DNA of 64,000 bases. It comes from Ancylobacter vacuolatus (GTDB taxonomy: Bacteria; Pseudomonadota; Alphaproteobacteria; Rhizobiales; Xanthobacteraceae). Positions 1 through 64,000 of this stretch are shown piece after piece (the stretch's first letter is position 1; every line of letters starts with the position of its first letter). The position numbers and the translations under genes were made by a program. The notes beneath the pieces are model-generated. The model saw only the letters and a program-made list of their open reading frames with translations, did no database searches and was not told the origin of the DNA. The DNA is taken from the NCBI RefSeq assembly GCF_030813595.1, contig NZ_JAUSUH010000001.1, forward strand, positions 496,001-560,000, written 5' to 3'.

Positions 1-2111
1 TGATGATCCTGCCCTTCGTGCTGATCGCGGTGAAAGCGCCGGAGGACATCGCCGCCTGGACACAGTTCGCCGGGCTGGAAACCGGCTCGCGCGGCTTCAA
101 CGTGCTCGCCTTCGGCGCGGCGGTCAGCATGATGTGCTCGCTGGTGGTGCAGATCGGCGAACAGGCGGACTATCTGCGCTTCCTCCCCGAGAAGACGGCG
201 GCGAACCGGCTGGGCTGGTGGAGCGCGGTGGTGCTGGCGGGGCCGGGCTGGATCCTCATCGGCGGGCTGAAGATTCTCGCCGGCGGGCTGCTGGCGGTGC
301 TGGTGCTCGGCAGCGGCCTGCCGCGCCCGGCGGCGCTGGAGCCGATCCACATGTATATCGTGGCCTATGGCCATGTGTTCGAGAACCCGGCCCTGGTTCT
401 GTTCTGCGCGACCTTCTTCGTGCTGATCTCGCAGATCAAGATCAACGTCACCAACGCCTATGCCGGCTCGCTCGCCTGGTCGAACTTCTTTTCCCGCGTG
501 ACGCACTACCATCCCGGCCGGGTGGTCTGGCTGGTGTTCAACATCCTCATCTCGCTGCTGCTGATGCTGCTCGGCATCTTCGACACGCTGGAGGTGGTGC
601 TGGCGGTCTATTCCAACATCGCCATGGCGTGGGTCGGGGCGATCATTGCCGATCTCCTGGTGCTGAAGCCGCTCAAGGTCAGCCCTGGCTTCATCGAGTT
701 CAAGCGCGCGCATCTGCACGATATCAACCCGGTGGGCTGCGGCGGCATGGCGCTCGGCTCGCTGGTGGCGCTGACGGCCTTCACCGGCGTGCTGGGGCCG
801 CTGATGCAGGCCTATGCCGCGCCCTGCTCCTTTCTCATCGCCTTCCTGACGGCGACGCTGATCGGCTTCGCCACGCGCGGGCGCTATTATCTCGCGCGCC
901 AGCCGGTGCATCCGAGCCTCGGTTCCGACTCGTCGGCGGTGCTGCGCTGCGAAATCTGCGACCATGGCTATGAACGGGACGACATGGCCTATTGCAGCTT
1001 CTATGAGCGGCCCATCTGCTCGCTGTGCTGCAGCCTCGACGCGCATTGCCACGACGCCTGCAAGAAGTCGCACCAGGATCTGGAGACCTCGCGCTCACGC
1101 TATTTCGGTGTCGGCTTCACCCGGCGCATCGCCCCGCACATGCCGCAGCGTCTGCTGAAGGTCGCTGGCGTGCTGATTGCGCTCTCCGTGGTGACGGGCG
1201 CGCTGTTCCTGCTCACCTACCGGCTGATCGACCCGGGCGAGGACGTGCCGCATCTCGACAATGGCGCGCTGCTGCTGCGGATCTTCCTCGCCCTCCTGCC
1301 GCTGATGGCGATCAGCGCCTGGTGGATCGTGCTCGCCAATGAGAGCCGGGAGCTCGCCGAGCGCAACCTCGTCGGCTCGCTGGAAAAGCTCTACGAGACC
1401 CGCGAGGAGCTGACCCGCAGCGAGCGGCTCGCCGCGCTCGGCCAGCTGACCGCCACGGTGAGCCATGAGTTGCGCAACCCGCTCGGCACGCTCGCCACTT
1501 CGGTCGCGGTGCTGCAACGGGCGGGAAGCTTGACCGGCGAGCGCGAGCGCGGCGAGCTCGACCGCATCCAGCGCAATGTGCGCCGCTGCGTGCGCATCAT
1601 CGACGACCTCTTGGAATTCTCCCGCCGACCCAACGTCGCCATGGTGCCGCTGGCGCTCGACGCCTGGATCGCCGAGCAGGCGGGCGACCTCCGCGCGCTC
1701 GGCCCGGTGCCGCTGGAACTGGTGCTTCGCTGCGGCGAGATGATCGAGGCCGATGGCGAAAGGCTGCGGCAGGTGCTCGTCAATCTGGTGCAGAACGCCA
1801 TGCAGGCGGTGATGGAGCGCCCCGCCGGCGCGCCGCCGGGCCAGGTGCGCCTCGCCACCGCGCGCGAGGGCGAACAGGTGGTGATCACGGTCGCGGATAA
1901 TGGCGCCGGCATGAGCGCGGAGGTGCGGGCGCGGCTGTTCGAGCCCCTGTTCAGCACCAAGCCGTTCGGCCTCGGGCTCGGCCTCGCGCTGGTGCAGCGC
2001 ATCACCGAACGCCATGGCGGGCAGGTGCGCGTGGACTCGGTGCCGGGCACCGGCACCCGCGTCGAGCTGCGCCTGCCCGCCGCCTCCGGGGAGAGCCGCC
2101 ATGTCGCTTGA
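1..2111 (+). CDS. Transporter-fused sensor histidine kinase (5' end outside window)
   Basis: The first part is a polytopic membrane region resembling NCS1/purine-cytosine permease-type transporters, with the helix motif GEQADYLRF. A cysteine-rich insert follows at about residues 316-353 of the visible part. Then come two membrane segments, a HisKA domain (phospho-acceptor His in SHELRNPL) and a HATPase_c domain (NLVQNAMQA, DNGAGM, GLGLGLAL). It is probably an inner-membrane sensor that reads a transported or bound small molecule. The protein lacks its expected N-terminal transporter helices because the window starts inside the gene, so the visible ATG is probably not the true start. It overlaps the next gene by 11 bases and lies beside a formamidase operon, which suggests, as inference, a role in sensing amides or related nitrogen compounds. 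Confidence 0.85.
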   Translation, partial: MILPFVLIAVKAPEDIAAWTQFAGLETGSRGFNVLAFGAAVSMMCSLVVQIGEQADYLRFLPEKTAANRLGWWSAVVLAGPGWILIGGLKILAGGLLAVLVLGSGLPRPAALEPIHMYIVAYGHVFENPALVLFCATFFVLISQIKINVTNAYAGSLAWSNFFSRVTHYHPGRVVWLVFNILISLLLMLLGIFDTLEVVLAVYSNIAMAWVGAIIADLLVLKPLKVSPGFIEFKRAHLHDINPVGCGGMALGSLVALTAFTGVLGPLMQAYAAPCSFLIAFLTATLIGFATRGRYYLARQPVHPSLGSDSSAVLRCEICDHGYERDDMAYCSFYERPICSLCCSLDAHCHDACKKSHQDLETSRSRYFGVGFTRRIAPHMPQRLLKVAGVLIALSVVTGALFLLTYRLIDPGEDVPHLDNGALLLRIFLALLPLMAISAWWIVLANESRELAERNLVGSLEKLYETREELTRSERLAALGQLTATVSHELRNPLGTLATSVAVLQRAGSLTGERERGELDRIQRNVRRCVRIIDDLLEFSRRPNVAMVPLALDAWIAEQAGDLRALGPVPLELVLRCGEMIEADGERLRQVLVNLVQNAMQAVMERPAGAPPGQVRLATAREGEQVVITVADNGAGMSAEVRARLFEPLFSTKPFGLGLGLALVQRITERHGGQVRVDSVPGTGTRVELRLPAASGESRHVA

Positions 2112-3276
2112 GGCCGTCCCCGACGCGCCGTCGCGCGTGCTGATCGTCGATGACGACCCCGACTTCGCCGCCAGCCTCGCTCTGCTGCTTGAGATGGAAG
2201 GCTATGACATCACCGTCGCGCATGACGGCGCCGGCGCCCATGCCGCGCTAGCGGGGCCCCTGGCGGCCGGGCCGGCGGTGGCGCTGGTCGATATCCGCCT
2301 CGGCCATGAGGACGGGGTGGCGCTCGCCACCGCGCTGATCGGCGCGCGGCCGGAGCTGCTGGCGGTGATGGTCACCGCCTATGCCTCGGTGCCGACCGCC
2401 ATCCGGGCGTTGCAGGCGGGCATTTACGATTATGTCTGCAAGCCGTTCGAACCGGCCGAGTTGCTGGCGATCCTGTCGCGCTGCTTCGACCGCCACCGTC
2501 TCGCCCGCGAGCGGGCGCAGGCGGAAGAGTTGCTGCGCCGCAGCCGCCGCATGGAGGCGGTCGGCCGGCTCTCGGCCGGCATCGCCCATGATTTCAACAA
2601 TCTGCTCACGGTCGTTGGCGGAAGCCTCAAGCTTCTGCAGGAAGAAATGTCGCGGGGCCCGGCGGGCGATGCCGCTATCATGCGCGAACTGGTCGTCGAC
2701 GCCCTGGGAGCGGTCGAGGAAGGCATTCTCGCCAATCGGCGTCTGCTCGCCGTCGGCCGGGCGCAGCCTCTGTTGCCGCGTGTGCTGGATCTTGGCGACG
2801 CGGTCGAACAGGTCGTGAGCCGGGCGCGCCACGCCTTTGGCGCGGGGGTGACGCTGGAGCTGCGGCCGCCGCCGGCGGCCTGCCTCGCCCTTGCCGATCC
2901 CCATCAGCTCGAAGCCAGCCTGCTGAACCTGATTTTCAATGCCCGCGACGCGGTGGCGGGCAGTGGCGCCGTGCGGGTGGGCCTCGACACATGCGATCTT
3001 CCGCCGGGCTCCGCCCTTCTCCTCGGCGACATGGCGCCGGGCCTGTATGCCGGGATCGAGGTCGAGGATGACGGCTGCGGCATGGCCACCGATATCGCCG
3101 AGAATGCCCTCCAGCCCTTCTTCTCCACCAAGCCGGCGGAGAGCGGCAGTGGCCTCGGCCTGCCCACCGCCTACGGATTTGCCCGCCAGTCGGGCGGCAA
3201 CCTCCTCATCGAGAGCGAGGCCGGCGTCGGAACGCGCGTCACGCTGCTGCTGCCGGCGATGCGGCCCCGCCCCTGA
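2101..3276 (+). CDS. Hybrid response regulator-histidine kinase
   Basis: A soluble protein of 391 residues. It has an N-terminal receiver domain (IVDDDPDF acidic pocket, phosphorylated Asp in LVDIRLG, Lys in CKPFEP). A short coiled linker leads to a HisKA/HATPase kinase module (His in IAHDFNNLL, DDGCGM, SGSGLGLP). No membrane segment is visible. The start at 2101 is chosen because the receiver begins immediately after it and because it overlaps the upstream kinase gene, which indicates translational coupling. A receiver before the kinase suggests that the transporter-kinase may phosphorylate it and that it relays to another regulator. The convergent OmpR-type regulator downstream is the obvious candidate, but that link is inference. 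Confidence 0.88.
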   Translation: MSLEAVPDAPSRVLIVDDDPDFAASLALLLEMEGYDITVAHDGAGAHAALAGPLAAGPAVALVDIRLGHEDGVALATALIGARPELLAVMVTAYASVPTAIRALQAGIYDYVCKPFEPAELLAILSRCFDRHRLARERAQAEELLRRSRRMEAVGRLSAGIAHDFNNLLTVVGGSLKLLQEEMSRGPAGDAAIMRELVVDALGAVEEGILANRRLLAVGRAQPLLPRVLDLGDAVEQVVSRARHAFGAGVTLELRPPPAACLALADPHQLEASLLNLIFNARDAVAGSGAVRVGLDTCDLPPGSALLLGDMAPGLYAGIEVEDDGCGMATDIAENALQPFFSTKPAESGSGLGLPTAYGFARQSGGNLLIESEAGVGTRVTLLLPAMRPRP

Positions 3277-3293
3277 AAAGGCAGCGGCCGGGG

Positions 3294-4025
3294 TCAGTGC
3301 GCCGGAGGCGGCGTGAAGACATAGCCCTCGCCACGGACGGTCTTGATGGTCTGCCAGCCCGAGCCGTCGTCGAGCTTGCGGCGCAGCTTGCCGACCAGCA
3401 CGTCGATGCTGCGGTCGAACGGTGCCCATTGCCGGTTTGAAACGAGGTCCAGCATCTGGTCGCGGGTGAGCACGCGGCCCGGCCGCTCGGTGAGCGCCAC
3501 CAGAAGGCGGAATTCGTGGCTGGTGAGGGCGACCCGGCTGGCGTCCGGACGTATCAGCTCACGCCCGTCGAGATCGAGCTGCCACGTCCCGAACCGCCGC
3601 CGGTTGTCCGGCGGCTCGGCCGAGGGGGCACCTCTCCCCACGCCTCGGGCGCGCCGGAGCAAAGCGCGGATGCGCGCCAGCAATTCGCGCGGCTCGAACG
3701 GCTTGGTGACATAGTCATCGGCGCCGAGTTCCAGGCAGACGATCTTGTCGACCGTCTCGCATTTGGCCGAGAGCACGAGCAGCGGCATGTGCCCGATCGC
3801 GCGCACGGTGCGCGCCAGCGACAGGCCGTCCTCCCCGCGCGGAAAGGTCAGGTCGAGAATGATCAGGTCGAAGCTTGTGACGGCAAGCGCGTCACGCATG
3901 CTGCTGCCATCCAGCGCGAATTCCGCGGAAAAGCCCTCCCGCGCGAGGAATTTGGTGACGAAGCCGCACATCCGGCGGTCATCATCCACCATCAATATGC
4001 GCGGCATGCACGCCGTTTCGCCCAT
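3294..4025 (-). CDS. OmpR/PhoB-family response regulator
   Basis: The receiver domain (MVDDDRRM, Asp in IILDLTFPRGEDG, Lys in VTKPFEPREL) is followed by a winged-helix Trans_reg_C domain (LTSHEFRLL, SIDVLVGKLRRK, VRGEGYVF). A GGGGCGGG stretch upstream favours the start at 4025. An in-frame ATG at 4007 lies directly before the receiver and is an alternative. The gene is convergent with the hybrid kinase and divergent from the formamidase operon. Its probable binding sites are the ten-base-spaced TTACA repeats in the shared upstream region. It therefore likely controls itself and fmdA; this is inference from position and repeats. Confidence 0.87.
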   Translation of the reverse strand: MGETACMPRILMVDDDRRMCGFVTKFLAREGFSAEFALDGSSMRDALAVTSFDLIILDLTFPRGEDGLSLARTVRAIGHMPLLVLSAKCETVDKIVCLELGADDYVTKPFEPRELLARIRALLRRARGVGRGAPSAEPPDNRRRFGTWQLDLDGRELIRPDASRVALTSHEFRLLVALTERPGRVLTRDQMLDLVSNRQWAPFDRSIDVLVGKLRRKLDDGSGWQTIKTVRGEGYVFTPPPAH

Positions 4026-4125
4026 GAACCCGCCCCGTGCATTCGCGCACCGAGACGACCGCTTGCGTCGCCTGGCGCCGATCATAGCCGCTCGGCGCGA
4101 GCAATGGGCAGCCGCTGGAACGGAA

Positions 4126-4173
4126 TTACAAAACTTTACATTCGCCGCCCCCGGCGCGGGCAAGGCGCTTACA
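4126..4173. promoter_or_regulatory. Tandem TTACA repeats, candidate OmpR-type operator
   Basis: TTACA occurs at 4126 and 4136, exactly ten bases apart as is typical for OmpR/PhoB-family sites, and again at 4169. The site lies between the response regulator gene and the formamidase gene, so it could serve both promoters. Binding is not shown. Confidence 0.45.
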
Positions 4174-4275
4174 AACGGCTCCTAGCCTTCCTCGGCAGGG
4201 TGCAGGCAGAGCGGCTTCGACCGCCCGCCTTCAGCAACGGCATGAAAGCCGCGGCACCCTCACAGGAGGAAGCTC

Positions 4276-5502
4276 ATGGCCAAGACCGTCTTCAAGATCG
4301 ATCTCAACAAGGCGCCTGAAGATCAGGACATCAAGACGCATAATCGCTGGCATCCCGACATTCCCATGGTCGAGATGTTCAAGCCCGGCGACGAGTTCCG
4401 GGTCGAGTGCTACGACTGGACTGGCGGCCAGATCGGCAACAATGACAGCGCCAACGATGTGCGCGATGTCGACCTGACCAAGGTGCATTATCTCAGCGGC
4501 CCATTCGGGGTCGAAGGCGCCGAGCCGGGCGACCTCATGGTCGTCGACATTCTCGACATCGGTCCGCTCGAAGGCTCGGAATGGGGCTTCAACGGCCTGT
4601 TCGACAAGAACAATGGCGGCGGCTTCCTCACCGAGCATTATCCCGATGCGGTGAAATCCTGCTGGGATTTCCACGGCATCTACACCACCTCGCGCCACGT
4701 GCCGCGGGTGCGCTATCCCGGCCTCGTCCATCCCGGCCTCATCGGCTGCCTGCCCGACCACAAGCTGCTGGCGGAGGCCAACCGGCGCGAGGCGGCCCTC
4801 GTCGCCACCAATCCCAACCGCGTGCCCCCGCTCGCCGCCCTGCCCTATTCCGACACGGCGCTGATGGGCCAGATGCACGGCGCCGCCCGCGACAAGGCGG
4901 CGGCGGAAGGCTGGCGCACCGTGCCGCCGCGCGAGCATGGCGGCAATTGCGACATCAAGAACCTGTCGCGCGGCGCCCGCTGCTATTTCCCGGTCTATGT
5001 GAAGGGTGGCGGCCTCTCGATGGGCGACATCCATTTCTCGCAGGGCGATGGTGAAATCACCTTCTGCGGCGCCATCGAGATGGCCGGCTGGATCGATATC
5101 GGCGTCAGCCTGATCAAGGGTGGCATGGCGAAATACGGCGTCATCAACCCCATCTTCAAGCCGAGCCCGATCGACCCGCATTTCGACGACTACCTCATCT
5201 TCGAGGGCATCTCGGTCGACGAGCACACGGGCGAGCAGTACTATCTCGACGCGCATGTCGCCTATCGCCGCGCCTGTCTCAACGCCATCGAATACCTGAA
5301 GAAGTTCGGCTATTCGGGCGAGCAGGCCTACACGATTCTGGGCACCGCCCCGGTCGAGGGCCGCATCGCCGGCATCGTCGACATCCCCAATGTCTGCGCG
5401 ACCGTGGCGATCCCGACCAAGATCTTCGACTTCGACATCAACCCGAACTCCACCGGGCCCACCCGGCAGGTGTCGGGCGTCGACGTTGCCCGCGCGAGCT
5501 GA
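4276..5502 (+). CDS. fmdA: Formamidase (acetamidase/formamidase family)
   Basis: A 408-residue cytoplasmic enzyme that hydrolyses formamide, and possibly other short amides, to ammonia and the acid. The sequence matches the FmdA/AmdA family along its whole length: the start with FKIDLN, the central GGNCDIKNL segment, MGDIHFSQGDGE and the C-terminal region with YTILGTAPVEG. A good ribosome site (AGGAGG, 8 bases upstream) fixes the start. It is followed by an AmiS/UreI channel gene and an fmdB gene, the classical short-chain amide utilisation arrangement. Regulation by the adjacent two-component genes is likely. Confidence 0.95.
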   Translation: MAKTVFKIDLNKAPEDQDIKTHNRWHPDIPMVEMFKPGDEFRVECYDWTGGQIGNNDSANDVRDVDLTKVHYLSGPFGVEGAEPGDLMVVDILDIGPLEGSEWGFNGLFDKNNGGGFLTEHYPDAVKSCWDFHGIYTTSRHVPRVRYPGLVHPGLIGCLPDHKLLAEANRREAALVATNPNRVPPLAALPYSDTALMGQMHGAARDKAAAEGWRTVPPREHGGNCDIKNLSRGARCYFPVYVKGGGLSMGDIHFSQGDGEITFCGAIEMAGWIDIGVSLIKGGMAKYGVINPIFKPSPIDPHFDDYLIFEGISVDEHTGEQYYLDAHVAYRRACLNAIEYLKKFGYSGEQAYTILGTAPVEGRIAGIVDIPNVCATVAIPTKIFDFDINPNSTGPTRQVSGVDVARAS

Positions 5503-5521
5503 ACCCTTCCGGCACATTGGC

Positions 5522-5548
5522 GCCCCGGCTGGCCGGTCCGGCCGGGGC
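5522..5548 (+). other. GC-rich hairpin in the fmdA-amiS gap
   Basis: GCCCCGGC (5522-5529) pairs with GCCGGGGC (5541-5548). It lies between fmdA and the channel gene without a following T run, so it is more likely an mRNA stability or partial attenuation element than a full terminator. Confidence 0.4.
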
Positions 5549-5562
5549 TGAGGAGATCGACC

Positions 5563-6081
5563 ATGCTGCTCGGACTGGGTCTGCTTTATGTCGGCGCGGT
5601 GCTCGTGCTCAACGGCCTCTGGCTGCTGGGCAAGATCGAGGATCGCGAAATCATCGTCGTGAACGTCATCTCCGGTGTGGTGACGCTCGCCATCTCGCTG
5701 TTCTGGGCGTTCAATCCGCAGGCGGACGCGGGCTCCATCAAGGGCGCCGCGCTCACCCTTCTGTTCACCGCCACCTATTTCTGGGTGGCCTATAACCGCG
5801 TCACCAAGGTGGATGGGCGCGGCCTCGGCTGGTTCAGCCTGTTCGTCGCCATCACCGTGACGCCGGTGGCGATCCAGTCGCTGCGGGGAGCGGACAGCTC
5901 CATCAGCCTCTGGATGGGGTGGAACTGGGTCGGCTGGGGCCTGCTGTGGTTCTGCTACTTCCTGCTGCTCACGATGAAACAGCCGATCCTGCGCTTTACC
6001 GGCGCCTTTACGGTGTTGATCGGCATCGTCACCGGCTGGGTGCCGGGCGTTTCGCTGCTGCAAGGCTGGCTGCAGCCCTGA
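5563..6081 (+). CDS. amiS: AmiS/UreI-family amide/urea channel
   Basis: A small integral membrane protein of 172 residues with about six hydrophobic segments, matching the AmiS/UreI family. Recognisable stretches are the N-terminal LYVGAVLVLNGLWLLG, an aromatic-rich FTATYFWVAYN segment and WNWVGWGLLWF. The family forms channels for urea or short amides in the inner membrane. Its position directly after fmdA indicates uptake of the formamidase substrate. A GAGGAG ribosome site precedes the start. Confidence 0.9.
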   Translation: MLLGLGLLYVGAVLVLNGLWLLGKIEDREIIVVNVISGVVTLAISLFWAFNPQADAGSIKGAALTLLFTATYFWVAYNRVTKVDGRGLGWFSLFVAITVTPVAIQSLRGADSSISLWMGWNWVGWGLLWFCYFLLLTMKQPILRFTGAFTVLIGIVTGWVPGVSLLQGWLQP

Positions 6082-6086
6082 CCTCC

Positions 6087-6108
6087 CGGATGGCCTATGG
6101 GCCATCCG
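6087..6108 (+). terminator. Hairpin after the amide channel gene
   Basis: Nine-base stem CGGATGGCC/GGCCATCCG with a TATG loop, followed by CTTTCCC. It begins a few bases after the amiS stop. The T run is weak, so read-through into fmdB is possible. Confidence 0.5.
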
Positions 6109-6142
6109 CTTTCCCACATGGAGCGACACCTGGAGCGACACG

Positions 6143-6445
6143 ATGCCCCTCTATTCCTATGCCTGTGAGGATTGCGGCCCGTTCGAGGGCTGGAGTTCGA
6201 TGAATGAGGCCGACCGGCCCGCCTGCTGCCCGGAATGCGCCGCCAGCGCGCCGCGCGAGATGGCGATGCCCCGGCTCAGCACCATGAACGGCACGCTGCG
6301 CCGGGCGCTGGCCCGTTCCGAGGGCACCGCCTCGGAACCGAAGGTGGTCTCGCGCGAGCATCTGGCCGGCTGCGGCTGCACGCTCTGCGGCTCCCGCAAG
6401 AACAAGCCGGCGCCGATCGAACGGCGCTGGTCGCTGGGACACTGA
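6143..6445 (+). CDS. fmdB: FmdB-family zinc ribbon protein
   Basis: A 100-residue protein that begins with MPLYSYAC, the hallmark of the FmdB family. It has an N-terminal zinc ribbon (CEDC near residue 9, CCPEC near 35) and a second cysteine cluster near the C-terminus (CGCTLCG). FmdB was named as a putative regulator of formamidase; its biochemical role is not settled. As third gene after fmdA and amiS it belongs to the same functional unit. Confidence 0.85.
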   Translation: MPLYSYACEDCGPFEGWSSMNEADRPACCPECAASAPREMAMPRLSTMNGTLRRALARSEGTASEPKVVSREHLAGCGCTLCGSRKNKPAPIERRWSLGH

Positions 6446-6521
6446 AGGCGCCCATCGAAGAGAGAAATCACGACGCGGCAGTCGGCTATGGGGACGAGTG
6501 ACGAAGGCTGGTGCTGACCGG

Positions 6522-6563
6522 CGGCGAAAGGCGGCGCAGATACGCGAGCGCCGCCTTTCGCCG
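6522..6563. repeat. Perfect 16-base inverted repeat in intergenic DNA
   Basis: CGGCGAAAGGCGGCGC (6522-6537) and its exact complement (6548-6563) are separated by ten bases. It lies in the 241-base gap after fmdB. There is no T run, so a factor-assisted terminator or a repeat-element remnant are both possible. The rest of the gap shows only a possible promoter-like stretch near 6640. Confidence 0.6.
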
Positions 6564-6686
6564 GCGGAACTCGTGGCGGCCTGCCTTCATACGAGCCGCC
6601 ATAGGCGGGAGCACCGAGCCATCGCCTGATTGTTCTTGATTTGTTCAAGGTCTTGACGCCAGAGTGCGGCAACTCGGGAGTCGCGC

Positions 6687-6935
6687 ATGACGAAGAAGAC
6701 CTTCTATGTCGTTCAGCCCTTCGTGGCCGGCAAGCGCGGGGCGATAAAGGCGGGCATCCCGATGGAGGTCCGCAACGCCGCCGATGCCGAACGCATCGCC
6801 GAGCGCATGAGCCTGGTGCAGATCGGGGCGATCGCCTTCTCGACCGATGTCGAGCCGGAAAGCGGGGATGCCGACCCACCCGTGCTCATTGCCCGTTTCG
6901 GCCAGGTGCCGGACGGGGTGCTGGACCCCAGCTAG
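6687..6935 (+). CDS. Small conserved-type protein of unknown function
   Basis: An 82-residue soluble protein starting MTKKTFYVVQPF. Its composition is that of a globular alpha/beta protein, with no signal peptide or membrane segment. A GGGAG ribosome site lies about 8 bases upstream. The middle part (RNAADAERIAERM) looks helical. No family could be named. It stands alone between the fmd operon and a region of gene decay, and it appears intact. Confidence 0.6.
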   Translation: MTKKTFYVVQPFVAGKRGAIKAGIPMEVRNAADAERIAERMSLVQIGAIAFSTDVEPESGDADPPVLIARFGQVPDGVLDPS

Positions 6936-6956
6936 AAGCCCCGGAATTTCGGCGAT

Positions 6957-7343
6957 TACGTGCTTTCGCACGCGCGGGCGGCGGGTGGCTGAGCCCGTGC
7001 CCGCACGGCGTTCCGCCGATGCGCCCGGCTTTCAGCCCGAGCGGGGCCAGCATCCGGGCCGGCACCGGGCAGCGCCGGCCATAGGTGAACTGGTAGAAGG
7101 CGCCGTCCGGCCGCATCTTGCCGAAGGCTGCCATCAGGATCGTCTGCACCTTGCGCGGGGTGATCGACAGCAGCGGCGGCCGGCTCGCCGCCGAACAGCT
7201 CGACCGTGCCGAGCCGCGCGGCATCCATCCACAAGGTGCGCGCGGCGGGGTAGCGGGCCTGCAGCGCAACGGCGAATTCCGCGCCGAACTCGATCAAGGC
7301 GAGGATGCGCAGCACCAGGACCAGGCGCGGCGAGCCGCGGTCG
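6957..7343 (-). pseudogene. Remnant of a PmtA-like phospholipid N-methyltransferase
   Basis: On the minus strand, one frame (7315 to about 7184) reads LIEFGAEFAVALQARYPAAR and then MDAARL, as in the central SAM-binding part of the family. The signal then shifts to another frame, with PRKVQTILMAAFG, GAFYQFTYGRRCPVP and LGLKAGRIG, the conserved C-terminal part. A further shift would be needed to reach a PPA-containing tail near 6975. The first half of the enzyme, including the glycine-rich SAM loop, is missing. Two frameshifts and a 5' truncation make this a pseudogene. The family methylates phosphatidylethanolamine towards phosphatidylcholine; the assignment rests on recognition of these motifs. 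Confidence 0.7.
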
Positions 7344-7385
7344 GTAGGTCACGCCGCACAGGGGGCCTGTGTCCCGTCATCGCGG

Positions 7386-8118
7386 CTTGAGACCGTCACG
7401 GCGTATATCGACAGCAGAGGCGGCGGGCAGGGTCTGTTCCCCACGCCGATGCCGGGGGGCGACATCATCCGGTCCTTCCAGAAAGTGTGGCCATCGCAAG
7501 ATCTACCAGCCCTCTCTCTGCAACGTGCTACAGGGCGCCAAGCATATTCTCTTCAGCAATGAGACGCTGGATTAGGGCGTGATGGAATGCCTGGTCGTGA
7601 GCGTCGCGCTTCCGGGCACGGGCCGGATGGTCAAGGCCAGCGAGACCGAGCCCTTCGTCGGCCTGACCGCCGATCTCGACGTCGCGGTGGTCCGCGACAC
7701 GGTCGCGCGGCTGGAGACGCTTCCGGCAGCCCCCCAGCGGCGGCCCCTGCGCCTTGGTGGCGCAGATCGACGAACCTTTCGCCGAGTGCATCCAGCGTCT
7801 GGTGCGGATGGCCGACAACCCGAAGGCCGTTCCCATCCTCTAGCCCTCGTGATGCACGACATATGCTACTGGCTGCTGAGCGGGCCGCATGAGGGGGAGA
7901 TCTGCAAGCTGTCGCTGCCCGCCTCGAGCATCGAGCGGGTAGCCAAGGCCATTCACCTGCTGCGGGACAACATCGCCCAGCCCATGCGGGTGGAACAGCT
8001 GGCCGAGGCGGCGCGGATCAGCCCGTCCTCCTTCCACGAGCACTTCAAGACGCTGACCTCGATGACGCCGCTGCAATATCAGAAGCAGCTGGGCCTGCTG
8101 GAGGCGCGGCGGCGGCTC
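7386..8118 (+). pseudogene. Broken AraC-family transcriptional regulator
   Basis: Family sequence can be followed through several frames. It starts with VTAYIDSRGGGQGLFPTP, then a frameshift near 7490 leads to PSLCNVLQGAKHILFSNETLD. That is followed by an in-frame TAG at 7573-7575, then CLVVSVALPGTGRM. A third-frame stretch, VAQIDEPFAECIQRLVRMA, follows, and the frame returns near 7843 for HDICYWLLSGPHEG and the first helix-turn-helix (ISPSSFHEHFKTLT). The second helix-turn-helix is lost after LLEARRR near 8110, where unrelated sequence begins. Intact relatives have an AraC_N domain plus a two-HTH domain of about 300 residues. The gene cannot make a working regulator. Confidence 0.85.
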
Positions 8119-8210
8119 CGCCGCGTCCTTCGCCTGATGTTCCAGCCGGCGGCGCAGGGGGCGCTGCCGACCCTCTTCACCGCTACCGATCCCGCGGCAC
8201 GCGATGGCGC

Positions 8211-8357
8211 CCAGCCGCCGCCGGCGACGACCGCGTAGCACTTGATCAGCGGGCTCTGGTCGCCGAACTGCACCGCCCAGTCTCCTCCGGCCTCGAAGCC
8301 GGAGGAGACACAGGGATGCAGCTTCAGCAAGGACAGGACGTCGGAGAGCGGATCCAT
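8211..8357 (-). pseudogene. N-terminal fragment of an AraC-type regulator (cupin_6 domain)
   Basis: The minus-strand frame begins MDPLSDVLSLLK and continues with VSSGFEAGGDWAVQF and CYAVVAGG. This matches the start of AraC-family proteins with a cupin_6 sensor domain. After about 49 residues the similarity ends and the frame runs into low-complexity arginine-rich sequence. No DNA-binding domain follows. It abuts, in opposite orientation, the truncated end of the other AraC remnant, as if a deletion or inversion had joined the two. Confidence 0.65.
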
Positions 8358-8384
8358 GAAATCCCTCAGGTCAGAACGGTATAT

Positions 8385-8478
8385 AATAAGCCGGCTAATG
8401 ATAAGTTCGACCACGCCATTACTCGCGTCGCGGCGGGTCGGGCGGACCGCTTACGCTCCATTACAAAGCCGGCTTATT
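8385..8478. repeat. Inverted pair of a 12-base AAGCCGGCTT-type element
   Basis: AATAAGCCGGCT (8385-8396) recurs as its exact complement at 8467-8478. The core AAGCCGGCTT is itself palindromic in the second copy. The left copy is intergenic. The right copy lies at the 3' end of the MmyB-type gene. It could be an operator pair or a remnant of a mobile or repeat element. Confidence 0.45.
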
Positions 8479-9287
8479 TTATCGCTGTCGGCAGCACTCG
8501 CCGGCACATAGGCCATCAGCCGCAGGTCCGGCCGTCCATCGATGGCAAAGGAGGAGAATTCCAGCCTGAGCTCGCCCACCACCGGGTGGCGGATGGTCTT
8601 GGCGCCCTCCCCGGTCATCTGCACGTCATTCTCTCCCCACAGCCGGGCGAAGTCACCACTGCGGGCGGAAAGCTCGGCGACCAGTTCGCCCGCCCGCTCG
8701 TCCTCGCCCACTCGGGCGGTCTCAGCGCGAAACGTCGCCACCAGGAACCGCGCCACCGCCTCCCAGTCGCCCTGCGCCGCGCGCGTGGCGGGGTCGAGGA
8801 ACATCCGCCGCAGGATGTTGCGCGCCTCGGGCGCCAGCGCCTCATAGTCGGCCAGCACGAGCCGGGCCGCCCGGTTCCAGCCGATAATGTCCCAGGTTGC
8901 GGTGGCGACGGTGGCGGGAATCGTCGGCATGGCGTCGAGAAAGCGCTGGAGCCGCGCAGATATGCCCTCCTGCGAAGGGGCGCTCGCCTTGGGGCGATGG
9001 CCGATGCCGACCAGGAACAGGTGCTCGCGCTCCGCTTCCGTCATCATCAGCGCCCGGGCGAGGCTGTCGAGCACGCGCGGCGAGGGCGCCCCGCCCCGCC
9101 CCTGCTCCAGCCATGTGTACCAGGTGGTGCTGATATGGGCCCGTTGCGCCACCTCCTCGCGCCGCAGGCCCGGCGTGCGGCGGCGGCCGCCGAATCCCAG
9201 CGCAGCGGCGTCGAGCCGCTGCCGGCGGTCCCTCAGGAACGCGCCGAGCCGGTGCTCGTCGCCCTCATCGTGCAGCATGGCAGTCAT
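8451..9287 (-). CDS. XRE-family regulator with MmyB-like ligand-binding domain
   Basis: A 278-residue protein. The N-terminal helix-turn-helix carries the family signature RTPGLRREEVAQRAHIS followed by YTWLEQGR. The C-terminal MmyB-like PAS-fold domain contains WDIIGWNRAA, FLDPATRA and HPVVGELRLE. Such proteins usually repress a neighbouring oxidoreductase gene and are released by a small hydrophobic ligand. It is divergent from an SDR gene with 78 bases between the starts. A palindrome that starts on its own start codon suggests autoregulation. Confidence 0.88.
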   Translation of the reverse strand: MTAMLHDEGDEHRLGAFLRDRRQRLDAAALGFGGRRRTPGLRREEVAQRAHISTTWYTWLEQGRGGAPSPRVLDSLARALMMTEAEREHLFLVGIGHRPKASAPSQEGISARLQRFLDAMPTIPATVATATWDIIGWNRAARLVLADYEALAPEARNILRRMFLDPATRAAQGDWEAVARFLVATFRAETARVGEDERAGELVAELSARSGDFARLWGENDVQMTGEGAKTIRHPVVGELRLEFSSFAIDGRPDLRLMAYVPASAADSDKISRLCNGA

Positions 9288-9300
9288 TATACCCGTATAA
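9287..9300. promoter_or_regulatory. TTATAC-CC-GTATAA palindrome at the MmyB/SDR divergent promoter
   Basis: Six-base arms separated by two bases form a perfect 14-base palindrome that abuts the start codon of the MmyB-type regulator in the divergent gap. It is the best operator candidate for that regulator; no binding data. Confidence 0.5.
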
Positions 9301-9365
9301 AGTCACTGCTTTAAGTGGGTAGAGTTTGGCCGTCATTCTCCTCGCCCACAAGAAGGAGATTAGTC

Positions 9366-10271
9366 ATGCAAGTATTTGTGACCGGCGCGACCGGCTTCGT
9401 CGGCTCGGCCGTAACCGCCGAACTACTGGCCCATGGGCACCGGGTTCTGGGTCTGGCCCGCTCGGACAGAAGCGCGGACCAACTCGTCCGCAGCGGCGCG
9501 CAGGTGCTGCGCGGCGATCTCGAAGCGCCGGACACGCTGCGCGAGGGCGCGCGGCTGTGCGACGCGATCCTCCATGTCGGCTTCATCCACGACTTCGCCC
9601 GCTTCGCCCACTCCTGCGCGATCGACACGGCGGCCATCGAGACAATCGGCGCCGCAATCGAGGGCACGGACAAGCCCTTCATTGTTACTGCCGGCCTCGC
9701 CGGGCTGGGCGTGCCCGGGCAGATGGTGAGCGAGGACGATGTTGCCCCGCCGCCCTCCGATCTCTACCCCCGCGCTTCCGACAGCGCCGCGCGGACCCTC
9801 TCCGCCCGCGGCATCCCGACCGCGATCCTGCGCCTGCCGCCATCAGTGCATGGCAAGGGCGACCATGGCTTCGTACCGATGCTGATCGAGCTGGCGCGGG
9901 CAAAGGGCCGCTCGGCCTATGTCGGCACCGGCGAAAATGCCTGGCCGGCGGTGCATGTGACTGACGCCGCACGCGCCTTCCGCCTCGCCCTGGAGCACGG
10001 CCCGAGCGCCGACACGTTCCACGCGGTGGCCGAACAGGGCGTGCCGTTCCGGGAGATCGCGCGGGCCATTGCCGTCGGCCTCGGCCTGCCCTGCGTGTCG
10101 CTGAGCCCGGAGGAGGCGGGCGGGCACTTCGGCTGGATGGTCCGCTTCGTCACGCTGGACCAGCCCGCCGACAGCGAACGGACCCGGCATGTTCTGGGCT
10201 GGCACCCTGCGGGACCGGAGCTTCTGACCGATATCGCCGAAGCCGGCTATTTCCCGGTCGCCGCCGGCTGA
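9366..10271 (+). CDS. NAD(P)-dependent SDR-family oxidoreductase (epimerase type)
   Basis: A 301-residue extended/atypical short-chain dehydrogenase. The N-terminal Rossmann motif is TGATGFVGS at residues 7-15. A YPRASDSAARTL segment takes the place of the usual YxxxK region, so catalysis may be atypical. The start at 9366 is set by AAGGAG ten bases upstream and by the Rossmann strand beginning right there; an earlier in-frame ATG at 9315 would add an unrelated leader. It is divergent from, and probably repressed by, the MmyB-type regulator. The substrate is unknown. Confidence 0.85.
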   Translation: MQVFVTGATGFVGSAVTAELLAHGHRVLGLARSDRSADQLVRSGAQVLRGDLEAPDTLREGARLCDAILHVGFIHDFARFAHSCAIDTAAIETIGAAIEGTDKPFIVTAGLAGLGVPGQMVSEDDVAPPPSDLYPRASDSAARTLSARGIPTAILRLPPSVHGKGDHGFVPMLIELARAKGRSAYVGTGENAWPAVHVTDAARAFRLALEHGPSADTFHAVAEQGVPFREIARAIAVGLGLPCVSLSPEEAGGHFGWMVRFVTLDQPADSERTRHVLGWHPAGPELLTDIAEAGYFPVAAG

Positions 10272-10280
10272 GACCGGTGG

Positions 10281-10315
10281 GGCGCCCGGCGCCAAGAAGT
10301 CCGTGCCCGGGCGCC
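10281..10315 (+). terminator. Hairpin after the SDR gene
   Basis: GGCGCCCGG (10281-10289) pairs with CCGGGCGCC (10307-10315), followed by TGACTTTG. It stands ten bases after the SDR stop and before the next promoter. Confidence 0.5.
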
Positions 10316-10351
10316 TGACTTTGTATCAATTCTTATCAACACCTTCCCTTG

Positions 10352-10398
10352 CGACAGGTCGCGACAATCCGGCACGTGGGCGGCACGCTTCTGCGACA
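10352..10398 (+). promoter_or_regulatory. CGACA tandem repeats, candidate OmpR-type operator of the molybdenum hydroxylase/sox operon
   Basis: CGACAGGTCG (10352) and CGACAATCCG (10362) are ten bases apart, with another CGACA at 10394. The same arrangement occurs upstream of the OmpR-type regulator at 19071-19128. A separate nine-base inverted repeat, GGCACGTGG/CCACGTGCC (10371-10379 and 10399-10407), overlaps this region and could be a second site. The repeats stand 50-96 bases before the first gene of the operon. Confidence 0.55.
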
Positions 10399-10447
10399 CC
10401 ACGTGCCTAGCCTCTCCCGGTCGACCAACTCCAGCCGGGAGGCCACC

Positions 10448-10906
10448 ATGGTCCAGCTCACCGTCAACGGGCAGACGCACGACATCGAGGCCGAGCCCGA
10501 TATGCCGCTTCTCTGGGTGCTGCGCGAGCAAATCGGCCTCACCGGCACCAAGTTCGGCTGCGGCATCGCCCTGTGCGGCGCCTGCACGGTGCACATTGAC
10601 GGGGTGGCGACACGCTCCTGCGTGATGCCGCTCTCCGCAATCGGGGCGGAGCAGAAGATCGTCACCATCGAGGGCCTGTCGCCTGACGGGTCGCACCCGG
10701 TGCAGAAGGCCTGGCTGGCGCTCGACGTTCCGCAATGCGGCTATTGCCAGACCGGCATGATCATGGCGGTGGCGAGCCTCTTGGAGACCAACCCCACGCC
10801 GAGCGACGACGACATCGACGCCGAGATCACCAATATCTGCCGCTGCGGCACCTATAACCGCGTCCGTGCCGCCATCCACATGGCGGCCGACGGCAAAGCC
10901 GGCTGA
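10448..10906 (+). CDS. [2Fe-2S] subunit of a molybdenum hydroxylase (IorA/CoxS type)
   Basis: A 152-residue protein with the two [2Fe-2S] centres of xanthine-oxidase-family small subunits. The plant-ferredoxin-type cluster uses the cysteines in [11 protein letters not shown] and the following RSC. The second cluster uses CGYCQTG and CRCGTY. The start at 10448 follows GGGAGG. The large subunit follows after 11 bases. With no FAD subunit gene nearby, electrons probably pass to a cytochrome c, as in isoquinoline 1-oxidoreductase-like and some aldehyde dehydrogenases. The substrate is not predictable. Confidence 0.92.
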
Positions 10907-10917
10907 GGGAGCGCGCC

Positions 10918-13110
10918 ATGAGCCTTGTCCAATCGGTTTCGCGCCGAAATTTCATCGTCGGCTCCGGCGCCACCGTGGCCGGCCTGTCGCTCGGCTTCCA
11001 TGTGCCCTTCCTGGCCTCCGCCTCGGCGCAGGAGGCGGGAGCTAACCTGCCGCCGGAGATCAATGCCTGGGTGGTGGTGAAGCCGGACGGCACCATCGTC
11101 GTCCGCATCGCCCGTTCGGAAATGGGCCAGGGCACGCTCACCGGCCTCGCCCAGCTGGTCGTCGAGGAGTTGGAAGGCGACTGGTCGAAGGTCACGACCG
11201 AATATCCCCCGCCAGGCGAAAATCTGAAGCGCGACCGCGTCTGGGGCAGCTATTCCACCGGCGGTTCGCGGGGTATCCGCGACTCCCATGATTACGTCCG
11301 CAAGGGCGGCGCCGCCGCCCGTCACATGCTGGTCGCCGCTGCCGCAGAGCAATGGGGCGTGCCGGCGGGCGACTGCGCGGCCGCCAACAGCGTCATCACC
11401 CACGGCCCCAGCGGGCGCACCCTGCGCTTCGGCGAGGTGGCGGAAGCCGCCGGCCGGCAGACCCCGCCGGCCGAAGTCACCCTCAAGGACCCGAAGGACT
11501 GGAAAATCGCCGGCAAGCCGCTGCCGCGTCTCGACACGGTGGAAAAGCTCACTGGCAAGCAGGTCTATGGCGCCGATTTGAAGCTTCCCGGCATGCTGAA
11601 CGCCGCGATCAAGGCCTGTCCGGTCTTCGGCGGCACGCTGGTCAGCTTCGACGCGGCGGCCATTGAGAAAATGCCCGGCGTGAAGAAGGTGGTGAAGGTG
11701 GATGAGCGCTCGGTCGCTGTCGTCGCCGACACCTGGTGGCGCGCCAAGGCCGCGCTGGATGCGCTCCCCATCGCCTGGGACGAGGGTCCCAACAAAAACC
11801 TCTCCAGCGCCGATATCAGCGCCATGCTGGCGGAAGGGCTGGAGGCGCAGGAGGCCTTCATCGGCAACAGCCAGGGCGACGCGAAGGCGGAACTCGCCCG
11901 GGTGCAGGCGGCGGGCGGCAAGGTGATTACCGCGACCTATGCCTTCCCCTACCAGAACCACGCCACCATGGAGCCGATGAACGCCACCGCGCGCTGGACG
12001 GAGGACCGATGCGAGGTGTGGGTGCCGACCCAGAATGGCGAGGCGAGCCTTGCCGCCGCCGCGGAGGCCGCCGGCCTGCCGGTCGGCCAGTGCGAGGTCT
12101 ACAAGATCCATCTCGGCGGCGGCTTCGGCCGGCGCGGCAATTTCCAGGACTATGTCCGCCAGTCGGTCAGCATTGCCAAGCAGATGCCGGGCATCCCGGT
12201 GAAGCTGCTCTGGACCCGCGAGGAGGATATGCTGCACGGCGCCTATCACCCCACCACCCAGGCGAAACTCACCGGGGCGCTGGACGCGGACGGCAACCTC
12301 ACCGCGCTGCATCTGCGCATTTCCGGCCAGTCCATTCTCGCCGCCGTGCGGCCGCAGGGCATGCAGGGCGGCATGGACCCGGTGGTGTTCCAGGGGCTGA
12401 CGGCGAGCCTGCCGGAGGGCCACCTCGCCTACACCGTGCCGAACCTCCTGATCGACCACGCCATGCGTAACCCGCCGGTGCCGCCCGGCTTCTGGCGCGG
12501 GGTGAACCTCAACCAGAACGCCATCTATGTGGAGTGCTTCATCGACGAGCTGGCCCATGCGGCCGGCACTGAACCGCTCGCCTTCCGCCGCAAGCTGATG
12601 GCGAACCACCCCAAGCACCTCGCGGTGCTGGAGGCGGCGGCCAACGGCATCGGCTGGGACACGCCCCCGGCGCCGGGACGGCATCGCGGCCTCGGCCAGA
12701 TCATGGGGTTTGGCTCCTACGTCGCCGCCGCCGCCGAAGTGTCAGTGGAGAAGGGCGCGCTGAAGATCCACCGCATCGTCGCCGCCACCGATCCCGGCCA
12801 TGTGGTGAACCCGGCGCAGGTGGAGCGGCAGGTCGAGGGGTCCTTCGTCTACGGCCTCTCCGCCTGCCTCTATGGCGAATGCACCTTGGCCGGCGGGCGG
12901 ATGGAGCAGGAGAATTTCGACACCTATGAGGTGCTGCGCATGGCTGAGATGCCTGATGTGGAAACGATCATGCTGCCCTCCGGCGGCTTCTGGGGCGGGG
13001 TGGGCGAGCCGACCATCGCGGTCGCCGCGCCGGCGGTGCTCAATGCGCTGTTCGCCGCCACCGGCAAGCGCTACCGCACCATGCCCTTGAAGAACCACGA
13101 GCTGGCCTGA
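10918..13110 (+). CDS. Molybdopterin-binding subunit of a molybdenum hydroxylase (IorB type)
   Basis: A 730-residue catalytic subunit of the aldehyde/isoquinoline oxidoreductase branch. A twin-arginine signal (SRRNFIVGSGATVAGLSLG) shows export of the folded cofactor-containing complex to the periplasm; the small subunit would travel with it. Cofactor-binding motifs include GGGFGRRG near residue 400 and the catalytic Glu region GVGEPTIA near the C-terminus. It is followed, with ATGA-type overlap, by a monohaem cytochrome gene. The enzyme hydroxylates an aldehyde or N-heterocycle, or another substrate that cannot be named from sequence. Confidence 0.92.
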   Translation: MSLVQSVSRRNFIVGSGATVAGLSLGFHVPFLASASAQEAGANLPPEINAWVVVKPDGTIVVRIARSEMGQGTLTGLAQLVVEELEGDWSKVTTEYPPPGENLKRDRVWGSYSTGGSRGIRDSHDYVRKGGAAARHMLVAAAAEQWGVPAGDCAAANSVITHGPSGRTLRFGEVAEAAGRQTPPAEVTLKDPKDWKIAGKPLPRLDTVEKLTGKQVYGADLKLPGMLNAAIKACPVFGGTLVSFDAAAIEKMPGVKKVVKVDERSVAVVADTWWRAKAALDALPIAWDEGPNKNLSSADISAMLAEGLEAQEAFIGNSQGDAKAELARVQAAGGKVITATYAFPYQNHATMEPMNATARWTEDRCEVWVPTQNGEASLAAAAEAAGLPVGQCEVYKIHLGGGFGRRGNFQDYVRQSVSIAKQMPGIPVKLLWTREEDMLHGAYHPTTQAKLTGALDADGNLTALHLRISGQSILAAVRPQGMQGGMDPVVFQGLTASLPEGHLAYTVPNLLIDHAMRNPPVPPGFWRGVNLNQNAIYVECFIDELAHAAGTEPLAFRRKLMANHPKHLAVLEAAANGIGWDTPPAPGRHRGLGQIMGFGSYVAAAAEVSVEKGALKIHRIVAATDPGHVVNPAQVERQVEGSFVYGLSACLYGECTLAGGRMEQENFDTYEVLRMAEMPDVETIMLPSGGFWGGVGEPTIAVAAPAVLNALFAATGKRYRTMPLKNHELA

Positions 13111-13415
13111 TGCGCCTGTTTTCTCTCATGCTGCCGGCGCTGGCGCTGCTGATCTCCGCCGCGCCGGCGAATGCGGCGCCGCCGCGCGGGGCGGCCTCCT
13201 GTACCGGCTGCCATCCGCGCACCGCCAGCACTGGCCCGGTGCCGAGCCTGAACGGCCAACCGGCCGAGCAGATCGTGGCGGCCATGGCCGCCTTCCGTTC
13301 GGGCGAGCGCCGCTCGACCGTCATGACGCGCATTGCCAAGGGTTTCACCGATGAGGAAACACAGGCCATCGCCGCGTATTTCGCTGCGGGAGGTAACGCG
13401 CCCGCTCAGCCGTAG
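13110..13415 (+). CDS. fccA: Monohaem periplasmic cytochrome c (FccA-like)
   Basis: A 101-residue precursor with a Sec signal peptide (to about residue 22) and one haem motif, CTGCH. A methionine in [12 protein letters not shown] is a likely distal ligand. Length and the pattern [11 protein letters not shown]...AKGFTDEE match the cytochrome subunit of flavocytochrome c sulfide dehydrogenase. The flavoprotein gene overlaps its 3' end by 65 bases. Its position right behind the molybdenum hydroxylase genes means that it could also accept electrons from that enzyme. Confidence 0.82.
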
Positions 13416-14667
13416 GCGCGTGCTCGGCGCCGTCGCGGCGGGGGCCTGCGCCGCCCTCGCCGGCCCTGCCGTGCTGGCGCAGGCGGCGCCGCGCGTGGTG
13501 GTGATCGGCGGCGGCTTCGGCGGGGCGAGCCTTGCCCGCGCGCTCCGGCGCGAGGACCCCGGCATATCAGTCGCTCTTATCGAGCCCAACGCGCATTACA
13601 CCGCCTGCCCGCTCAGCAATGCGGTTATCGCCGGGCTGCGCGACATGAAGGCCCAGCATTTCGGCTATGCCGGGATCGAGGCCGACGGCATCACCCATGT
13701 GCCGCAGCGCGCGGTGCGGGTGGAGCCCGAGCAGCGCCGCGTCGTGCTCGCCGACGAGGCGCGGCTCAGCTATGACCGGCTTGTCATCGCGCCGGGCATC
13801 GACATGCGCTTCGACGCTCTCCCCGGCTATGACGCGTCGGCGAGCCAGCTGATGCCGCATGCCTGGAAGGCGGGCGAGCAGACCCTGCTGCTGCGCCGCC
13901 AGCTGGAGGCGATGGAGGATGGCGGGCTGGTGGTCATCTCAGCGCCGGCTAATCCGTTCCGCTGCCCACCCGGCCCCTATGAGCGGGCGAGCCTGATCGC
14001 GCATTACCTCAAGGCGCACAAGCCGCGCTCGAAGATCCTCATCCTCGACGCCAAGGACGGCTTCTCCAAGCAGCGCCTGTTCGAGGCCGGCTGGGCCGCG
14101 CTCTATCCCGGCATGATCGAATGGGTCGGGCTGTCCTTCGGCGGCGCTGTCACCGGGGTCGATGCCGGGACACGGACGCTGCGCACCGATTTCGGCGAAC
14201 ACCGCGCCATGGTGGCCAATGTCATTCCCCCCCAGCGCGCCGGCGCCATCGCGGCGCTGGCCGGTGTCGCGGACCGCACCGGCTGGTGCCCGATCGACCC
14301 CGTCAGCTTCGAATCCCGGCTGGTGCCCAATATCCATGTCATTGGCGACGCCGCCATTGGCGGGGCGATGCCGAAATCCGCCTTCACCGCCAACGCCCAG
14401 GCCAAGGCCTGCGCCAGCGCCGTCATCGCGCTGCTGCGCGGGCGGGATCCCGACGAACCGAAGCTGATCAACACCTGCTACAGCCTGCTGGCGCCGGATT
14501 ACGGCATCTCCATCGCCGGCGTCTACACCCCGCAGAACGGCCTGCTGGCGGAGGTGGGCGGCGCCGGCGGCACCTCGCCGCTCGACGCGCCGGCCTCGGT
14601 CCGGGCCGAGGAGGCCGCCTATGGCGAGGCGTGGTTCCAGACGATCACCACCGAGGCCTTCGGGTGA
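13351..14667 (+). CDS. fccB: Flavocytochrome c sulfide dehydrogenase flavoprotein
   Basis: A 438-residue FAD protein of the FCSD/SoxF family. A twin-arginine signal ([19 protein letters not shown]) precedes the Rossmann motif [12 protein letters not shown]. The redox-active cysteine regions are visible as YTACPLSN and, later, [14 protein letters not shown], together with the family motifs [17 protein letters not shown] and IHVIGDAA. It oxidises sulfide to sulfur in the periplasm and passes electrons to its cytochrome partner. The start at 13351 lies inside the cytochrome gene. The next gene, soxX, starts on its last codon. Confidence 0.92.
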
Positions 14668-15119
14668 GGGGGGCGCTGGTTGGCACCGCCTTGGCCCTCG
14701 CCTGCAGCCCGGCGCCGGCGCAGGAAATGGCCGGGCCGGAGCTGGCGCCTTATGTCGTCACGGGGGACGCGATAATCGAGCCGCTGGCCGGCCAGCGCGG
14801 CGATGCCGCTCTCGGTCGCGCGCTGATCGGCGAGCGGCACCGCAGCCTGTGCATCCTGTGCCACGCCGTCCCGGAGGGCGCGGCGCCGCTGCAGGGCACG
14901 CTGGCGCCAAGCCTTGCCGGCATCGGTTCCCGGCTTGACGAGGGCCAGATCCGGCTCAGGATCGTCGACATGAAGCGGCTCAACCCGGAGAGCCTCATGC
15001 CCACCTATCATGCGCCGCCTGATGGGGCGCGGATCGCGCCGGCCTGGCAGGGCAAGCCGGTGCTCGGCGCCGCGGAGATCGAGCACCTCGTCGCCTATCT
15101 CGTGACGCTAAAGGAGTGA
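14664..15119 (+). CDS. soxX: Sulfur-oxidation cytochrome SoxX
   Basis: A 151-residue protein from a GTG start that overlaps the fccB stop (GTGA). A short signal peptide ends near ...SPAPAQ. One haem motif CILCH is followed by [11 protein letters not shown]. Further on, [12 protein letters not shown] supplies the likely methionine ligand. The C-terminus has the [16 protein letters not shown] helix typical of SoxX. SoxX pairs with SoxA to form the cytochrome complex that links thiosulfate to the SoxY carrier. Confidence 0.9.
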
Positions 15120-15123
15120 GCCG

Positions 15124-15609
15124 ATGACAGAACCCATCGCACTGGAACCCGCCGGCGGCCCCTCGCTCGGCCGGCGCGCCGTGCTGGCGGGCGGCGTCGG
15201 CATTCTCGTCATGGCGCTGCCGCTGCGCGCACTGGCGCGGCCCTCGCTGGAGCAGGCGGTCGCCAGCTTCACCGGCGGCGCGCCGGTCAGTGCCGGGCGG
15301 GTAAGGCTCACCGTGCCGCCGCTGGTGGAAAACGGCAATGCGGTCGGCGTCACAGTCGAGGTCGAAAGCCCGATGACGGACGCCGCCCATGTCAGCCGCA
15401 TCGGCCTGTTCAACGAGAAGAACCCGCAGGCCGATGTCGCGATCTTCCGCCTCGGCCCCCGCAATGGAAGGGCGCGGATTTCCACCCGCATCCGGCTGGC
15501 GACCTCGCAGACCCTGCTCGCCGTCGCCGAGCTCAGCGACGGCACCTATTGGTCGAGCGAGGCGAATGTCATCGTCACCCTCGCCGCCTGTATCGAGGAC
15601 CTGTCATGA
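15124..15609 (+). CDS. soxY: Sulfur carrier protein SoxY with a non-canonical C-terminus
   Basis: A 161-residue protein with a twin-arginine-like signal (LGRRAVLAGGVGILVMALP). The mature domain matches SoxY (VRLTVPPLVENGNAV, VESPM near the middle). SoxY normally ends in a GGCGG-type swinging arm whose cysteine carries the substrate. Here the end reads VTLAACIEDLS: the cysteine is present at residue 156 but is not flanked by the glycines and is followed by five more residues. It may be a variant carrier subclass. SoxZ follows with ATGA overlap. Confidence 0.85.
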   Translation: MTEPIALEPAGGPSLGRRAVLAGGVGILVMALPLRALARPSLEQAVASFTGGAPVSAGRVRLTVPPLVENGNAVGVTVEVESPMTDAAHVSRIGLFNEKNPQADVAIFRLGPRNGRARISTRIRLATSQTLLAVAELSDGTYWSSEANVIVTLAACIEDLS

Positions 15610-15926
15610 CCCGCGCTCTCGTCAGTGTGCCGCCAGCCGCCAAACGCGGCGAGATCGTCGACGTAAGGGCGATGATCGCCCACCCGATGGAAACGGGCTA
15701 CCGCATGGGCCCCAATGGGGCCGAGATCCCCCGCGACATCATCACCCGCTTTGTCTGCACCTATGACGGCGCCGAGGTGTTTTCGGCCGAGTTCTTCCCC
15801 GCCGTCTCCGCCAATCCCTTCGTGTCGTTCAACCTCATCGCCACGGAGAGCGGCACGCTGGCGTTTGAATGGACCGACGACAAGGGGCAGATCGAGACCG
15901 CCAGCGCCGAGATCGTAGTCAGCTGA
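15606..15926 (+). CDS. soxZ: Sulfur carrier partner SoxZ
   Basis: A 106-residue protein without signal peptide, as usual for SoxZ, which is exported bound to SoxY. The family pattern is intact: a start with RALVSVPPAAKRGEIV, then VRAMIAHPMETGYR, and the C-terminal FEWTDDKG. The start at 15606 overlaps the soxY stop, and soxA starts on its own stop, so translation of the three is probably coupled. Confidence 0.93.
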   Translation: MTRALVSVPPAAKRGEIVDVRAMIAHPMETGYRMGPNGAEIPRDIITRFVCTYDGAEVFSAEFFPAVSANPFVSFNLIATESGTLAFEWTDDKGQIETASAEIVVS

Positions 15927-16714
15927 TGCGCCGACCGGCCGCCAGCCTCGTCGCCTTTGCCGCTCTGGCGCTGGCGCTGCTGGGCGGCGGCGCGCAGGCG
16001 GGCGACATCGCCCCGCATGAGCGGCGCTCGGGCCGCACCTTCATGGCGCCGGAGACGCAGGCGATGCAGGCGGATGACACCACCAATCCCGGCATGCTCT
16101 GGGTGCTGCAGGGCGCCGGCCTGTGGGACGAGAAGGCCGGCACGTCCGGCCGTTCCTGCGCCGGCTGCCATGGCGCGGCGGAGGCGATGCGCGGCGTCGC
16201 CGCCCGCTATCCCGCCTTTGACCCCGCCAGCGGAAAGCCCATCGACCTCGCGGGACGCATCCGCCAGTGCCGGAGCGCACGGCAGGGCGCGCCGGATCTG
16301 GCGCGCGACAGCGACGCTTTGCTGGCGCTCACCACCTTCGTGGCGCACCAGTTGCGCGGAATGCCGATCGCGCCGCCGAAGGATCCCCGGCTCGATCCCT
16401 ATCGCGAGACCGGCCGGCAGATCTTCACCACCCGCATGGGCCAGCTCGACCTCTCCTGCGCCAATTGCCACGATGACAACTGGAACCAGCGCCTCGCCGG
16501 CAGTGCGGTCACCCAGGCGCACCCGACCGGCTATCCCCTCTATCGGCTGGAATGGCAGGGCATTGGCTCGCTGCAGCGCCGGATGCGCAACTGCATGATC
16601 GGCGTGCGCGCCGAGCCTTTCGCGGCGGGCTCCGACGATTTCATCGCGCTGGAGCTCCACCTCATGCAGCGCGCCGCCGGCATGGCGATCGAGACGCCCG
16701 GCGTGCGCCCCTGA
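15926..16714 (+). CDS. soxA: Dihaem sulfur-oxidation cytochrome SoxA
   Basis: A 262-residue precursor with a Sec signal peptide ending near ...GGGAQAG. Two haem motifs, CAGCH and CANCH, mark a dihaem SoxA. The cysteine in MRNCMIGVRAEPF is the conserved persulfide/haem-ligand cysteine of the active site. SoxAX joins thiosulfate or other sulfur species to SoxY. The operon ends here: soxB, soxCD and soxVW are absent from the window and would have to lie elsewhere for full thiosulfate oxidation. Confidence 0.92.
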   Translation: MRRPAASLVAFAALALALLGGGAQAGDIAPHERRSGRTFMAPETQAMQADDTTNPGMLWVLQGAGLWDEKAGTSGRSCAGCHGAAEAMRGVAARYPAFDPASGKPIDLAGRIRQCRSARQGAPDLARDSDALLALTTFVAHQLRGMPIAPPKDPRLDPYRETGRQIFTTRMGQLDLSCANCHDDNWNQRLAGSAVTQAHPTGYPLYRLEWQGIGSLQRRMRNCMIGVRAEPFAAGSDDFIALELHLMQRAAGMAIETPGVRP

Positions 16715-16733
16715 CGGGGCGCGCGCGAAAGGT

Positions 16734-18278
16734 TCACTCCGCCGGCGTGCGGGCGCCGATGGCAAGTTTGGGCCGGCGGGATGCGCGCACCGGTCCCTTC
16801 GCTTCCGGCCCGGCGATGGCGGCATGGGGCAGGCTGATGGTAGCGCGCAGCCCCTGCCCGGTATTGGCCAGCGTGATGTCGCCGCCGTGATGGCGCACCA
16901 TGTTGCGCGAGATCGACAGGCCGAGGCCGATCCCGCCGGTTTCGCGGTTGCGCGAATGCTCCATGCGGAAGAACGGCTCGAACACCTTCTCGGCGATGTC
17001 GGCGGGAATGCCCGGCCCGTCATCCTCGATCACGATCTCGATCGCCTGCGGCGTGGTCCGCAAGGTGACGCGGGCGCGCTCGCCATAGCGCACCGCGTTC
17101 TCGACGAGATTGCGCACCGCCCGCTTCAGCGCGTCCGGCCGGCAGCGATAGCTGATCTTCGGTCCCTCGACACAGGTGATCTCATAGCCCAGTTCGATCA
17201 GGTCGTCGCACAGGCTGCCCACCAGCGCGGTGAGGTCGACATTGCGCGTGACCTCCTCGGTCGCCTGCTCGCGCGAGAAGGCCAGCGTCGCCTCGGTCAT
17301 GGCGCGGAGCTCGTCCAGCGTGTCGAGCATCTTCTCGCGGGTCTCGTCATCGGAAACGAATTCCGCTCGCAGCCGTAGCGAGGTGATCGGCGTGCGCAGA
17401 TCATGCCCGATCGCCGCCAGCATGCGGGTGCGGTCCTCGACGAAACGCTGCAGCCGCGATTGCATGAGGTTGAACGCCACCGCGGTGTGGCGCAGATCGT
17501 CCGGGCCCTTTTCCTGCAGCGGCGCCACGCTCTCGCCCCGGCCCAGCGCTTCCGCCGCCGCCGCCAGCCGCCGCATCGGCTTGGTCATGGTGCGAGCGAT
17601 GAAAGCGGCGCACAGCGAGAGGACGAGCGCCGTTACCGCCAGCGAGATCAGCGAGCGGGCGGTCCACATGCTGTTCGCCATCTTCTTGGAGAAGGCGCTG
17701 TTGAGCCAGGAGCCGTCCTTCAGCTGCACGGCGAGGCCCATGCCGGTGGCATCGCCCCAATACATGAACTTGGCCGCCCGCGAGAGCGGCCAGGCATGCG
17801 CCGGCAGGTCGAGCCAGGTCGAATAGGGCGCGCCACTGGCAGGGGCGGGCGAGGCGACGGTGATGTTCACCGGCTGCGGCGCCAGCGACGGGGCCGCCGT
17901 CCTCTCCACCGCCGGTTCCGGCACCCCCTGTTCGGCGCCGGCCAGATTGGCCAGCGTCGGCAGCGGTTCGGCGAGCTTGTCCTTGGCTTCCAGCCGCCAG
18001 CTCTCGACATCGCCGGGGAAGGTCGGCGTCACCCAGAAGCGGGTATAGCTGGTGCCGCTGGCCTGGAGAATATCGTGCTGCACGGCGGGCGGGGTGGTTT
18101 CCAGCACCTGCGCCACCGAGGCGCTGCGGCTGAGGAATTCGGCCTTGGCGGCGCGCAGCAGCACGCCGCCCATCTCATCGGTGAACAGAAGGAAGCTGAT
18201 GCCCTGGGAGACCGCGAGCGCCAGCAGCATCACGGCGACGAAGCGGGCGGTCAGGCTGCGGTTCCACATGCCCGTCAT
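16734..18278 (-). CDS. EnvZ-type membrane sensor histidine kinase
   Basis: A 514-residue kinase. There is an N-terminal membrane helix, a periplasmic domain of about 130-150 residues rich in Pro/Ala, and a second membrane helix near residue 180. A HAMP domain (MTKPMRRLAAAAEALGRGE), a HisKA domain (His in GHDLRTPITSLRLR) and a HATPase_c domain (NLVENAVRYG, DDGPGIP, GIGLGLSI) follow. The start at 18278 overlaps the stop of the response regulator gene (ATGA); ATG 18269 is possible. It is convergent with the sox operon. Its partner's probable binding repeats also precede that operon. Confidence 0.9.
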   Translation of the reverse strand: MTGMWNRSLTARFVAVMLLALAVSQGISFLLFTDEMGGVLLRAAKAEFLSRSASVAQVLETTPPAVQHDILQASGTSYTRFWVTPTFPGDVESWRLEAKDKLAEPLPTLANLAGAEQGVPEPAVERTAAPSLAPQPVNITVASPAPASGAPYSTWLDLPAHAWPLSRAAKFMYWGDATGMGLAVQLKDGSWLNSAFSKKMANSMWTARSLISLAVTALVLSLCAAFIARTMTKPMRRLAAAAEALGRGESVAPLQEKGPDDLRHTAVAFNLMQSRLQRFVEDRTRMLAAIGHDLRTPITSLRLRAEFVSDDETREKMLDTLDELRAMTEATLAFSREQATEEVTRNVDLTALVGSLCDDLIELGYEITCVEGPKISYRCRPDALKRAVRNLVENAVRYGERARVTLRTTPQAIEIVIEDDGPGIPADIAEKVFEPFFRMEHSRNRETGGIGLGLSISRNMVRHHGGDITLANTGQGLRATISLPHAAIAGPEAKGPVRASRRPKLAIGARTPAE

Positions 18279-18994
18279 TGGCCTTCCACCTCGGCCGAGA
18301 AGCTGTAGCCGCCGCCCCAATGCGTCTTGATCAGTGCCGGCGATTTCGGGTCGGTCTCGATCTTTTTGCGCAGCCGGCTCACCTGGTTGTCGATCGCCCG
18401 GTCAAACGGCTCCGCGCTGCGCCCCACGGTGAGGTCGAGCAGCTGGTCGCGGCTCAGCACCAGGCCGGCATGGTCGAGAAAAACGCTCAGCAGCCGGAAT
18501 TCGGCCGTGCTCAGCGGCACGGTCAGCCCGTCCTGGTCGATCAGCTCGCGCCGCCCGACATTGAGCGCCCAGCGGTCGAAGCGCAGCTCCTTCGCCTTCA
18601 GCTGGCCGCGCTGCGGCGGCAGGCTCTGCACCCGGCGCAGCACCGCCTTGATGCGGGCGAGCAGTTCGCGCGGGTTGAACGGCTTGGAGAGATAGTCGTC
18701 GGCGCCCAACTCCAGCCCGACAATGCGGTCGGTCTCCTCCGCCATCGCGGTGAGCATGATGACCGGCAGGCTGGTGGATTCCCTGAGATAGCGGCAGAGC
18801 GAGAGCCCATCCTCGCCCGGCATCATCACGTCAAGCACCACGAGATCGAAGGCGTTGCGCTCCATCAGCCGGCGGAACGCGCTCGCGTTCTCGGCCAGCG
18901 AGGTGCGGTAGCCGTGACGGTGCAGATACTTGCCGACCAGATCGCGAATGTCGCGATGGTCGTCGACGATGGCGATGTGCGGTACGGCGTCCAT
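18275..18994 (-). CDS. OmpR-family response regulator
   Basis: A 239-residue regulator with a receiver (IVDDHRDIRDL, Asp in LVVLDVMMPGEDG, Lys in LSKPFNPREL) and a C-terminal winged helix (LSTAEFRLL, RAIDNQVSRLRKKI, HWGGGYSF). It forms a two-gene operon with the following sensor kinase. The region upstream contains three ten-base CGACA-type repeats that recur before the molybdenum hydroxylase/fcc/sox operon. This makes it the best candidate regulator of sulfur oxidation in this window. Confidence 0.92.
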   Translation of the reverse strand: MDAVPHIAIVDDHRDIRDLVGKYLHRHGYRTSLAENASAFRRLMERNAFDLVVLDVMMPGEDGLSLCRYLRESTSLPVIMLTAMAEETDRIVGLELGADDYLSKPFNPRELLARIKAVLRRVQSLPPQRGQLKAKELRFDRWALNVGRRELIDQDGLTVPLSTAEFRLLSVFLDHAGLVLSRDQLLDLTVGRSAEPFDRAIDNQVSRLRKKIETDPKSPALIKTHWGGGYSFSAEVEGQ

Positions 18995-19070
18995 GCGAAA
19001 ACTCCACGCCTTTTACATACTGCCATCGTCCTTTGCCCGCTGGGAAAAATTGTAACAAAGCGTATAGCGC

Positions 19071-19128
19071 CGACAGGCTGCGACAGGCGGAGACAATTGG
19101 CAGCCTTTTCGCAAGAAGTTTTGCGACA
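19071..19128. promoter_or_regulatory. Triple ten-base CGACA repeats upstream of the OmpR-type regulator
   Basis: CGACAGGCTG (19071), CGACAGGCGG (19081) and AGACAATTGG (19091) follow each other exactly; another CGACA lies at 19124. The last two repeats match the site before the sox operon at 15 of 20 positions. The site lies between the regulator (minus strand) and a small exported protein (plus strand), so it may serve both. Confidence 0.6.
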
Positions 19129-19275
19129 TCTCTTCCCTATGTTGGCTTCATCGAACGACGGCAAGCCGATGCCGCGTCGGACGCCCGAGTAAACGCAATT
19201 ACTCGTTTCAACTATACGCAGTCTCCTGCGCGCCGAGATGTCGGAACAGGAGACAACCCAACTGGAGAGACCACT

Positions 19276-19551
19276 ATGACGAAGTTTAACTGGAAGATGA
19301 CCCTCACCGCCACCGTCCTTTCCCTTTCCGCTGCCGGCCTCGTCAACTCGGCGTCCGCCGATGGCCGCGACCCGGTGGAAAAGGCCGGCTATGAGGCCAC
19401 CGTCCGCAGCGCCAGCGAGGCGCGGGCCAATGGCGGTGCCGGCGCGCCTGTGATCGAAGGCCGCAACACCTATGTCCAGCAGCCGGCGACGCAGAATGTC
19501 GAGCCCTACATCCAGCGCCAGATCGAGCAGAATGCGCGCTCCACCCGCTGA
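19276..19551 (+). CDS. Small exported protein of unknown function
   Basis: A 91-residue precursor with a Sec signal peptide ending near NSASA. The mature part of about 62 residues is polar and glutamine-rich at the end (NTYVQQPATQNVEPYIQRQ). No family could be named. It is transcribed divergently from the OmpR-type regulator, with that regulator's probable operator in the shared 281-base gap. It is therefore likely a target gene. A ribosome site (GGAGAG) precedes the start. Confidence 0.75.
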   Translation: MTKFNWKMTLTATVLSLSAAGLVNSASADGRDPVEKAGYEATVRSASEARANGGAGAPVIEGRNTYVQQPATQNVEPYIQRQIEQNARSTR

Positions 19552-19573
19552 GGGTTTCGCCGACGGTAAAAGC

Positions 19574-19603
19574 AAGGGCGCGGTCCGCAAGGTCCGCGCC
19601 CTT
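19574..19603 (+). terminator. Hairpin after the small exported protein gene
   Basis: Ten-base stem AAGGGCGCGG/CCGCGCCCTT with a ten-base loop, 22 bases after the stop. No T run follows. Confidence 0.5.
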
Positions 19604-19693
19604 CGCGTGTGCGGCAACGCCATCCCCTTGCCGGCGAGTCCGCAGCCCCTACATCACCCGCGCCGGCCGCAAATGGCCGCATGGGGAATGAGT

Positions 19694-20011
19694 ATGTCGC
19701 CGCGTTACGTCCGCCTTGATCCGGAAACCGTCCGCCTTCTCGACCGATGCATCGCCCAGGCGCAAGACGCCGCCGCACGGCTCAATCGCGACGGGGTCGA
19801 CGAGGTGATGCGGATGCGGCTGGCCTCCGCCCTGATGGAAGCCATCAGCCTTGGCGAGAGCGACGAGGGAAGGCTGGTCGCCTTCGCCCTGCAGGTGCTG
19901 CCGGCCTATCGCGAGCGGCTGGCCAAACCCGATCGGACGCGCGATGCGACGCCGGTTCCGGAGGCGGCCGGCGATGCGAGGGGCCGGGAGGCTGTCGCAC
20001 CCGGTCGGTGA
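19694..20011 (+). CDS. Hypothetical protein (105 aa)
   Basis: A soluble, mainly helical protein of 105 residues (SPRYVRLDPETVRLLDRCIA at the start). Its charged, disordered C-terminal tail starts after about residue 78. No family could be named. The start at 19694 has GGGGAATGAG upstream; in-frame ATGs at 19673 and 19688 are alternatives. It precedes the amidase gene by 91 bases on the same strand, without proof of co-transcription. Confidence 0.55.
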   Translation: MSPRYVRLDPETVRLLDRCIAQAQDAAARLNRDGVDEVMRMRLASALMEAISLGESDEGRLVAFALQVLPAYRERLAKPDRTRDATPVPEAAGDARGREAVAPGR

Positions 20012-20102
20012 GTGGGAGAGGCTGCGCAACCACACCGCCCTTGCGCCCGATGCGGCCGGGAGGCGATACATCCCTTCCCCTTCTGGTCGCGGACATCGCC
20101 TC

Positions 20103-21569
20103 ATGGATATCGCCGAGCTTTACGATCTGAGCGACGCCGTCGCCCTTGCCGAGCATGTGGCCAAGCGCGACGTCACCCCCGGCGAGTTGCTGGACGAGGC
20201 GCTGCGGCGCGTCGCCGCGCTCAACCCGCAGCTCAACGCGGTGACGCTGCTGCAGGAGAAGGTGGCGCGGCGGCTGATCGAGGAGGGCCTGCCCGAGGGA
20301 CCGCTGCGGGGCGTGCCGTTCCTGCTCAAGGACCTTGGTGCCGAGGCGATCGACTTTCCCAGCAATAACGGCTCGCGCCTGTTCGCCGACACCCATTATG
20401 CCAAGGATTCGGCGATCTATGCCCGGCTCCGAGCGGCCGGCCTCGTCACCTTCGGCCGCACCACCTCACCCGAGGGCGGCGTCGGCCCCACCACTGAATC
20501 GGCGGTCTATGGCGGGCCGACTCGCAACCCGTGGAATCTCGACCACACGCCCGGCGGCTCGTCGGGTGGCGCCGCTGCCGCCGTCGCGGCCGGCATCCTT
20601 CCCGCCGCGCATGGCTCGGATGGCGGCGGCTCGGTGCGGATTCCCGCCTCGTCCTGCGGCCTGTTCGGCTTCAAGGCCACCCGCGCCCGCACCCCGGACG
20701 GGCCCTATGTCGGCGAAGGCTGGGCCGGCATGGCGATTGACGGCTTTCTGACGCGCTCGGTGCGCGACACAGCAGTGCTGCTCGACGCGACGCAGGGGCC
20801 CGACCTCGGCGCGCCCTATGTCGCGCCGCCGCTGGAGGCCTCGTTCGGCGCGGCGCTGGCGCGGCGCGACGGGCCGTTCACCATCGCCTTCACCACCACC
20901 ACCCTCACCGGCGAGGCGATCGCGCCGGAATGCCGGGCGGCGGTGGAATCAGCGGCGAAGCTGCTCGAAAGCCTCGGCCACCGGCTGGTGGAGGCGCGAC
21001 CGGAGGCCGACACCGCGGGCATGATGGCGGCCTGGACCAAGATTGTCGGCTGCGGCACCGCCCTGACGGTGGAGAGCGCGGTGCGTCGGCGCGGCCGGCC
21101 GCTGGGCGAGGACGAGATCGAGAGCGTTGCCCGCTCGGCGATGGACTATGCGCGCGGCATCAGCGGCGCCGACTATCTCGAAGCCGTCAACAAGGTGCAC
21201 GCCTATGGGCGGGAAATGGCGGCGTTCTTCCAGCGCGCCGATTTTTTCCTGACCGCCACGCTGGCCGAGCCGCCGGCCAAGCTCGGGCGCTTCGACCATG
21301 TCGGCCGGAATTATCTCGATTACCGGATGGGGCCGGACGGGGTGTTCGCCTATTCGCCCTTCACCGCCGCCTTCAACGCTTCCGGTCAGCCGGCCGCCTC
21401 GCTGCCGCTGCACTGGACGGCGGAAGGCCTTCCTGTCGGTATCCACCTCGCCGCCGCCTTCGGGCATGACGAGGCGCTGCTGGGGCTGTGCGCCCGCATC
21501 GAGGAAGTCGCGCCCTGGGTCGGACGCCGCCCGCCGATTGCCCGCAAACAGGTCGAGCCAAAAATATGA
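20103..21569 (+). CDS. Amidase-signature-family amidase
   Basis: A 488-residue cytoplasmic amidase. The Ser-cisSer-Lys triad is visible: Lys76 in FLLKDLG, Ser153 in GGSSGG and Ser177 in [11 protein letters not shown]. The spacing of 24 residues between the serines is typical. The overall length and C-terminal part ([23 protein letters not shown]) match GatA-like hydrolases rather than the transamidosome subunit itself, since gatB/gatC are absent. The substrate is unknown. It lies just upstream of a polyamine importer, which may indicate use of acylated amines. Confidence 0.9.
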
Positions 21570-21690
21570 TCACATTCGGCGTCACCCGGCTTGCCGGATG
21601 AAGAGGGCTCACATACGCTGCTTCACGATAGCACCGTGAACGGTGTGTTCGCCTTCCCTGGGAAGGCTCGTGTCTAGCAACGGGTGAATA

Positions 21691-22797
21691 ATGCCGGAGC
21701 CTGCCGCAGTACCGGACTCCCGCATCGCTGTCGAATGCAGGGGCATCGTCAAGCAATTTGGTGAAGGCCCCCGCGCCTTGCGCGCGTTGGACAATGTCTC
21801 CGTCGCCATTCGCGAGAATGAATTCTTCACGTTGCTGGGGCCTTCCGGCTGCGGCAAGACCACGCTGCTGCGGATGATCGCGGGATTTGAATATCCCTCT
21901 GAAGGCTCCATTCGCCTGCATGGCGAGGACATTGCCGGCCTGCCGCCCTTCAAGCGGCCGATCAACACCGTGTTCCAGAGCTACGCGCTGTTCCCCCACC
22001 TCACCGTCTGGGAGAATGTGGCGTTCGGCCTGCAGATGCTCGGCCGGCCGAAGGGCGAGATCGCCTCCCGCGTCGCCGAGATGCTGAAGCTGGTGCATAT
22101 GGAGGAGCTGGCGCAGCGCCGCACCGACGAGATTTCCGGCGGCCAGGGCCAGCGCGTCGCCCTCGCCCGGGCGCTGGCCCCGGCGCCCAAGGTGCTGCTG
22201 CTCGACGAACCGCTCTCCGCGCTCGACTACAAGCTGCGCAAGGAGATGCAGATCGAGCTCAAGCGCATGCAGAGCGAGACCGGCATCACCTTCATCTTCG
22301 TCACCCACGACCAGGAAGAAGCGCTCACGATGTCCGACCGCATCGCGGTGATGTCGAAGGGCAAGGTGCTGCAGATCGGCACGCCCTGGGACATTTATGA
22401 CAAGCCGGCCGAGCGCTTCGTCGCCGACTTCATCGGCGAGACCAATTTTCTCCCCGCCGCCATGGTCGGGATCGAGGCCGGTCTGGCGCGGGTGCGGCTG
22501 CCCTCCGGCGTTGAGATGTCCGCCACCCTCGCCGATGGCTATGTCCCCTCCAGCGAGGCGACGCTGGTGGTGCGGCCCGAGCATGCCCGCGTGGTCGCCT
22601 CCGGCGGGCAGCTCTCCGGCCTGGTGGAGAACGTCGTCTATTTCGGCACCGATACCCACATCCATGTGCGGCTGGACGAGGGCTTCACCTTCATGGTGCG
22701 GCAGCAGAATTCGCGCAGCCAGTCCTGTGGCGCCGAAGTCGGCGCGCGTGTCGGCATCGAGATCGCGCCCGATGCCGCGCAAGTGCTGCGGGACTGA
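21691..22797 (+). CDS. potA: Spermidine/putrescine-type ABC importer ATPase
   Basis: A 368-residue ATPase with Walker [10 protein letters not shown], signature ISGGQGQR, Walker [13 protein letters not shown] and a C-terminal TOBE domain (VVRPEHARV). It energises the PotBC permease. The four genes potA-potB-potC-potD are contiguous and end at a strong terminator, so they form one operon. The precise substrate (putrescine, spermidine or a related amine) is inferred from the solute-binding protein. Confidence 0.92.
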
Positions 22798-22800
22798 CTC

Positions 22801-23724
22801 ATGGCCAGTGCCGCAGAGATCGCCCGCCGGGACGAACAGGGGAAGGTCCGCTCGCGCTGGCTGCTCTCGGCTCCCGCGCTGGTCATCGTCTTCATCGCCT
22901 CCATCGGCCCGCTCTTCGTCATGCTGGCCTATTCCTTCATGGCCAAGGGCGATTATGGCGACGTGAAGCCGGGCGAGTTCTCGCTCGATGGCTGGTTCTC
23001 GGTCTTCTTCCAGCGCGACATCTTCGACGACACCCTGTCCCTCGCCGACGCGCATCTGTCGATCCTCTGGCGCTCGCTGCGGCTGTCGGTCATCACCACG
23101 GTGCTGACCTTGGCGCTGGGTTTTCCCACCGCCTATTTCATCGCCACACGGCCGCGCCACACCCGCGAGATCTGGGTGTTCCTGGTGACGATCCCGTTCT
23201 GGACCAATCTGCTCATCCGCACCTTCGCGATGCAGCAGGTGATCCGCAATGAGGGCGTGCTCAACACGCTGCTCATGTGGCTCGGGGTCATCCAGGAGCC
23301 GATCCCGATCATGTACACCGACTGGGCGATCCTGTTCGGCATGGTCTATGTCTATCTGCCGCTGATGGTGCTGCCGCTCTATGCCAGCCTGGAGAAGCTG
23401 GATTTCCGCCTGATCGAGGCGGGATACGACCTCTATGCCGGCCGGCTCGCCGTGCTGCGGCGGATCATCATCCCGCTGGTGAAACCCGGCATTGTCGCCG
23501 GCTCCATCCTCGTCTTCATCCCCTCGCTCGGCGCCTATGTCATTCCGCGCGTGCTCGGCGGCGGCAAGAACCTGATGCTCGGCAACCTGATCGAGCTGCA
23601 GTTCGGCGCCGGCCGCAACTGGCCGCTCGGCGCGGCGCTGTCGATCACGCTGATGGTGCTGGTGATGGTGGCCATGCTGTTCTATGTGCGCAACGCCGCG
23701 CGGTCGGGAGGCGGGCATGGCTAG
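22801..23724 (+). CDS. potB: Polyamine-type ABC importer permease (PotB/PotH)
   Basis: A 307-residue inner-membrane permease with six predicted helices and the coupling loop EAGYDLYAGRLAVLRRIIIPL. The N-terminal leader of about 15 residues is followed by the first helix (LVIVFIASIGPLFVMLAYS). It starts three bases after potA and overlaps potC. Confidence 0.92.
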   Translation: MASAAEIARRDEQGKVRSRWLLSAPALVIVFIASIGPLFVMLAYSFMAKGDYGDVKPGEFSLDGWFSVFFQRDIFDDTLSLADAHLSILWRSLRLSVITTVLTLALGFPTAYFIATRPRHTREIWVFLVTIPFWTNLLIRTFAMQQVIRNEGVLNTLLMWLGVIQEPIPIMYTDWAILFGMVYVYLPLMVLPLYASLEKLDFRLIEAGYDLYAGRLAVLRRIIIPLVKPGIVAGSILVFIPSLGAYVIPRVLGGGKNLMLGNLIELQFGAGRNWPLGAALSITLMVLVMVAMLFYVRNAARSGGGHG

Positions 23725-24544
23725 GGCGCGCTTCGACTTCCGCACCCGGGCGCGGTTCGACGTCCGCGCCCAACCCGGCTTCGGCACCATCGCGCTGTTC
23801 ACCTTCGCGCTGCTCTATCTGCCGATCGTCACCCTGGTGGTCTATGCCTTCAACGCCAGCGACTCGCTGTCTTCCTGGGGCGGGTTCTCGCTGCACTGGT
23901 TCGCCGCCGCGGCGCAGAACCAGTCGGTGCAGGACGCGGCGTGGCGCTCGCTCATCATCGCGGCGAGCGCGGCGACCATGGCGACCATCGCCGCCACCAT
24001 GGCGGCGCTCGCCACCACCCGGACCCCGCCCTATCCCGGCCTGTCGTTCAAATACGCCTTCATCAACCTGCCGCTGATGGTGCCGGAAATCGTCACCGCC
24101 GTGGCGCTGCTGATCGTGTTCGCGAAGGTGAAGGTGTGGACCGGCTATTCGGGCCTGGGCTACCTCATCCTGGCGCACACCGCCTTCTGCATCCCCTTTG
24201 CCTATCTGCCGATCCGCGCCCGGCTGGAGGGGATGGACCAGTCGCTGGAGCGGGCGGCGGCGGACCTTTATGCCACGCCCTGGCAGGTGTTTCGCCGGGT
24301 GACGCTGCCGCTGCTGCGGCCGGGCATCATCGCCGGCTTCATGCTGGCCTTCGTCATTTCGCTCGACGACGTGGTGATCTCCGAATTCGTCAAGTCGGGC
24401 GGGCAGGACACGCTGCCCACCTATATGCTCGGCCAGCTGCGCCGGGCGGTGACGCCCGAGATCAACGCCATCGCCGCCGCCTTCCTCGTGCTGTCGGTGG
24501 CGCTGGTGACGGTGTTCTTCTTCATCAACCGCAAAAAAGCCTGA
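23717..24544 (+). CDS. potC: Polyamine-type ABC importer permease (PotC/PotI)
   Basis: A 275-residue permease with six helices and the coupling loop ERAAADLYATPWQVFRRVTLP. The conserved SLDDVVISEF segment is characteristic of PotC/PotI proteins. The start at 23717 overlaps the potB stop by eight bases. An arginine-rich stretch precedes the first helix. Confidence 0.92.
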   Translation: MARARFDFRTRARFDVRAQPGFGTIALFTFALLYLPIVTLVVYAFNASDSLSSWGGFSLHWFAAAAQNQSVQDAAWRSLIIAASAATMATIAATMAALATTRTPPYPGLSFKYAFINLPLMVPEIVTAVALLIVFAKVKVWTGYSGLGYLILAHTAFCIPFAYLPIRARLEGMDQSLERAAADLYATPWQVFRRVTLPLLRPGIIAGFMLAFVISLDDVVISEFVKSGGQDTLPTYMLGQLRRAVTPEINAIAAAFLVLSVALVTVFFFINRKKA

Positions 24545-24568
24545 ACCAACACAGGACGGAGTGGGACC

Positions 24569-25603
24569 ATGACCTTGAAATCGACGACGCTGGCGGCGGC
24601 GCTTGCCCTTCTCGTCAGCGCGGGCGCGGCCTGCGCCGAGGGGCAGCTCAACATCTACAATTGGGGCGACTATACCAGCCCCGAGCTGATCAAGAAGTTT
24701 GAGGAGACGCACAAGGTCAAGGTGACCGTCACCGACTATGATTCCAATGACACGGCGCTGGCCAAGATCCGCGCCGGCGGCCATGGCTTCGACATCGTGG
24801 TGCCCTCGGCCAACTACATCCCGATCTGGGTCAAGGAAGGCCTGCTGCTGGAGGCCCGGCCCGACCAGATGCCGAACTTCAAGAATGTGGACGAGCGCTG
24901 GGTGAATGTGCCGTGGGATCCGGGCCGGCACTATTCGGTGCCATGGCAGTGGGGCCTCAGCGGCATCGGCATCAACAAGAAGGTCTATAGCGGCGACATC
25001 AACACCTCCGCGATCTTCCTCGATCCGCCGAAGGAACTGGTCGGCAAGATCAATGTCGAGCCGGAAATGAACGACGTGCTGTTCGCCACCATCCGCTATC
25101 TCGGCGGCGAGTGGTGCACCACCGACAAGGCGCTGCTGAAGCAGGTGCGCGACAAGCTGCTGGAAGCCAAGCCGAAATGGCTGGCGATGGACTATTCCGT
25201 CACCGAGAAGCTGCCCTCCGGCGACTATGCGGCCGTGTATTACTGGAACGGCGCCATCCTGCGCGCGCGTCTGAAGAACCCGGACGTCGCCTTCGGCTAT
25301 CCTAAGGAAGGCTATCCGCTGTTCATGGACAGCGTGACCATCCTCAAGGACGCCAAGAATGTCGAGAACGCCAAGGCGTTCATGAACTTCATCATGGAGC
25401 CGGAAAACGCGGCGATGATCTCGGCCTTCGCCAAATACGCCAACGGCATCAAGGGTTCGGAAGCGTTCTACCCCGCCGACATGAAGGGTGCGCCCGAGCT
25501 GAACGTGCCGGCGGAATTCGTGAAGGCCGGCCAGTTCCTGGAAACCTGCTCGCCTGAGGTTTCCCAGCTCTATGCCCGGATCTGGACCGACATCAACAAG
25601 TGA
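24569..25603 (+). CDS. potD: Periplasmic polyamine-binding protein (PotD/PotF family)
   Basis: A 344-residue precursor with a Sec signal peptide ending ...AGAACA. The mature start, LNIYNWGDYTSPELI, is the PotD/PotF hallmark. Other family segments are GFDIVVPSANYI and VPWQWGLSGIGIN. It captures the amine and delivers it to PotBC. The aromatic and acidic ligand-binding residues are consistent with a cationic amine, but the exact specificity cannot be read. Confidence 0.93.
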   Translation: MTLKSTTLAAALALLVSAGAACAEGQLNIYNWGDYTSPELIKKFEETHKVKVTVTDYDSNDTALAKIRAGGHGFDIVVPSANYIPIWVKEGLLLEARPDQMPNFKNVDERWVNVPWDPGRHYSVPWQWGLSGIGINKKVYSGDINTSAIFLDPPKELVGKINVEPEMNDVLFATIRYLGGEWCTTDKALLKQVRDKLLEAKPKWLAMDYSVTEKLPSGDYAAVYYWNGAILRARLKNPDVAFGYPKEGYPLFMDSVTILKDAKNVENAKAFMNFIMEPENAAMISAFAKYANGIKGSEAFYPADMKGAPELNVPAEFVKAGQFLETCSPEVSQLYARIWTDINK

Positions 25604-25627
25604 CGACAGCGGGTTGACTGCAAACAT

Positions 25628-25657
25628 GGGGAGGGCCGCTCGGCCCTCCCCTTTTTT
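25628..25657 (+). terminator. Intrinsic terminator of the pot operon
   Basis: Ten-base GC-rich stem GGGGAGGGCC/GGCCCTCCCC with a four-base loop, directly followed by six T residues, 25 bases after the potD stop. Confidence 0.92.
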
Positions 25658-25707
25658 GTGCGGCGACAGACGGAGACCGAGACCTATCCGGTGACTTTTC
25701 CACCGGC

Positions 25708-25802
25708 GTCATCCCGGAAGCACCGCAGGTCCTGTCCGGGATCGCTGGTCTATCCTGCCGGACGATCCCGGCTCGCCGCCTTGCGGCGGCGGCCGGGATG
25801 AC
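25708..25802. repeat. REP-like inverted repeat GTCATCCCGG ... CCGGGATGAC
   Basis: GTCATCCCGG (25708-25717) and its exact complement (25793-25802) frame a GC-rich palindromic stretch that also contains GCCGCC/GGCGGC arms. It lies between the convergent pot and dpp-type operons. Such GTCATCCCGG palindromes are a common dispersed repeat type in Hyphomicrobiales genomes; only one copy is in this window. The rest of this 264-base gap holds the pot terminator. Confidence 0.6.
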
Positions 25803-25867
25803 GGAGGCCCGGAGCCTCAAGACAGAATGAGCGGCCGGCATTTGGCGCCGGCCACCAATCGTCCGGC

Positions 25868-27382
25868 TCAGTTCTTCACCGTCTCCTCAAGGAAGAAGCG
25901 GCCGAGCGGGTTCTGGTGGAACTTGTCGATGTTCTTGCGGGTGACGTTGATATAGGGGCTGTAATAGAGGTCGATCCAGTTGACGTCGCCCTTGGCCAGC
26001 TTCTGCAGCGTGACATACATCGCCTCGCGCTTGGCCGGGTCGGTCTCCAGCCGGGCGGCTTCCACCAGCGCCTTGACCTCGTCGTTCTTGTAGCGGGTCA
26101 TGTAGTTCATGTTGGTGTCGTGGCCGAGCACGAAGGTGGTCTTCTGGTCGACATCGAGAATGTCGTTGGTCCAGTACATCACCGAGATGTCGTAATCGCC
26201 GGTCACCAGCATGTCCCAGCTCTGGCTGGGGTCGACCTTCTGCAGCGTCACGCCCACGCCCGCCTTGGCCAGCTGCTGCTGCACGAGAACGGCGATCTGC
26301 TCATCCGTCTCCTTGCCGGCATTGACGATGTAGTTCAGCGTGAGGCCGGAGGCGCCGGCATCGGCCAGCATCTTCTTGGCCTTTTCCGGGTCATAGGGGC
26401 GGCGCAGATTGTCGGCATAGTGATAGAGCGCGCCCTTGGGCACATAGGAATAGGCGACCTCGCCCAGCCCGAAGGTCGCGGCTTCGACGATCGCCTGCTT
26501 GTCGATCGCCATATCAAGCGCCTCGCGCACCTCCTTCTTCGCCAGCGCGCCGTGCTCATGGTTGATGAGCATGTGGTCCTCGCGGGTCGAGGGATCGCTG
26601 ATGACCTTGAGGTCCGGATTGGTCTTCAGCTCGGCGACGCGGGAGAACGGCACGGTGATGGCGGCATCCACCTCGCCGGCCTGGATCTTCAGCATGCGGG
26701 TGTTGTCGTCGGGAATGACCAGCCACTCCACGCCGTCGAGGCTGACCTTGGCGGCGTCCCAGTAATTGGGGTTCTTCTTCAGGATGATGCGGTCGCCGCG
26801 GCGCCACTCCACCAGGCTGAAGGCACCCGAGCCGACCGGCTTCTCGGCGAAGGTATCGGCGGCGGCGCCTTCCACCAGCTTCTTCGGCAGCACCGAGGCG
26901 TTGGGCAGCGCCATCATCGACAGGAACGGCACCGATTTGCCCTTCAGCTTCACCACCAGCGTCTTGGGGTCGGCGGCGGTGGCGGTGTCGATGACCTTGA
27001 AGCTGTCGCCCCAGAGCGAGCCCTTGTCGTCGCGGATGCGGATCAGCGAGAAGGCGGCGTCCTCGGCGGTGACGGGGGTGCCGTCGGAGAATTTCGCGTC
27101 GCGCAGCTTGAAGGTGTAGGTCAGCCCGTCATCGGAGATCGTCCAGCTTTCGGCGAGGCCCGGCACCAGCTTGGTGCCGCTGGCGTCCACCCGCACCAGC
27201 ACGTCGAACACGTTCGAAAACACCCAATTATCGACATTCTGCGCCGACTTGATCGGGTCGAAGGTGGTGGAATCCTCGTTGCGGGCGATGGTGAGAACGC
27301 CGGCGGCGTGGGCATAGCTCGTCGACAGCGAAAGAAGCGCGGCAAAGGCCGCGAGGCGGGATTTGCGGAAGGCGGTTTTCAC
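25868..27382 (-). CDS. Peptide/opine-type ABC transporter substrate-binding protein
   Basis: A 504-residue precursor with a Sec signal peptide (ends near SYAHA). The mature domain is of the SBP_bac_5 family (DppA/OppA): DSTTFDPIKSAQNVDNWVF, LAESWTISDDGLTYTFKLR and KFSDGTPVTAEDAAFSL. It would bind a peptide or similar compound in the periplasm. It is the last gene of a five-gene operon that starts with an iminopeptidase and contains two permeases and a fused ATPase. Confidence 0.92.
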   Translation of the reverse strand: MKTAFRKSRLAAFAALLSLSTSYAHAAGVLTIARNEDSTTFDPIKSAQNVDNWVFSNVFDVLVRVDASGTKLVPGLAESWTISDDGLTYTFKLRDAKFSDGTPVTAEDAAFSLIRIRDDKGSLWGDSFKVIDTATAADPKTLVVKLKGKSVPFLSMMALPNASVLPKKLVEGAAADTFAEKPVGSGAFSLVEWRRGDRIILKKNPNYWDAAKVSLDGVEWLVIPDDNTRMLKIQAGEVDAAITVPFSRVAELKTNPDLKVISDPSTREDHMLINHEHGALAKKEVREALDMAIDKQAIVEAATFGLGEVAYSYVPKGALYHYADNLRRPYDPEKAKKMLADAGASGLTLNYIVNAGKETDEQIAVLVQQQLAKAGVGVTLQKVDPSQSWDMLVTGDYDISVMYWTNDILDVDQKTTFVLGHDTNMNYMTRYKNDEVKALVEAARLETDPAKREAMYVTLQKLAKGDVNWIDLYYSPYINVTRKNIDKFHQNPLGRFFLEETVKN

Positions 27383-27401
27383 GGGTTTCTTCCTCTGGTG
27401 G

Positions 27402-29105
27402 TTAGCTGGCTAATTTCTCCACCGGCGGTGCCAGCAGGCGCCGCTCGGGATCGATGTCGGGAATGGCGGCGATGAGCGCGGCGGTGTAGGCCTCGCGCGG
27501 CCGCTCGAACACCTCGGCGCAGGGCCCCTCCTCGACGATGCGCCCGTGATGCATCACCACCACCCGCTCGCAGAGATGGCGCACGATGGCGAGGTCATGG
27601 GCGATGAACACCAGCGTCAGTTCCATGGTCTTCACCAGCCGCTGGAACAGCGCGACGATCTGCGCCTGGATGGTGACGTCGAGCGCGGCGACGCATTCAT
27701 CGGCGACGATCAGCCGGGGATCGACCGCCAGCGCCCGGGCAATGCCGGCGCGCTGGCACTGGCCGCCGGAGAGCTGGCGCGGCCGGCGCCCGGCAAGCTC
27801 GGGGTCGAGTTCCACCAGCGCCAGCAACTCCACCACCCGCGCCGGAATCGCGGCCGACGGCACCTTGCCCTGCACGCGCAGCACCTCCGTCAGCGTCTGG
27901 CTGATGGTAAGGCGCGGGTTGAGCGAGTTGAACGGGTCCTGGAACACCATGGCGGCTTGGTGCCGGATCTTCGCCAGCGCCACCCGGGGCTGCCCCCGCA
28001 GGGTGACGCCATCGAAAGTGACATGCCCATCGGCGATCGGGGTGAGGCCGAGCATCGCCCGCGCCAGCGTCGACTTGCCCGAGCCGCTCTCGCCGACAAT
28101 GCCGACCGTCTCGCCGGGCCGGATCTGCAGCGACACCCCCTTCACGGCACTAAAGCTGCGGCGCCGGCCGAACAGACCGCCGGGGAGCGGGTAGCGGATG
28201 TGAAGATCGTCGATCTCCACCAGCGGGCGCGCCGGCACGGCGGAGGGGGGCGGCAGGCTGGCCACTTTGGCCTCATCGGCCTGATCGTCCACCTCACTGC
28301 ACTCATTGGTCACGGGCATTGAGGGGTGGCTGGCGATCAGCGCCCGCGTATAGGCATGGGCCGGCCGGGCGAGCAGCGCGCGCTTGTCGCCGACCTCGAC
28401 CACCCGCCCCTGCCGCATCACGGCGATGCGGTCGCAGGTCTGCGCGACCACGCCGAGATCATGGGTGATCAGGATGATGGAAAGACCGCGCCTCTCGCGC
28501 AACTCCATGAGAAGACGCAGGATTTGTGCCTGGATGGTCACGTCGAGCGCGGTGGTGGGCTCGTCCGCGATCAGGATTTTCGGGTCGCAGGCCAGCGCCA
28601 CCGCGATCATCGCGCGCTGGCGCATGCCGCCCGAGAATTCATGGGGATAGGCGGCGAACTGGCGCGGCGGATCGGTGAATCCCACCTGCCCCATCAGCGC
28701 GATCGCCTCCGCCTTCGCCGCCGCCCGGTCCAGCCGGCGGTGAAAGCGCAACCCCTCAACAATCTGATCGCCGACCCGCATCAACGGGTCGAGATGGCTG
28801 CTAGGGTTCTGAAATATCATGCCTATTTCGGCACCGCGCACCTGCTGCATCTGCGCTTCGCTGAGCGCCAGCAGGTCGCGCCCGCCCATCCTCACCTCGC
28901 CCTGGGTGACGGAGATGGCGCGCGAGGGCAGCAATTGCACCAGCGAGCGGCACAGCAGGCTCTTGCCCGACCCGCTCTCGCCGACAAGGCCGAGAATCTC
29001 GCCGGGCGCAAGATCCAGCGAGACCCGATCAAGCAGGGTGCGCGGGCCCTGGTCGCCCCGCACCACCACGGAAAGATCGCGGATCGACAGCAGCGGGGCG
29101 CTCAT
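27402..29105 (-). CDS. Fused double ATPase of a peptide-type ABC importer (DppD-DppF fusion)
   Basis: A 567-residue protein made of two ATPase halves that are separate in E. coli DppD/DppF. Each half has a Walker A GESGSGKS, the signature FSGGMRQR or LSGGQCQR, and its own Walker B ([11 protein letters not shown] and [11 protein letters not shown]). The Glu-to-Cys change in the second Walker B (DEC instead of DEP) affects the residue after the catalytic Glu, not the Glu itself. Its start overlaps the upstream permease gene. Confidence 0.93.
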
Positions 29106-29926
29106 TCATGCACCCCCATCGCTTCGCCGAGCGCGTCGCCGATCATCGAAAAACCGAAGGCCAGCAAAACGATAGACAGGCCGGGGAACAGGGTGATCCA
29201 CCAGGCCTGGGAGAGAAATGCCTGGCCTTCCGCCACCATGATGCCCCACTCCGCCGTGGGCGGCTGGACGCCGAGGCCGAGATAGGAGATCGCCGCCCCC
29301 GAGAGCAGCACCAGCACCGCGTCCGACATGCAGAACACCAGCGAGCCCGCCACCGAATTGGGAAGCAGGTGCCGGAACAGCACGCGCGGGCGCGAAAAGC
29401 CAAGGCTCACCGCCGCCACGGCGTAATCGGCGTTCTTCAGGACGAGGATCTGCGCCCGGATCAGCCGCGCATAGGATACCCAGCCGACCAGCGCCATGGC
29501 GATATAGAAGCTGGAGAGCCCCGGCCCGAGAATGGCGATGATGGAGAGCATCAGCACCAGGAAGGGGAAGGCGAGGATGATGTCGATCAGCCGCATCAGC
29601 ACCGCATCGATGAGGCCGCCGAAAAAGCCGGCGATCGCGCCGATCACGGTGCCGATAACCAGCGGGAAAAACACGCCAATCACCGCCATCTGCAGGTCGA
29701 CCCGGGCGCCGTAGATGATGCGCGAGAGGATGTCCCGGCCGAAATTGTCGGTGCCGAACGGGTGCGCCAGCGAGGGTGACTGGATGCGCGCCGCCCCGTC
29801 CTGGAAGATCGGGTCATAGGGAGCGATCAGCGGCGCGGCGAGAGCGGCAAGCACAAAGCCACCGACAATCACCAGCCCGGCGATGAGCGTGCGGTTCACG
29901 CGCTGGGTGGAGACGGGCGCGCTCAC
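29102..29926 (-). CDS. Peptide-type ABC importer permease (DppC family)
   Basis: A 274-residue inner-membrane permease with an N-terminal helix, the DppC-type motif HPFGTDNFGRDILSRIIYGAR and a coupling loop around AAVSLGFSRPRVLFRHLLPN. It overlaps both neighbouring genes by four bases, so translation of the transporter genes is coupled. Confidence 0.92.
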   Translation of the reverse strand: MSAPVSTQRVNRTLIAGLVIVGGFVLAALAAPLIAPYDPIFQDGAARIQSPSLAHPFGTDNFGRDILSRIIYGARVDLQMAVIGVFFPLVIGTVIGAIAGFFGGLIDAVLMRLIDIILAFPFLVLMLSIIAILGPGLSSFYIAMALVGWVSYARLIRAQILVLKNADYAVAAVSLGFSRPRVLFRHLLPNSVAGSLVFCMSDAVLVLLSGAAISYLGLGVQPPTAEWGIMVAEGQAFLSQAWWITLFPGLSIVLLAFGFSMIGDALGEAMGVHE

Positions 29927-30861
29927 AGCTTCACCCTGGGATCGGCGGCGACGGTGGCGATGTCGGCGAGGAAGTTTACCAGCACGGTGGCGCAGGCGAA
30001 CACCATGGCGATGCCCTGCACCACCATGTAATCGCGCGAGAAAATGGCGCGCACCAGCAATTGCCCCATGCCAGGCAGGGCGAAAATGCTCTCGATCACC
30101 ACCGTGCCGCCGATCAGCCAGCCGATGTTCACCGCCAACAGGTTAATGGTGGGGGCGATGGAATTGGGCAGTACATGCCGCCAGAACACGATGGATTCGG
30201 GCATGCCGCGCGCCCGGGCGGCGGTGGCGACGTCCGATTTCAGCCAGTCGACCATGGCCGCGCGCAGCGAGCGCAGCAGCACGGTGGACAGCGACAGGGC
30301 GATGGTGAGCGCGGGTAGAACCAGATGCGCCAGCTTGTCGCCCAGCGTCTCGCCATAGCCGGAGACGGGGAAGATGGGAAATCTCACCGCCAGCAGCATG
30401 ATCAGCATCAGCCCCAGCCAGAAGGGGGGAAAGCCGATGCCGAAAGTGGAGACGAAGCGGATCGCGTGGTCGACCGGCCGGCCCTGGTTGCGGGCGGCAA
30501 TCGCCGCGAGCGGCACGGCGATGAGGATGGAAAGCAGCACGCTGCACAGGATGAGCGCGAAGGTCGGCTCGATGCGGGTGCCGATCAACCGCAGCACGTC
30601 GATGCGGTAGACGATCGACATGCCCATCTCGCCATTGGCGAGATTGCGCAGGAAATACAGATATTGCAGCCACAAAGGCTCATCGAGGCCGAACTGCGCG
30701 CGGATATTGGCGATGGCGGTCGGCGTGGCGCGCGCGCCCAGCAGCACCCGCGCCGGATCGCCGGGGATCATCCGCACCAAGATGAAGGTGATGAGGCTGA
30801 CGCCGAACACGACCGGCACGAATTGCAGCGGCCGCATCAGGATAAAGGAATAGCGGTGCAT
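29923..30861 (-). CDS. Peptide-type ABC importer permease (DppB family)
   Basis: A 312-residue permease with the DppB-type N-terminus (FVPVVFGVSLITFILVRMIPG), six helices and the coupling loop ARARGMPESIVFWRHVLPN. It lies two bases after the iminopeptidase stop and overlaps the DppC-type gene. Confidence 0.92.
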   Translation of the reverse strand: MHRYSFILMRPLQFVPVVFGVSLITFILVRMIPGDPARVLLGARATPTAIANIRAQFGLDEPLWLQYLYFLRNLANGEMGMSIVYRIDVLRLIGTRIEPTFALILCSVLLSILIAVPLAAIAARNQGRPVDHAIRFVSTFGIGFPPFWLGLMLIMLLAVRFPIFPVSGYGETLGDKLAHLVLPALTIALSLSTVLLRSLRAAMVDWLKSDVATAARARGMPESIVFWRHVLPNSIAPTINLLAVNIGWLIGGTVVIESIFALPGMGQLLVRAIFSRDYMVVQGIAMVFACATVLVNFLADIATVAADPRVKL

Positions 30862-30863
30862 CT

Positions 30864-31751
30864 CTATCGCGATACGCTGGCGAGGAAGTCGAGCAGAGGC
30901 GGGTAATAGCCGGCCGGGTTCTCGTAAAACGGCATATGGCTGGCATTGGCGACGACATTGATCCGCGCCTGCGGCAGAGCGTTCTTCATCCGCATGGCGC
31001 AGGCCGGGGTCAGCTCGTCGCGCTCGCCCACCACGATCAGGGTCGGCACGCTGATGCGCGGCAGGTCGGGAATGCGGTTCCAGTCCTTCAGATTGCCGGT
31101 ATAGAGGAACTCATTCGGGCCCTGCATGGTGCCATAGGGGCCCATGTTCCAGTCGGCCAGCGAGCGCTGCACCGGCGCCGGCCATTCCGGCAGGCGGCAG
31201 ACATGGCGGTAGTTCAAAAGGGTGATGGCCGCCTGGTATTCGGGATGATCGAAAGTGCCGGCGGCCTCATGCTTCTGCATCATCGCCACCGTTTCCGGCC
31301 CAAGCGCGGCGCGCAGCTTCTCCAGCTCGCTCACCAAGTGCGGCATGTCCGCCACCGTGTCGGCGAGGATCAGGCTTTTCAGCGCGTGGGGGTAGGCCAA
31401 CGCATAGTCGATGGCGAGCCAGCCGCCCCAGCTATGGCCGAGCAGATGCACCTTGCCGAGTCCGAGTGCGGTGCGCACCGTCTCGGTCTCCTCGACATAG
31501 CGTTCGATGGTCCACAGTGACGGATCCGTCGGCCGGTCGGCGGCGCCTGTGCCGAGCTGGTCGAAGGCCACAACACGGTAGCCCTGATCGATCAGGCAGG
31601 AATGCGCCTCGCGCAGATAGTCGCAGGCCAGCCCCGGCCCACCATTGAGCAGGAAAACGGTCTCCTCGCCGGTGCCGAAGGAATAAGCCACCACGCGGTG
31701 CTCCCCAAGGCTCACCTCATGCCGCTCATGCGGCTCAATCTCCCGCCACAT
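30864..31751 (-). CDS. Proline-iminopeptidase-family alpha/beta hydrolase (first copy)
   Basis: A 295-residue cytoplasmic hydrolase of peptidase family S33. The nucleophile elbow is GHSWGG, the acid lies in GERDELTP and the His in NASHMPFYE. The oxyanion motif is NGGPG, where most iminopeptidases have HGGPG. It is the first gene of an operon with a peptide-type ABC importer, so the imported compound is likely its substrate. It diverges from the LuxR solo. An 18-base operator lies 66 bases upstream of its start. Related genes next to PipR-type regulators are called pipA. Confidence 0.88.
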   Translation of the reverse strand: MWREIEPHERHEVSLGEHRVVAYSFGTGEETVFLLNGGPGLACDYLREAHSCLIDQGYRVVAFDQLGTGAADRPTDPSLWTIERYVEETETVRTALGLGKVHLLGHSWGGWLAIDYALAYPHALKSLILADTVADMPHLVSELEKLRAALGPETVAMMQKHEAAGTFDHPEYQAAITLLNYRHVCRLPEWPAPVQRSLADWNMGPYGTMQGPNEFLYTGNLKDWNRIPDLPRISVPTLIVVGERDELTPACAMRMKNALPQARINVVANASHMPFYENPAGYYPPLLDFLASVSR

Positions 31752-31817
31752 CGTCCGGCCCGTCCCTGCTCAACAAAAAGGCATGCTCAATTCGTAGAGA
31801 AAACGGGAGTCCAAACC

Positions 31818-31835
31818 AGCTATCAGAAGTGATAG
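31818..31835. promoter_or_regulatory. Lux-box-like operator, copy 1 (divergent pip/luxR promoter)
   Basis: AGCTATCAGAAGTGATAG contains inverted half-sites TATCA/TGATA around GAAG. Outer arms CCAAACC (31811-31817) and GGTTTGG (31835-31841) extend the symmetry. It lies 66 bases before the start of the first iminopeptidase gene and 32 bases before luxR. The exact complement recurs at 32652-32669. Confidence 0.75.
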
Positions 31836-31867
31836 GTTTGGCCGCAGAAGCGGGGGACGCTCGGGCA

Positions 31868-32629
31868 ATGGGTGCCGATATCGGAATGATCGAACAGCGG
31901 CTGGACGCGGCCACGACGCTGGGCGCGCAGGTCGATCTCTTGTTTGAAGCCATGCACGGCTTCGGCTTCGACGCGCTGATCTACGACTACACCCCGGCGC
32001 GCTTCGACCTCGATGGCGCCCAGATGATGCCGTCCGTGCTGGAGCTGCGCAATGTGGACGAATCCATGCGCGACTACTGGTTCGGCCAGGGTTATTTCCG
32101 CCTCGATCCGGTGCAGAAGGTGGCGCTCGGCACCACACGGCCCTTCGTCTGGAACTATGACGCACGGGCCGAGACCCTGATCCGGGCCTTCATGAACGAG
32201 GACAGCGCCCCGGTGGCCGATTTCCTCGCCGCGCGCGGCATGAGCGCCGGCGTCACCGTGCCGGTGCACATGCCCGGCGGCGACTACGCTACCATCACCG
32301 GCATACGCTGCGGCGATAGGGGTTTCGCCGAGCGCGAGGCCAAGCAGTGCCTGGGCGAATTCGGCCTGCTGGCGCACCTGTTCCAGCACGCCGCCCACGG
32401 CGCGCTACGGGAAGACCGCCGGCTCGACGGCATACCCCGCCTGACCGCCCGTGAGCGCGAATGCCTGCGCCATGCTGCGGAGGGACTATCCGCGAAGGAG
32501 ATTTCGCGCGCGCTCGGCCGCTCCGTGCCCACCGTGGTGATGCATCTCAACGCCGCGATGCGCAAATTGCAGGCGAAGAACCGCACCCAGGCGGCGGTGC
32601 GGGCGGCGCGCCTGCGCCTGCTGGATTGA
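31868..32629 (+). CDS. LuxR-family solo regulator of the plant-signal (OryR/PipR) type
   Basis: A 253-residue protein with an autoinducer-binding domain and a C-terminal LuxR helix-turn-helix ([26 protein letters not shown]). Aligned with TraR at a constant offset of ten, Asp70, Pro71 and Trp85 are conserved (D80, P81, W95). Trp57 is replaced by Met67 and Tyr61 by Trp71. This pair of substitutions defines the solos of plant-associated bacteria that do not answer to acyl-homoserine lactones. No luxI gene lies near. The start at 31868 is preferred because an earlier in-frame ATG (31829) lies inside the operator. It is flanked by two iminopeptidase genes. Confidence 0.9.
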
Positions 32630-32651
32630 CCCTGCGCCATCCCCTTCCCGC

Positions 32652-32669
32652 CTATCACTTCTGATAGCT
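32652..32669. promoter_or_regulatory. Lux-box-like operator, copy 2 (upstream of second iminopeptidase)
   Basis: CTATCACTTCTGATAGCT is the exact reverse complement of copy 1. It lies 63 bases before the second iminopeptidase start. Relative to the gene it serves, it has the same orientation and nearly the same spacing as copy 1 relative to the first iminopeptidase. Confidence 0.75.
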
Positions 32670-32732
32670 GCCGCACCCTTCGCCGACTGCCTATTTTCCT
32701 CGCCATCGACACGGGCGGCAGGGAGATCAGGC

Positions 32733-33662
32733 ATGAACGCAGTGGGCAGCGTGGAGGGGTTCCTGTCCTTCCGGGGATATCAGACCTGGTACCGCGTGAC
32801 CGGGGCCCTCGACAGCCCGCGCCTGCCGCTGGTGGTGGCGCATGGCGGCCCCGGCTGCACCCATGACTATGTCGATTCCTTCAAGGATATCGCCGCGCTC
32901 GATGGCCGCGCCGTCATCCATTACGACCAGCTCGGCAATGGCAAGTCGACCCACCTGCCGGAGAAGGGGCCGGATTTCTGGACCGTCGACCTCTTTCTGG
33001 CCGAGCTTGACGCGCTGCTCGCCCATCTGGGCATCGCTCAGCGCTACGCCTTTCTCGGCCAGTCCTGGGGCGGCATGCTGGGCGCCGAGCACGCAGTGCG
33101 GCGGCCCGAAGGGTTGAAAGCGCTCGTCATCGCCAATTCCCCCGCCAACATGCACACTTGGGTCGCCGAAGCGAACCGCCTGCGCCGCGACTTGCCCGCC
33201 GAGGTGCAGTCGACGCTTCTCGTGCACGAGGCGGCCGGCACGCTGTCCCATCCGGACTACATCAAGGCCTCAATGGCGTTCTACGACCGCCATGTATGCC
33301 GGGTGACGCCCTGGCCGGAGGAGGTCGCCCGGACCTTCGCGGCGATGGACGCCGATAACACGGTCTATCGCCACATGAACGGACCAACCGAGTTCCACGT
33401 CATCGGCACGATGAAGGACTGGACCATCGAAGACCGGCTGCCGCAGATCGCCGCCCCGACGCTGCTGATATCAGGTGCGCATGACGAGGCCACGCCCGAA
33501 GTCGTGCGGCCCTATCGTGAGAAGGTGCCTGATATACGCTGGACGTTGTTTCCCGACTCCAGCCACATGCCGCATGTCGAGGAAAAGGAGGCCTGCCTGA
33601 AGGTGGTCTCCGACTTCCTCCGGCAGCATGATGCGAGCGAGCCGGCCAGCCCGGCACCGTGA
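32733..33662 (+). CDS. Proline-iminopeptidase-family alpha/beta hydrolase (second copy)
   Basis: A 309-residue S33-family hydrolase with the canonical oxyanion motif HGGPG, the nucleophile elbow GQSWGG, the acid in GAHDEATP and the His in SSHMPHVE. It is a diverged paralogue of the hydrolase on the other side of the luxR gene; both share the NYRHVCR/YDRHVCR-type cap segment. It follows luxR after 103 bases that contain operator copy 2, so it is probably activated by that regulator. The ribosome site is GGGAG. Confidence 0.88.
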
Positions 33663-33737
33663 GGGCCTAGCCTCCCCCGCGTGGGTTTTCGCCGCCACCC
33701 GATTCCTGCTCCGGAACCTGGGGTCGCTGCCGCCACT

Positions 33738-33758
33738 TGTCCCCGACCAAAGGGGACA
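33738..33758 (+). promoter_or_regulatory. Hairpin covering the ribosome site of the acyl-CoA-dehydrogenase-like gene
   Basis: TGTCCCC (33738-33744) pairs with GGGGACA (33752-33758), and the right arm contains the ribosome site five bases before the ATG. The structure could limit translation. The rest of the 101-base gap shows nothing else. Confidence 0.4.
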
Positions 33759-33763
33759 CGCAC

Positions 33764-34894
33764 ATGCTCGACATCGCGGCCAACCGCACCAGGGGACATG
33801 AATCGCTGCTCGGCGATCTGCGCCGCCTCGCCCGCCACACAGCAGCGCTGGACGAGGACGGCAGCTTCCCGACGCAGGACATTGCCCGCCTCGCCGCCAT
33901 TGGCGCCCTCACCGCGCCCTTCGGCACGAGCGAGGCGGCCGGCATCGCCATCGGCGCGCCGGACGAACTGGCCGAAGTGCTGCGCCTCGTCGGCCATGGC
34001 GGCCTGCCGCTTGGGCGGCTTTACGAGGGACACGTCAATGCGGCGGCGCTGATTATCCGCTACGGCACGCGCGAACAAATTCGGCGTGCGCAAAGGCGCG
34101 CGACCGAGGGGGCGCTGTTCGGCGTGTGGAACACCGAGGGCGTAGAGGGGGTGCGGCTGGTGCGCGAGGGTGACGCGCTGCGCCTTGTCGGCAGCAAGAC
34201 TTTCGCCTCCGGCGCCGGCCATGTCGCCTGCCCGCTGATTACCGCCCGTGACCCGGACGGCGCATGGCGGATGGTGCTGCCTCAACTGGACGACGCTGAT
34301 CGCGCTGACCTCTCCGACTGGCGGGCTCACGGCATGCGCGCCTCGGCCACCGGCAGCTTCCGCTTCAGCGGGCTGGCCGTGGCGCCGGAGGATATTCTCG
34401 GCGGCGCGGGTGACTATCACCGGCAGCCGCATTTCTCCGCCGGTGCCTGGCGCTTCTGCGCCGTCCAGCTCGGTGGCATTGAGCGGCTGGTCGACGAGGC
34501 GAAGGACTTCCTGCACGCCAACGGCCGGCACGAGGACCCCCATCAGCTCGCGCGCATGGGCGAGGCGCTGATTGCCGCCGAGACGGCCCGGCTGTGGGTT
34601 GGGCAAGCCGCCCGTCTGGCCGAGGCGGCCGGGGTGGCCGACACGCCGGAAGCAGCGGAGCGTGCCGTCGCCTATGTGAACCTAGCGCGTTCGGCGGTAG
34701 AGCGCAGCGGGCTCGAGACGCTGGAGCGGGTGCAGCGTTCGGTCGGCCTCGCCGGCTTTCTGCGCACCCATCCGCTTGAGCGCCTATGCCGGGATCTTGC
34801 CACCTATCTGCGCCAGCCGGCGCCGGACCGCGCCTTGTGCGCCGGCGCTGCGCATGCTTTCCGCGACGAGGCAACGGGAGACCTCTGGCGATGA
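33764..34894 (+). CDS. Acyl-CoA-dehydrogenase-like flavoprotein
   Basis: A 376-residue protein with the fold pattern of acyl-CoA dehydrogenases: a helical N-terminal domain, a central beta domain with the segment FGVWNTEG followed by LVGSKTFASGAGH, and a C-terminal helical domain. The family's usual catalytic Glu region is not recognisable, so the reaction may differ (for example hydroxylation or nitrogen oxidation). It is translationally coupled to the PIG-L deacetylase gene (ATGA). It is part of a four-gene cluster of unknown pathway, with a methyltransferase and a glycosyltransferase. Confidence 0.8.
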   Translation: MLDIAANRTRGHESLLGDLRRLARHTAALDEDGSFPTQDIARLAAIGALTAPFGTSEAAGIAIGAPDELAEVLRLVGHGGLPLGRLYEGHVNAAALIIRYGTREQIRRAQRRATEGALFGVWNTEGVEGVRLVREGDALRLVGSKTFASGAGHVACPLITARDPDGAWRMVLPQLDDADRADLSDWRAHGMRASATGSFRFSGLAVAPEDILGGAGDYHRQPHFSAGAWRFCAVQLGGIERLVDEAKDFLHANGRHEDPHQLARMGEALIAAETARLWVGQAARLAEAAGVADTPEAAERAVAYVNLARSAVERSGLETLERVQRSVGLAGFLRTHPLERLCRDLATYLRQPAPDRALCAGAAHAFRDEATGDLWR

Positions 34895-35628
34895 GCCTGA
34901 CCCTCGGCGCGGCGTTGGAAGCGATGACCACCTTCCCGGAAATCGAGCCGGCGGATTTCGTCCGTCGTGGCTTCCTCGTCGTCGCGCCGCATCCCGACGA
35001 TGAAAGCCTGGGCTGCGGCGGCCTCATCGCCGCCTGTCGCGCGGCCGGCCTTCCGGTCACCATCCTCATCGTCAGCGATGGCGCCGGCTCGCATCCAGGC
35101 TCGACCCTGTTTTCGGCCCCGATTCTCGCCAAGCTGCGCCAGCAGGAGGCGATCATGGCCGCGGCGGCGCTCGGCGTCGGGCCATCGCATGTGCATTTCG
35201 CCGGCCTGCCCGATCGCCATGTGCCGATGACAGGGCGCGAGGCGGAACAGGCCTGCGATCGCATCGCCACCCTCGCCGCCGCTGCGGACGTGGTCGCCGT
35301 CACCTGGCGGCACGACCCGCATGGCGACCACAAGGCCAGCTTCGCGCTGGCACGGGCGGCGGTGCGGCGCGTGCCCGGCGCGACACTTTGGGAATACCCG
35401 ATCTGGGGACTCACCCTGCCGCCGCAAATGCCGATGCCGGGGGAGTCCCCGCGCGGCGTGAGGGTCCGTATCGCCGATCACCTGCCGGCGAAGCGGCGCG
35501 CCATCGCCGCCCATGCCTCGCAGACCACGGCGCTGATCGTCGACGATCCCAAGGGGTTCCGGCTCACGCCGGGCATGTTGGCGCGTTTCGACACGGACTG
35601 GGAAACCTTCATCGAGTGCCCGCTATGA
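34891..35628 (+). CDS. PIG-L/LmbE-family deacetylase
   Basis: A 245-residue zinc-dependent deacetylase. The metal motif PHPDDE lies at residues 34-39, and the third ligand is in the segment DPHGDHKAS. Family members remove acetyl groups from N-acetylglucosaminyl lipids, mycothiol precursors or antibiotics. Here the neighbours (methyltransferase, glycosyltransferase, acyl-CoA-dehydrogenase-like) suggest tailoring of a glycoconjugate. The start overlaps the upstream stop and the stop overlaps the next start. Confidence 0.9.
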   Translation: MSLTLGAALEAMTTFPEIEPADFVRRGFLVVAPHPDDESLGCGGLIAACRAAGLPVTILIVSDGAGSHPGSTLFSAPILAKLRQQEAIMAAAALGVGPSHVHFAGLPDRHVPMTGREAEQACDRIATLAAAADVVAVTWRHDPHGDHKASFALARAAVRRVPGATLWEYPIWGLTLPPQMPMPGESPRGVRVRIADHLPAKRRAIAAHASQTTALIVDDPKGFRLTPGMLARFDTDWETFIECPL

Positions 35629-36200
35629 ATCCCTCCCTGCCCACCACCTATTTCGACACACTCTATGAACGCACGCCCGACCCATGGTCGTTCGAGACCA
35701 GTCTCTATGAGCAGGCGAAATATACGGCGACCCTGTCCGCCCTACCCCATCCGCGCTACGTGCGGGCGCTGGAGATCGGCTGTTCCATCGGCGTGCTGAC
35801 CGAGCGGCTGGCTTCCCGTTGCGATGAGCTGATCGCGATGGAACCGGCGGCCGTCGCATTGGAACAGGCGCGCCAGCGCTGCCGCGGTCTCGCCCAGGTC
35901 GCTTTCCTGCAGGCCAGCGCACCTGCCGCGTGGCCCCCTGGAACGTTCGACCTCATCCTGTTGTCGGAGGTTATTTACTACCTTAGCCCACCTGACGTGT
36001 CGCGGCTCGCGGCGCGGGTGACGGGTGCGCTCCGCCCCGGCGCCCATGTCGAGCTGGTTCATTGGGTGCGGGAGACGGATTATCCGCTCTCAGGCGATGA
36101 CGCTGCCGAGCTCTTCATCGCGGCGACCGCCGGCACCCTGGCGCCGATAACTCAGCAGCGCACCGAGGATTATCGCCTGGACTTGCTCGTCGCCGCGTGA
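35625..36200 (+). CDS. NodS-like SAM-dependent methyltransferase
   Basis: A 191-residue class I methyltransferase. The start has the NodS-type pattern YFDTLYERTPDPWSFETS with SLYEQAKYTATL; the SAM loop is LEIGCSIGVLT. NodS N-methylates a deacetylated chito-oligosaccharide, so a methyltransferase of this type directly behind a deacetylase fits methylation of an amine freed by that enzyme. No nodABC genes are present, so the product is not a Nod factor. Its 3' end overlaps the convergent glycosyltransferase gene by 111 bases. Confidence 0.87.
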   Translation: MNPSLPTTYFDTLYERTPDPWSFETSLYEQAKYTATLSALPHPRYVRALEIGCSIGVLTERLASRCDELIAMEPAAVALEQARQRCRGLAQVAFLQASAPAAWPPGTFDLILLSEVIYYLSPPDVSRLAARVTGALRPGAHVELVHWVRETDYPLSGDDAAELFIAATAGTLAPITQQRTEDYRLDLLVAA

Positions 36201-37370
36201 GGCACGATTGAGCGTCCGCAGCAGTTCGCGAGCGGCGATGAGATGGAGTTCCATCTGCGAGGGCCGCAACGGACGCGGCGCGAGATGCGGGCTGCGTGCC
36301 TCCGCCCTCGCCCAGGCCTCGCCGAATCGCAGACGCGTCGGGCTCTCCAGCGTGCCGGCCGGCAAGGCCAGACGGTGCTCCCATGCCCGCGCGTCAAAAC
36401 CTTCGGCGACGGCCCGCCGCAGGCGAAGCCGCAGCACCATGCGATGCAGGGCAAGGGGAAGCGCCTCCAGCTTGTCGTCGCCAGGCAGATCGTGGTTTTC
36501 GAGCCGCTGGCGCAGCGTGGCGGCGCAACCGCCACTCGCCCGCCCCTCCAGCCGCGCCGAGGTGGTGACGAGGATGTCGGGGTCGTGCCGGATCGGGATG
36601 TCATGGCGCGCCAACGCCTCTGCCAGCGCCCGGTCCTCGCCAACGTCGACCTCCGGCTGGCCACCAATCCGGCGATAGGCGGCAAGGCTCACGGCGAAGC
36701 TGGCGCCGGATGCGGTCCAGTGGTTCGGCCAGGGATCGTGCGGCAGCGGGTCGAGCCGCCCAGCCAGCGCCAGCAGCGCCGCCTCATAAGCGGCCTCAAT
36801 CCGGCGGCGGCGCCGGAGCGCCGATGGCAGCGCCGCCGCTTCGACCGGATCGAGCTCGAAGCGTCCGGCGACGGCCCCGCACCCGGCCGAAAGCCCGGCG
36901 AGATTGCGCGCCAGCCAGTCCGGCGCCACCACCGTATCGGCATCCGTGGTCAGCAACGCCCCCTGAGTCCCGCCGCGCTCGACCCAGGTGCCGGCAAGGT
37001 CGAGCGCCAGCCCGCGTGCAAGGCCGGCATTGGCATGGGCGGGCGGAACATCGAGGCTGAGAACCCGATGCGGCAGGCCGGCAGCGGCAAGGAAGGTTCG
37101 CGCCCGGGGCACGGTATGGTCGCGGCAATTATTCGCCAGAACCAGCACCCCGAAGTCTTCGCAACCGCCCTTTGCCTGGCGCTGTCCGGCAAGCGCGGCG
37201 AGACAGCGCTCGATTCGCCCTTCTTCGTCGCGGGCAGGCACCGCGACCACCACGCGCGGCGCGAAGCGCGAGAAGCTGGCCTGCTGTTCGAGCAGGCGGG
37301 TGAGACCAAGACGGAGCGGGGAGATGGATGGCGACACGGAAGACCTCTGGAGCACAGCGCGAACGCTCAT
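36090..37370 (-). CDS. Family 2 glycosyltransferase
   Basis: A 426-residue GT2-type enzyme: VVVAVPARDEEGRIERCL at the start of the GT-A fold, LLTTDADTVV with the DxD metal motif, and VGEDRALAEALARHDI in the acceptor part. No membrane helix is visible, so it is cytoplasmic or peripheral. It is convergent with the methyltransferase gene and overlaps it by 111 coding bases, an arrangement that fixes the pair together in evolution. The sugar donor and acceptor are unknown. Confidence 0.82.
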   Translation of the reverse strand: MSVRAVLQRSSVSPSISPLRLGLTRLLEQQASFSRFAPRVVVAVPARDEEGRIERCLAALAGQRQAKGGCEDFGVLVLANNCRDHTVPRARTFLAAAGLPHRVLSLDVPPAHANAGLARGLALDLAGTWVERGGTQGALLTTDADTVVAPDWLARNLAGLSAGCGAVAGRFELDPVEAAALPSALRRRRRIEAAYEAALLALAGRLDPLPHDPWPNHWTASGASFAVSLAAYRRIGGQPEVDVGEDRALAEALARHDIPIRHDPDILVTTSARLEGRASGGCAATLRQRLENHDLPGDDKLEALPLALHRMVLRLRLRRAVAEGFDARAWEHRLALPAGTLESPTRLRFGEAWARAEARSPHLAPRPLRPSQMELHLIAARELLRTLNRASRGDEQVQAIILGALLSYRRQGAGGRRDEELGSVIA

Positions 37371-37393
37371 GCAGGCCTTCCGGTTCCGTTAGC

Positions 37394-37411
37394 GCCCCCT
37401 CCGGAGGGGGC
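37394..37411. terminator. 18-base perfect palindrome behind phnX
   Basis: GCCCCCTCCGGAGGGGGC lies between the phnX stop (37427) and the glycosyltransferase start (37370). As RNA it forms a very stable stem; no T run follows on the minus strand. Confidence 0.5.
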
Positions 37412-37426
37412 CGGGCGCCGTGACGC

Positions 37427-38245
37427 TCAGGGGCGCTCGCCCCGGGCGAGGCGGCCATTGATGATGGCCAGCACCGGCAGCAGGTCGGCGACGCCATCGA
37501 TCACATAATGCGCCCCAGCCGAGGCAAGCTTGCCCACTGCCTGCGCCCTCCGCGCTGCAAAGTCATGCGCCGAGAGGGCGTCAGTGTCGGCCCGAGACAG
37601 GCCGAAGACATTGCCGGTGACGGCAACGCCCACGGTCCAGGCGCCACAATTGAGCCCCTCGCTGATGCCGACCTCGGTATCGTCGATCTTGACCACCGCC
37701 CAAGGCGGGTAGACCTCAAGCTCGGTCAGCACCTTCCACATCAGGAAGGGCGTCGGGCGCCCGTCCGGAACGTCGCCAGTGCAGGCCATGGCGTCGGCGG
37801 TGAAGCCCTGCGCGGCGGCGACCGGGGTGATCCGCGCCATGATCTCGCGGGTATAGCCGGTGGTGCTGCCGATCTTCAGCCCCTTCGCACGCACCGCGGC
37901 CGCCGTCTCCGCCGCGCCGGGGATGAGATCGGCGTAGCTCGCCGCCACGGCGATGTTCTTCGGCACGAACACCGCGTAGACCGCGTCGATGTCCGCCTCG
38001 GTGGGGGCGTGGCCATGCACGCGCTGCCATTCGCCGGCGATGCGCGGCATGGCCAGCAGCGCCGCAACATGCGGGCGCTTGGCCATGCCCATCGGCACGC
38101 GCGCCTCGTCAATGCTAATCGCGACACTGAACTCGGCGAAGGCATCGACAAAGGCGCCCATCGGGGCGAGCGATCCGAAATCGACGACGGTGCCGGCCCA
38201 GTCGAAAACGACGGCCTTGAGGCGAGACAGTGACATAGCGTTCAT
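37427..38245 (-). CDS. phnX: Phosphonoacetaldehyde hydrolase
   Basis: A 272-residue HAD-superfamily enzyme that cleaves phosphonoacetaldehyde to acetaldehyde and phosphate. The nucleophile motif is FDWAGTVVD. The cap-domain Lys that forms the Schiff base lies in MGMAKRPHV. Later motifs are STTGYTREI and KIDDTEVGI. Length equals that of known PhnX. ATG at 38236 is a possible later start. The partner transaminase gene phnW is not in the window, so the substrate must come from elsewhere in the genome. The 185-base gap upstream shows no clear element. Confidence 0.92.
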   Translation of the reverse strand: MNAMSLSRLKAVVFDWAGTVVDFGSLAPMGAFVDAFAEFSVAISIDEARVPMGMAKRPHVAALLAMPRIAGEWQRVHGHAPTEADIDAVYAVFVPKNIAVAASYADLIPGAAETAAAVRAKGLKIGSTTGYTREIMARITPVAAAQGFTADAMACTGDVPDGRPTPFLMWKVLTELEVYPPWAVVKIDDTEVGISEGLNCGAWTVGVAVTGNVFGLSRADTDALSAHDFAARRAQAVGKLASAGAHYVIDGVADLLPVLAIINGRLARGERP

Positions 38246-38430
38246 CCGGTTGAAGGCATGCGCTCCGGCGCCCGACGACCCAGGCCGAACGCACGGCGCT
38301 AGGCTATCCCGCTGTTTCATGTCACGTGCAAGGGCCTGCCGGCCGGGCCACGGCCTGACGACCCTTTTCCCGCGCCACAACGCCCCGCCAGTGCCGGGAA
38401 CCGATGCCCGCCACTGGCATGCGGGCAAAG

Positions 38431-39123
38431 CTAGCGTGGTTTGCGCAGTATGGGGCAGCCATATTCCGCCCCACCCCGGCCGCCCGCATCCCGTGAGCAG
38501 CGCATCGGGTTGTGCGCCGCCTTGGGGCAGCTGCTGACCATGCGAACCAGCTCGACCGGCGACTGCACGCCCATCTTGTGCAGCAGGTTGATGCGATGCC
38601 CCTCGACCGCCTTGACGCTGAGATTCAGCGCATGCGCCGCCACCTTGTTCGGCTGGCCGCGCAGCATGCATTGCAGCACCGATTGCTCGCGCTCGGTCAG
38701 CGTCGCCAGCTTGGCGCGAATGTCGTCGCAGATCAGCTCGCAGGCATAGTTCTGCGAATCCCAGCGTATCCAGTGCTGCACCAGCTGGAGGAGGACGGTA
38801 TCGTTGACCGGCTTCTCCAGGAAATCGCGGGCGCCCGCATGCAGCGCCCGCACCGCCATCACCACATCGGCATGGCCGCTGATCATCAATACCGGCATGG
38901 TCCAGCCGATCCGCCCCACCTGTTCCAGCACCTCGATACCGTTGATGCCGGGCAAACGTACGTCGAGCAACAGGCAGGACGGCCGGCTGATATGGGAAAG
39001 CTCCAGAAAGGGCTGGGGATGCTGGAACATCTCGGTCTTCAGGCCTACCGACCGAAACAGCGCCGCAAGAGAAGCATTTAAACCGGGATCATCATCGACA
39101 ATATAGACGGCCGGCTCACGCAT
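38431..39123 (-). CDS. FixJ-type response regulator next to the gas vesicle cluster
   Basis: A 230-residue regulator with a receiver domain (YIVDDDPG, Asp in LLLDVRLPG, Lys in FLEKPVND) and a LuxR-type helix-turn-helix (LTEREQSVLQCML, VKAVEGHRINLL). An unusual C-terminal tail of about 35 residues contains several cysteines. The start at 39123 is supported by GAGG six bases upstream and overlaps the kinase stop; ATG 39135 is an alternative. It is transcribed away from gvpA, together with its kinase. Control of the gas vesicle genes is likely by position only. Confidence 0.88.
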   Translation of the reverse strand: MREPAVYIVDDDPGLNASLAALFRSVGLKTEMFQHPQPFLELSHISRPSCLLLDVRLPGINGIEVLEQVGRIGWTMPVLMISGHADVVMAVRALHAGARDFLEKPVNDTVLLQLVQHWIRWDSQNYACELICDDIRAKLATLTEREQSVLQCMLRGQPNKVAAHALNLSVKAVEGHRINLLHKMGVQSPVELVRMVSSCPKAAHNPMRCSRDAGGRGGAEYGCPILRKPR

Positions 39124-40309
39124 CGTTCGCCTCATCTTCGCCGCGGCAAGGCAGGCGAATGGTGAAACGACTGCCTTCGCCCGGCTCCGCCGCCGCCTCG
39201 ATGGTGCCGCCCAGTCGCTGGGCCAGCGTGCGGGCGATGGACAGGCCGAGCCCGGAGCCGTTCACCTTGGTGGTGATGAAGGGCTCGAAAATCCGCTCGC
39301 CAAGCTCTGCCGGCAGGCCGATTCCAGTGTCGCGCACATCGACCCGCACCTTTGACGCGCCCTCGCGCGTGGTGCGAATGTCGAGGTGGCGCCGGCCGAG
39401 CGGCTGCGGCCCCATGGCCTGGATGGCATTCGTCACCAGGTTGAGGAGAATCTGCTGGAGAATGATCTGGTCGCCCTGCACCGGCGGCAGCTCCGGTGCA
39501 AGATGCAGCCGGAAATCGATCGATTGCTCGCGCATCGCCGGCTCGGCAAAGCCAAGAACCACTTTCACCGCCGCGTTCAGGCAGGCATCGGTGGAGGGCT
39601 GCGGCGCGCCCTTGAGAAAGGAGCGCAGGCTCTTGACCACATCGCCGGCCCGGGCCGCCTCGGCGCCGATATTGATGAGCACCTCGTCCAGTTCGCCGGC
39701 CCGCACGGCCCGCCCGGTGAGCGAGCGGCGGGCAGCACCGGCGAAATTGACGATGGCGCCCAGGGGCTGATTGATCTCATGCGCGAGCGCCATGGCCATC
39801 TCGCCAAGCGCTGCCTGACGGTCAGCGCGCAGAAGTTCTTCCACCAGCACCTCGGTGGAGCGCTGGGTGGCCCGCCACGAGGTCTCGTCGAGGAAGGACA
39901 GCGCCCGCAACGCCCCCGCCCCTGCGCCCTCTATGGTGAAGCGTCGCACCCGCAGATCCTGCGGCGGCTGACCCGCGGCGGTCCGCACCAGATCGATGTC
40001 CTCGGCCTGCGCCGGCGCCTCCGAGAGCAGAGCCGCGATATCGCCGGGGGCGAAGTCGAGGCGGGCGAGGATCCCCTGCACGGGACGACCGATGAGCTGG
40101 GCGCGGGTCAGGCCGAAAAGCCTGGAAAAGGCGCTATTGGCCGAACGTATCGTACCGCGCCTGAAGCTGATCACGCCCTCGGGGAAATTAGCCAGCACCG
40201 CATCGACGGCCTCCCCTAAAGGCAGATTCCTGGTGCGCGCCCGGGAGACAGACTTCGGCGGGCGCACCACGTCTCCCGGGTCGACATCAAAGATTATTGA
40301 CGATTTCAT
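39116..40309 (-). CDS. Soluble PAS-domain histidine kinase next to the gas vesicle cluster
   Basis: A 397-residue kinase with no membrane helix. A PAS domain lies at about residues 30-150 (GVISFRRGTIRSANSAFSRL). It is followed by a HisKA domain (His in LAHEINQPLGAI, the FixL/DctB type) and a HATPase_c domain (NLVTNAIQAMG, DTGIGLP, GSGLGLSIAR). The stimulus is probably cytoplasmic. No haem-ligand motif typical of FixL could be assigned, so oxygen sensing is possible but unproven. It shares the 541-base upstream region with gvpA. Confidence 0.88.
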   Translation of the reverse strand: MKSSIIFDVDPGDVVRPPKSVSRARTRNLPLGEAVDAVLANFPEGVISFRRGTIRSANSAFSRLFGLTRAQLIGRPVQGILARLDFAPGDIAALLSEAPAQAEDIDLVRTAAGQPPQDLRVRRFTIEGAGAGALRALSFLDETSWRATQRSTEVLVEELLRADRQAALGEMAMALAHEINQPLGAIVNFAGAARRSLTGRAVRAGELDEVLINIGAEAARAGDVVKSLRSFLKGAPQPSTDACLNAAVKVVLGFAEPAMREQSIDFRLHLAPELPPVQGDQIILQQILLNLVTNAIQAMGPQPLGRRHLDIRTTREGASKVRVDVRDTGIGLPAELGERIFEPFITTKVNGSGLGLSIARTLAQRLGGTIEAAAEPGEGSRFTIRLPCRGEDEANDA

Positions 40310-40437
40310 TTCAATTTTCCCAATAAACTCTCGCCCCCGAGACCGTTTATCGCTAGACGGTTGGGCTTTGAATATAGAAGAGCAGCTGTTTCGGTACAGC
40401 CGTATTCAGCATTATGCAAATGATTATTTCATTAAAG

Positions 40438-40459
40438 AGACATGATCACAATCATGTCT
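40438..40459. promoter_or_regulatory. Inverted repeat AGACATGA-N6-TCATGTCT
   Basis: Perfect eight-base arms, about 130 bases upstream of the kinase start and 390 upstream of gvpA. It is a candidate operator in the divergent region; the binding protein is unknown. Confidence 0.45.
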
Positions 40460-40617
40460 TTCGAGCGTTCGGCGCAACTCGTCGCATCGCAATGGCGAGC
40501 ACCTGGGCTTTCGCGAGCCGACATCGCGCACCGGTTGAATGACCCACCGTCGCCCCCGGATGATACCACCTCTTGATGTAGTGGGAAGCGGTTCTTGAGC
40601 AGTCCAACCGACCGCCC

Positions 40618-40639
40618 CCCGAGGCGTCCCTCGGGTTTT
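40618..40639 (+). terminator. Terminator-like hairpin in the gvpA leader region
   Basis: Seven-base stem CCCGAGG/CCTCGGG with a four-base loop, followed by TTTTC, 211 bases before gvpA. If the promoter lies upstream of it, it would act as an attenuator; otherwise it ends stray transcripts. Confidence 0.5.
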
Positions 40640-40850
40640 CCCTAGCCCGGTGAGGGGCTACCCCCTGCTGGTACCATGCTCATCCGCCGCCAAAGCGGGT
40701 TTCCATGCCACCGAGGGGGGATCATGTGCCTTTCGCTCCGGGTGGGGTCCATCGCAGTGTTGCGTCGCTCGAAGGCTCCGTCGGAGGCTCTGTCGGAGCT
40801 CGTTCGGTGACATTCGGGAATTATCCAGCTTTCATTCTGAGGAGGTTCAA

Positions 40851-41063
40851 ATGGCCGTAGAGAAGATCAACGCCTCGAGCAGCCTCGCCGAAGTCGTGGA
40901 TCGTATCCTCGACAAGGGCGTGGTGGTCGATGCCTGGGTTCGCGTTTCGCTCGTTGGTATCGAGCTGCTGGCCGTCGAGGCCCGTGTGGTCGTCGCCGGC
41001 GTCGACACCTACCTGAAGTATGCCGAGGCCGTCGGGCTCACCGCGAGCGCCCAGGCCGCGTGA
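40851..41063 (+). CDS. gvpA: Major gas vesicle shell protein GvpA
   Basis: A 70-residue protein with the conserved shell core [21 protein letters not shown] followed by SLVGIELL and [14 protein letters not shown]. GvpA forms the ribs of the gas-permeable, water-excluding protein shell. A strong ribosome site (GAGGAGG) lies seven bases upstream. It is first in the cluster and is separated from the next gene by a strong hairpin, consistent with much higher expression than the downstream genes. Confidence 0.98.
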
Positions 41064-41161
41064 GGCCGTGCCCGACGGATCGCCTGATCCGCTCGGCTCG
41101 ACCTCCCGGAACTGACCCTGCCGCAGGACATGACTCATTGCGTGCAGGGTCGAGAAGCCGG

Positions 41162-41193
41162 CACCGATCGGTCTGCGTGCAGACCGATCGGTG
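41162..41193 (+). terminator. Strong hairpin between gvpA and the gvpC-like gene
   Basis: Perfect 14-base stem CACCGATCGGTCTG/CAGACCGATCGGTG with a CGTG loop, 98 bases after the gvpA stop. There is no T run, so partial termination or protection of the gvpA mRNA 3' end is more likely than full termination. Confidence 0.7.
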
Positions 41194-41295
41194 ACTTCGG
41201 CACGTGGTCCGCCAGCCTGGATGGCTGCAGTGCCCTTACGGGCATCCAGCGGCGACGACAAGAACACCGTCAACTTGGGCAAGGAGCATCCGAGC

Positions 41296-42126
41296 ATGTC
41301 TTTGGCCGGCCAGATTTCAAACACCGTCGCGACCCTTGCCTCCACGCGCGAGGCGCGCCACGGGGCGCTTGGTCGTATTCGCAAGGATACTGCCCGTCAT
41401 CTCAGCGATGCGCAGGCTGCCCGGCGCCGGATGGCTTCGGAGCAGCAGCATCGCCTCGGCGAGGCATTGCGCACTATCAAGCTTGGAACCGCGATCCTCC
41501 TCGGCGAGGCGGATGAGCGGATCGATCGTTACCGCAAGGAGCGCGTCCAGCAGGCTGCACGCCTCAACCGCGCGCTCGCCGAGGGCTTCACGTCCCTGCG
41601 TGGCAACTCCCGCAAATGGCTCGGCACGCAATCGGCGCTGCGGAGCACGGAAGCCGCCAAGTCACTTCGTCAGCGTCAGCAGGACCGCAAGGACCTCGGC
41701 ACGACGGTGCAGGAACTGACGGCGGAAAACCTCGCTTTCCTCGCGGCCCTGACCAAGGACCGGCTGCACGCCGCCAGCCTGTGGCACGGGCGCGCCACGT
41801 CGGTCGCCAAGACCCACGCCAGCGCGCCGGTTGCCAAGGCAGAGCCCGCCAAAGCGGAACCCGCCACGCCTGAGCCGGTCAAGGCAGCGGTCGTCGAGGA
41901 GCCGGTGAAGCCCGCTCCCGCCCCGGCAGAAGCCGCGCCGGCCGAGCCGGTCAAGGTGGAAGCCACCAAGGTCGAGACGGCCAAGCCCGAGCCCGCGAAG
42001 CCGGAAGCGCTCAAGGCCGACGTGCCCGACAGCGCGGCCGCCAAGCCGGCGACGTCCACGGGAGACAACAAGCCCGCCGGTTCCAAGCCGGCCGGCGACA
42101 AGGCGACGTCCGGAAAGTCCGCGTGA
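41296..42126 (+). CDS. gvpC: GvpC-like helical gas vesicle protein with a K/P/A/E-rich tail
   Basis: A 276-residue protein. Residues 1-165 are highly charged and helical, with loosely repeated heptad-like blocks (ATLASTREARHGALGRI, QHRLGEALRTIK, AARLNRALAEGF), as in shell-stiffening GvpC proteins. Residues 175-276 are a disordered tail of Lys, Pro, Ala and Glu resembling histone H1 or AlgP tails. The GvpC assignment rests on position right after gvpA, size and helical repeats, not on clear repeat homology. The start at 41296 has AAGGAG upstream; earlier in-frame ATGs lack one. Confidence 0.65.
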   Translation: MSLAGQISNTVATLASTREARHGALGRIRKDTARHLSDAQAARRRMASEQQHRLGEALRTIKLGTAILLGEADERIDRYRKERVQQAARLNRALAEGFTSLRGNSRKWLGTQSALRSTEAAKSLRQRQQDRKDLGTTVQELTAENLAFLAALTKDRLHAASLWHGRATSVAKTHASAPVAKAEPAKAEPATPEPVKAAVVEEPVKPAPAPAEAAPAEPVKVEATKVETAKPEPAKPEALKADVPDSAAAKPATSTGDNKPAGSKPAGDKATSGKSA

Positions 42127-42152
42127 CTTTCGACGGCGTGTCCATCGACCAC

Positions 42153-42183
42153 GAGCGCCGGCGTCTTCGCGACGCCGGCGCTC
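42153..42183 (+). terminator. Strong hairpin between the gvpC-like gene and gvpN
   Basis: Perfect 13-base stem GAGCGCCGGCGTC/GACGCCGGCGCTC with a TTCGC loop, 26 bases after the stop and 49 bases before gvpN. No T run. It is the second such element in the cluster. Confidence 0.7.
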
Positions 42184-42231
42184 GGCAGCTAGCGGCAACC
42201 GCGTGTTCGGGCAACGACGAGGAGTTTCGGC

Positions 42232-43305
42232 ATGACCAGTGAGGCCGCATCAAAGGACCCGATTTCGGTTCTGTCCGGGTTTGGCGCCGGAATGGCGACG
42301 AGCGCGTCGAAGAACGGCGGACGTTCCACCCCGTCCGCGCTGACACCGCGTCCGCGCTCCGGCTTTGTCGAAACCGAGCAGGTCCGTGACCTGACCCGGC
42401 GCGGGCTCGGCTTCCTCAATGCAGGCTACCCCCTGCATTTCCGGGGCCCGGCGGGAACCGGCAAGACCACGCTGGCGCTGCATGTCGCGGCGCAGCTCGG
42501 ACGACCGGTCATCATCATTACCGGCGACAATGAACTGGGCACGGCCGACCTCGTCGGCTCGCAGCGCGGCTATCACTATCGCAAGGTGGTGGACCAGTTC
42601 ATCCACAACGTCACCAAGCTGGAAGAAACCGCCAACCAGCACTGGACCGATCATCGGCTGACCACGGCCTGCCGCGAAGGCTTCACCCTCGTCTATGACG
42701 AGTTCACCCGTTCGCGGCCGGAGACGCACAATGTGCTGCTCGGCGTGTTCGAGGAGAGGATGTTGTTCCTGCCGGCGCAGGCGCGCGAGGAATGCTACAT
42801 CAAGGTCCATCCCGAATTCCGGGCGATCTTCACCAGCAACCCGCAGGAATATGCCGGCGTCCATGCCAGCCAGGACGCCCTCGCCGACCGGCTCGCCACC
42901 ATCGATGTCGACTATCCCGACCGGGCGATGGAACTGGCCGTGGCGTCCGCCCGCACCGGCATGGCGGAAGCCAGCGCTGCACGGATCATCGATCTGGTAA
43001 GGGCCTTCCGCGCTTCCGGCGACTATCAGCAGACGCCCACCATGCGCGCCAGCCTGATGATCGCCCGCGTGGCGGCACTGGAAGGCCTCGACGTTTCGGT
43101 CGACGATCCGCGCTTCGTGCAGCTGTGCTCGGATGCGCTGGAATCGCGGATCTTCTCCGGCCAGCGCGCCGAGGCCGTCGCCCGCGAACAGCGTCGTGCG
43201 GCGCTTTACGCGCTCATCGAGACCTATTGCCCGTCGGTGGCCAAGCCGCGCGCGCGGCGCGCCGGCGGCGGGGCTCGCGCCGGCGTCGAGGGGGCGCTGC
43301 CATGA
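42232..43305 (+). CDS. gvpN: Gas vesicle AAA ATPase GvpN
   Basis: A 357-residue MoxR-like AAA ATPase. Walker A GPAGTGKT lies at residues 72-79. Walker B is TLVYDEFTRSRPE, with LLGVFEERML and IFTSNPQEYAGVH following, the typical GvpN order. GvpN is needed for gas vesicle growth, probably remodelling or chaperoning shell assembly. The N-terminal 45 residues are low complexity. Its stop overlaps the next start (ATGA). Confidence 0.95.
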   Translation: MTSEAASKDPISVLSGFGAGMATSASKNGGRSTPSALTPRPRSGFVETEQVRDLTRRGLGFLNAGYPLHFRGPAGTGKTTLALHVAAQLGRPVIIITGDNELGTADLVGSQRGYHYRKVVDQFIHNVTKLEETANQHWTDHRLTTACREGFTLVYDEFTRSRPETHNVLLGVFEERMLFLPAQAREECYIKVHPEFRAIFTSNPQEYAGVHASQDALADRLATIDVDYPDRAMELAVASARTGMAEASAARIIDLVRAFRASGDYQQTPTMRASLMIARVAALEGLDVSVDDPRFVQLCSDALESRIFSGQRAEAVAREQRRAALYALIETYCPSVAKPRARRAGGGARAGVEGALP

Positions 43306-43655
43306 ACGCCGAGAAGAAGTCAGCGCGCACGCGGGGGCTGCGGGACGTCGCCACGGTACAGACCCGGCTTACCCGCGCCACGCCTTCCAATCGCACGCAG
43401 GCGGTCAGCCGCTTCGCGCGGCTGGAGAACGAACGCACCCGCCTCTTGCGCGAGCTGGAGGCGTGGAGCGCCCGTCGGACCGAGGCGGAGCGGATGCTGG
43501 CCAAGGTCGACGAGGAACTCGCCACGATGCGGACGATGCTTCTCGATGCGCCCGCCTCCCCGCCGCGGGAGGCCCAGGCACCACGTCGGCGTCGGGAACG
43601 CGACGAACCCGCCGCCACGCCGACCGCTCATTCACACGCACTCATCGAGTACTAG
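43302..43655 (+). CDS. Small coiled-coil protein of the gas vesicle cluster
   Basis: A 117-residue protein, translationally coupled to gvpN. The middle part (about residues 33-75, FARLENERTRLLRELEAW and ERMLAKVDEELATM) is a predicted coiled coil. Both ends are basic and disordered. No named Gvp family could be assigned with confidence; the position after gvpN is that of gvpV in some gamma-proteobacterial clusters, but homology is not shown. Confidence 0.7.
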   Translation: MNAEKKSARTRGLRDVATVQTRLTRATPSNRTQAVSRFARLENERTRLLRELEAWSARRTEAERMLAKVDEELATMRTMLLDAPASPPREAQAPRRRRERDEPAATPTAHSHALIEY

Positions 43656-43686
43656 AACCTCCAGTTCCGCGAAGGGGAGTGGCACC

Positions 43687-44250
43687 ATGACCCGCAAGGA
43701 CGACACCAAGGACAAGGACGACGGCCCGCGCAAGAAGGCGGGCGCCCGGCTGGACAGCGACCCGAAATCCGAGGCCATGGCCGATCTCGGCGCGGCGTTT
43801 CGCGGTCTTGGCGGGTTGGTCGAGATGCTCGGCTCGCTGGTCGAGAAGGCCGAGGACGTGCAGCGCGAGGGCGAGTTCAAGGTCAAGGGTCTCGGCGACC
43901 AGGCCCGTGGCGTCTACGGCTTCAGCCTGCGCACCGGCATTGGCGGCGTCCCGCAGGTCCGGCGTTTCGGCAACATCAATCCCACCGCCAAAGGCCCGGC
44001 GGTCGACGATGTCCGCGAGCCGCTGGTCGATGTGTTCGACGAAGATGACGAGGTGATCGTCACCGCCGAGATCCCCGGCGTGGCGGAAAGCGAGATTTCG
44101 CTTTCGCTGGAAGAGAACCGCCTCTCCCTCTCCACCACGGGCCGCCATCTCTACGCCAAGACGGTGACGCTGCCAGGCACGATCGATCCGGCCTCGCTGG
44201 AGCGCAGCCATCGCAACGGCATCCTTCAGGTAAAGCTGCGAAAGGTCTGA
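43687..44250 (+). CDS. gvpH: GvpH-type small heat-shock-like gas vesicle protein
   Basis: A 187-residue protein. A charged N-terminus is followed by a helical segment, LGAAFRGLGGLVEMLGSLVE, and a C-terminal alpha-crystallin/Hsp20-like beta domain (REPLVDVFDEDDEVIVTAEI, SLSLEENRLSLST, RSHRNGILQVKLRK). GvpH proteins act as chaperones or stabilisers during shell assembly. The ribosome site GGGGAG lies eight bases upstream. Confidence 0.9.
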   Translation: MTRKDDTKDKDDGPRKKAGARLDSDPKSEAMADLGAAFRGLGGLVEMLGSLVEKAEDVQREGEFKVKGLGDQARGVYGFSLRTGIGGVPQVRRFGNINPTAKGPAVDDVREPLVDVFDEDDEVIVTAEIPGVAESEISLSLEENRLSLSTTGRHLYAKTVTLPGTIDPASLERSHRNGILQVKLRKV

Positions 44251-44254
44251 CCCG

Positions 44255-45271
44255 ATGACCTGCATGGCGGAGGGAGTCGGCGCGTTCAACGTCGGTGCGG
44301 CCCAGGTTCGGGTCGTGACCGACTGCGCGGTCGACATCTCGGCCATCGTGCAGGCGGAAGAGCGCGTGGTGCGCAAGCTGGTGGATCAGGGCGTGTGGCC
44401 GCACGAGACCGTGACGCTGTTCGTCCTCGACGATCTGGCGCCGCTGGTCGGCCAGCTGGCCCGTACCCACCGGCTGATGGCCGACGATCTCGTTCGTCTG
44501 CCCCAGCGTCCCATGGTCAATCTCTACGATCCCCGTCACGCCATGGAATGCTTCGTCTTCGTCAACCGCCACATCATGGTGGCGGAGGGCTTCTGGGGCG
44601 ACGGCCTCGCCGCAGAGGCCCTTCTCGCCCATGAGCACGCGCACCCGCTGTCGGAAGCTCCGGCAACAGCGGCCGCGCGCGGCTTGCACGTGGAAGCGGA
44701 CGGGCCGGCCGCCCTCGCCCCCCTCGCCGCCGAACTCGGGCGCACGCTCTCCACCGGCGCGGTGACGGAGCTGCTCGCCAATGCCTATTGCATCGCCACC
44801 GGCTTTGCCGACGCCCTGCACCACCTCGACCGCATCACCCTGGCGCGGGCGGTGAACAACTTGGCCCAGCGCGTCGAACTGGAGCGCCGCGCCGGCGCGG
44901 CGGTTGCGGCGGGCACGCTGCCCAACGAACAGCTGCGCCCCTTGCTGCGGCTTGCCGATGCGCAGATCAGCCTGCCCTTCGCGCTGGAGATCGTTCCGTT
45001 CGTCGAGGCGGGACGTTCTGCCGAGGCCGCCAAACTGGAGGCGCTGCTGGTCGATGGGCTGATGTCGCGGATGGCGGCCGAGGTGGCAGGCATCTACCGC
45101 GACCTGCGCGAGTGCTTCCTCCACCTGCGTCCAGAATGGGGCGCCGAGGCGATCGTCGCCTGGTGCTCGCGCATTCTCCGACGCCTCTCCGATTTCCTCT
45201 CCGCTGGCGGCGCGCCCATCAGCCTGCGCCTGGCCGGATCGCCGCCGCCCAACGCTGAAAGCCTGCCATGA
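44255..45271 (+). CDS. Gas-vesicle-cluster protein with an HExxH zinc-peptidase-like motif
   Basis: A 338-residue soluble protein not recognised as a known Gvp family. Residues 126-130 read HEHAH, an HExxH zinc-site signature in a helix (AEALLAHEHAHPL). Forty-two residues later comes TELLANAYCIATGF, resembling the Glu-containing helix that supplies the third zinc ligand in ImmA/IrrE-type peptidases. The remaining sequence is helical. It starts four bases after gvpH and overlaps gvpF, so it is an integral part of the operon. Peptidase activity is inference; it might also be a structural zinc protein. Confidence 0.75.
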   Translation: MTCMAEGVGAFNVGAAQVRVVTDCAVDISAIVQAEERVVRKLVDQGVWPHETVTLFVLDDLAPLVGQLARTHRLMADDLVRLPQRPMVNLYDPRHAMECFVFVNRHIMVAEGFWGDGLAAEALLAHEHAHPLSEAPATAAARGLHVEADGPAALAPLAAELGRTLSTGAVTELLANAYCIATGFADALHHLDRITLARAVNNLAQRVELERRAGAAVAAGTLPNEQLRPLLRLADAQISLPFALEIVPFVEAGRSAEAAKLEALLVDGLMSRMAAEVAGIYRDLRECFLHLRPEWGAEAIVAWCSRILRRLSDFLSAGGAPISLRLAGSPPPNAESLP

Positions 45272-46068
45272 GCGCCATCCTCTCCGCCCCCGGCACTGCC
45301 AACGCCGAGGCCACCGCAGCGGCCGAAGGTAAATATCTCTACGGCATCATCGAGGCACCGGCCCCCGCTACCTTCGACGTCCCGGCCATAGGTGGGCGGG
45401 GCGACGAGGTGCACACCCTCACGCTCGGCCGGCTGGCGGCGGTGGTGAGCAATTCGCCCCGCATCGACTACGACAACAGCCGCCGCAACATGCTCGCCCA
45501 CACGAAGGTGCTGGAAGAGGTGATGGCGCGTCACACGCTGCTGCCGGTGTGTTTCGGCACGGTCGGGTCGGACGCCGAGATCATCGTAGAGAAGATCCTG
45601 CGCGAGCGCCGCGACGAACTCGCCGGCCTGCTGGGCCAGATGCACGGGCGGATGGAACTCGGGCTCAAGGCGTCGTGGCGGGAAGAGATCATTTTCGAGG
45701 AGGTGCTGGCGGAGAGCCCGGCCATCCGCAAGCTGCGCGATTCCCTGGTCGGCCGCTCGCCGGACAAGAGCCATTACGAGCGCATCCAGCTCGGCGAGCT
45801 GATCGGTCAGGCACTGCAGCGCAAGCGCCAGGACGACGAGGAGCGCATCCTGGAGCGGGTGCGCCCCTTCGTGCACAAGACACGCCTCAACAAGGTCATC
45901 GGCGACCGCATGGTGATCAACGCCGCGTTCCTCGTTGATGCGGCCGTCGAATCCCGGCTCGATGCCAGCATTCGCGCCATGGATGAAGCATGGGGCGGGC
46001 GGCTGACCTTCAAATATGTCGGCCCGGTACCGCCCTACAACTTCGTCACCATCACCATTCACTGGTAG
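45268..46068 (+). CDS. gvpF: Gas vesicle protein GvpF/GvpL family (copy 1)
   Basis: A 266-residue protein with the family start KYLYGIIEAP, the conserved VLPVCFGTV-type segment (TLLPVCFGTVGSDAE), and the C-terminal RLTFKYVGPVPPYNFVTI. GvpF/L proteins bind GvpA and act in nucleation or assembly. Family members usually end in exactly this GPxPPYxF motif. About 25 extra residues precede the first strand. It overlaps the upstream gene by four bases. Confidence 0.95.
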   Translation: MSAILSAPGTANAEATAAAEGKYLYGIIEAPAPATFDVPAIGGRGDEVHTLTLGRLAAVVSNSPRIDYDNSRRNMLAHTKVLEEVMARHTLLPVCFGTVGSDAEIIVEKILRERRDELAGLLGQMHGRMELGLKASWREEIIFEEVLAESPAIRKLRDSLVGRSPDKSHYERIQLGELIGQALQRKRQDDEERILERVRPFVHKTRLNKVIGDRMVINAAFLVDAAVESRLDASIRAMDEAWGGRLTFKYVGPVPPYNFVTITIHW

Positions 46069-46079
46069 GAGGAGGCACC

Positions 46080-46331
46080 ATGGGCATGCTGACAGATGTC
46101 GTCTTCGCGCCAGCCGTGGGCCCCCTCAAAGGGGTGCTTTGGCTGGCCCGCATCATCGCCGAGCAGGCCGAGCGCACCCTCTATGATGAGGGCGTCATCC
46201 GCGCCGCTCTGCTGGACCTGGAGCAGAAGCTTGAGGCCGGCGACATCGACGAGGACGCCTATGAGACGCAGGAAACGGTTCTGCTGGAGCGCCTGAAAAT
46301 CGCCCGCGAACGCATGCGCAGCGGCCTCTAG
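46080..46331 (+). CDS. gvpG: Gas vesicle protein GvpG
   Basis: An 83-residue protein that matches GvpG: DVVFAPAVGPLKGVLWLAR at the start, then IAEQAERTLYDE and a C-terminal helix LEQKLEAGDIDEDAYE. GvpG is a small essential accessory protein of assembly. GGAGGAGG upstream marks the start. A gap of 105 bases follows before gvpO and shows no clear element. Confidence 0.93.
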   Translation: MGMLTDVVFAPAVGPLKGVLWLARIIAEQAERTLYDEGVIRAALLDLEQKLEAGDIDEDAYETQETVLLERLKIARERMRSGL

Positions 46332-46436
46332 CGAATACCGGCGACCGAGCAGAGCCAAGGCTTCGCTCGGCACGCAGACAATCCTCTGCACAGGTGAAGG
46401 CCCGCGGTATGGCCGCGCGGAGCCAGGAGACTAGGC

Positions 46437-46700
46437 ATGGCGACGACACTGGAACTGATCCGCAATGTGAAGACGCAGGTGCAGGAACTGACGGGTTTCT
46501 CTGCCGACAGCGTTTCCGAATTCAATGCCACCGACGGCGGGTGGGAGATGACGGTCAATCTGCTGGAGCTGAAGCGCATCCCGTCTTCGACCGACCTGCT
46601 GGCAGCCTATCGCATCACGCTCGACCCCGTCGGCAATGTCACCAGCTATCACCGCACGCGCCGCTATCTGCGCGACCAGGTGATGGAGGATGCGCCGTGA
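46437..46700 (+). CDS. gvpO: Gas vesicle protein GvpO
   Basis: An 87-residue protein with the GvpO pattern: helical start, then GGWEMTVNLLELKRIP, DLLAAYRITLD and the closing YHRTRRYLRDQ. GvpO is required for vesicle formation in haloarchaea and is widespread in bacterial clusters. Its role is not known in molecular terms. The stop overlaps the GTG start of the next gene. Confidence 0.92.
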   Translation: MATTLELIRNVKTQVQELTGFSADSVSEFNATDGGWEMTVNLLELKRIPSSTDLLAAYRITLDPVGNVTSYHRTRRYLRDQVMEDAP

Positions 46701-46975
46701 GCGCAGCGGTGGCCGCGGCGCGCATCATCTGTCCGGCCGGCGTCTTCGCGCCGCAGGAGGCCGAAATGCGCCGCCTTACCGACGCCCTCAACCATGCGTC
46801 CGGCGCCTCGGTGCGGGCGGCGCTGGCGAGCCAGCTGCAAAGCGTGGCCGAGGATCTTCTCGGCTGCGCCGACCAGCAGCTGGGCAACTTCAATTGCCGC
46901 CTGTGCCAGGAGGTTGCGCGCCTGCGGGTCAACGCGGCCGGGCTGATCCTGCGCGCGGCACGGCTGGCGTCCTGA
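46697..46975 (+). CDS. Unassigned small protein with a CxxC motif
   Basis: A 92-residue helical protein starting at GTG, coupled to gvpO by overlap. It contains a CRLC motif plus single cysteines (RIICPAG, LLGCADQQ), so it could bind a metal or undergo thiol chemistry. No family could be named. Its strict position inside the cluster, between gvpO and a gvpJ-like gene, makes it a likely accessory factor. Confidence 0.7.
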   Translation: MSAAVAAARIICPAGVFAPQEAEMRRLTDALNHASGASVRAALASQLQSVAEDLLGCADQQLGNFNCRLCQEVARLRVNAAGLILRAARLAS

Positions 46976-47021
46976 AATACGCCATGCGCCGCTTTGGCGT
47001 GTGGAAGGGGAGTGGACCGAG

Positions 47022-47384
47022 ATGAACGAACAGCGGATGGAGCATTCCCTTCAGGCCGTGGGGCTGGCGGACATTCTCGAGCGCGTGCTGGACAAGGGCA
47101 TCGTGATCGCCGGCGACATCACCATTTCGCTGGTCGAGGTGGAACTGCTGAACATACGCCTGCGCCTCGTGGTGGCTTCAGTCGACCGTGCGATGTCGAT
47201 GGGCATCAACTGGTGGCAGAGCGACCCTCATCTCAATTCCCATGCGCGGGAACTGGCGGACGAGAACAAGCTGCTGCGCGAGCGGCTGGACCGGCTGGAG
47301 GCGGCTGTCGTCCCGCCTGTGCTGCCGGCGGAAGCCGCGCTGGAACCGTCCCTCGCCGGGGAGGAGGCGCGTCATGGTGGATGA
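47022..47384 (+). CDS. gvpJ: GvpA-family minor shell protein (GvpJ type)
   Basis: A 120-residue protein. Residues 12-65 match the GvpA core (LADILERVLDKGIVIAGDI, ISLVEVELLNI, VVASVDRA). They are followed by WW and a coiled-coil tail (ELADENKLLRERLDRLEAA), the composition of GvpJ-type minor shell proteins, which help nucleate vesicles. The start at 47022 has GGAAGGGGAG upstream. The last 11 bases overlap the AAA ATPase gene. Confidence 0.88.
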   Translation: MNEQRMEHSLQAVGLADILERVLDKGIVIAGDITISLVEVELLNIRLRLVVASVDRAMSMGINWWQSDPHLNSHARELADENKLLRERLDRLEAAVVPPVLPAEAALEPSLAGEEARHGG

Positions 47385-49506
47385 ACCCGCCCCGGCCAGC
47401 TTCCGGGTCTGCGAAGCGCCCACGCGCGATGTCGGCCGCGGGCTGATCCGCCTCGATCCCGAGGACATGGCGCGGCTCGGCGTGGAGGTGGGCGACGTGG
47501 TGTCTATCATCGGCCGCCGCACCACGGTGGCGCGGGTGATGCCCGCCCATGCCGGGATGCGGCGCCAGAGCCTGGTGCAGATGGACGGGCTCGCCCGCGT
47601 CAATGCCGGCGCCAGCCTGGACGAGCAGGTGACGCTCCACCCGGCCACGGTGGCGCAGGCACGCGCCGTCACCTTGAGCCAGGTCGGCGCGCGAGCCCGC
47701 CCCCCGGATGCACGCACCCTGACGCGGCTGCTGGACGGCATCCCCATGCTGGCCGGCGACCGGGTCCGCACCTCGCTGGTGGGCGCCCAGACCCGCGAAT
47801 TCACCGTCGACAGCTCCGATCCGCCGGGGCCGGTGATGATCGGCCCGGACACGCAGTTGCGGTGCCTCGATGGAACCGCCGAAGGCAATGCCGTCACCTA
47901 TGAGGATGTGGGCGGGCTGTCCAAGGAGGTGCGCCGCATCCGCGAGATGATCGAGCTGCCGCTGAAGCACCCGGAAGTGTTCCAGCATCTGGGCATCGAC
48001 CCGCCGAAGGGCGTGCTTCTGTGCGGGCCGCCCGGCACCGGCAAAACCTTGATCGCCCGTGCCGTGGCCCGCGAGGCCAATGTTCATTTCATCCACGTCA
48101 ACGGCCCCGAGATCATCGACAAGATGTATGGGGCGAGCGAGGCCCAGCTGCGCCGCATGTTCGACGAGGCGGAGAAAAACGCCCCGTCCATTGTCTTCAT
48201 CGATGAGCTCGATGCCATCGCCCCCAAGCGCGAGGAGATGAGCGGCGACCGCCAGGTCGAGCGTCGGGTGGTGGCTCAGCTTCTGGGGTTGATGGACGGT
48301 CTGCAGTCGCGTGGGCAGGTCATCGTCATCGCCGCTACCAACATTCCCAATGCCATCGACCCCGCCCTGCGGCGGCCGGGCCGGTTCGACCGCGAGATCA
48401 TCGTCGGCGTGCCGGATGAGAACGGGCGCCGCGAAATTCTGGAGATCCACACGCGCGGCATGCCGCTCGCCGGCGATGTCGACCTGGGCCGGCTGGCCTT
48501 CCGCACGCCGGGCTTCGTCGGCGCGGACCTGGCGGCCCTCTGCCGCGAGGCGGCGATGAGCGCGCTGCGGCGGCTGATCCCTGACATTAACTTCGCCGAT
48601 GGCCGGGTGTCGGACGAGAAGCTCGCCGCCCTTGTGGTGACGGCGGAAGATTTCGTCGCTGCCCAGGCCGGCACCCAGCCGAGCGCGCTGCGCGAGATCG
48701 TCACCCAAGCCTCCCATAAGCGATGGTCCGATGTCGGCGGGCTCGACGACATCAAGCAACTGCTGGTGGAGGCGGTGGAATGGCCGACCCGCCACGCCGC
48801 CCTCTATGCCGCAGCCGGCATCCAGCCGCCCAAGGGCATCCTGTTCTATGGTGGCCCGGGCACCGGCAAAACCTTGCTGGCCAAGGCCCTGGCCGGCGAG
48901 AGCGGCGCCAACTTCATCGCCGTGAAAGGCCCGCAGCTTCTGTCCATGTGGGCAGGCGAATCCGAGCGCGGCGTGCGCGAGGTATTCCGCAAGGCACGCC
49001 AGACTGCTCCCTGCATCATCTTCTTCGACGAGATCGACACCCTCACCCCCAATCGCGGCGGCACGGGCGGCGCCCTCACCGACCGGGTGGTGGCGCAACT
49101 GCTCACCGAGATCGACGGCATCGAGGATCTGCGCGGCGTCACCGTCCTGGCCGCCACCAACCGTCTCGACCAGATCGACGCCGCCTTGCTGCGCCCCGGC
49201 CGCTTCGACTTTCTGGTCGAGTTCCACGCGCCGGATCTGGCCGGCCGCCGCGCCATTCTCGACGTCCATGCCGGCCGGATGCCGCTGGCGCCGGAGGTCG
49301 ATCTCGCCGCCTTGGCCGTGGCGACCGATGGCATGGTGGGCGCGGAAATCGAGGCGCTGTGCCGCCATGCCGGCGTCGCCGCCATCCGCGACGTGGTGAT
49401 GCGCGACGTCCCGGTCGAGGGGGACACCGGCGCCGCCACTCTCCGGGTGACGCCGCGCGATTTCGCCGATGCCCTGATCGCCATGAAGAGGGAACGTGCT
49501 GCATGA
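47374..49506 (+). CDS. CDC48/p97-like double AAA ATPase in the gas vesicle cluster
   Basis: A 710-residue protein with the order of archaeal VAT/CDC48. An N-terminal double-psi-barrel-like domain (about 1-165; VGDVVSIIGRRTTVARV) is followed by two AAA modules. D1 has YEDVGGLSKEVRRIREMIELP, Walker A GPPGTGKT near residue 219 and Walker B VFIDELDAI. D2 has Walker A GGPGTGKT near residue 494 and Walker B IFFDEIDTL. Both have arginine-finger-type RRPGRFD/LRPGRFD segments. It should unfold or extract protein substrates by threading. It is coupled to its neighbours, so a role in vesicle assembly, quality control or disassembly is likely. Confidence 0.93.
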   Translation: MVDEPAPASFRVCEAPTRDVGRGLIRLDPEDMARLGVEVGDVVSIIGRRTTVARVMPAHAGMRRQSLVQMDGLARVNAGASLDEQVTLHPATVAQARAVTLSQVGARARPPDARTLTRLLDGIPMLAGDRVRTSLVGAQTREFTVDSSDPPGPVMIGPDTQLRCLDGTAEGNAVTYEDVGGLSKEVRRIREMIELPLKHPEVFQHLGIDPPKGVLLCGPPGTGKTLIARAVAREANVHFIHVNGPEIIDKMYGASEAQLRRMFDEAEKNAPSIVFIDELDAIAPKREEMSGDRQVERRVVAQLLGLMDGLQSRGQVIVIAATNIPNAIDPALRRPGRFDREIIVGVPDENGRREILEIHTRGMPLAGDVDLGRLAFRTPGFVGADLAALCREAAMSALRRLIPDINFADGRVSDEKLAALVVTAEDFVAAQAGTQPSALREIVTQASHKRWSDVGGLDDIKQLLVEAVEWPTRHAALYAAAGIQPPKGILFYGGPGTGKTLLAKALAGESGANFIAVKGPQLLSMWAGESERGVREVFRKARQTAPCIIFFDEIDTLTPNRGGTGGALTDRVVAQLLTEIDGIEDLRGVTVLAATNRLDQIDAALLRPGRFDFLVEFHAPDLAGRRAILDVHAGRMPLAPEVDLAALAVATDGMVGAEIEALCRHAGVAAIRDVVMRDVPVEGDTGAATLRVTPRDFADALIAMKRERAA

Positions 49507-50510
49507 CCGACCTTCTCGTCTTCGCCGTGGTGCCCGCCGCCAGGTTCGATCCCGCGATCCTTGCCGATGGGGAAGGACTGCCGCCGGGGCTGCGATCGAT
49601 CGCCGCCGGATCTCTCGCCGCCGTCGTCGGCGCGGCGCCGGATGGGGGGCTCAAGGGGCGGGAGCGGAGCGCTCTGCTGCCCTGGCTGCTCGCCAGCCAG
49701 AAGGTGATGGAGCGGCTGCTGGCCAGCGCCCCGGTACTCCCCGTCGCCCTGGGCACGGTGGTGGAAGACGAGGGCCGCGTCCGCCACATGCTGGATGCCG
49801 GCGCCGCTGTTCTCGGCCAGGGCTTTCAAGCGGTCGGCGAGGGCATCGAGATGAATCTCTCGGTCCTATGGCACCTCGACACAGTGGTGGCGCGGCTGCT
49901 CCCCGGCGTCGCCCCGGAGTTGCGGCACGCCGCCGCCGGCGACGACGAGATTGAACGGCAGGCGCTCGGCGTCGTGCTTGCCGGCCTCGTCGCGGCCGAG
50001 CGGCGCCGGGTGCGGGCCCGGGTGGTCGAGGAGTTGCAGGCGGTAACGCGGGATTTCGCCATCAGCGAACCGACCGAGCCCGGCGGCGTCGCGAATCTGG
50101 CGCTGCTGATCGATCGCACGGCGGATGCGGCGCTGGAGGCGGCGCTGGAGGCGCTCGACGCTGAATTCGACGGCACCCTCACCTTTCGGCTTGTCGGTCC
50201 GTTGCCGCCCTACAGCTTCGCGTCGGTACAGGTCCATCTGGCGCCGGCGGCGAAAGTCTGTGGGGCACGCATCGCCCTTGGGGTGGAGCCGGGCGCCAGC
50301 GCCGAGACCGTCAAGGCGGCCTATCGCCGGGCGGCGCGCGAGACCCACCCCGATCTTGTCCCGGTGATCGGCGACGACGACGAGGTGGACGCCCCGGCGA
50401 TGGCCGAAGAGACGGCCCGCTTCGTCACGCTTTCCGACGCCTATCGGGTGCTGGAAGGCGAGTACGCGCCGGTGTCGCTGCGCCGGCTGGACGCGCTCCT
50501 GACGGAGTGA
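49503..50510 (+). CDS. GvpF/GvpL-family protein with C-terminal J-domain-like module
   Basis: A 335-residue protein. Residues 1-245 are GvpF/L-like (VLPVALGTVVEDE, LTFRLVGPLPPYSFASVQV). After it, residues 256-321 resemble a DnaJ J-domain: ALGVEPGASAETVKAAYRRA, HPD at 282-284, and SDAYRVLEGEY. The HPD tripeptide is the part that stimulates Hsp70 ATPase. The fusion would recruit DnaK to a GvpA-binding factor. It overlaps the CDC48-like gene by four bases. Confidence 0.9.
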   Translation: MTDLLVFAVVPAARFDPAILADGEGLPPGLRSIAAGSLAAVVGAAPDGGLKGRERSALLPWLLASQKVMERLLASAPVLPVALGTVVEDEGRVRHMLDAGAAVLGQGFQAVGEGIEMNLSVLWHLDTVVARLLPGVAPELRHAAAGDDEIERQALGVVLAGLVAAERRRVRARVVEELQAVTRDFAISEPTEPGGVANLALLIDRTADAALEAALEALDAEFDGTLTFRLVGPLPPYSFASVQVHLAPAAKVCGARIALGVEPGASAETVKAAYRRAARETHPDLVPVIGDDDEVDAPAMAEETARFVTLSDAYRVLEGEYAPVSLRRLDALLTE

Positions 50511-50636
50511 CGAGCGTCCGGCACTGCTGCGGCAAGGCGGTGCTGGCCGTGCCGATAGAAGAACCGCCGCAAGCGGTCGTGAGGGACACATGGTCCCGGG
50601 GAAAGGGTCTGCGCGGCGCGCAGGCGGGAGGTGAGC

Positions 50637-51404
50637 ATGCTTTATGTCTATGCCATCACGGCCGACTGCGCGGCCGGAGCGAGTTCGCTCCTGCCGGAGG
50701 ACGGCATCCTTCCCGGCGTGGCGGTGCAGCATTTCGCGGCGGGTCCGCTCGGCGCCGTGGCAAGTGCGGTGCCGGACAGCGTCTTCGGCAAGGAGGCGCT
50801 GCAGGCGCAGCTCAATGATGCCGACTGGACACGCGCCCGCATTCTCGACCATCAGCGCGTGGTCTCCTCCCTCCTGCCGGTGGCCACCGTGCTGCCGCTG
50901 AAATTCTGCTCCCTATTCGCCGGGGAAGCCTCCCTTGCCGACGCCCTCGCCACCCAGCGCGAGGTGCTGGAAGCCACGGTCGCCCGTTTGCGCGGCGCGC
51001 GGGAATGGGGGGTGAAACTGTTCTTCGAGTCCCCCACCCGGCCCGTCCGAACCGCCGAACCTGTCGGCGCCGGCTCTGGCCTGGCGTTCTTCCGTCGCAA
51101 GAAGGAGGAGCAGGAATTCCGCGCCGCCGCCGAGGCCGCCCTCGACAACTGCGTGGCGGCCAGTCATCGCCGCCTCGCCGCTCATGCACGCGCGGCGGTC
51201 GCCAACCCTCTGCAGCCGCCTGAACTGCACGGACATGCCGGGACGATGGGGCTGAACGGCGCCTATCTCGTTGCGGCGGAGACGGAGGCGGCATGGCGGG
51301 CGTGCCTGTTGGAACTTGAGACGGCCTATGCGGCTGTTGGTGCCCGCTATGTGCTGACCGGCCCCTGGGCCGCCTATAATTTCACCGGAGGCGGGCTTGT
51401 CTGA
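50637..51404 (+). CDS. Gas vesicle protein GvpF/GvpL family (copy 3)
   Basis: A 255-residue protein starting MLYVYAITADC, with VLPLKFCSLF in place of the usual LPVRFG segment and the closing YVLTGPWAAYNF. An ATG at 50637 behind GGGAGG is preferred over GTG 50631. It follows a 126-base gap, which is the largest between gvpO and gvpK and might hold an internal promoter; nothing definite is visible. Confidence 0.9.
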   Translation: MLYVYAITADCAAGASSLLPEDGILPGVAVQHFAAGPLGAVASAVPDSVFGKEALQAQLNDADWTRARILDHQRVVSSLLPVATVLPLKFCSLFAGEASLADALATQREVLEATVARLRGAREWGVKLFFESPTRPVRTAEPVGAGSGLAFFRRKKEEQEFRAAAEAALDNCVAASHRRLAAHARAAVANPLQPPELHGHAGTMGLNGAYLVAAETEAAWRACLLELETAYAAVGARYVLTGPWAAYNFTGGGLV

Positions 51405-51633
51405 ACTTCCCCCCATGCCGTCGCGCCATTCCGGCGAGATTGCCGTTGCCGATCTTCTCGACCGCGCCCTGCACAAGGGGCTCGTGGTTTGGGGCGAGGC
51501 GACGATCTCGGTAGCCGGCGTCGATCTCGTCTATCTCGGCCTCAAACTCCTTCTGACCTCGACTGACACCGTCAATCGGATGCGCGAGGCGGCCAACGCC
51601 GCGCCGGACGAGCGGCACCCTAACGCCGACTAG
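51397..51633 (+). CDS. GvpA-family minor shell protein (GvpS/GvpM type), TTG start
   Basis: A 78-residue protein with a GvpA-like core: VADLLDRALHKGLVVWGEA, ISVAGVDLVYLGLKL. The start is taken as TTG at 51397 because GGAGG stands five bases upstream and it overlaps the preceding stop. ATG 51415 has no ribosome site. It is the third and most diverged GvpA homologue of the cluster. Confidence 0.85.
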   Translation: MSELPPMPSRHSGEIAVADLLDRALHKGLVVWGEATISVAGVDLVYLGLKLLLTSTDTVNRMREAANAAPDERHPNAD

Positions 51634-51643
51634 GGCTACGCCC

Positions 51644-52333
51644 ATGCTGTACCTCTACGCCATCCTGGAATCACCGCTGCCACAGAAGCGGCTTCCGCCC
51701 GGCATTGGCGGGGCGTCGCCGCTCTTCGTGGAATCGCACGGGCTCGCCTGCGCCGTCAGCGAGGCGGCCGATGCCACGATTGCGCCCGAGCCGTCGCAAA
51801 TCTGGCGCCATCAGGAGGTGGTTGCCGCGCTTATGGAGGGCCCGCCGGTGCTTCCGCTCCGGTTCGGAACCGTGGTGGAGGACAGCGCCGCCTGCCTGCG
51901 GCTGCTCGCACGCCACCATGCCGAACTGTGCGCCCAGCTCGACCGGGTGCGCCATTGCGTCGAGTTCGCGCTGCGGGTGGCGGGCCTGCCCGAACTGCCC
52001 GACCCGGACCCAAGCTCCAACCTCGCGGGACCCGGTCCCGGCACCTCGCATCTTCGCACTCTGGTCCGCCGCGAGCGCGGCTGGCCGGGCTCCAGCGCCG
52101 CATTCCCCCATGACACGCTCACCACCCATGCCGCCTCCCGGCTGCTCTGGGCCCGCTCGCCCTCGCAGCCGGATCTGCGGGCCTCCTTCCTTGTCCAGCG
52201 CCGCAGCGCCTCCGCCTTTCTCGACGATGTCGGCGCGCTCCAACGTCTGAGGCCCGATCTCGGCATCACTGTCACCGGCCCCTGGCCGCCCTATTCCTTC
52301 TCCGATCCCGACCTGACTGGAGGCCGCGAATGA
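51644..52333 (+). CDS. Gas vesicle protein GvpF/GvpL family (copy 4)
   Basis: A 229-residue protein starting MLYLYAILESP with VLPLRFGTVVED and the closing ITVTGPWPPYSF. A central insert rich in Pro and Ser (DPDPSSNLAGPGPG) replaces part of the helical region of longer members. It overlaps gvpK by four bases. Confidence 0.9.
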   Translation: MLYLYAILESPLPQKRLPPGIGGASPLFVESHGLACAVSEAADATIAPEPSQIWRHQEVVAALMEGPPVLPLRFGTVVEDSAACLRLLARHHAELCAQLDRVRHCVEFALRVAGLPELPDPDPSSNLAGPGPGTSHLRTLVRRERGWPGSSAAFPHDTLTTHAASRLLWARSPSQPDLRASFLVQRRSASAFLDDVGALQRLRPDLGITVTGPWPPYSFSDPDLTGGRE

Positions 52334-52635
52334 ACGCGCCGTGCACGGCCGAAACCCTCGAAAACGCGCTGCGTGGCCGTATCGACATCGATCCCGAAAA
52401 AGTCGAGCAGGGCCTCGTCAAGCTTGTGCTGATGCTGGTGGAAACGGTGCGACAGGTGGTGGAACGCCAGGCGATCCGCCGGGTGGAAGGCGGCACGCTG
52501 ACCGAGGAAGAAACCGAGCGGCTCGGCCTCGCGCTGATGCGGCTGGAGGAGAAGATGGCCGAGCTACGTCTGCATTTCGGGTTCGAAGAGGGTGATCTCG
52601 ACCTCAAGCTGCAGCTTCCGCTGGGCGAACTCTGA
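52330..52635 (+). CDS. gvpK: Gas vesicle protein GvpK
   Basis: A 101-residue helical protein matching GvpK: IDIDPEKVEQGLVKLVLMLV, RQVVERQAIRRVEGG, LTEEETERLGLALM. GvpK is an essential accessory protein of assembly. It ends the cluster. The 145-base gap to the next gene holds no clear terminator but does hold the dmeR operator. Confidence 0.95.
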   Translation: MNAPCTAETLENALRGRIDIDPEKVEQGLVKLVLMLVETVRQVVERQAIRRVEGGTLTEEETERLGLALMRLEEKMAELRLHFGFEEGDLDLKLQLPLGEL

Positions 52636-52760
52636 ACCGCCCGGTCGGCGGAACAGCGCTCCCGTCACGACACATGGGCGGCGATCCACGATCGGAAGGG
52701 TGCCCGGCGCCCTCGCTCGACTGGCGGGGCGCGGACCGGCTTCTTGCGCGCACGCGGCAT

Positions 52761-52777
52761 ATAGGGTACCCCCCTAT
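52761..52777. promoter_or_regulatory. ATAGG-GTACCCC-CCTAT palindrome, likely DmeR operator
   Basis: Five-base inverted arms flank a GC tract, the general form of operators of the RcnR/DmeR branch. It ends three bases before the dmeR ATG, so the repressor would block promoter or ribosome access directly; the message may be almost leaderless. Confidence 0.7.
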
Positions 52778-52780
52778 GTT

Positions 52781-53056
52781 ATGTCGCATCTCTCAACACC
52801 CAATCCCGCCTTGCTCGCCCGTGTCCAGCGTATCGCCGGGCAGGTGGCGGCGATCGAGCGCGGCCTCGCCGGTGGCGCGGACTGCACGGCCCTGCTGCAC
52901 CTCGTCGCCGCCACCAAGGGCGCCATCAGCGGCCTGATGGAGAAGATCGTCGAGGAGCACCTGCACTCCCATGTCGCCGATCCCGACCTCTCGCCCGACG
53001 CTCGGGCCGAGGGCGCGCGCGAACTGATGGACGCCATCCGCCGCTACTCCAAATAG
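52781..53056 (+). CDS. dmeR: Ni/Co-responsive repressor of the CsoR/RcnR family (DmeR)
   Basis: A 91-residue all-helical repressor. The Ni/Co-type metal residues of RcnR are all present at the same numbers: His3, Cys35, His60 and His64. This fixes the start at 52781, although no ribosome site is visible there. The adjacent CDF exporter with a His-rich loop completes a dmeRF pair. Metal binding releases the protein from the palindrome just upstream. Confidence 0.92.
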   Translation: MSHLSTPNPALLARVQRIAGQVAAIERGLAGGADCTALLHLVAATKGAISGLMEKIVEEHLHSHVADPDLSPDARAEGARELMDAIRRYSK

Positions 53057-53065
53057 GTCACGCAC

Positions 53066-54082
53066 ATGAACCCGTTGCCGGATACGCAGGCCTTCACCCA
53101 CCCGCACGTGTTCCTCAGTGCCAGTCATGACGAGAGTTCGCGGCGCACCCTCCTCGTTGCGCTCCTGACCGCGGTCATGATGGTCGGCGAGATTGCCGCG
53201 GGCTTCTATACCGGCTCAATGGCGTTGCTGGCCGATGGCTTCCACATGGCCACCCATGCCGGCGCGCTGGGCATCGCCGCCCTCGCCTATGGCTATGCCC
53301 GCCGGCACGCCGGGGATGCCCGGTTCAGTTTCGGCACCGGCAAGGTGGGCGATCTCGCCGGCTTCGCCTCGGCGGCCATCCTCGGCATCGTTGCCGCCGT
53401 CATGGCCTTCGAATCGGTGTTGCGCCTGTATGAGCCTGTGGAAGTGGCGTTCGGCGATGCCACCTTGGTGGCCGTGCTCGGCCTCGGGGTCAATCTGGTC
53501 AGCGCCTTCCTGCTGGGGGGCGGTCATTCGCATGGGCATGGGCATTCCCATCACCACAAGGCCCACGCGCACACGCCGCATGATGATGACCACCCGCATC
53601 ATGACCATCCACATCACGATCATCCGCACCATGGCGAAGCCCATCCGGGCGCGGCACGCGGCCAGGACAATAATCTGCGCGGCGCCTATCTGCATGTGCT
53701 GGCCGATGCACTCACCTCCGTGCTCGCCATCGTCGCTCTGCTTGCCGGGGGCGCGCTTGGCTGGGTGTGGCTCGACCCTGTCATGGGTATCGTCGGCGGC
53801 CTCGTCATCGCCCGCTGGGCCTGGAGCCTGATGCGCGACACCTCGGCCGTCCTGCTCGACCAGACCGACAGCCAGCTCGCTGGCGAGGTGACGGAAGTCG
53901 TCGAGGGGCCGGGCGATGTCCGCATCGCCGATCTTCATGTCTGGCGGATCGGGCCCGATTCGCATGCCGCCATCATCAGCGTGGTGGCCCCGCTCGGCCT
54001 GACCTGCGACGCCATCCGCGCGCGTCTGGCGCCGGTGCACGAACTGAAGCACGTCACGGTCGAGTGCCGGCACGCCGCGTGA
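53066..54082 (+). CDS. dmeF: CDF-family divalent metal exporter (DmeF)
   Basis: A 338-residue cation diffusion facilitator. The metal-site pattern is seen in helix 2 (LLADGFHMATHAG) and helix 5 (YLHVLADALTSV), where the HD pairs of zinc transporters appear as H/D variants. A long His-rich cytoplasmic loop, about residues 152-192 (repeats of DHPHH), lies between helices 4 and 5. The C-terminal domain begins near residue 270. With the RcnR-type repressor it probably exports Co and Ni from the cytoplasm to the periplasm. Confidence 0.92.
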   Translation: MNPLPDTQAFTHPHVFLSASHDESSRRTLLVALLTAVMMVGEIAAGFYTGSMALLADGFHMATHAGALGIAALAYGYARRHAGDARFSFGTGKVGDLAGFASAAILGIVAAVMAFESVLRLYEPVEVAFGDATLVAVLGLGVNLVSAFLLGGGHSHGHGHSHHHKAHAHTPHDDDHPHHDHPHHDHPHHGEAHPGAARGQDNNLRGAYLHVLADALTSVLAIVALLAGGALGWVWLDPVMGIVGGLVIARWAWSLMRDTSAVLLDQTDSQLAGEVTEVVEGPGDVRIADLHVWRIGPDSHAAIISVVAPLGLTCDAIRARLAPVHELKHVTVECRHAA

Positions 54083-54231
54083 TGCGCAGCGCGGTCACAG
54101 CCTCGCGAAGGCGTGGCGTCCTAACGGTCTGGAAACCATGACGGCATTAATCGGGGGTGTCCGGCGGCCTGGGCGCCCCTCGCCGCGCGCCCGCCGTCGA
54201 TCCGCCTTGTTGCGACGCTAGCCGAGCTGAC

Positions 54232-55260
54232 ATGAACCTGTTGCGCACCGCCTTGCTGTTCTGCCTCGCCATCGTCCTCGCCGGTTGCGCGTCGATGGAT
54301 GGCGATGATCGCGGCTCGATCCCAATCCCGCAAAAGCTGATGCAGGAGATGGCGGCCAAGGGCATGAGCCCTGACGATCCGATCATGGTGCGGATCTACA
54401 AGCAGGAAAGCGAGCTGGAAGTGTGGAAGCGCACCAGCTCCGGGCGCTACGCCCTGCTCAAGACCTACCCGCTCTGCCGCTGGTCGGGAAAGCTCGGCCC
54501 CAAGACCCGTGAGGGCGACCGCCAGGCGCCGGAAGGCTTCTACACCATCTCGCGCGGCCAGCTGAACCCGCGTTCGCAATACTATCTCTCCTTCAATCTC
54601 GGCTATCCCAACGCGCTGGAACAGGCGCTCGGCTATAGCGGCAGCGCGCTGATGGTGCATGGCGCCTGCACCTCCGCCGGCTGCTATGCCATGACCAATG
54701 ACGGCGTCGGGGAAGTCTATGCCCTGGCGCGCGAGGCGCTGGCGGCCGGCCAGCCCGGCTTCCAGGTGCAATCCCTGCCCTTCCGCATGACGCCGGCCAA
54801 TATGGCCGAACACCGTGCCAACCCGAACATGCCCTATTGGCGCAACCTGAAGGAAGGCACCGACCTGTTCGCCGTCACCCGCGTGCCGCCGAATGTGTCG
54901 GCCTGTGGTGGCCGCTATCGATTCACATCAGGCACCCAGCCGGCGCAGCCGATGGCCGATCCGCTCGCCCCCTGCCCGCTGCCGGTGGCCGATGCCGCGC
55001 TGATGGCGGCGACGAACAAGCAGATGCAGGACGAGCAGAGCATCGCCGTTCTGGCGGCCGCACGTCCGCCGGCCAACGCCACCTATATCGATGGCGGCAT
55101 GCATCCGAGCTTCCGCGACATTCTGCGCCGCTCCGGCCCGCAGAAGCTGGCGGCCATGACCTCGGGCGGTAAGATCCCGGTCAGCGAGCCCAATGCCGCC
55201 CTCGCCGATCCCTACAAGGGCGCGGCATCGGACGTGGAAGAGGGCGATACCGCCAACTAG
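54232..55260 (+). CDS. Lipoprotein L,D-transpeptidase-like protein (YafK/YkuD family)
   Basis: A 342-residue precursor with a lipoprotein signal (lipobox LAGC, Cys18). The YkuD catalytic domain carries the motif MVHGACTSAGCYAMT, which contains the HGxxxxxGC His and Cys. The family start, DDPIMVRIYKQESELEVW, is typical of YafK/DpaA proteins. DpaA of E. coli removes Braun lipoprotein from peptidoglycan; whether this protein links or cleaves is unknown. The C-terminal 100 residues are poorly conserved. The 149-base gap upstream shows no clear element. Confidence 0.87.
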   Translation: MNLLRTALLFCLAIVLAGCASMDGDDRGSIPIPQKLMQEMAAKGMSPDDPIMVRIYKQESELEVWKRTSSGRYALLKTYPLCRWSGKLGPKTREGDRQAPEGFYTISRGQLNPRSQYYLSFNLGYPNALEQALGYSGSALMVHGACTSAGCYAMTNDGVGEVYALAREALAAGQPGFQVQSLPFRMTPANMAEHRANPNMPYWRNLKEGTDLFAVTRVPPNVSACGGRYRFTSGTQPAQPMADPLAPCPLPVADAALMAATNKQMQDEQSIAVLAAARPPANATYIDGGMHPSFRDILRRSGPQKLAAMTSGGKIPVSEPNAALADPYKGAASDVEEGDTAN

Positions 55261-55347
55261 CCCGGTCGCTAGGTCTTCCCCCTGCCGCCGCTTTGCGGCA
55301 GATAGGCGTCTCATCCCTTGGTATGAGGCGACGATGCACGAGGCGAC

Positions 55348-55731
55348 ATGGCGACCCGAATGACCCCGAACGAGATGCTGGCCACCGCCCGCGATCTCAA
55401 GCGCCTGCCCTTCACGGAAGCCGACCTCGCCCTCATCCGCTCCGGCACACCGGCGGTGGCCCCGAAGCTGTCAGCGAAGTACGAGCCTTCGGAAGGCCTC
55501 TACTATCTCGCCGCCCCTTCGCTCCACATGGAGTTCGTGGTGGTGAAGTCGGAGCGGATGCGCCTGCCCTTCCTCACTTTGCCGCGCTACACCATCATGA
55601 TGGGTTTCGAGCATGGCGATGTCTGGGAGAAGGGGCCGGTGGTTAACCGCCTGCGCGCCGTGCCCTTCATCTTCAAGCGGATGGCGGCAGCCGACAACTG
55701 GCTCGACGACGAATTCGGTCGCAAGAAATAA
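55348..55731 (+). CDS. Hypothetical protein (127 aa)
   Basis: A 127-residue soluble protein. Its start is helical (TPNEMLATARDLKRLPF), followed by a beta-rich core with LHMEFVVVKSERMRLPF. No family could be named, and no signal peptide is seen. It stands alone between the transpeptidase and the convergent eut genes. An in-frame start here is supported by codon use like that of its neighbours, but the ribosome site is weak. Confidence 0.6.
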   Translation: MATRMTPNEMLATARDLKRLPFTEADLALIRSGTPAVAPKLSAKYEPSEGLYYLAAPSLHMEFVVVKSERMRLPFLTLPRYTIMMGFEHGDVWEKGPVVNRLRAVPFIFKRMAAADNWLDDEFGRKK

Positions 55732-55795
55732 TGCCGCGCGCCGCGCCTCCTGCTCAACCTGCCGGATCGGCTCGGCGCATAACACGTTGATATCG

Positions 55796-56623
55796 CTAAC
55801 CGATCCGTGCCGGCGGCGGCCGGCCGCCGACGAGCAGAAGGTCACTCTCATCCTTCAGGCTCACGCCGGTGAGCTGCCGCGCCAGCGCCTCCTTCAGCAG
55901 CCAGGCGAGCTTGAAGGCGGCTAGCTCGTGCGAAAGCCCCTCGCCGCGCACATTGGAAATGCAGTTGCGCTCGGCATCCGAGCGCCCGGCGCGCGGGGCG
56001 AAGGTGAGGTAGAGGCCGAGGCTGTCCGGTGAGGACAGGCCCGGCCGCTCGCCGATCAGCACCACGCAGGCGCTGGCCCTCAGCGCTTCGCCCACTTCGT
56101 CCCCAAGCGCCACGCGCGCCTGGCTGGCGATGCACACCGGCCCGACGCTCCAGCCCGCCTCGGCGATCCGCGCCTTGAAGGCGGTGAGGAACGGCACCGC
56201 CTGCGCATGGATCGCAGTGGAGGACAGCCCGTCGGCAACGACGAGGGCGACATCCACCGGAGCCCCGGCCCGCGACGCCAGCAGCGCCCGGCTTTCCTCC
56301 GACAGCCGGCGCCCGAGATCGGGGCGGCGTAGATAGGCATCGCGCGCCGGGGCGGCGGAGGCCAGTTCGAGCGTCTCGAAGCCCAGCGCCGCGATATCGC
56401 CTGCCATGCGGGCCGACTCGAAGGGGAGATGCACCGCATCGCGCGCCTGCGCATGGGCGAGCGCGAAGCGCAGCACCTCCCGTGTCGGCATGCCCGTGCC
56501 CGCCCGCCCCAAGGCGATGCGCGCGGGCGTGACGCCGGCCAGCCGGCGCCAGCTATCCTCGATCACCGCAGGTTCGCTCACAGAATCGGCCGGGCGATCG
56601 CCGTCCGTCGCCGCGTCGCTCAT
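55796..56623 (-). CDS. eutC: Ethanolamine ammonia-lyase small subunit
   Basis: A 275-residue protein matching EutC: ARIALGRAGTGMPTREVLRFALAHAQARD near the start (split by variation), DVALVVADGLSSTAIHAQAVPFL, and the C-terminal CISNVRGEGLSHELAAFKL. It forms, with EutB, the adenosylcobalamin-dependent lyase that converts ethanolamine to acetaldehyde and ammonia. Its start overlaps the eutB stop by four bases. No eut microcompartment genes are present. Confidence 0.95.
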   Translation of the reverse strand: MSDAATDGDRPADSVSEPAVIEDSWRRLAGVTPARIALGRAGTGMPTREVLRFALAHAQARDAVHLPFESARMAGDIAALGFETLELASAAPARDAYLRRPDLGRRLSEESRALLASRAGAPVDVALVVADGLSSTAIHAQAVPFLTAFKARIAEAGWSVGPVCIASQARVALGDEVGEALRASACVVLIGERPGLSSPDSLGLYLTFAPRAGRSDAERNCISNVRGEGLSHELAAFKLAWLLKEALARQLTGVSLKDESDLLLVGGRPPPARIG

Positions 56624-58008
56624 GCCGCCAGCTCCGGCGAAGCGGCGAGCAGCGGGTGAATCCCGTGCTGCTTCCTCAAGCTGCCGTCCGGCTCAGTGAT
56701 GCCCATGCGCTGCAGCCACGCCTCGAATTCCGGCGCCCGCTTCAGGCCGAGCACCTGACGCAGATAGAGCTGGTCGTGGAACGAGGTCGACTGGTAGTTC
56801 AGCATCACGTCGTCGGAGCCCGGAATGCCCATGATGTAGGTGACCCCCGCCGCGCCGAGCAGCGTCATCAGCGTGTCCATGTCGTCCTGGTCGGCCTCGG
56901 CATGGTTGGTGTAGCAGACGTCACAGCCGAGCGGCACGCCCATCAGCTTGCCGCAGAAATGGTCTTCCAGTCCGGCGCGGATGATCTGCTTGCCGTCATA
57001 GAGATATTCCGGCCCGATGAAGCCGACCACCGTGTTCACCAGAAGCGGCTTGAACGGCCGGCACACGGCGTAGGCGCGCGCCTCCAGCGTCTGCTGGTCG
57101 ACACCGTAATGGGCGTTGGCGGAGAGCGCCGAGCCCTGCCCGGTCTCGAAATACATCACATTGTCGCCGAGCGTGCCGCGCTTAAGCGACAGCGCTGCCT
57201 CGCGCCCTTCTTTAAGCGTGGCGAGATCGATGCCGAAGGAGGCGTTCGCCTTCTGCGTGCCCGCCACCGACTGGAACACCAGATCGACCGGCACGCCGCG
57301 GTTGATCACCTCGGTCGAGGTGGTGACATGGGTGAGCACGCAGGCCTGGGTCGGAATCTCGAAACGCTGGATGATGCCGTCGATCAGCTTGAGCAGTTCG
57401 CTCAGCACCGGCACGCTGTCGGAGGCCGGGTTGATGCCGATCACCGCGTCGCCGCAGCCATAGAGCAGCCCGTCGAGGATCGAGGCGGTGACGCCCGCCG
57501 GGTCGTCTGTGGGGTGGTTGGGCTGGAGCCGCACCGCCATGGTGCCGGGCAGGCCGATCGTGTTGCGGAACCTTGTCACCACGCGGCATTTTTTGGCGAC
57601 CGCGATCAGATCCTGGTTGCGCATCAGCTTGGACACCGCCGCCGCCATCTCCGGCGTCACGCCGGGGGCAATGGCGGCCAGAACCTCGCTGGTGGCGACA
57701 CCGGAGAGCAGGAAGTCGCGGAAATCGCCGACCGTCATGTGCGAGAGCGTCCGGAAGGCCAGCGCGTCATGGCTGTCGATGATGAGGCGCGTGACCTCGT
57801 CTTCCTCATAGGGCACCAGCGCCTCGTTGAGAAAGGCTCTCAGTGGCACGTCGGCGAGGCACATGCGCGCCGCCACATTCTCCTCGGCCGTGGCGGCGGC
57901 GACGCCGGCCAGCATGTCACCGGAGCGCAACGGCGTCGCCTTCGCCATCAAATCCTTCAGGTCGGCGAAGGCGTAAGTCTGCGATCCGGCGACGGTGCGA
58001 TAGGCCAT
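56620..58008 (-). CDS. eutB: Ethanolamine ammonia-lyase large subunit
   Basis: A 462-residue catalytic subunit with the family sequence intact: FADLKDLMAKATPLRSGD, KLMRNQDLIAVAKKC, RLQPNHPTDDP, and CDVCYTNHAEADQDDMD. It holds the TIM barrel that binds ethanolamine and the coenzyme B12 base. It is the first gene of a two-gene operon; the product acetaldehyde is toxic, so an aldehyde dehydrogenase is expected elsewhere. The 177-base divergent gap upstream holds the promoters of this gene and of the hydrolase gene, but no distinct operator was recognised. Confidence 0.96.
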   Translation of the reverse strand: MAYRTVAGSQTYAFADLKDLMAKATPLRSGDMLAGVAAATAEENVAARMCLADVPLRAFLNEALVPYEEDEVTRLIIDSHDALAFRTLSHMTVGDFRDFLLSGVATSEVLAAIAPGVTPEMAAAVSKLMRNQDLIAVAKKCRVVTRFRNTIGLPGTMAVRLQPNHPTDDPAGVTASILDGLLYGCGDAVIGINPASDSVPVLSELLKLIDGIIQRFEIPTQACVLTHVTTSTEVINRGVPVDLVFQSVAGTQKANASFGIDLATLKEGREAALSLKRGTLGDNVMYFETGQGSALSANAHYGVDQQTLEARAYAVCRPFKPLLVNTVVGFIGPEYLYDGKQIIRAGLEDHFCGKLMGVPLGCDVCYTNHAEADQDDMDTLMTLLGAAGVTYIMGIPGSDDVMLNYQSTSFHDQLYLRQVLGLKRAPEFEAWLQRMGITEPDGSLRKQHGIHPLLAASPELAA

Positions 58009-58185
58009 ATGAGCGGTCCCTGCGGCGCCCTGTGCTCAACGCAGCGCCATGGGAAAAATGTACCCTGCCGCCGCGCCCCGGCAAAGCGCAACTTCGGTCG
58101 GGTTGTTCGCGACGTCTGGCATGCCACGCTGGACGCGGCACGTGCCGGCCGCTACCACGCGCCACGGATTTTCGGAGGAAACGCC

Positions 58186-58929
58186 ATGGCCACCTTCATT
58201 CTCATCCACGGCTCCTGGCACTGGGGCGGCTGCTTCCAGAAGGTGGCCAATCTTCTCGGTGCCGCCGGCCATGCCGTGATCGCCCCCGACCTCGCCAGCC
58301 ATGGCTTCGACCCCACCCCCACCGCCGCCGTCACCGATATCGCGATCTACGCCGCCCCGGTGCGCGCGGCGCTGGAGGACATCGAGGGCAAGGCGATTCT
58401 CGTCGGCCATTCCGTCGGCGGGGCGACCTGCACATGGCTCGGCGAGGAAATGCCCGAGCGTATCGAGGCGCTGGTCTATCTCACCGGCTTCATGGCGCCG
58501 CACGGCAAGAGCGCCCGCGATTTCGTCATGACGCCGACCTATCTCAAGGACCCCGCCATCGTGGAGACGCAGGGCATGCTGCGGCTCGGCAAGGACGGGC
58601 TGGGCCTCGACCTCGCCCGCCGTGACCTCATCGCCCGCTCGCTCTATTCCGACTGCACCGAGCACGATATCGACCGCGCCTTGCCCAATCTCGTGCGCCT
58701 CACCCCGCACGCGCCCTTCGCCACCGTCTCGGCGATCACCCCGCACCGCTTCGGCACGCTGCGCCGGCACTATATCGAATGTCTCAGGGATCGCGGCCTG
58801 CCGCTCGCCGTGCAGCGGGAAATGCAGGCGGCCGTGCCCGGGGCAAAAGTGCATCAGCTCGACACCGGCCACTCGCCCTTTCTCAGCGCGCCGGAGGCGG
58901 TGGCAGAACTCTTATTGAACATCCGCTGA
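58186..58929 (+). CDS. Alpha/beta hydrolase (EstC/methylesterase-like)
   Basis: A 247-residue hydrolase with FILIHGSWHWGGCFQKVA at the oxyanion start, the nucleophile elbow GHSVGG and a C-terminal His in TGHSPF, as in plant methylesterase/hydroxynitrile-lyase-like enzymes. It is divergent from eutB, with a GGAGG ribosome site. The substrate is unknown; similar genes hydrolyse small esters. Confidence 0.85.
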   Translation: MATFILIHGSWHWGGCFQKVANLLGAAGHAVIAPDLASHGFDPTPTAAVTDIAIYAAPVRAALEDIEGKAILVGHSVGGATCTWLGEEMPERIEALVYLTGFMAPHGKSARDFVMTPTYLKDPAIVETQGMLRLGKDGLGLDLARRDLIARSLYSDCTEHDIDRALPNLVRLTPHAPFATVSAITPHRFGTLRRHYIECLRDRGLPLAVQREMQAAVPGAKVHQLDTGHSPFLSAPEAVAELLLNIR

Positions 58930-59054
58930 GCCCGCCGCGCCACACCTCGGCGGCATCCGGCAGGGGAAAGGCACGTGCCCCCTTTCCCCGTGGTGCCGGC
59001 ACCCGCTAGCCTGACCGGACTTCCAGAAGCCACAAGGCTCCCAAAGAGGCACGA

Positions 59055-60110
59055 ATGTCCGATCAGGAAAAGCTCGACAAGCTGCGGGCGAAATATGCCG
59101 GCGTCGGCGGCGGGGTCGTTTATGACGAAACCTTCAAGCGCGTCGCCGAGATGCAGTTCAAAGATGGCGAAAAGCGCGTCTGGCCCTGGGCCGGCGCCGC
59201 TACATTGCTTGACGCCCCCTATCGCCCGGACGTGCAGGAACAGGCCGATTTCGGCGGGCTCGACATGGCGCTTATCGGCGTGCCGATGGATCTCGGCGTC
59301 ACCAACCGCGCCGGCGCCCGGCTCGGCCCGCGCGCCGTGCGCGCCATCGAACGCATCGGGCCCTATGAGCACGTGCTGAACATGGTGCCCGCCGCCGAGG
59401 CGAAGGTGGCGGATATCGGCGACGTGCCGTTCCGCTCGCGCTTCAGCCTCGATTCCTGCCATGAGGACATCGAGGCCTTCTACAAGAAGATCGTCGCGGC
59501 CGGCGTCATCCCGCTCTCGGTCGGCGGCGATCATTCGATCACTGGCTCCATCCTCAAGGCGGTGGGCGAGACGCGCCCGGTGGGAATGCTGCACATCGAC
59601 GCCCATTGCGACACGTCTGGCACCTATGAGGGCGCCAAGTTCCACCATGGTGGCCCCTTCCGCACCGCAGTGCTGGACGGTGTGCTCGACCCCACTCGCA
59701 CCATCCAGATCGGCATTCGCGGCGGGGCGGAATTCCTGTGGGAGTTCTCCTATGAGAGCGGCATGACCGTGATCCACGCCGAGGAGGTCACCGGCATGGG
59801 CGTGCCCGCCATCATCGCCAAGGCGAAACAGGTGCTCGGCGACGGCCCGGTCTATGTCTCCTTCGACGTCGACAGCCTCGACCCCGCCTTTGCCCCCGGC
59901 ACCGGCACGCCTGAGATCGGCGGCCTCACCTCGCGCGAGGTGCTGGAACTGCTGCGCGGGCTGAACGGGCTCGATGTGATCGGCGGCGACGTGGTGGAAA
60001 TCGCGCCGCAATATGACGCCACCTCCAACACCGCCCATGCGGCGGCGCAGGTTCTGTTCGAGATCTTCTGCATGGCGGTGACGGCGCACAAGGCACGGAA
60101 GGGTTCCTGA
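59055..60110 (+). CDS. Agmatinase-family ureohydrolase
   Basis: A 351-residue Mn-dependent ureohydrolase. The metal-ligand motifs are GGDHS, DAHCD and SFDVDSLDP. An N-terminal extension of about 45 residues makes it longer than E. coli agmatinase. It releases urea from a guanidino compound, such as agmatine or guanidinobutyrate; the choice cannot be made from sequence. The next gene starts on its stop and encodes a nitrilase-family amidohydrolase, which fits a guanidino or carbamoyl-amine pathway. Confidence 0.9.
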   Translation: MSDQEKLDKLRAKYAGVGGGVVYDETFKRVAEMQFKDGEKRVWPWAGAATLLDAPYRPDVQEQADFGGLDMALIGVPMDLGVTNRAGARLGPRAVRAIERIGPYEHVLNMVPAAEAKVADIGDVPFRSRFSLDSCHEDIEAFYKKIVAAGVIPLSVGGDHSITGSILKAVGETRPVGMLHIDAHCDTSGTYEGAKFHHGGPFRTAVLDGVLDPTRTIQIGIRGGAEFLWEFSYESGMTVIHAEEVTGMGVPAIIAKAKQVLGDGPVYVSFDVDSLDPAFAPGTGTPEIGGLTSREVLELLRGLNGLDVIGGDVVEIAPQYDATSNTAHAAAQVLFEIFCMAVTAHKARKGS

Positions 60111-60910
60111 TGCGGCTAGCCCTGTTGCAGACGGCCGGCGACCCGTCGAACGAACCCGCCGCCAATCTCGACCGCCTCGATACGGCCGCTGCCGAGGCGG
60201 CTGCGGGAGGCGCGGACCTCTTGCTGGCGCCGGAAATGTTCCTCACCGGCTACAATATCGGCCGGGAGGCGGCGCTGGCGAAGGCCGAGCCGGCGGAGGG
60301 GCCAAGCGCCCGCCGGGCCGGCGAGATCGCCCGCGCCCACGGCATCGGGCTCTGCTACGGCTATCCCGAATTGGGCGAAGGCGGCGCGATCTATAATTCC
60401 TGCCTGCTGATCGGCAAGGATGGCGCGCCGCTGCTGAACTTCCGCAAGACCCATCTATTCGGCGAACTCGACCGGGCGATGTTCGCGCCCGGCGAGGGCT
60501 CGGCGGAGGCAGTCTCCTTCGCCGGTTACAGGGTCGGCATGCTCATCTGCTACGACGTCGAGTTCCCGGAAGCCGTGCGGGCGCTGGCGCTGGCGGGGGC
60601 CGACCTTGTTCTGGTGCCGACCGCCAACATGAAGCCCTATGACGCCGTATCGCATGTCGTCGTGCCGGCGCGTGCCTTCGAGAACGAGCTTTTCGTCGCC
60701 TATGCCAATCGCTGCGGGGTTGAGGGCGCGCTCGACTATATGGGGCTGAGCTGCGTCGGCGATCCCCATGGCCTCAATCTGGCGATGGCCGGCGATAGTG
60801 AGGAACTTCTCTTCGCCGATCTCGACCCCGCGCAGCTGAAGGCGGCGCGGGCGATCAACACCCATGTCCCGGACCGACGCCCCGAGGTCTATCGCCGTCT
60901 GATTCCCTGA
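60110..60910 (+). CDS. Carbon-nitrogen hydrolase (nitrilase superfamily)
   Basis: A 266-residue amidohydrolase with the Glu-Lys-Cys triad of the superfamily: Glu42 in LAPEMFLTGY, Lys113 in FRKTHLFGELD and Cys147 in LICYDVEFPE. The closest functional classes are omega-amidase/R-amidase or N-carbamoylputrescine amidase-type enzymes. Coupling to the ureohydrolase gene by overlap suggests consecutive steps in degradation of agmatine or a related compound. Confidence 0.88.
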   Translation: MRLALLQTAGDPSNEPAANLDRLDTAAAEAAAGGADLLLAPEMFLTGYNIGREAALAKAEPAEGPSARRAGEIARAHGIGLCYGYPELGEGGAIYNSCLLIGKDGAPLLNFRKTHLFGELDRAMFAPGEGSAEAVSFAGYRVGMLICYDVEFPEAVRALALAGADLVLVPTANMKPYDAVSHVVVPARAFENELFVAYANRCGVEGALDYMGLSCVGDPHGLNLAMAGDSEELLFADLDPAQLKAARAINTHVPDRRPEVYRRLIP

Positions 60911-61024
60911 ACACCCCGGACGGTTGGGCGCGGCATGGGCGGAACCCGATCCACCCGTGCCGCGTTCTGTTACCGCTCAGCCTTTCCGCACGTGGCGGTC
61001 AAGCCGAGGCAAACGGGGAAAACC

Positions 61025-61168
61025 ATGAATCGAAATGTCCTGATCGTCGCCGTCATCGTGCTAGCGGGCGTGGCCGGCTTCTTCGCCTATCAAGCCTATG
61101 AGCGGGACCAGAACTCGCTGCAGATCGAAGTCGGGCCGGAGGGCGTGAAGGTCGATCCGCCGGGCTGA
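61025..61168 (+). CDS. Small single-pass membrane protein (47 aa)
   Basis: A 47-residue protein made of one membrane helix (VLIVAVIVLAGVAGFFAYQ) and a short hydrophilic tail ending IEVGPEGVKVDPPG. It probably sits in the inner membrane with the tail in the periplasm. Proteins with this layout are common in Hyphomicrobiales, and no function is known. A GGGGAAAACC stretch precedes the ATG and a terminator follows. Confidence 0.7.
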   Translation: MNRNVLIVAVIVLAGVAGFFAYQAYERDQNSLQIEVGPEGVKVDPPG

Positions 61169-61177
61169 CCGCGCACG

Positions 61178-61226
61178 GCACGGGGGCAGCCATTGCCACG
61201 AAACTGTGGCGCCCCCGGTGCTTTTC
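61178..61226 (+). terminator. Branched terminator hairpin after the small membrane protein
   Basis: GCACGGGGGC pairs, with one bulge, with GCCCCCGGTGC and is followed by TTTT. An inner stem GCCAC/GTGGC lies within the loop. It starts about ten bases after the stop. Confidence 0.75.
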
Positions 61227-61312
61227 CGGACCCGATGCTCTAAAAGCGCCTCCGACATTAGACCGGCCGTGCCATGAGGGCGCGCAACCGGCTGCCGTTG
61301 CGGAGTGCCTTC

Positions 61313-62662
61313 ATGTCGTTCACGTCAGCCGCCGGGCATGCCGGTGCCGTCGCCAATCCCCGCTCGCGCGTCATTTTGGCGAGCCTGATCGGCACCACCA
61401 TCGAGTTCTATGACTTCTACGTCTACGCCACCGCGGCCGTGCTGGTGTTTCCGCATCTGTTCTTCCCGCCCGGCAATGACACGACGGCGCTGCTGGCCTC
61501 CTTCGCCATCTTCGGCGCCGCCATGGTGGCACGCCCGCTCGGCGCCATATTCTTCGGCCATCTCGGCGACAAGCGCGGGCGCAAGGTGACACTGGTCGGC
61601 GCCCTGCTCACCATGGGCATCGCCACCTTCCTCATCGGCCTGCTGCCGACCTTCCACCAGGTCGGCTGGTTCGCCCCGGCCCTCCTGGTGGTGATGCGCC
61701 TCGCGCAGGGTTTCGCGCTCGGCGGCGAATGGAGCGGCGCCGCGCTGGTCGCGACCGAGAACGCCCCGCCCGGCAAGCGCGCGGTCTACGGCACCTTCCC
61801 GCAGCTTGGCGCGCCGCTCGGCTTCATCCTCGCCAATGGCCTGTTCCTCATCATTGCGGCCGCGCTGCCCTCGGACGACCCGACGCGCCCGTCGAATGCG
61901 TTCCTGGAATGGGGCTGGCGCATTCCCTTCCTGTTTTCCATCGTCATGGTGGCAGTCGGCCTGTGGGTGCGGCTGCACCTGGTGGAGAGCACGGCCTTCA
62001 AGAAGACGGTGACGGACGGCAAGGTGCACAAGCTGCCGCTGGCCTTGGTGTTCCGCACCCATTTCCGCCAGCTGGTGCTCGGCACGTTCTACATGCTGGC
62101 GACCTATGTGCTGTTCTACCTGATGACCACCTTCTCGCTCAGCTATGGCCGCGCCGGCACCGGTGCCGCCCTGCCCGGGCTTGGCTACGACTACACGACC
62201 TTCGTGCTGATGATGATCATCGGTGTCGTGTTCTTCGGCATCTTCACCCTGCTCTCGGGCCCCTGGGCGGAGCGCTGGGGCCGCCGCCGGACGCTGATCG
62301 CGGTGACGCTCGCCATCATCGTCTTCGGCCTGACCTGGGTGCCGATGCTCGCCGCCGGTCCGGTCGGGGTGATGGCCTGGCTCATTCTCGGCTTCAGCCT
62401 GATGGGCATGACCTTCGGCCCGATGGGCGCTCTGCTGCCGGAACTGTTCCCGGCCAATGTGCGCTACACCGGCTCGGGCATCGCCTATAACGTCTCGTCC
62501 ATCCTCGGCGCGGCGGTCGCACCCTTCATCGCCATCGCGCTGTGGTCGTGGGGCGGGGGCAGCCCGTTCTGGGTCGGCATCTACCTCTCAGCGATGGCGG
62601 GCCTCACCCTCATCGCGCTGCTGCTCGGCAGCGAAACCCGCGACATCGACATCGAGGCGTAG
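61313..62662 (+). CDS. MHS-family MFS transporter
   Basis: A 449-residue major facilitator of the metabolite:H+ symporter family: GTTIEFYDFYVYATAA in helix 1, FFGHLGDKRGRKVTL between helices 2 and 3, and RLAQGFALGGEWSGA in helix 4. Twelve helices are expected. Family members import organic acids, proline/betaine or shikimate; the substrate is not clear. The start at 61313 has CGGAG upstream, whereas ATG 61274 has no ribosome site. Confidence 0.9.
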   Translation: MSFTSAAGHAGAVANPRSRVILASLIGTTIEFYDFYVYATAAVLVFPHLFFPPGNDTTALLASFAIFGAAMVARPLGAIFFGHLGDKRGRKVTLVGALLTMGIATFLIGLLPTFHQVGWFAPALLVVMRLAQGFALGGEWSGAALVATENAPPGKRAVYGTFPQLGAPLGFILANGLFLIIAAALPSDDPTRPSNAFLEWGWRIPFLFSIVMVAVGLWVRLHLVESTAFKKTVTDGKVHKLPLALVFRTHFRQLVLGTFYMLATYVLFYLMTTFSLSYGRAGTGAALPGLGYDYTTFVLMMIIGVVFFGIFTLLSGPWAERWGRRRTLIAVTLAIIVFGLTWVPMLAAGPVGVMAWLILGFSLMGMTFGPMGALLPELFPANVRYTGSGIAYNVSSILGAAVAPFIAIALWSWGGGSPFWVGIYLSAMAGLTLIALLLGSETRDIDIEA

Positions 62663-62670
62663 CGAATGCG

Positions 62671-62695
62671 CCGGGCAGGTTACTCTCCTGCCCGG
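62671..62695. terminator. Convergent terminator between the MHS transporter and kdpE
   Basis: Nine-base stem CCGGGCAGG/CCTGCCCGG with a seven-base loop overlaps the end of kdpE and lies just after the transporter stop; it can serve both directions. Confidence 0.65.
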
Positions 62696-63363
62696 TAGCC
62701 GACCCCCGGCTCGGTGATGATCAGCGTGGGATTGGCCGGGTCAGTCTCCAGCTTGGCGCGGAGCTGGCCGACATAGACCCGCAGATACTGCGTGTCATGC
62801 TCATGTGCCGGGCCCCACACCGCGCGCAATATGTGGCGATGGGTCAGCACCTTGCCGGCATGGCGCGAGAGAAAGGCCACCAGTTCGAATTCCTTGGGCG
62901 TGAGCTTGATCTCCTCGCCCGCGCGCAGCACCCGATGGCGCGGAATGTCGATCTCCACCACTCCCAGCCGCAGCACCGGCGTCTCGCCCTTGTCCTGCAT
63001 CCGGTGGCGCAGCGCGGCGCGCAGGCGCGCCATCAGCTCGCCCATGCCGAAGGGCTTGTTGATGAAATCGTCGGCGCCGAGGTCGAGTGCCTCGATCTTC
63101 TCCACCTCGCGGTCGCGGGCGGAGAGCACGAGGATGGGAACGGGCGTCCATTCGCGCAGGCGGCGGATCACCTCCTTGCCGTCCATGTCGGGCAGGCCGA
63201 GGTCGAGAATCACCACGTCCGGCTGGCGATTGGCCACCAGCGCGAGCGCCTGCGCGCCGGTGTCGGCCCGCAGCGCCTCATAACCATTGGCCGCCAGCGC
63301 CGGCGCCATGAAGCGGTGGATCGCCGGCTCGTCGTCCACAACAAGCACGGTGCCCGCGCTCAT
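62680..63363 (-). CDS. kdpE: Response regulator KdpE
   Basis: A 227-residue OmpR-type regulator. Receiver motifs are VVDDEPAIHRF, the Asp in VILDLGLPDMDG, and FINKPFGMGEL. The C-terminal winged helix has LTPKEFELVAFL and AHEHDTQYLRVYVGQLRAKLE, typical of KdpE. It activates the high-affinity K+ uptake operon kdpFABC. Its start overlaps the kdpD stop. The kdp structural genes are expected beyond the right edge of the window. Confidence 0.94.
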   Translation of the reverse strand: MSAGTVLVVDDEPAIHRFMAPALAANGYEALRADTGAQALALVANRQPDVVILDLGLPDMDGKEVIRRLREWTPVPILVLSARDREVEKIEALDLGADDFINKPFGMGELMARLRAALRHRMQDKGETPVLRLGVVEIDIPRHRVLRAGEEIKLTPKEFELVAFLSRHAGKVLTHRHILRAVWGPAHEHDTQYLRVYVGQLRAKLETDPANPTLIITEPGVGYRAGE

Positions 63364-64000
63364 GCCTCATCCTCCGGCGTCGCGGCCTGCGGGGACAGCG
63401 GCAGCCGCAGCGCGATGCGGGCACCGTTGGTCTGGCCCGGCGCGGGGCTGCGCGCCGCGACCGATCCCCCATGGGCCTCGACGATACCACGGGTGATGGC
63501 AAGCCCGAGCCCAGAGCCGTCGCCGCCATCGCCCGCACCGCGCGGGGCGCGCACGAACTTCTCGAACACATGCGGCAGCGTCTCGGCCGGAATGCCCGGC
63601 CCGTCATCGGTGACCGCGATCACCATCTGACCGTCGATCACCGTGGCGGAGAGGCGGATGCGCGCGCCGGCACCGGCATAGCGCACGGCATTGGCGACGA
63701 CATTGCCGAGTGCCTGGTCCATCAGGCTCGGATCGGCCTCGATCAGCGGCAGGCCGGGGGCGCTGGTGACGACGAAGCGCTGGCGCGCGCCGCGCTTCTT
63801 CACCGTGGCGACGGCCCGGTTCATCAGTTCCACCACGTCCACCCAGTCGCGCCGTATGTCGAGCGCGCCGGCCTCCAGCCGTGTCATCGAGAGCAGGTTG
63901 CGCACCATCAGGTCGAGGTTCTCGGCCTCCTCGCGCATCTGCACCAGCAGGTCGCGGCGCGCCGGCTCGGGAATGCCGGGTCCATAATCGAGCAGGCTGG
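63360..64000 (-). CDS. kdpD: C-terminal part of sensor kinase KdpD (runs off window)
   Basis: The visible part covers the end of the HisKA domain and the HATPase_c domain: LLDYGPGIPEPARRDLL, EEAENLDLMVRNLLSMTRLE, NVVANAVRYAG, DDGPGIP and GDGSGLGLAI. The DLMVRNLLSMTRLEAG segment is characteristic of KdpD. The frame is open to the window edge. The protein senses K+ limitation and phosphorylates KdpE. Confidence 0.93.
   Translation of the reverse strand, partial: SLLDYGPGIPEPARRDLLVQMREEAENLDLMVRNLLSMTRLEAGALDIRRDWVDVVELMNRAVATVKKRGARQRFVVTSAPGLPLIEADPSLMDQALGNVVANAVRYAGAGARIRLSATVIDGQMVIAVTDDGPGIPAETLPHVFEKFVRAPRGAGDGGDGSGLGLAITRGIVEAHGGSVAARSPAPGQTNGARIALRLPLSPQAATPEDEA

Follow-up and report, generated by a model that had tools for sequence, protein, structure and literature searches.

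A probable Pip-type (PAB-LuxR solo) module with paired putative operators in Ancylobacter vacuolatus

In a stretch of 64,000 nucleotides from Ancylobacter vacuolatus (here called the window), positions 25868-33662 hold a single divergent module, in which a compact importer operon is set against luxR and a second iminopeptidase gene. We interpret it as a complete Pip (PAB-LuxR solo) module, which would import and sense a compound and then induce the importer together with the peptidases that destroy the ligand, and we place the probability of this reading at about 0.8. The Ancylobacter module, a well-preserved copy, extends to a further host a known system that is commonly associated with plants, and does not amount to a new kind of system.

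Gene content and organization

All seven genes lay where the initial annotation had placed them, and its description of a complete peptide-type ABC importer and of iminopeptidase genes on both sides of luxR was borne out. The importer operon, on the reverse strand, comprises an iminopeptidase, two permeases, a fused double ATPase and a binding protein. Its first gene, pip1 (30864..31751), encodes a proline-iminopeptidase-family hydrolase in the AapA position, which scores 266.5 bits against TIGR01250 (NCBIfam; cut-off 167.65 bits) and carries the motifs GHSWGG, GERDELTP and SHMP, with NGGPG replacing HGGPG. It is followed by a DppB/OppB-type, AapB-like permease (29923..30861; PF00528 and PF19300), a DppC/OppC-type permease (29102..29926; PF00528 and PF12911) and an ATPase of 567 aa with two fused ABC domains (27402..29105; PF00005 in two stretches and oligo_HPY), in which Walker A is found at residues 42 and 338. 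The last gene (25868..27382) encodes the AapF-like periplasmic binding protein of the importer (PF00496, E 4.4e-100), with 343 of 482 residues (71%) identical to AapF (PDB 7kz8/7kz9; E 1.6e-234). Since the DppC/OppC-type permease gene overlaps its neighbour by 4 bp on each side and the other gaps measure 2 and 19 bp, the genes from pip1 to the binding protein are considered one operon.

On the forward strand, luxR is placed at 31868..32629; the open reading frame list has it start at GTG 31829, and ATG 31868 was judged likelier. The second iminopeptidase-family hydrolase, pip2 (32733..33662, forward strand), occupies the PipA position, also exceeds the TIGR01250 cut-off (266.7 bits) and matches PDB 7a6g with an E-value of 7.5e-140. 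The module sits on a large contig and is apparently chromosomal.

Relation to known Pip systems

The Pip system of Pseudomonas sp. GM79 (pipR, pipA and aapA-F) has the same gene set, divergent layout and pair of peptidases, with the importer genes behind a peptidase and an inverted-repeat site upstream of each peptidase. The two peptidase paralogues had been regarded as special to the present locus, which does not hold, since GM79 pipR is likewise flanked by two peptidases, aapA and pipA, in an arrangement resembling nesR (PMC4981722). In comparison with L055, a GM79-type locus whose own binding protein scores 1028.8 bits against AapF, the identities are 69% for pip1 (AapA position), 66% for pip2 (PipA position), 67% for the permease, and 64 and 61% for the ATPase halves. 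Judged by sequence, the importer belongs to the AapB-F type, and the peptidases correspond to AapA and PipA by position and identity. The ATPase is one fused gene here and two genes in GM79, and the regulator differs from the GM79 type, being 43% identical to that of L055 and carrying Met/Trp rather than Trp/Trp at the positions discussed below.

The nesR-layout loci of Rhizobium (e.g., pRL9 of R. johnstonii 3841, L108) share with the module its gene order, the single ATPase gene, the operator pair and the Met/Trp signature. Their regulators are, however, approximately 60% identical, and many Rhizobium plasmids carry such a locus, whereas the module is on a large contig. We know of no ligand for either the Rhizobium loci or the Ancylobacter module. 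OryR, XccR, XagR, XocR and PsrR are also LuxR solos adjoining pip, with Met and Trp at positions 57 and 61 as a review describes them; their published layouts vary, and they are likened here by descriptions, not by sequence.

The regulator

The regulator has an autoinducer-binding domain (PF03472, E 1.5e-25) and a LuxR-type HTH (PF00196, E 1.7e-15), both above cut-off, and it is the one Autoind_bind protein of the genome. Met and Trp occupy the positions of TraR W57 and Y61 (M67/W71 when numbered from ATG 31868, as initially annotated; 80/84 from GTG 31829), and the pair is invariant in all 18 aligned proteins. It had also been called the signature of OryR and PipR alike, which is right for the Met/Trp proteins OryR and PsrR and wrong for PipR, given as Trp/Trp at 57/61 in PMC7301841 and PMC4981722. 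Among the 37 clade rows, Met/Trp is found in 33 and Trp/Trp in four, including L055-L058, and neither pair occurs in any of 28 other rows; with Met/Trp, the regulator stands apart from the Trp/Trp PipR subgroup. The OryR pocket pattern (57M, 61W, 70D, 71P, 72V, 73Q, 85W, 101L, 105L, 110M, 113G, 129T; PMC3821632) is matched at 11 of 12 positions, as mapped with fixed offsets of 10 and 15 and not by structure, the exception being position 101, where V116 stands instead of Leu. In a careful tree of 32 clade rows and 24 other LuxR proteins, none of them OryR, NesR or PipR as such, the regulator falls inside the OryR/PipR/NesR ("PAB") clade with support 100/100, as the initial annotation had proposed. 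At least one pip gene is present in the examined stretch for 36 of the 37 clade rows (L061 is the exception), and two adjoin the regulator here. On these sequence grounds the regulator is a member of the clade and the locus a Pip/PAB-LuxR system.

It is highly improbable that the protein detects acyl-homoserine lactones released by neighbours. The LuxR fold does retain D70, P71, W85 and G113, but positions 57 and 61 are replaced, 73 and 105 are of the PAB type, the tree separates the regulator from all 24 other LuxR proteins, and neither GM79 PipR nor OryR responded to such lactones (PMC4981722). A PF00765 search for a LuxI partner gave no match in this genome, and none in the control genomes either.

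A specific response to HEHEAA, as in GM79 PipR, is also rather unlikely, though far less so. The similarity of the binding protein to AapF (PDB 7kz8/7kz9) speaks for it, as does the structure of a component required for HEHEAA import reported in the review; against it stands the Met/Trp pair, for the Met/Trp member PsrR is described as unresponsive to HEHEAA in PMC7301841. The initial annotation had pointed to HEHEAA by analogy with PipR; given the behaviour of PsrR, it is not to be carried over as the ligand, and a response of the present regulator to it is possible but not predicted.

Putative operators

Upstream of each peptidase gene there is one 20-bp inverted-repeat site, in the same orientation and at a similar distance. 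Operator A (AGCTATCAGAAGTGATAGGT; 31818..31837, forward strand, core 31820-31835) is centred 76.5 bp before pip1, and operator B (32650..32669, reverse strand, core 32652-32667), identical to A at 19 of 20 positions, is centred 73.5 bp before pip2; in GM79, the corresponding distances are 91.5 bp for aapA and 71.5 bp for pipA. The core is CTATCA-N4-TGATAG (16-letter form CTATMANNNNTKATAG), as against ACCTAG-type boxes in L055-L058.

The perfect core occurs at just these two sites in the 5.02-Mb genome, with no site at one mismatch. If two mismatches are tolerated, two matches within the window arise in 12 of 100 shuffles, so that the weight rests on both operators being perfect. Beyond the window, 16 of 17 homologous loci carry the pair as well, and at each of their 32 sites none of 500 gap-letter shuffles reached the match. 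This conservation shows that the site is under selection and does not tell which protein occupies it. A wider regulon was considered and rejected, since the genome has 20 further two-mismatch sites and a reversed control pattern gives 27, as expected of chance. As the core is perfect only at the module, the direct regulon is probably limited to it. Operator A also lies just upstream of luxR, overlapping its listed GTG start at 31829, and the regulator may thus control its own gene. The operator pair offers a sequence handle for locating direct regulons in other genomes.

Distribution and conservation

The complete gene order is repeated in 15 of 17 homologous loci, and because of this repetition the arrangement is not a matter of chance. 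Of the incomplete loci, L032 ends at a contig edge and L033 (Salipiger) consists of luxR-pip2 with the importer distant. Within Ancylobacter the module is patchy (11 of 30 genomes); several species names in the genus hint at plant sources. In genome G600, potF is 96% identical and the regulator is absent, and the place keeps a lone pip1 with no operator. It is therefore a remnant and not an empty site, which argues for loss of the module there rather than fresh insertion elsewhere.

Between families, that is, towards Rhizobium and L055, the regulator has diverged further than the importer and peptidases. As a general rule this fails within Ancylobacter, since in five of six loci (L017-L021 and L023) conservation of the fused ATPase is lower than that of the regulator. 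A link to ethanolamine, considered since HEHEAA is an ethanolamine derivative, was likewise dropped: eutBC (ethanolamine ammonia-lyase) is located approximately 22 kb away in the same window, and EutB is encoded in 30 of 30 genomes of the genus, with or without the module, so the proximity is uninformative.

The distribution also bears on whether the circuit might serve to scavenge nutrients, as a switch that responds to small amides or peptides and has no particular connection with plants, "plant-responsive" then being a sampling bias. We hold this to be the less probable view, albeit one with a real minority chance. It is favoured by the host genus with its 11 carriers, by homologues in Salipiger and in an alphaproteobacterium of another order (G572), by operators confined to the module and by the response of GM79 PipR to protein hydrolysates too (PMC4981722). 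The hydrolase neighbour varies as well, being a D-aminopeptidase on Shinella pShin-11 and a carbon-nitrogen hydrolase on Nitratireductor pOM-1, but the former has no operator B before it. Rhizobium, moreover, accounts for 123 of the 153 plasmid records with a homologue, many of the plasmid rows listed name plant hosts, and the Ancylobacter names weigh on the same side. The scavenging and plant-sensing readings are compatible and do not exclude each other.

Proposed mechanism

For the Pip module proposed here, ligand import, activation and signal destruction are carried over from the GM79 work. The binding protein and the ABC importer would take up a small peptide-like or amide compound, which, itself or as its product, would bind the LuxR protein in the cytoplasm. 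The liganded regulator would then occupy operators A and B and switch on pip1 with the importer, and pip2. Induction of the importer would be a positive feedback on uptake, and destruction of the ligand by the two peptidases, putatively by direct cleavage, a negative one, so that expression would track supply. In GM79, loss of the transporter is reported to have abolished the response to the signal, and mutants in the peptidases to have over-responded. Published tests of the PAB members PsrR and PsaR2 are described as showing no regulator-dependent pip induction. Given 43% identity to the GM79-type regulator and the difference at the W57 position, the ligand and even the sign of regulation could differ from those of GM79.

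Biological significance

Going by its name, HEHEAA consists of ethanolamine in amide linkage to N-(2-hydroxyethyl)glycine, which is an imino acid as proline is; such an amide would be a signal that iminopeptidases themselves cleave. The Pip circuit might then at root be a self-contained switch governing the uptake and hydrolysis of N-substituted glycine amides and similar imino-type peptides, and not a plant sensor, an idea that we offer as speculative and rather doubtful. If true, the receptor would have been retuned to local substrates across bacterial families, with the handling machinery kept fixed. Among the questions that the review raises are what most PAB LuxR solos bind in nature and how their pip genes act. 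To our knowledge, Ancylobacter is a culturable genus not known as pathogenic. With a compact copy of the module, an operator core found at the module only and a patchy presence in the genus, it is a clean system in which to ask whether the circuit perceives plants or just what the bacterium eats.

Organization of the module

One divergent module fills window 25868-33662. Its leftward genes run from pip1 (30864-31751), which encodes an iminopeptidase-family hydrolase and stands at the head of the importer genes, through two permeases and an ATPase carrying two ABC domains in a single 567-aa protein, to a family-5 binding protein ending at 25868. Because two junctions are 4-bp overlaps and the remaining gaps are 2 and 19 bp, these genes are read as one operon. 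In the rightward direction luxR, encoding a LuxR-type regulator, is followed by pip2 (32733-33662), the second iminopeptidase-family hydrolase gene. Both hydrolases keep the G-x-S-x-G-G, acidic and SHMP motifs, and each is 32-38% identical to the opposite peptidase of the fetched homologous loci, so that pip1 and pip2 are taken to be old paralogues.

Beside pip2 (33737-37370) lie genes for an acyl-CoA-dehydrogenase-like protein, a PIG-L deacetylase and, judged by eye, a likely methyltransferase and glycosyltransferase; this block is missing at the corresponding place in two genomes (G022 and G590). The ethanolamine ammonia-lyase genes eutC and eutB are found at 55796-58008 on the minus strand. 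EutB occurs in 30/30 genomes of the genus, and a special link to the module was therefore rejected. Near them, on the plus strand (59055-60910), an arginase-family protein gene precedes a carbon-nitrogen hydrolase gene, possibly an agmatine or ureido-amide pathway.

Operators

Operator A (AGCTATCAGAAGTGATAGGT, 31818-31837) is centred 76.5 bp from the pip1 start codon and operator B (GCCTATCACTTCTGATAGCT, 32650-32669) 73.5 bp from that of pip2. Since B is a near-identical reverse complement of A, both have the same orientation relative to the peptidase gene that each precedes. The window contains two perfect copies of the core CTATCA-N4-TGATAG; with two mismatches tolerated, two window matches were also reached in 12/100 shuffles, and therefore the weight rests on both cores being perfect. 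These are the only perfect matches in the whole genome, where one-mismatch sites number 0 and two-mismatch sites elsewhere 20, versus 27 for a reversed control pattern. A TATTTT seen by eye at 32692-32697, approximately 35 bp beyond the centre of operator B, is a possible -10 element, and operator B would overlap the -35 region of that promoter.

Of the 17 other loci first compared, 16 (L017-L032) share the operator pair. At each of their 32 sites the match was reached by 0/500 gap letter shuffles, the reference being the window's own 20-mer and close relatives among the loci not being independent. The exception, Salipiger L033, has a single box-like palindrome before luxR. Loci fetched later were scored on 12 fixed core letters: 12 and 12 in L073, 12 and 10 in both L063 and L059, 11 and 11 in L108 (pRL9 of R. 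johnstonii 3841), 11 and 9 in L098, 9-10 in the GM79-type loci L055-L058 and 8-9 in enterobacterial Rahnella L106 and L060. The L055 boxes, ACCTAGCGTTTCTTATAGGT and ACCTAGCTGTTTTGCTAGTT, agree with the sites at -91.5 (aapA) and -71.5 (pipA) given for Pseudomonas sp. GM79 in its report (PMC4981722). In Shinella L105 site A is kept (11) and site B is not (6); here, on pShin-11 of Shinella sp. HZN7, an annotated D-aminopeptidase gene (8848-10410) occupies the pip2 position without operator B, while operator A and pip1 remain. No site scored above 8 of the 12 core letters in Nitratireductor L107 and L061. In L107 (pOM-1 of Nitratireductor sp. OM-1) a divergent regulator with Met/Trp (M/W) at TraR positions 57/61 has a pip gene paired with a carbon-nitrogen hydrolase gene on one side and, farther off, an importer on the other, and there is no clear module-type operator.

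The regulator and its relatives

The GTG start of luxR proposed by ORF calling falls inside operator A. With ATG 31868 as the start, the Met67/Trp71 numbering of the initial annotation is reproduced. PMC3821632 distinguishes, in the ligand pocket, core positions that are conserved from a patch specific to PAB proteins; with positions mapped by fixed offsets rather than by structure, the regulator agrees with the OryR pattern there at 11/12 positions (M67, W71, D80, P81, V82, Q83, W95, L120, M125, G128 and T144), the sole mismatch being V116 (L in OryR). The 5.02-Mb host genome (29 contigs) encodes one Autoind_bind protein. A LuxI search gave no match, yet none of its control genomes matched either; the window LuxR is likely a solo.

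Placement among the plant-responsive solos, also proposed initially, held in the phylogeny: a carefully built 56-row tree (32 vs 24 rows) puts the regulator inside its PAB-type family with support 100/100. In a quick tree of 65 rows, a single branch (SH-aLRT 100) separates the 37 family rows from the others. The outgroup consisted of the best-scoring loci from a PF03472 search of 101 genomes of the order, with two PDB chains added in the quick tree only; family rows were mostly gathered with a profile built on the same family, L098 being found via PF03472 alone. At positions 57/61 of the quick tree, the family rows comprise 33 M/W and 4 W/W, and the 28 others 24 W/Y, three with a gap then Y, and one Y/Y. 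All four W/W rows come from a single genus and the L055 binding protein matches AapF of GM79 (1028.8 bits), so these rows are taken as putatively of the GM79 PipR type. The trees contain no named OryR, NesR or PipR sequences; the grounds for the proposed link to those names are the signature, the pocket pattern, synteny and the AapF anchor. One M/W clade member (L061 9982-10740, genome G544) lacks both a pip gene and a module-type importer in 19 kb, which departs from the published rule placing pip next to every PAB luxR.

The regulator's closest relatives come from Ancylobacter (82-93% identity, five named species) and Xanthobacteraceae strain 501b (97%); identity falls to 58-61% in Rhizobium and kin and 47% in Salipiger. 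For Rhizobium and kin the other proteins reach 79-81% (pip1), 77-79% (pip2), 77-81% (AapB-like permease), 73-75% (binding protein) and 66-68% (ATPase). Comparison with L055 gives 43% for the regulator, 69% for pip1, 66% for pip2, 67% for a permease, 70% for the binding protein, and 64% and 61% for the ATPase halves. The receptor is the part that has diverged furthest between families; within Ancylobacter it is not the most changed part, the ATPase being less conserved in 5/6 loci.

Distribution and movement

Regulator carriers comprise 6/198 genomes of the GTDB family, every one in the host genus, 11/30 genomes of that genus and 12/398 of a phylum sample (two from the host genus). Among 72,556 plasmid records 153 have a regulator match, 123 of them Rhizobium. 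Among the 11 carriers in the genus, the module adjoins potF in six; the remaining five have their potF match on a separate contig or approximately 150 kb off, or show none at E 1e-100. Of the module, genome G600 keeps only pip1 (L068 12695-13576, 89% identical), flanked by potF and the gene that follows; the importer, the regulator, pip2 and the operator are missing. The 18-kb stretch holds no operator-like site above 9/12, and none just before pip1. This remnant suggests that pip1 has its own use. In G586 the module is present and pip1 is missing. From this distribution we conclude that the module has probably been lost piecemeal, and moved or acquired more than once.

Implications

The Pip system itself, its two-peptidase form and the boxes are already known. 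Ancylobacter, Starkeya and Xanthobacter are named in neither of two main texts on the known system, and a literature search for Ancylobacter with LuxR gave a single paper that mentions each word once; the module in an Ancylobacter host thus appears unreported in the searchable literature, most subscription papers lying outside the search. According to the GM79 report, mutants lacking a peptidase gave exaggerated responses to macerate and peptone, the strongest being that of the double mutant, and its authors proposed a loop of import, sensing and signal destruction (PMC4981722). Judged from the name of the compound alone, the iminopeptidases could conceivably cleave HEHEAA, the ethanolamine-derived PipR signal. 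As the parts correspond, the best reading here is that the Ancylobacter module would run a GM79-like loop of import, sensing and signal destruction, which, given the operator count in the genome, probably controls directly little besides the module.
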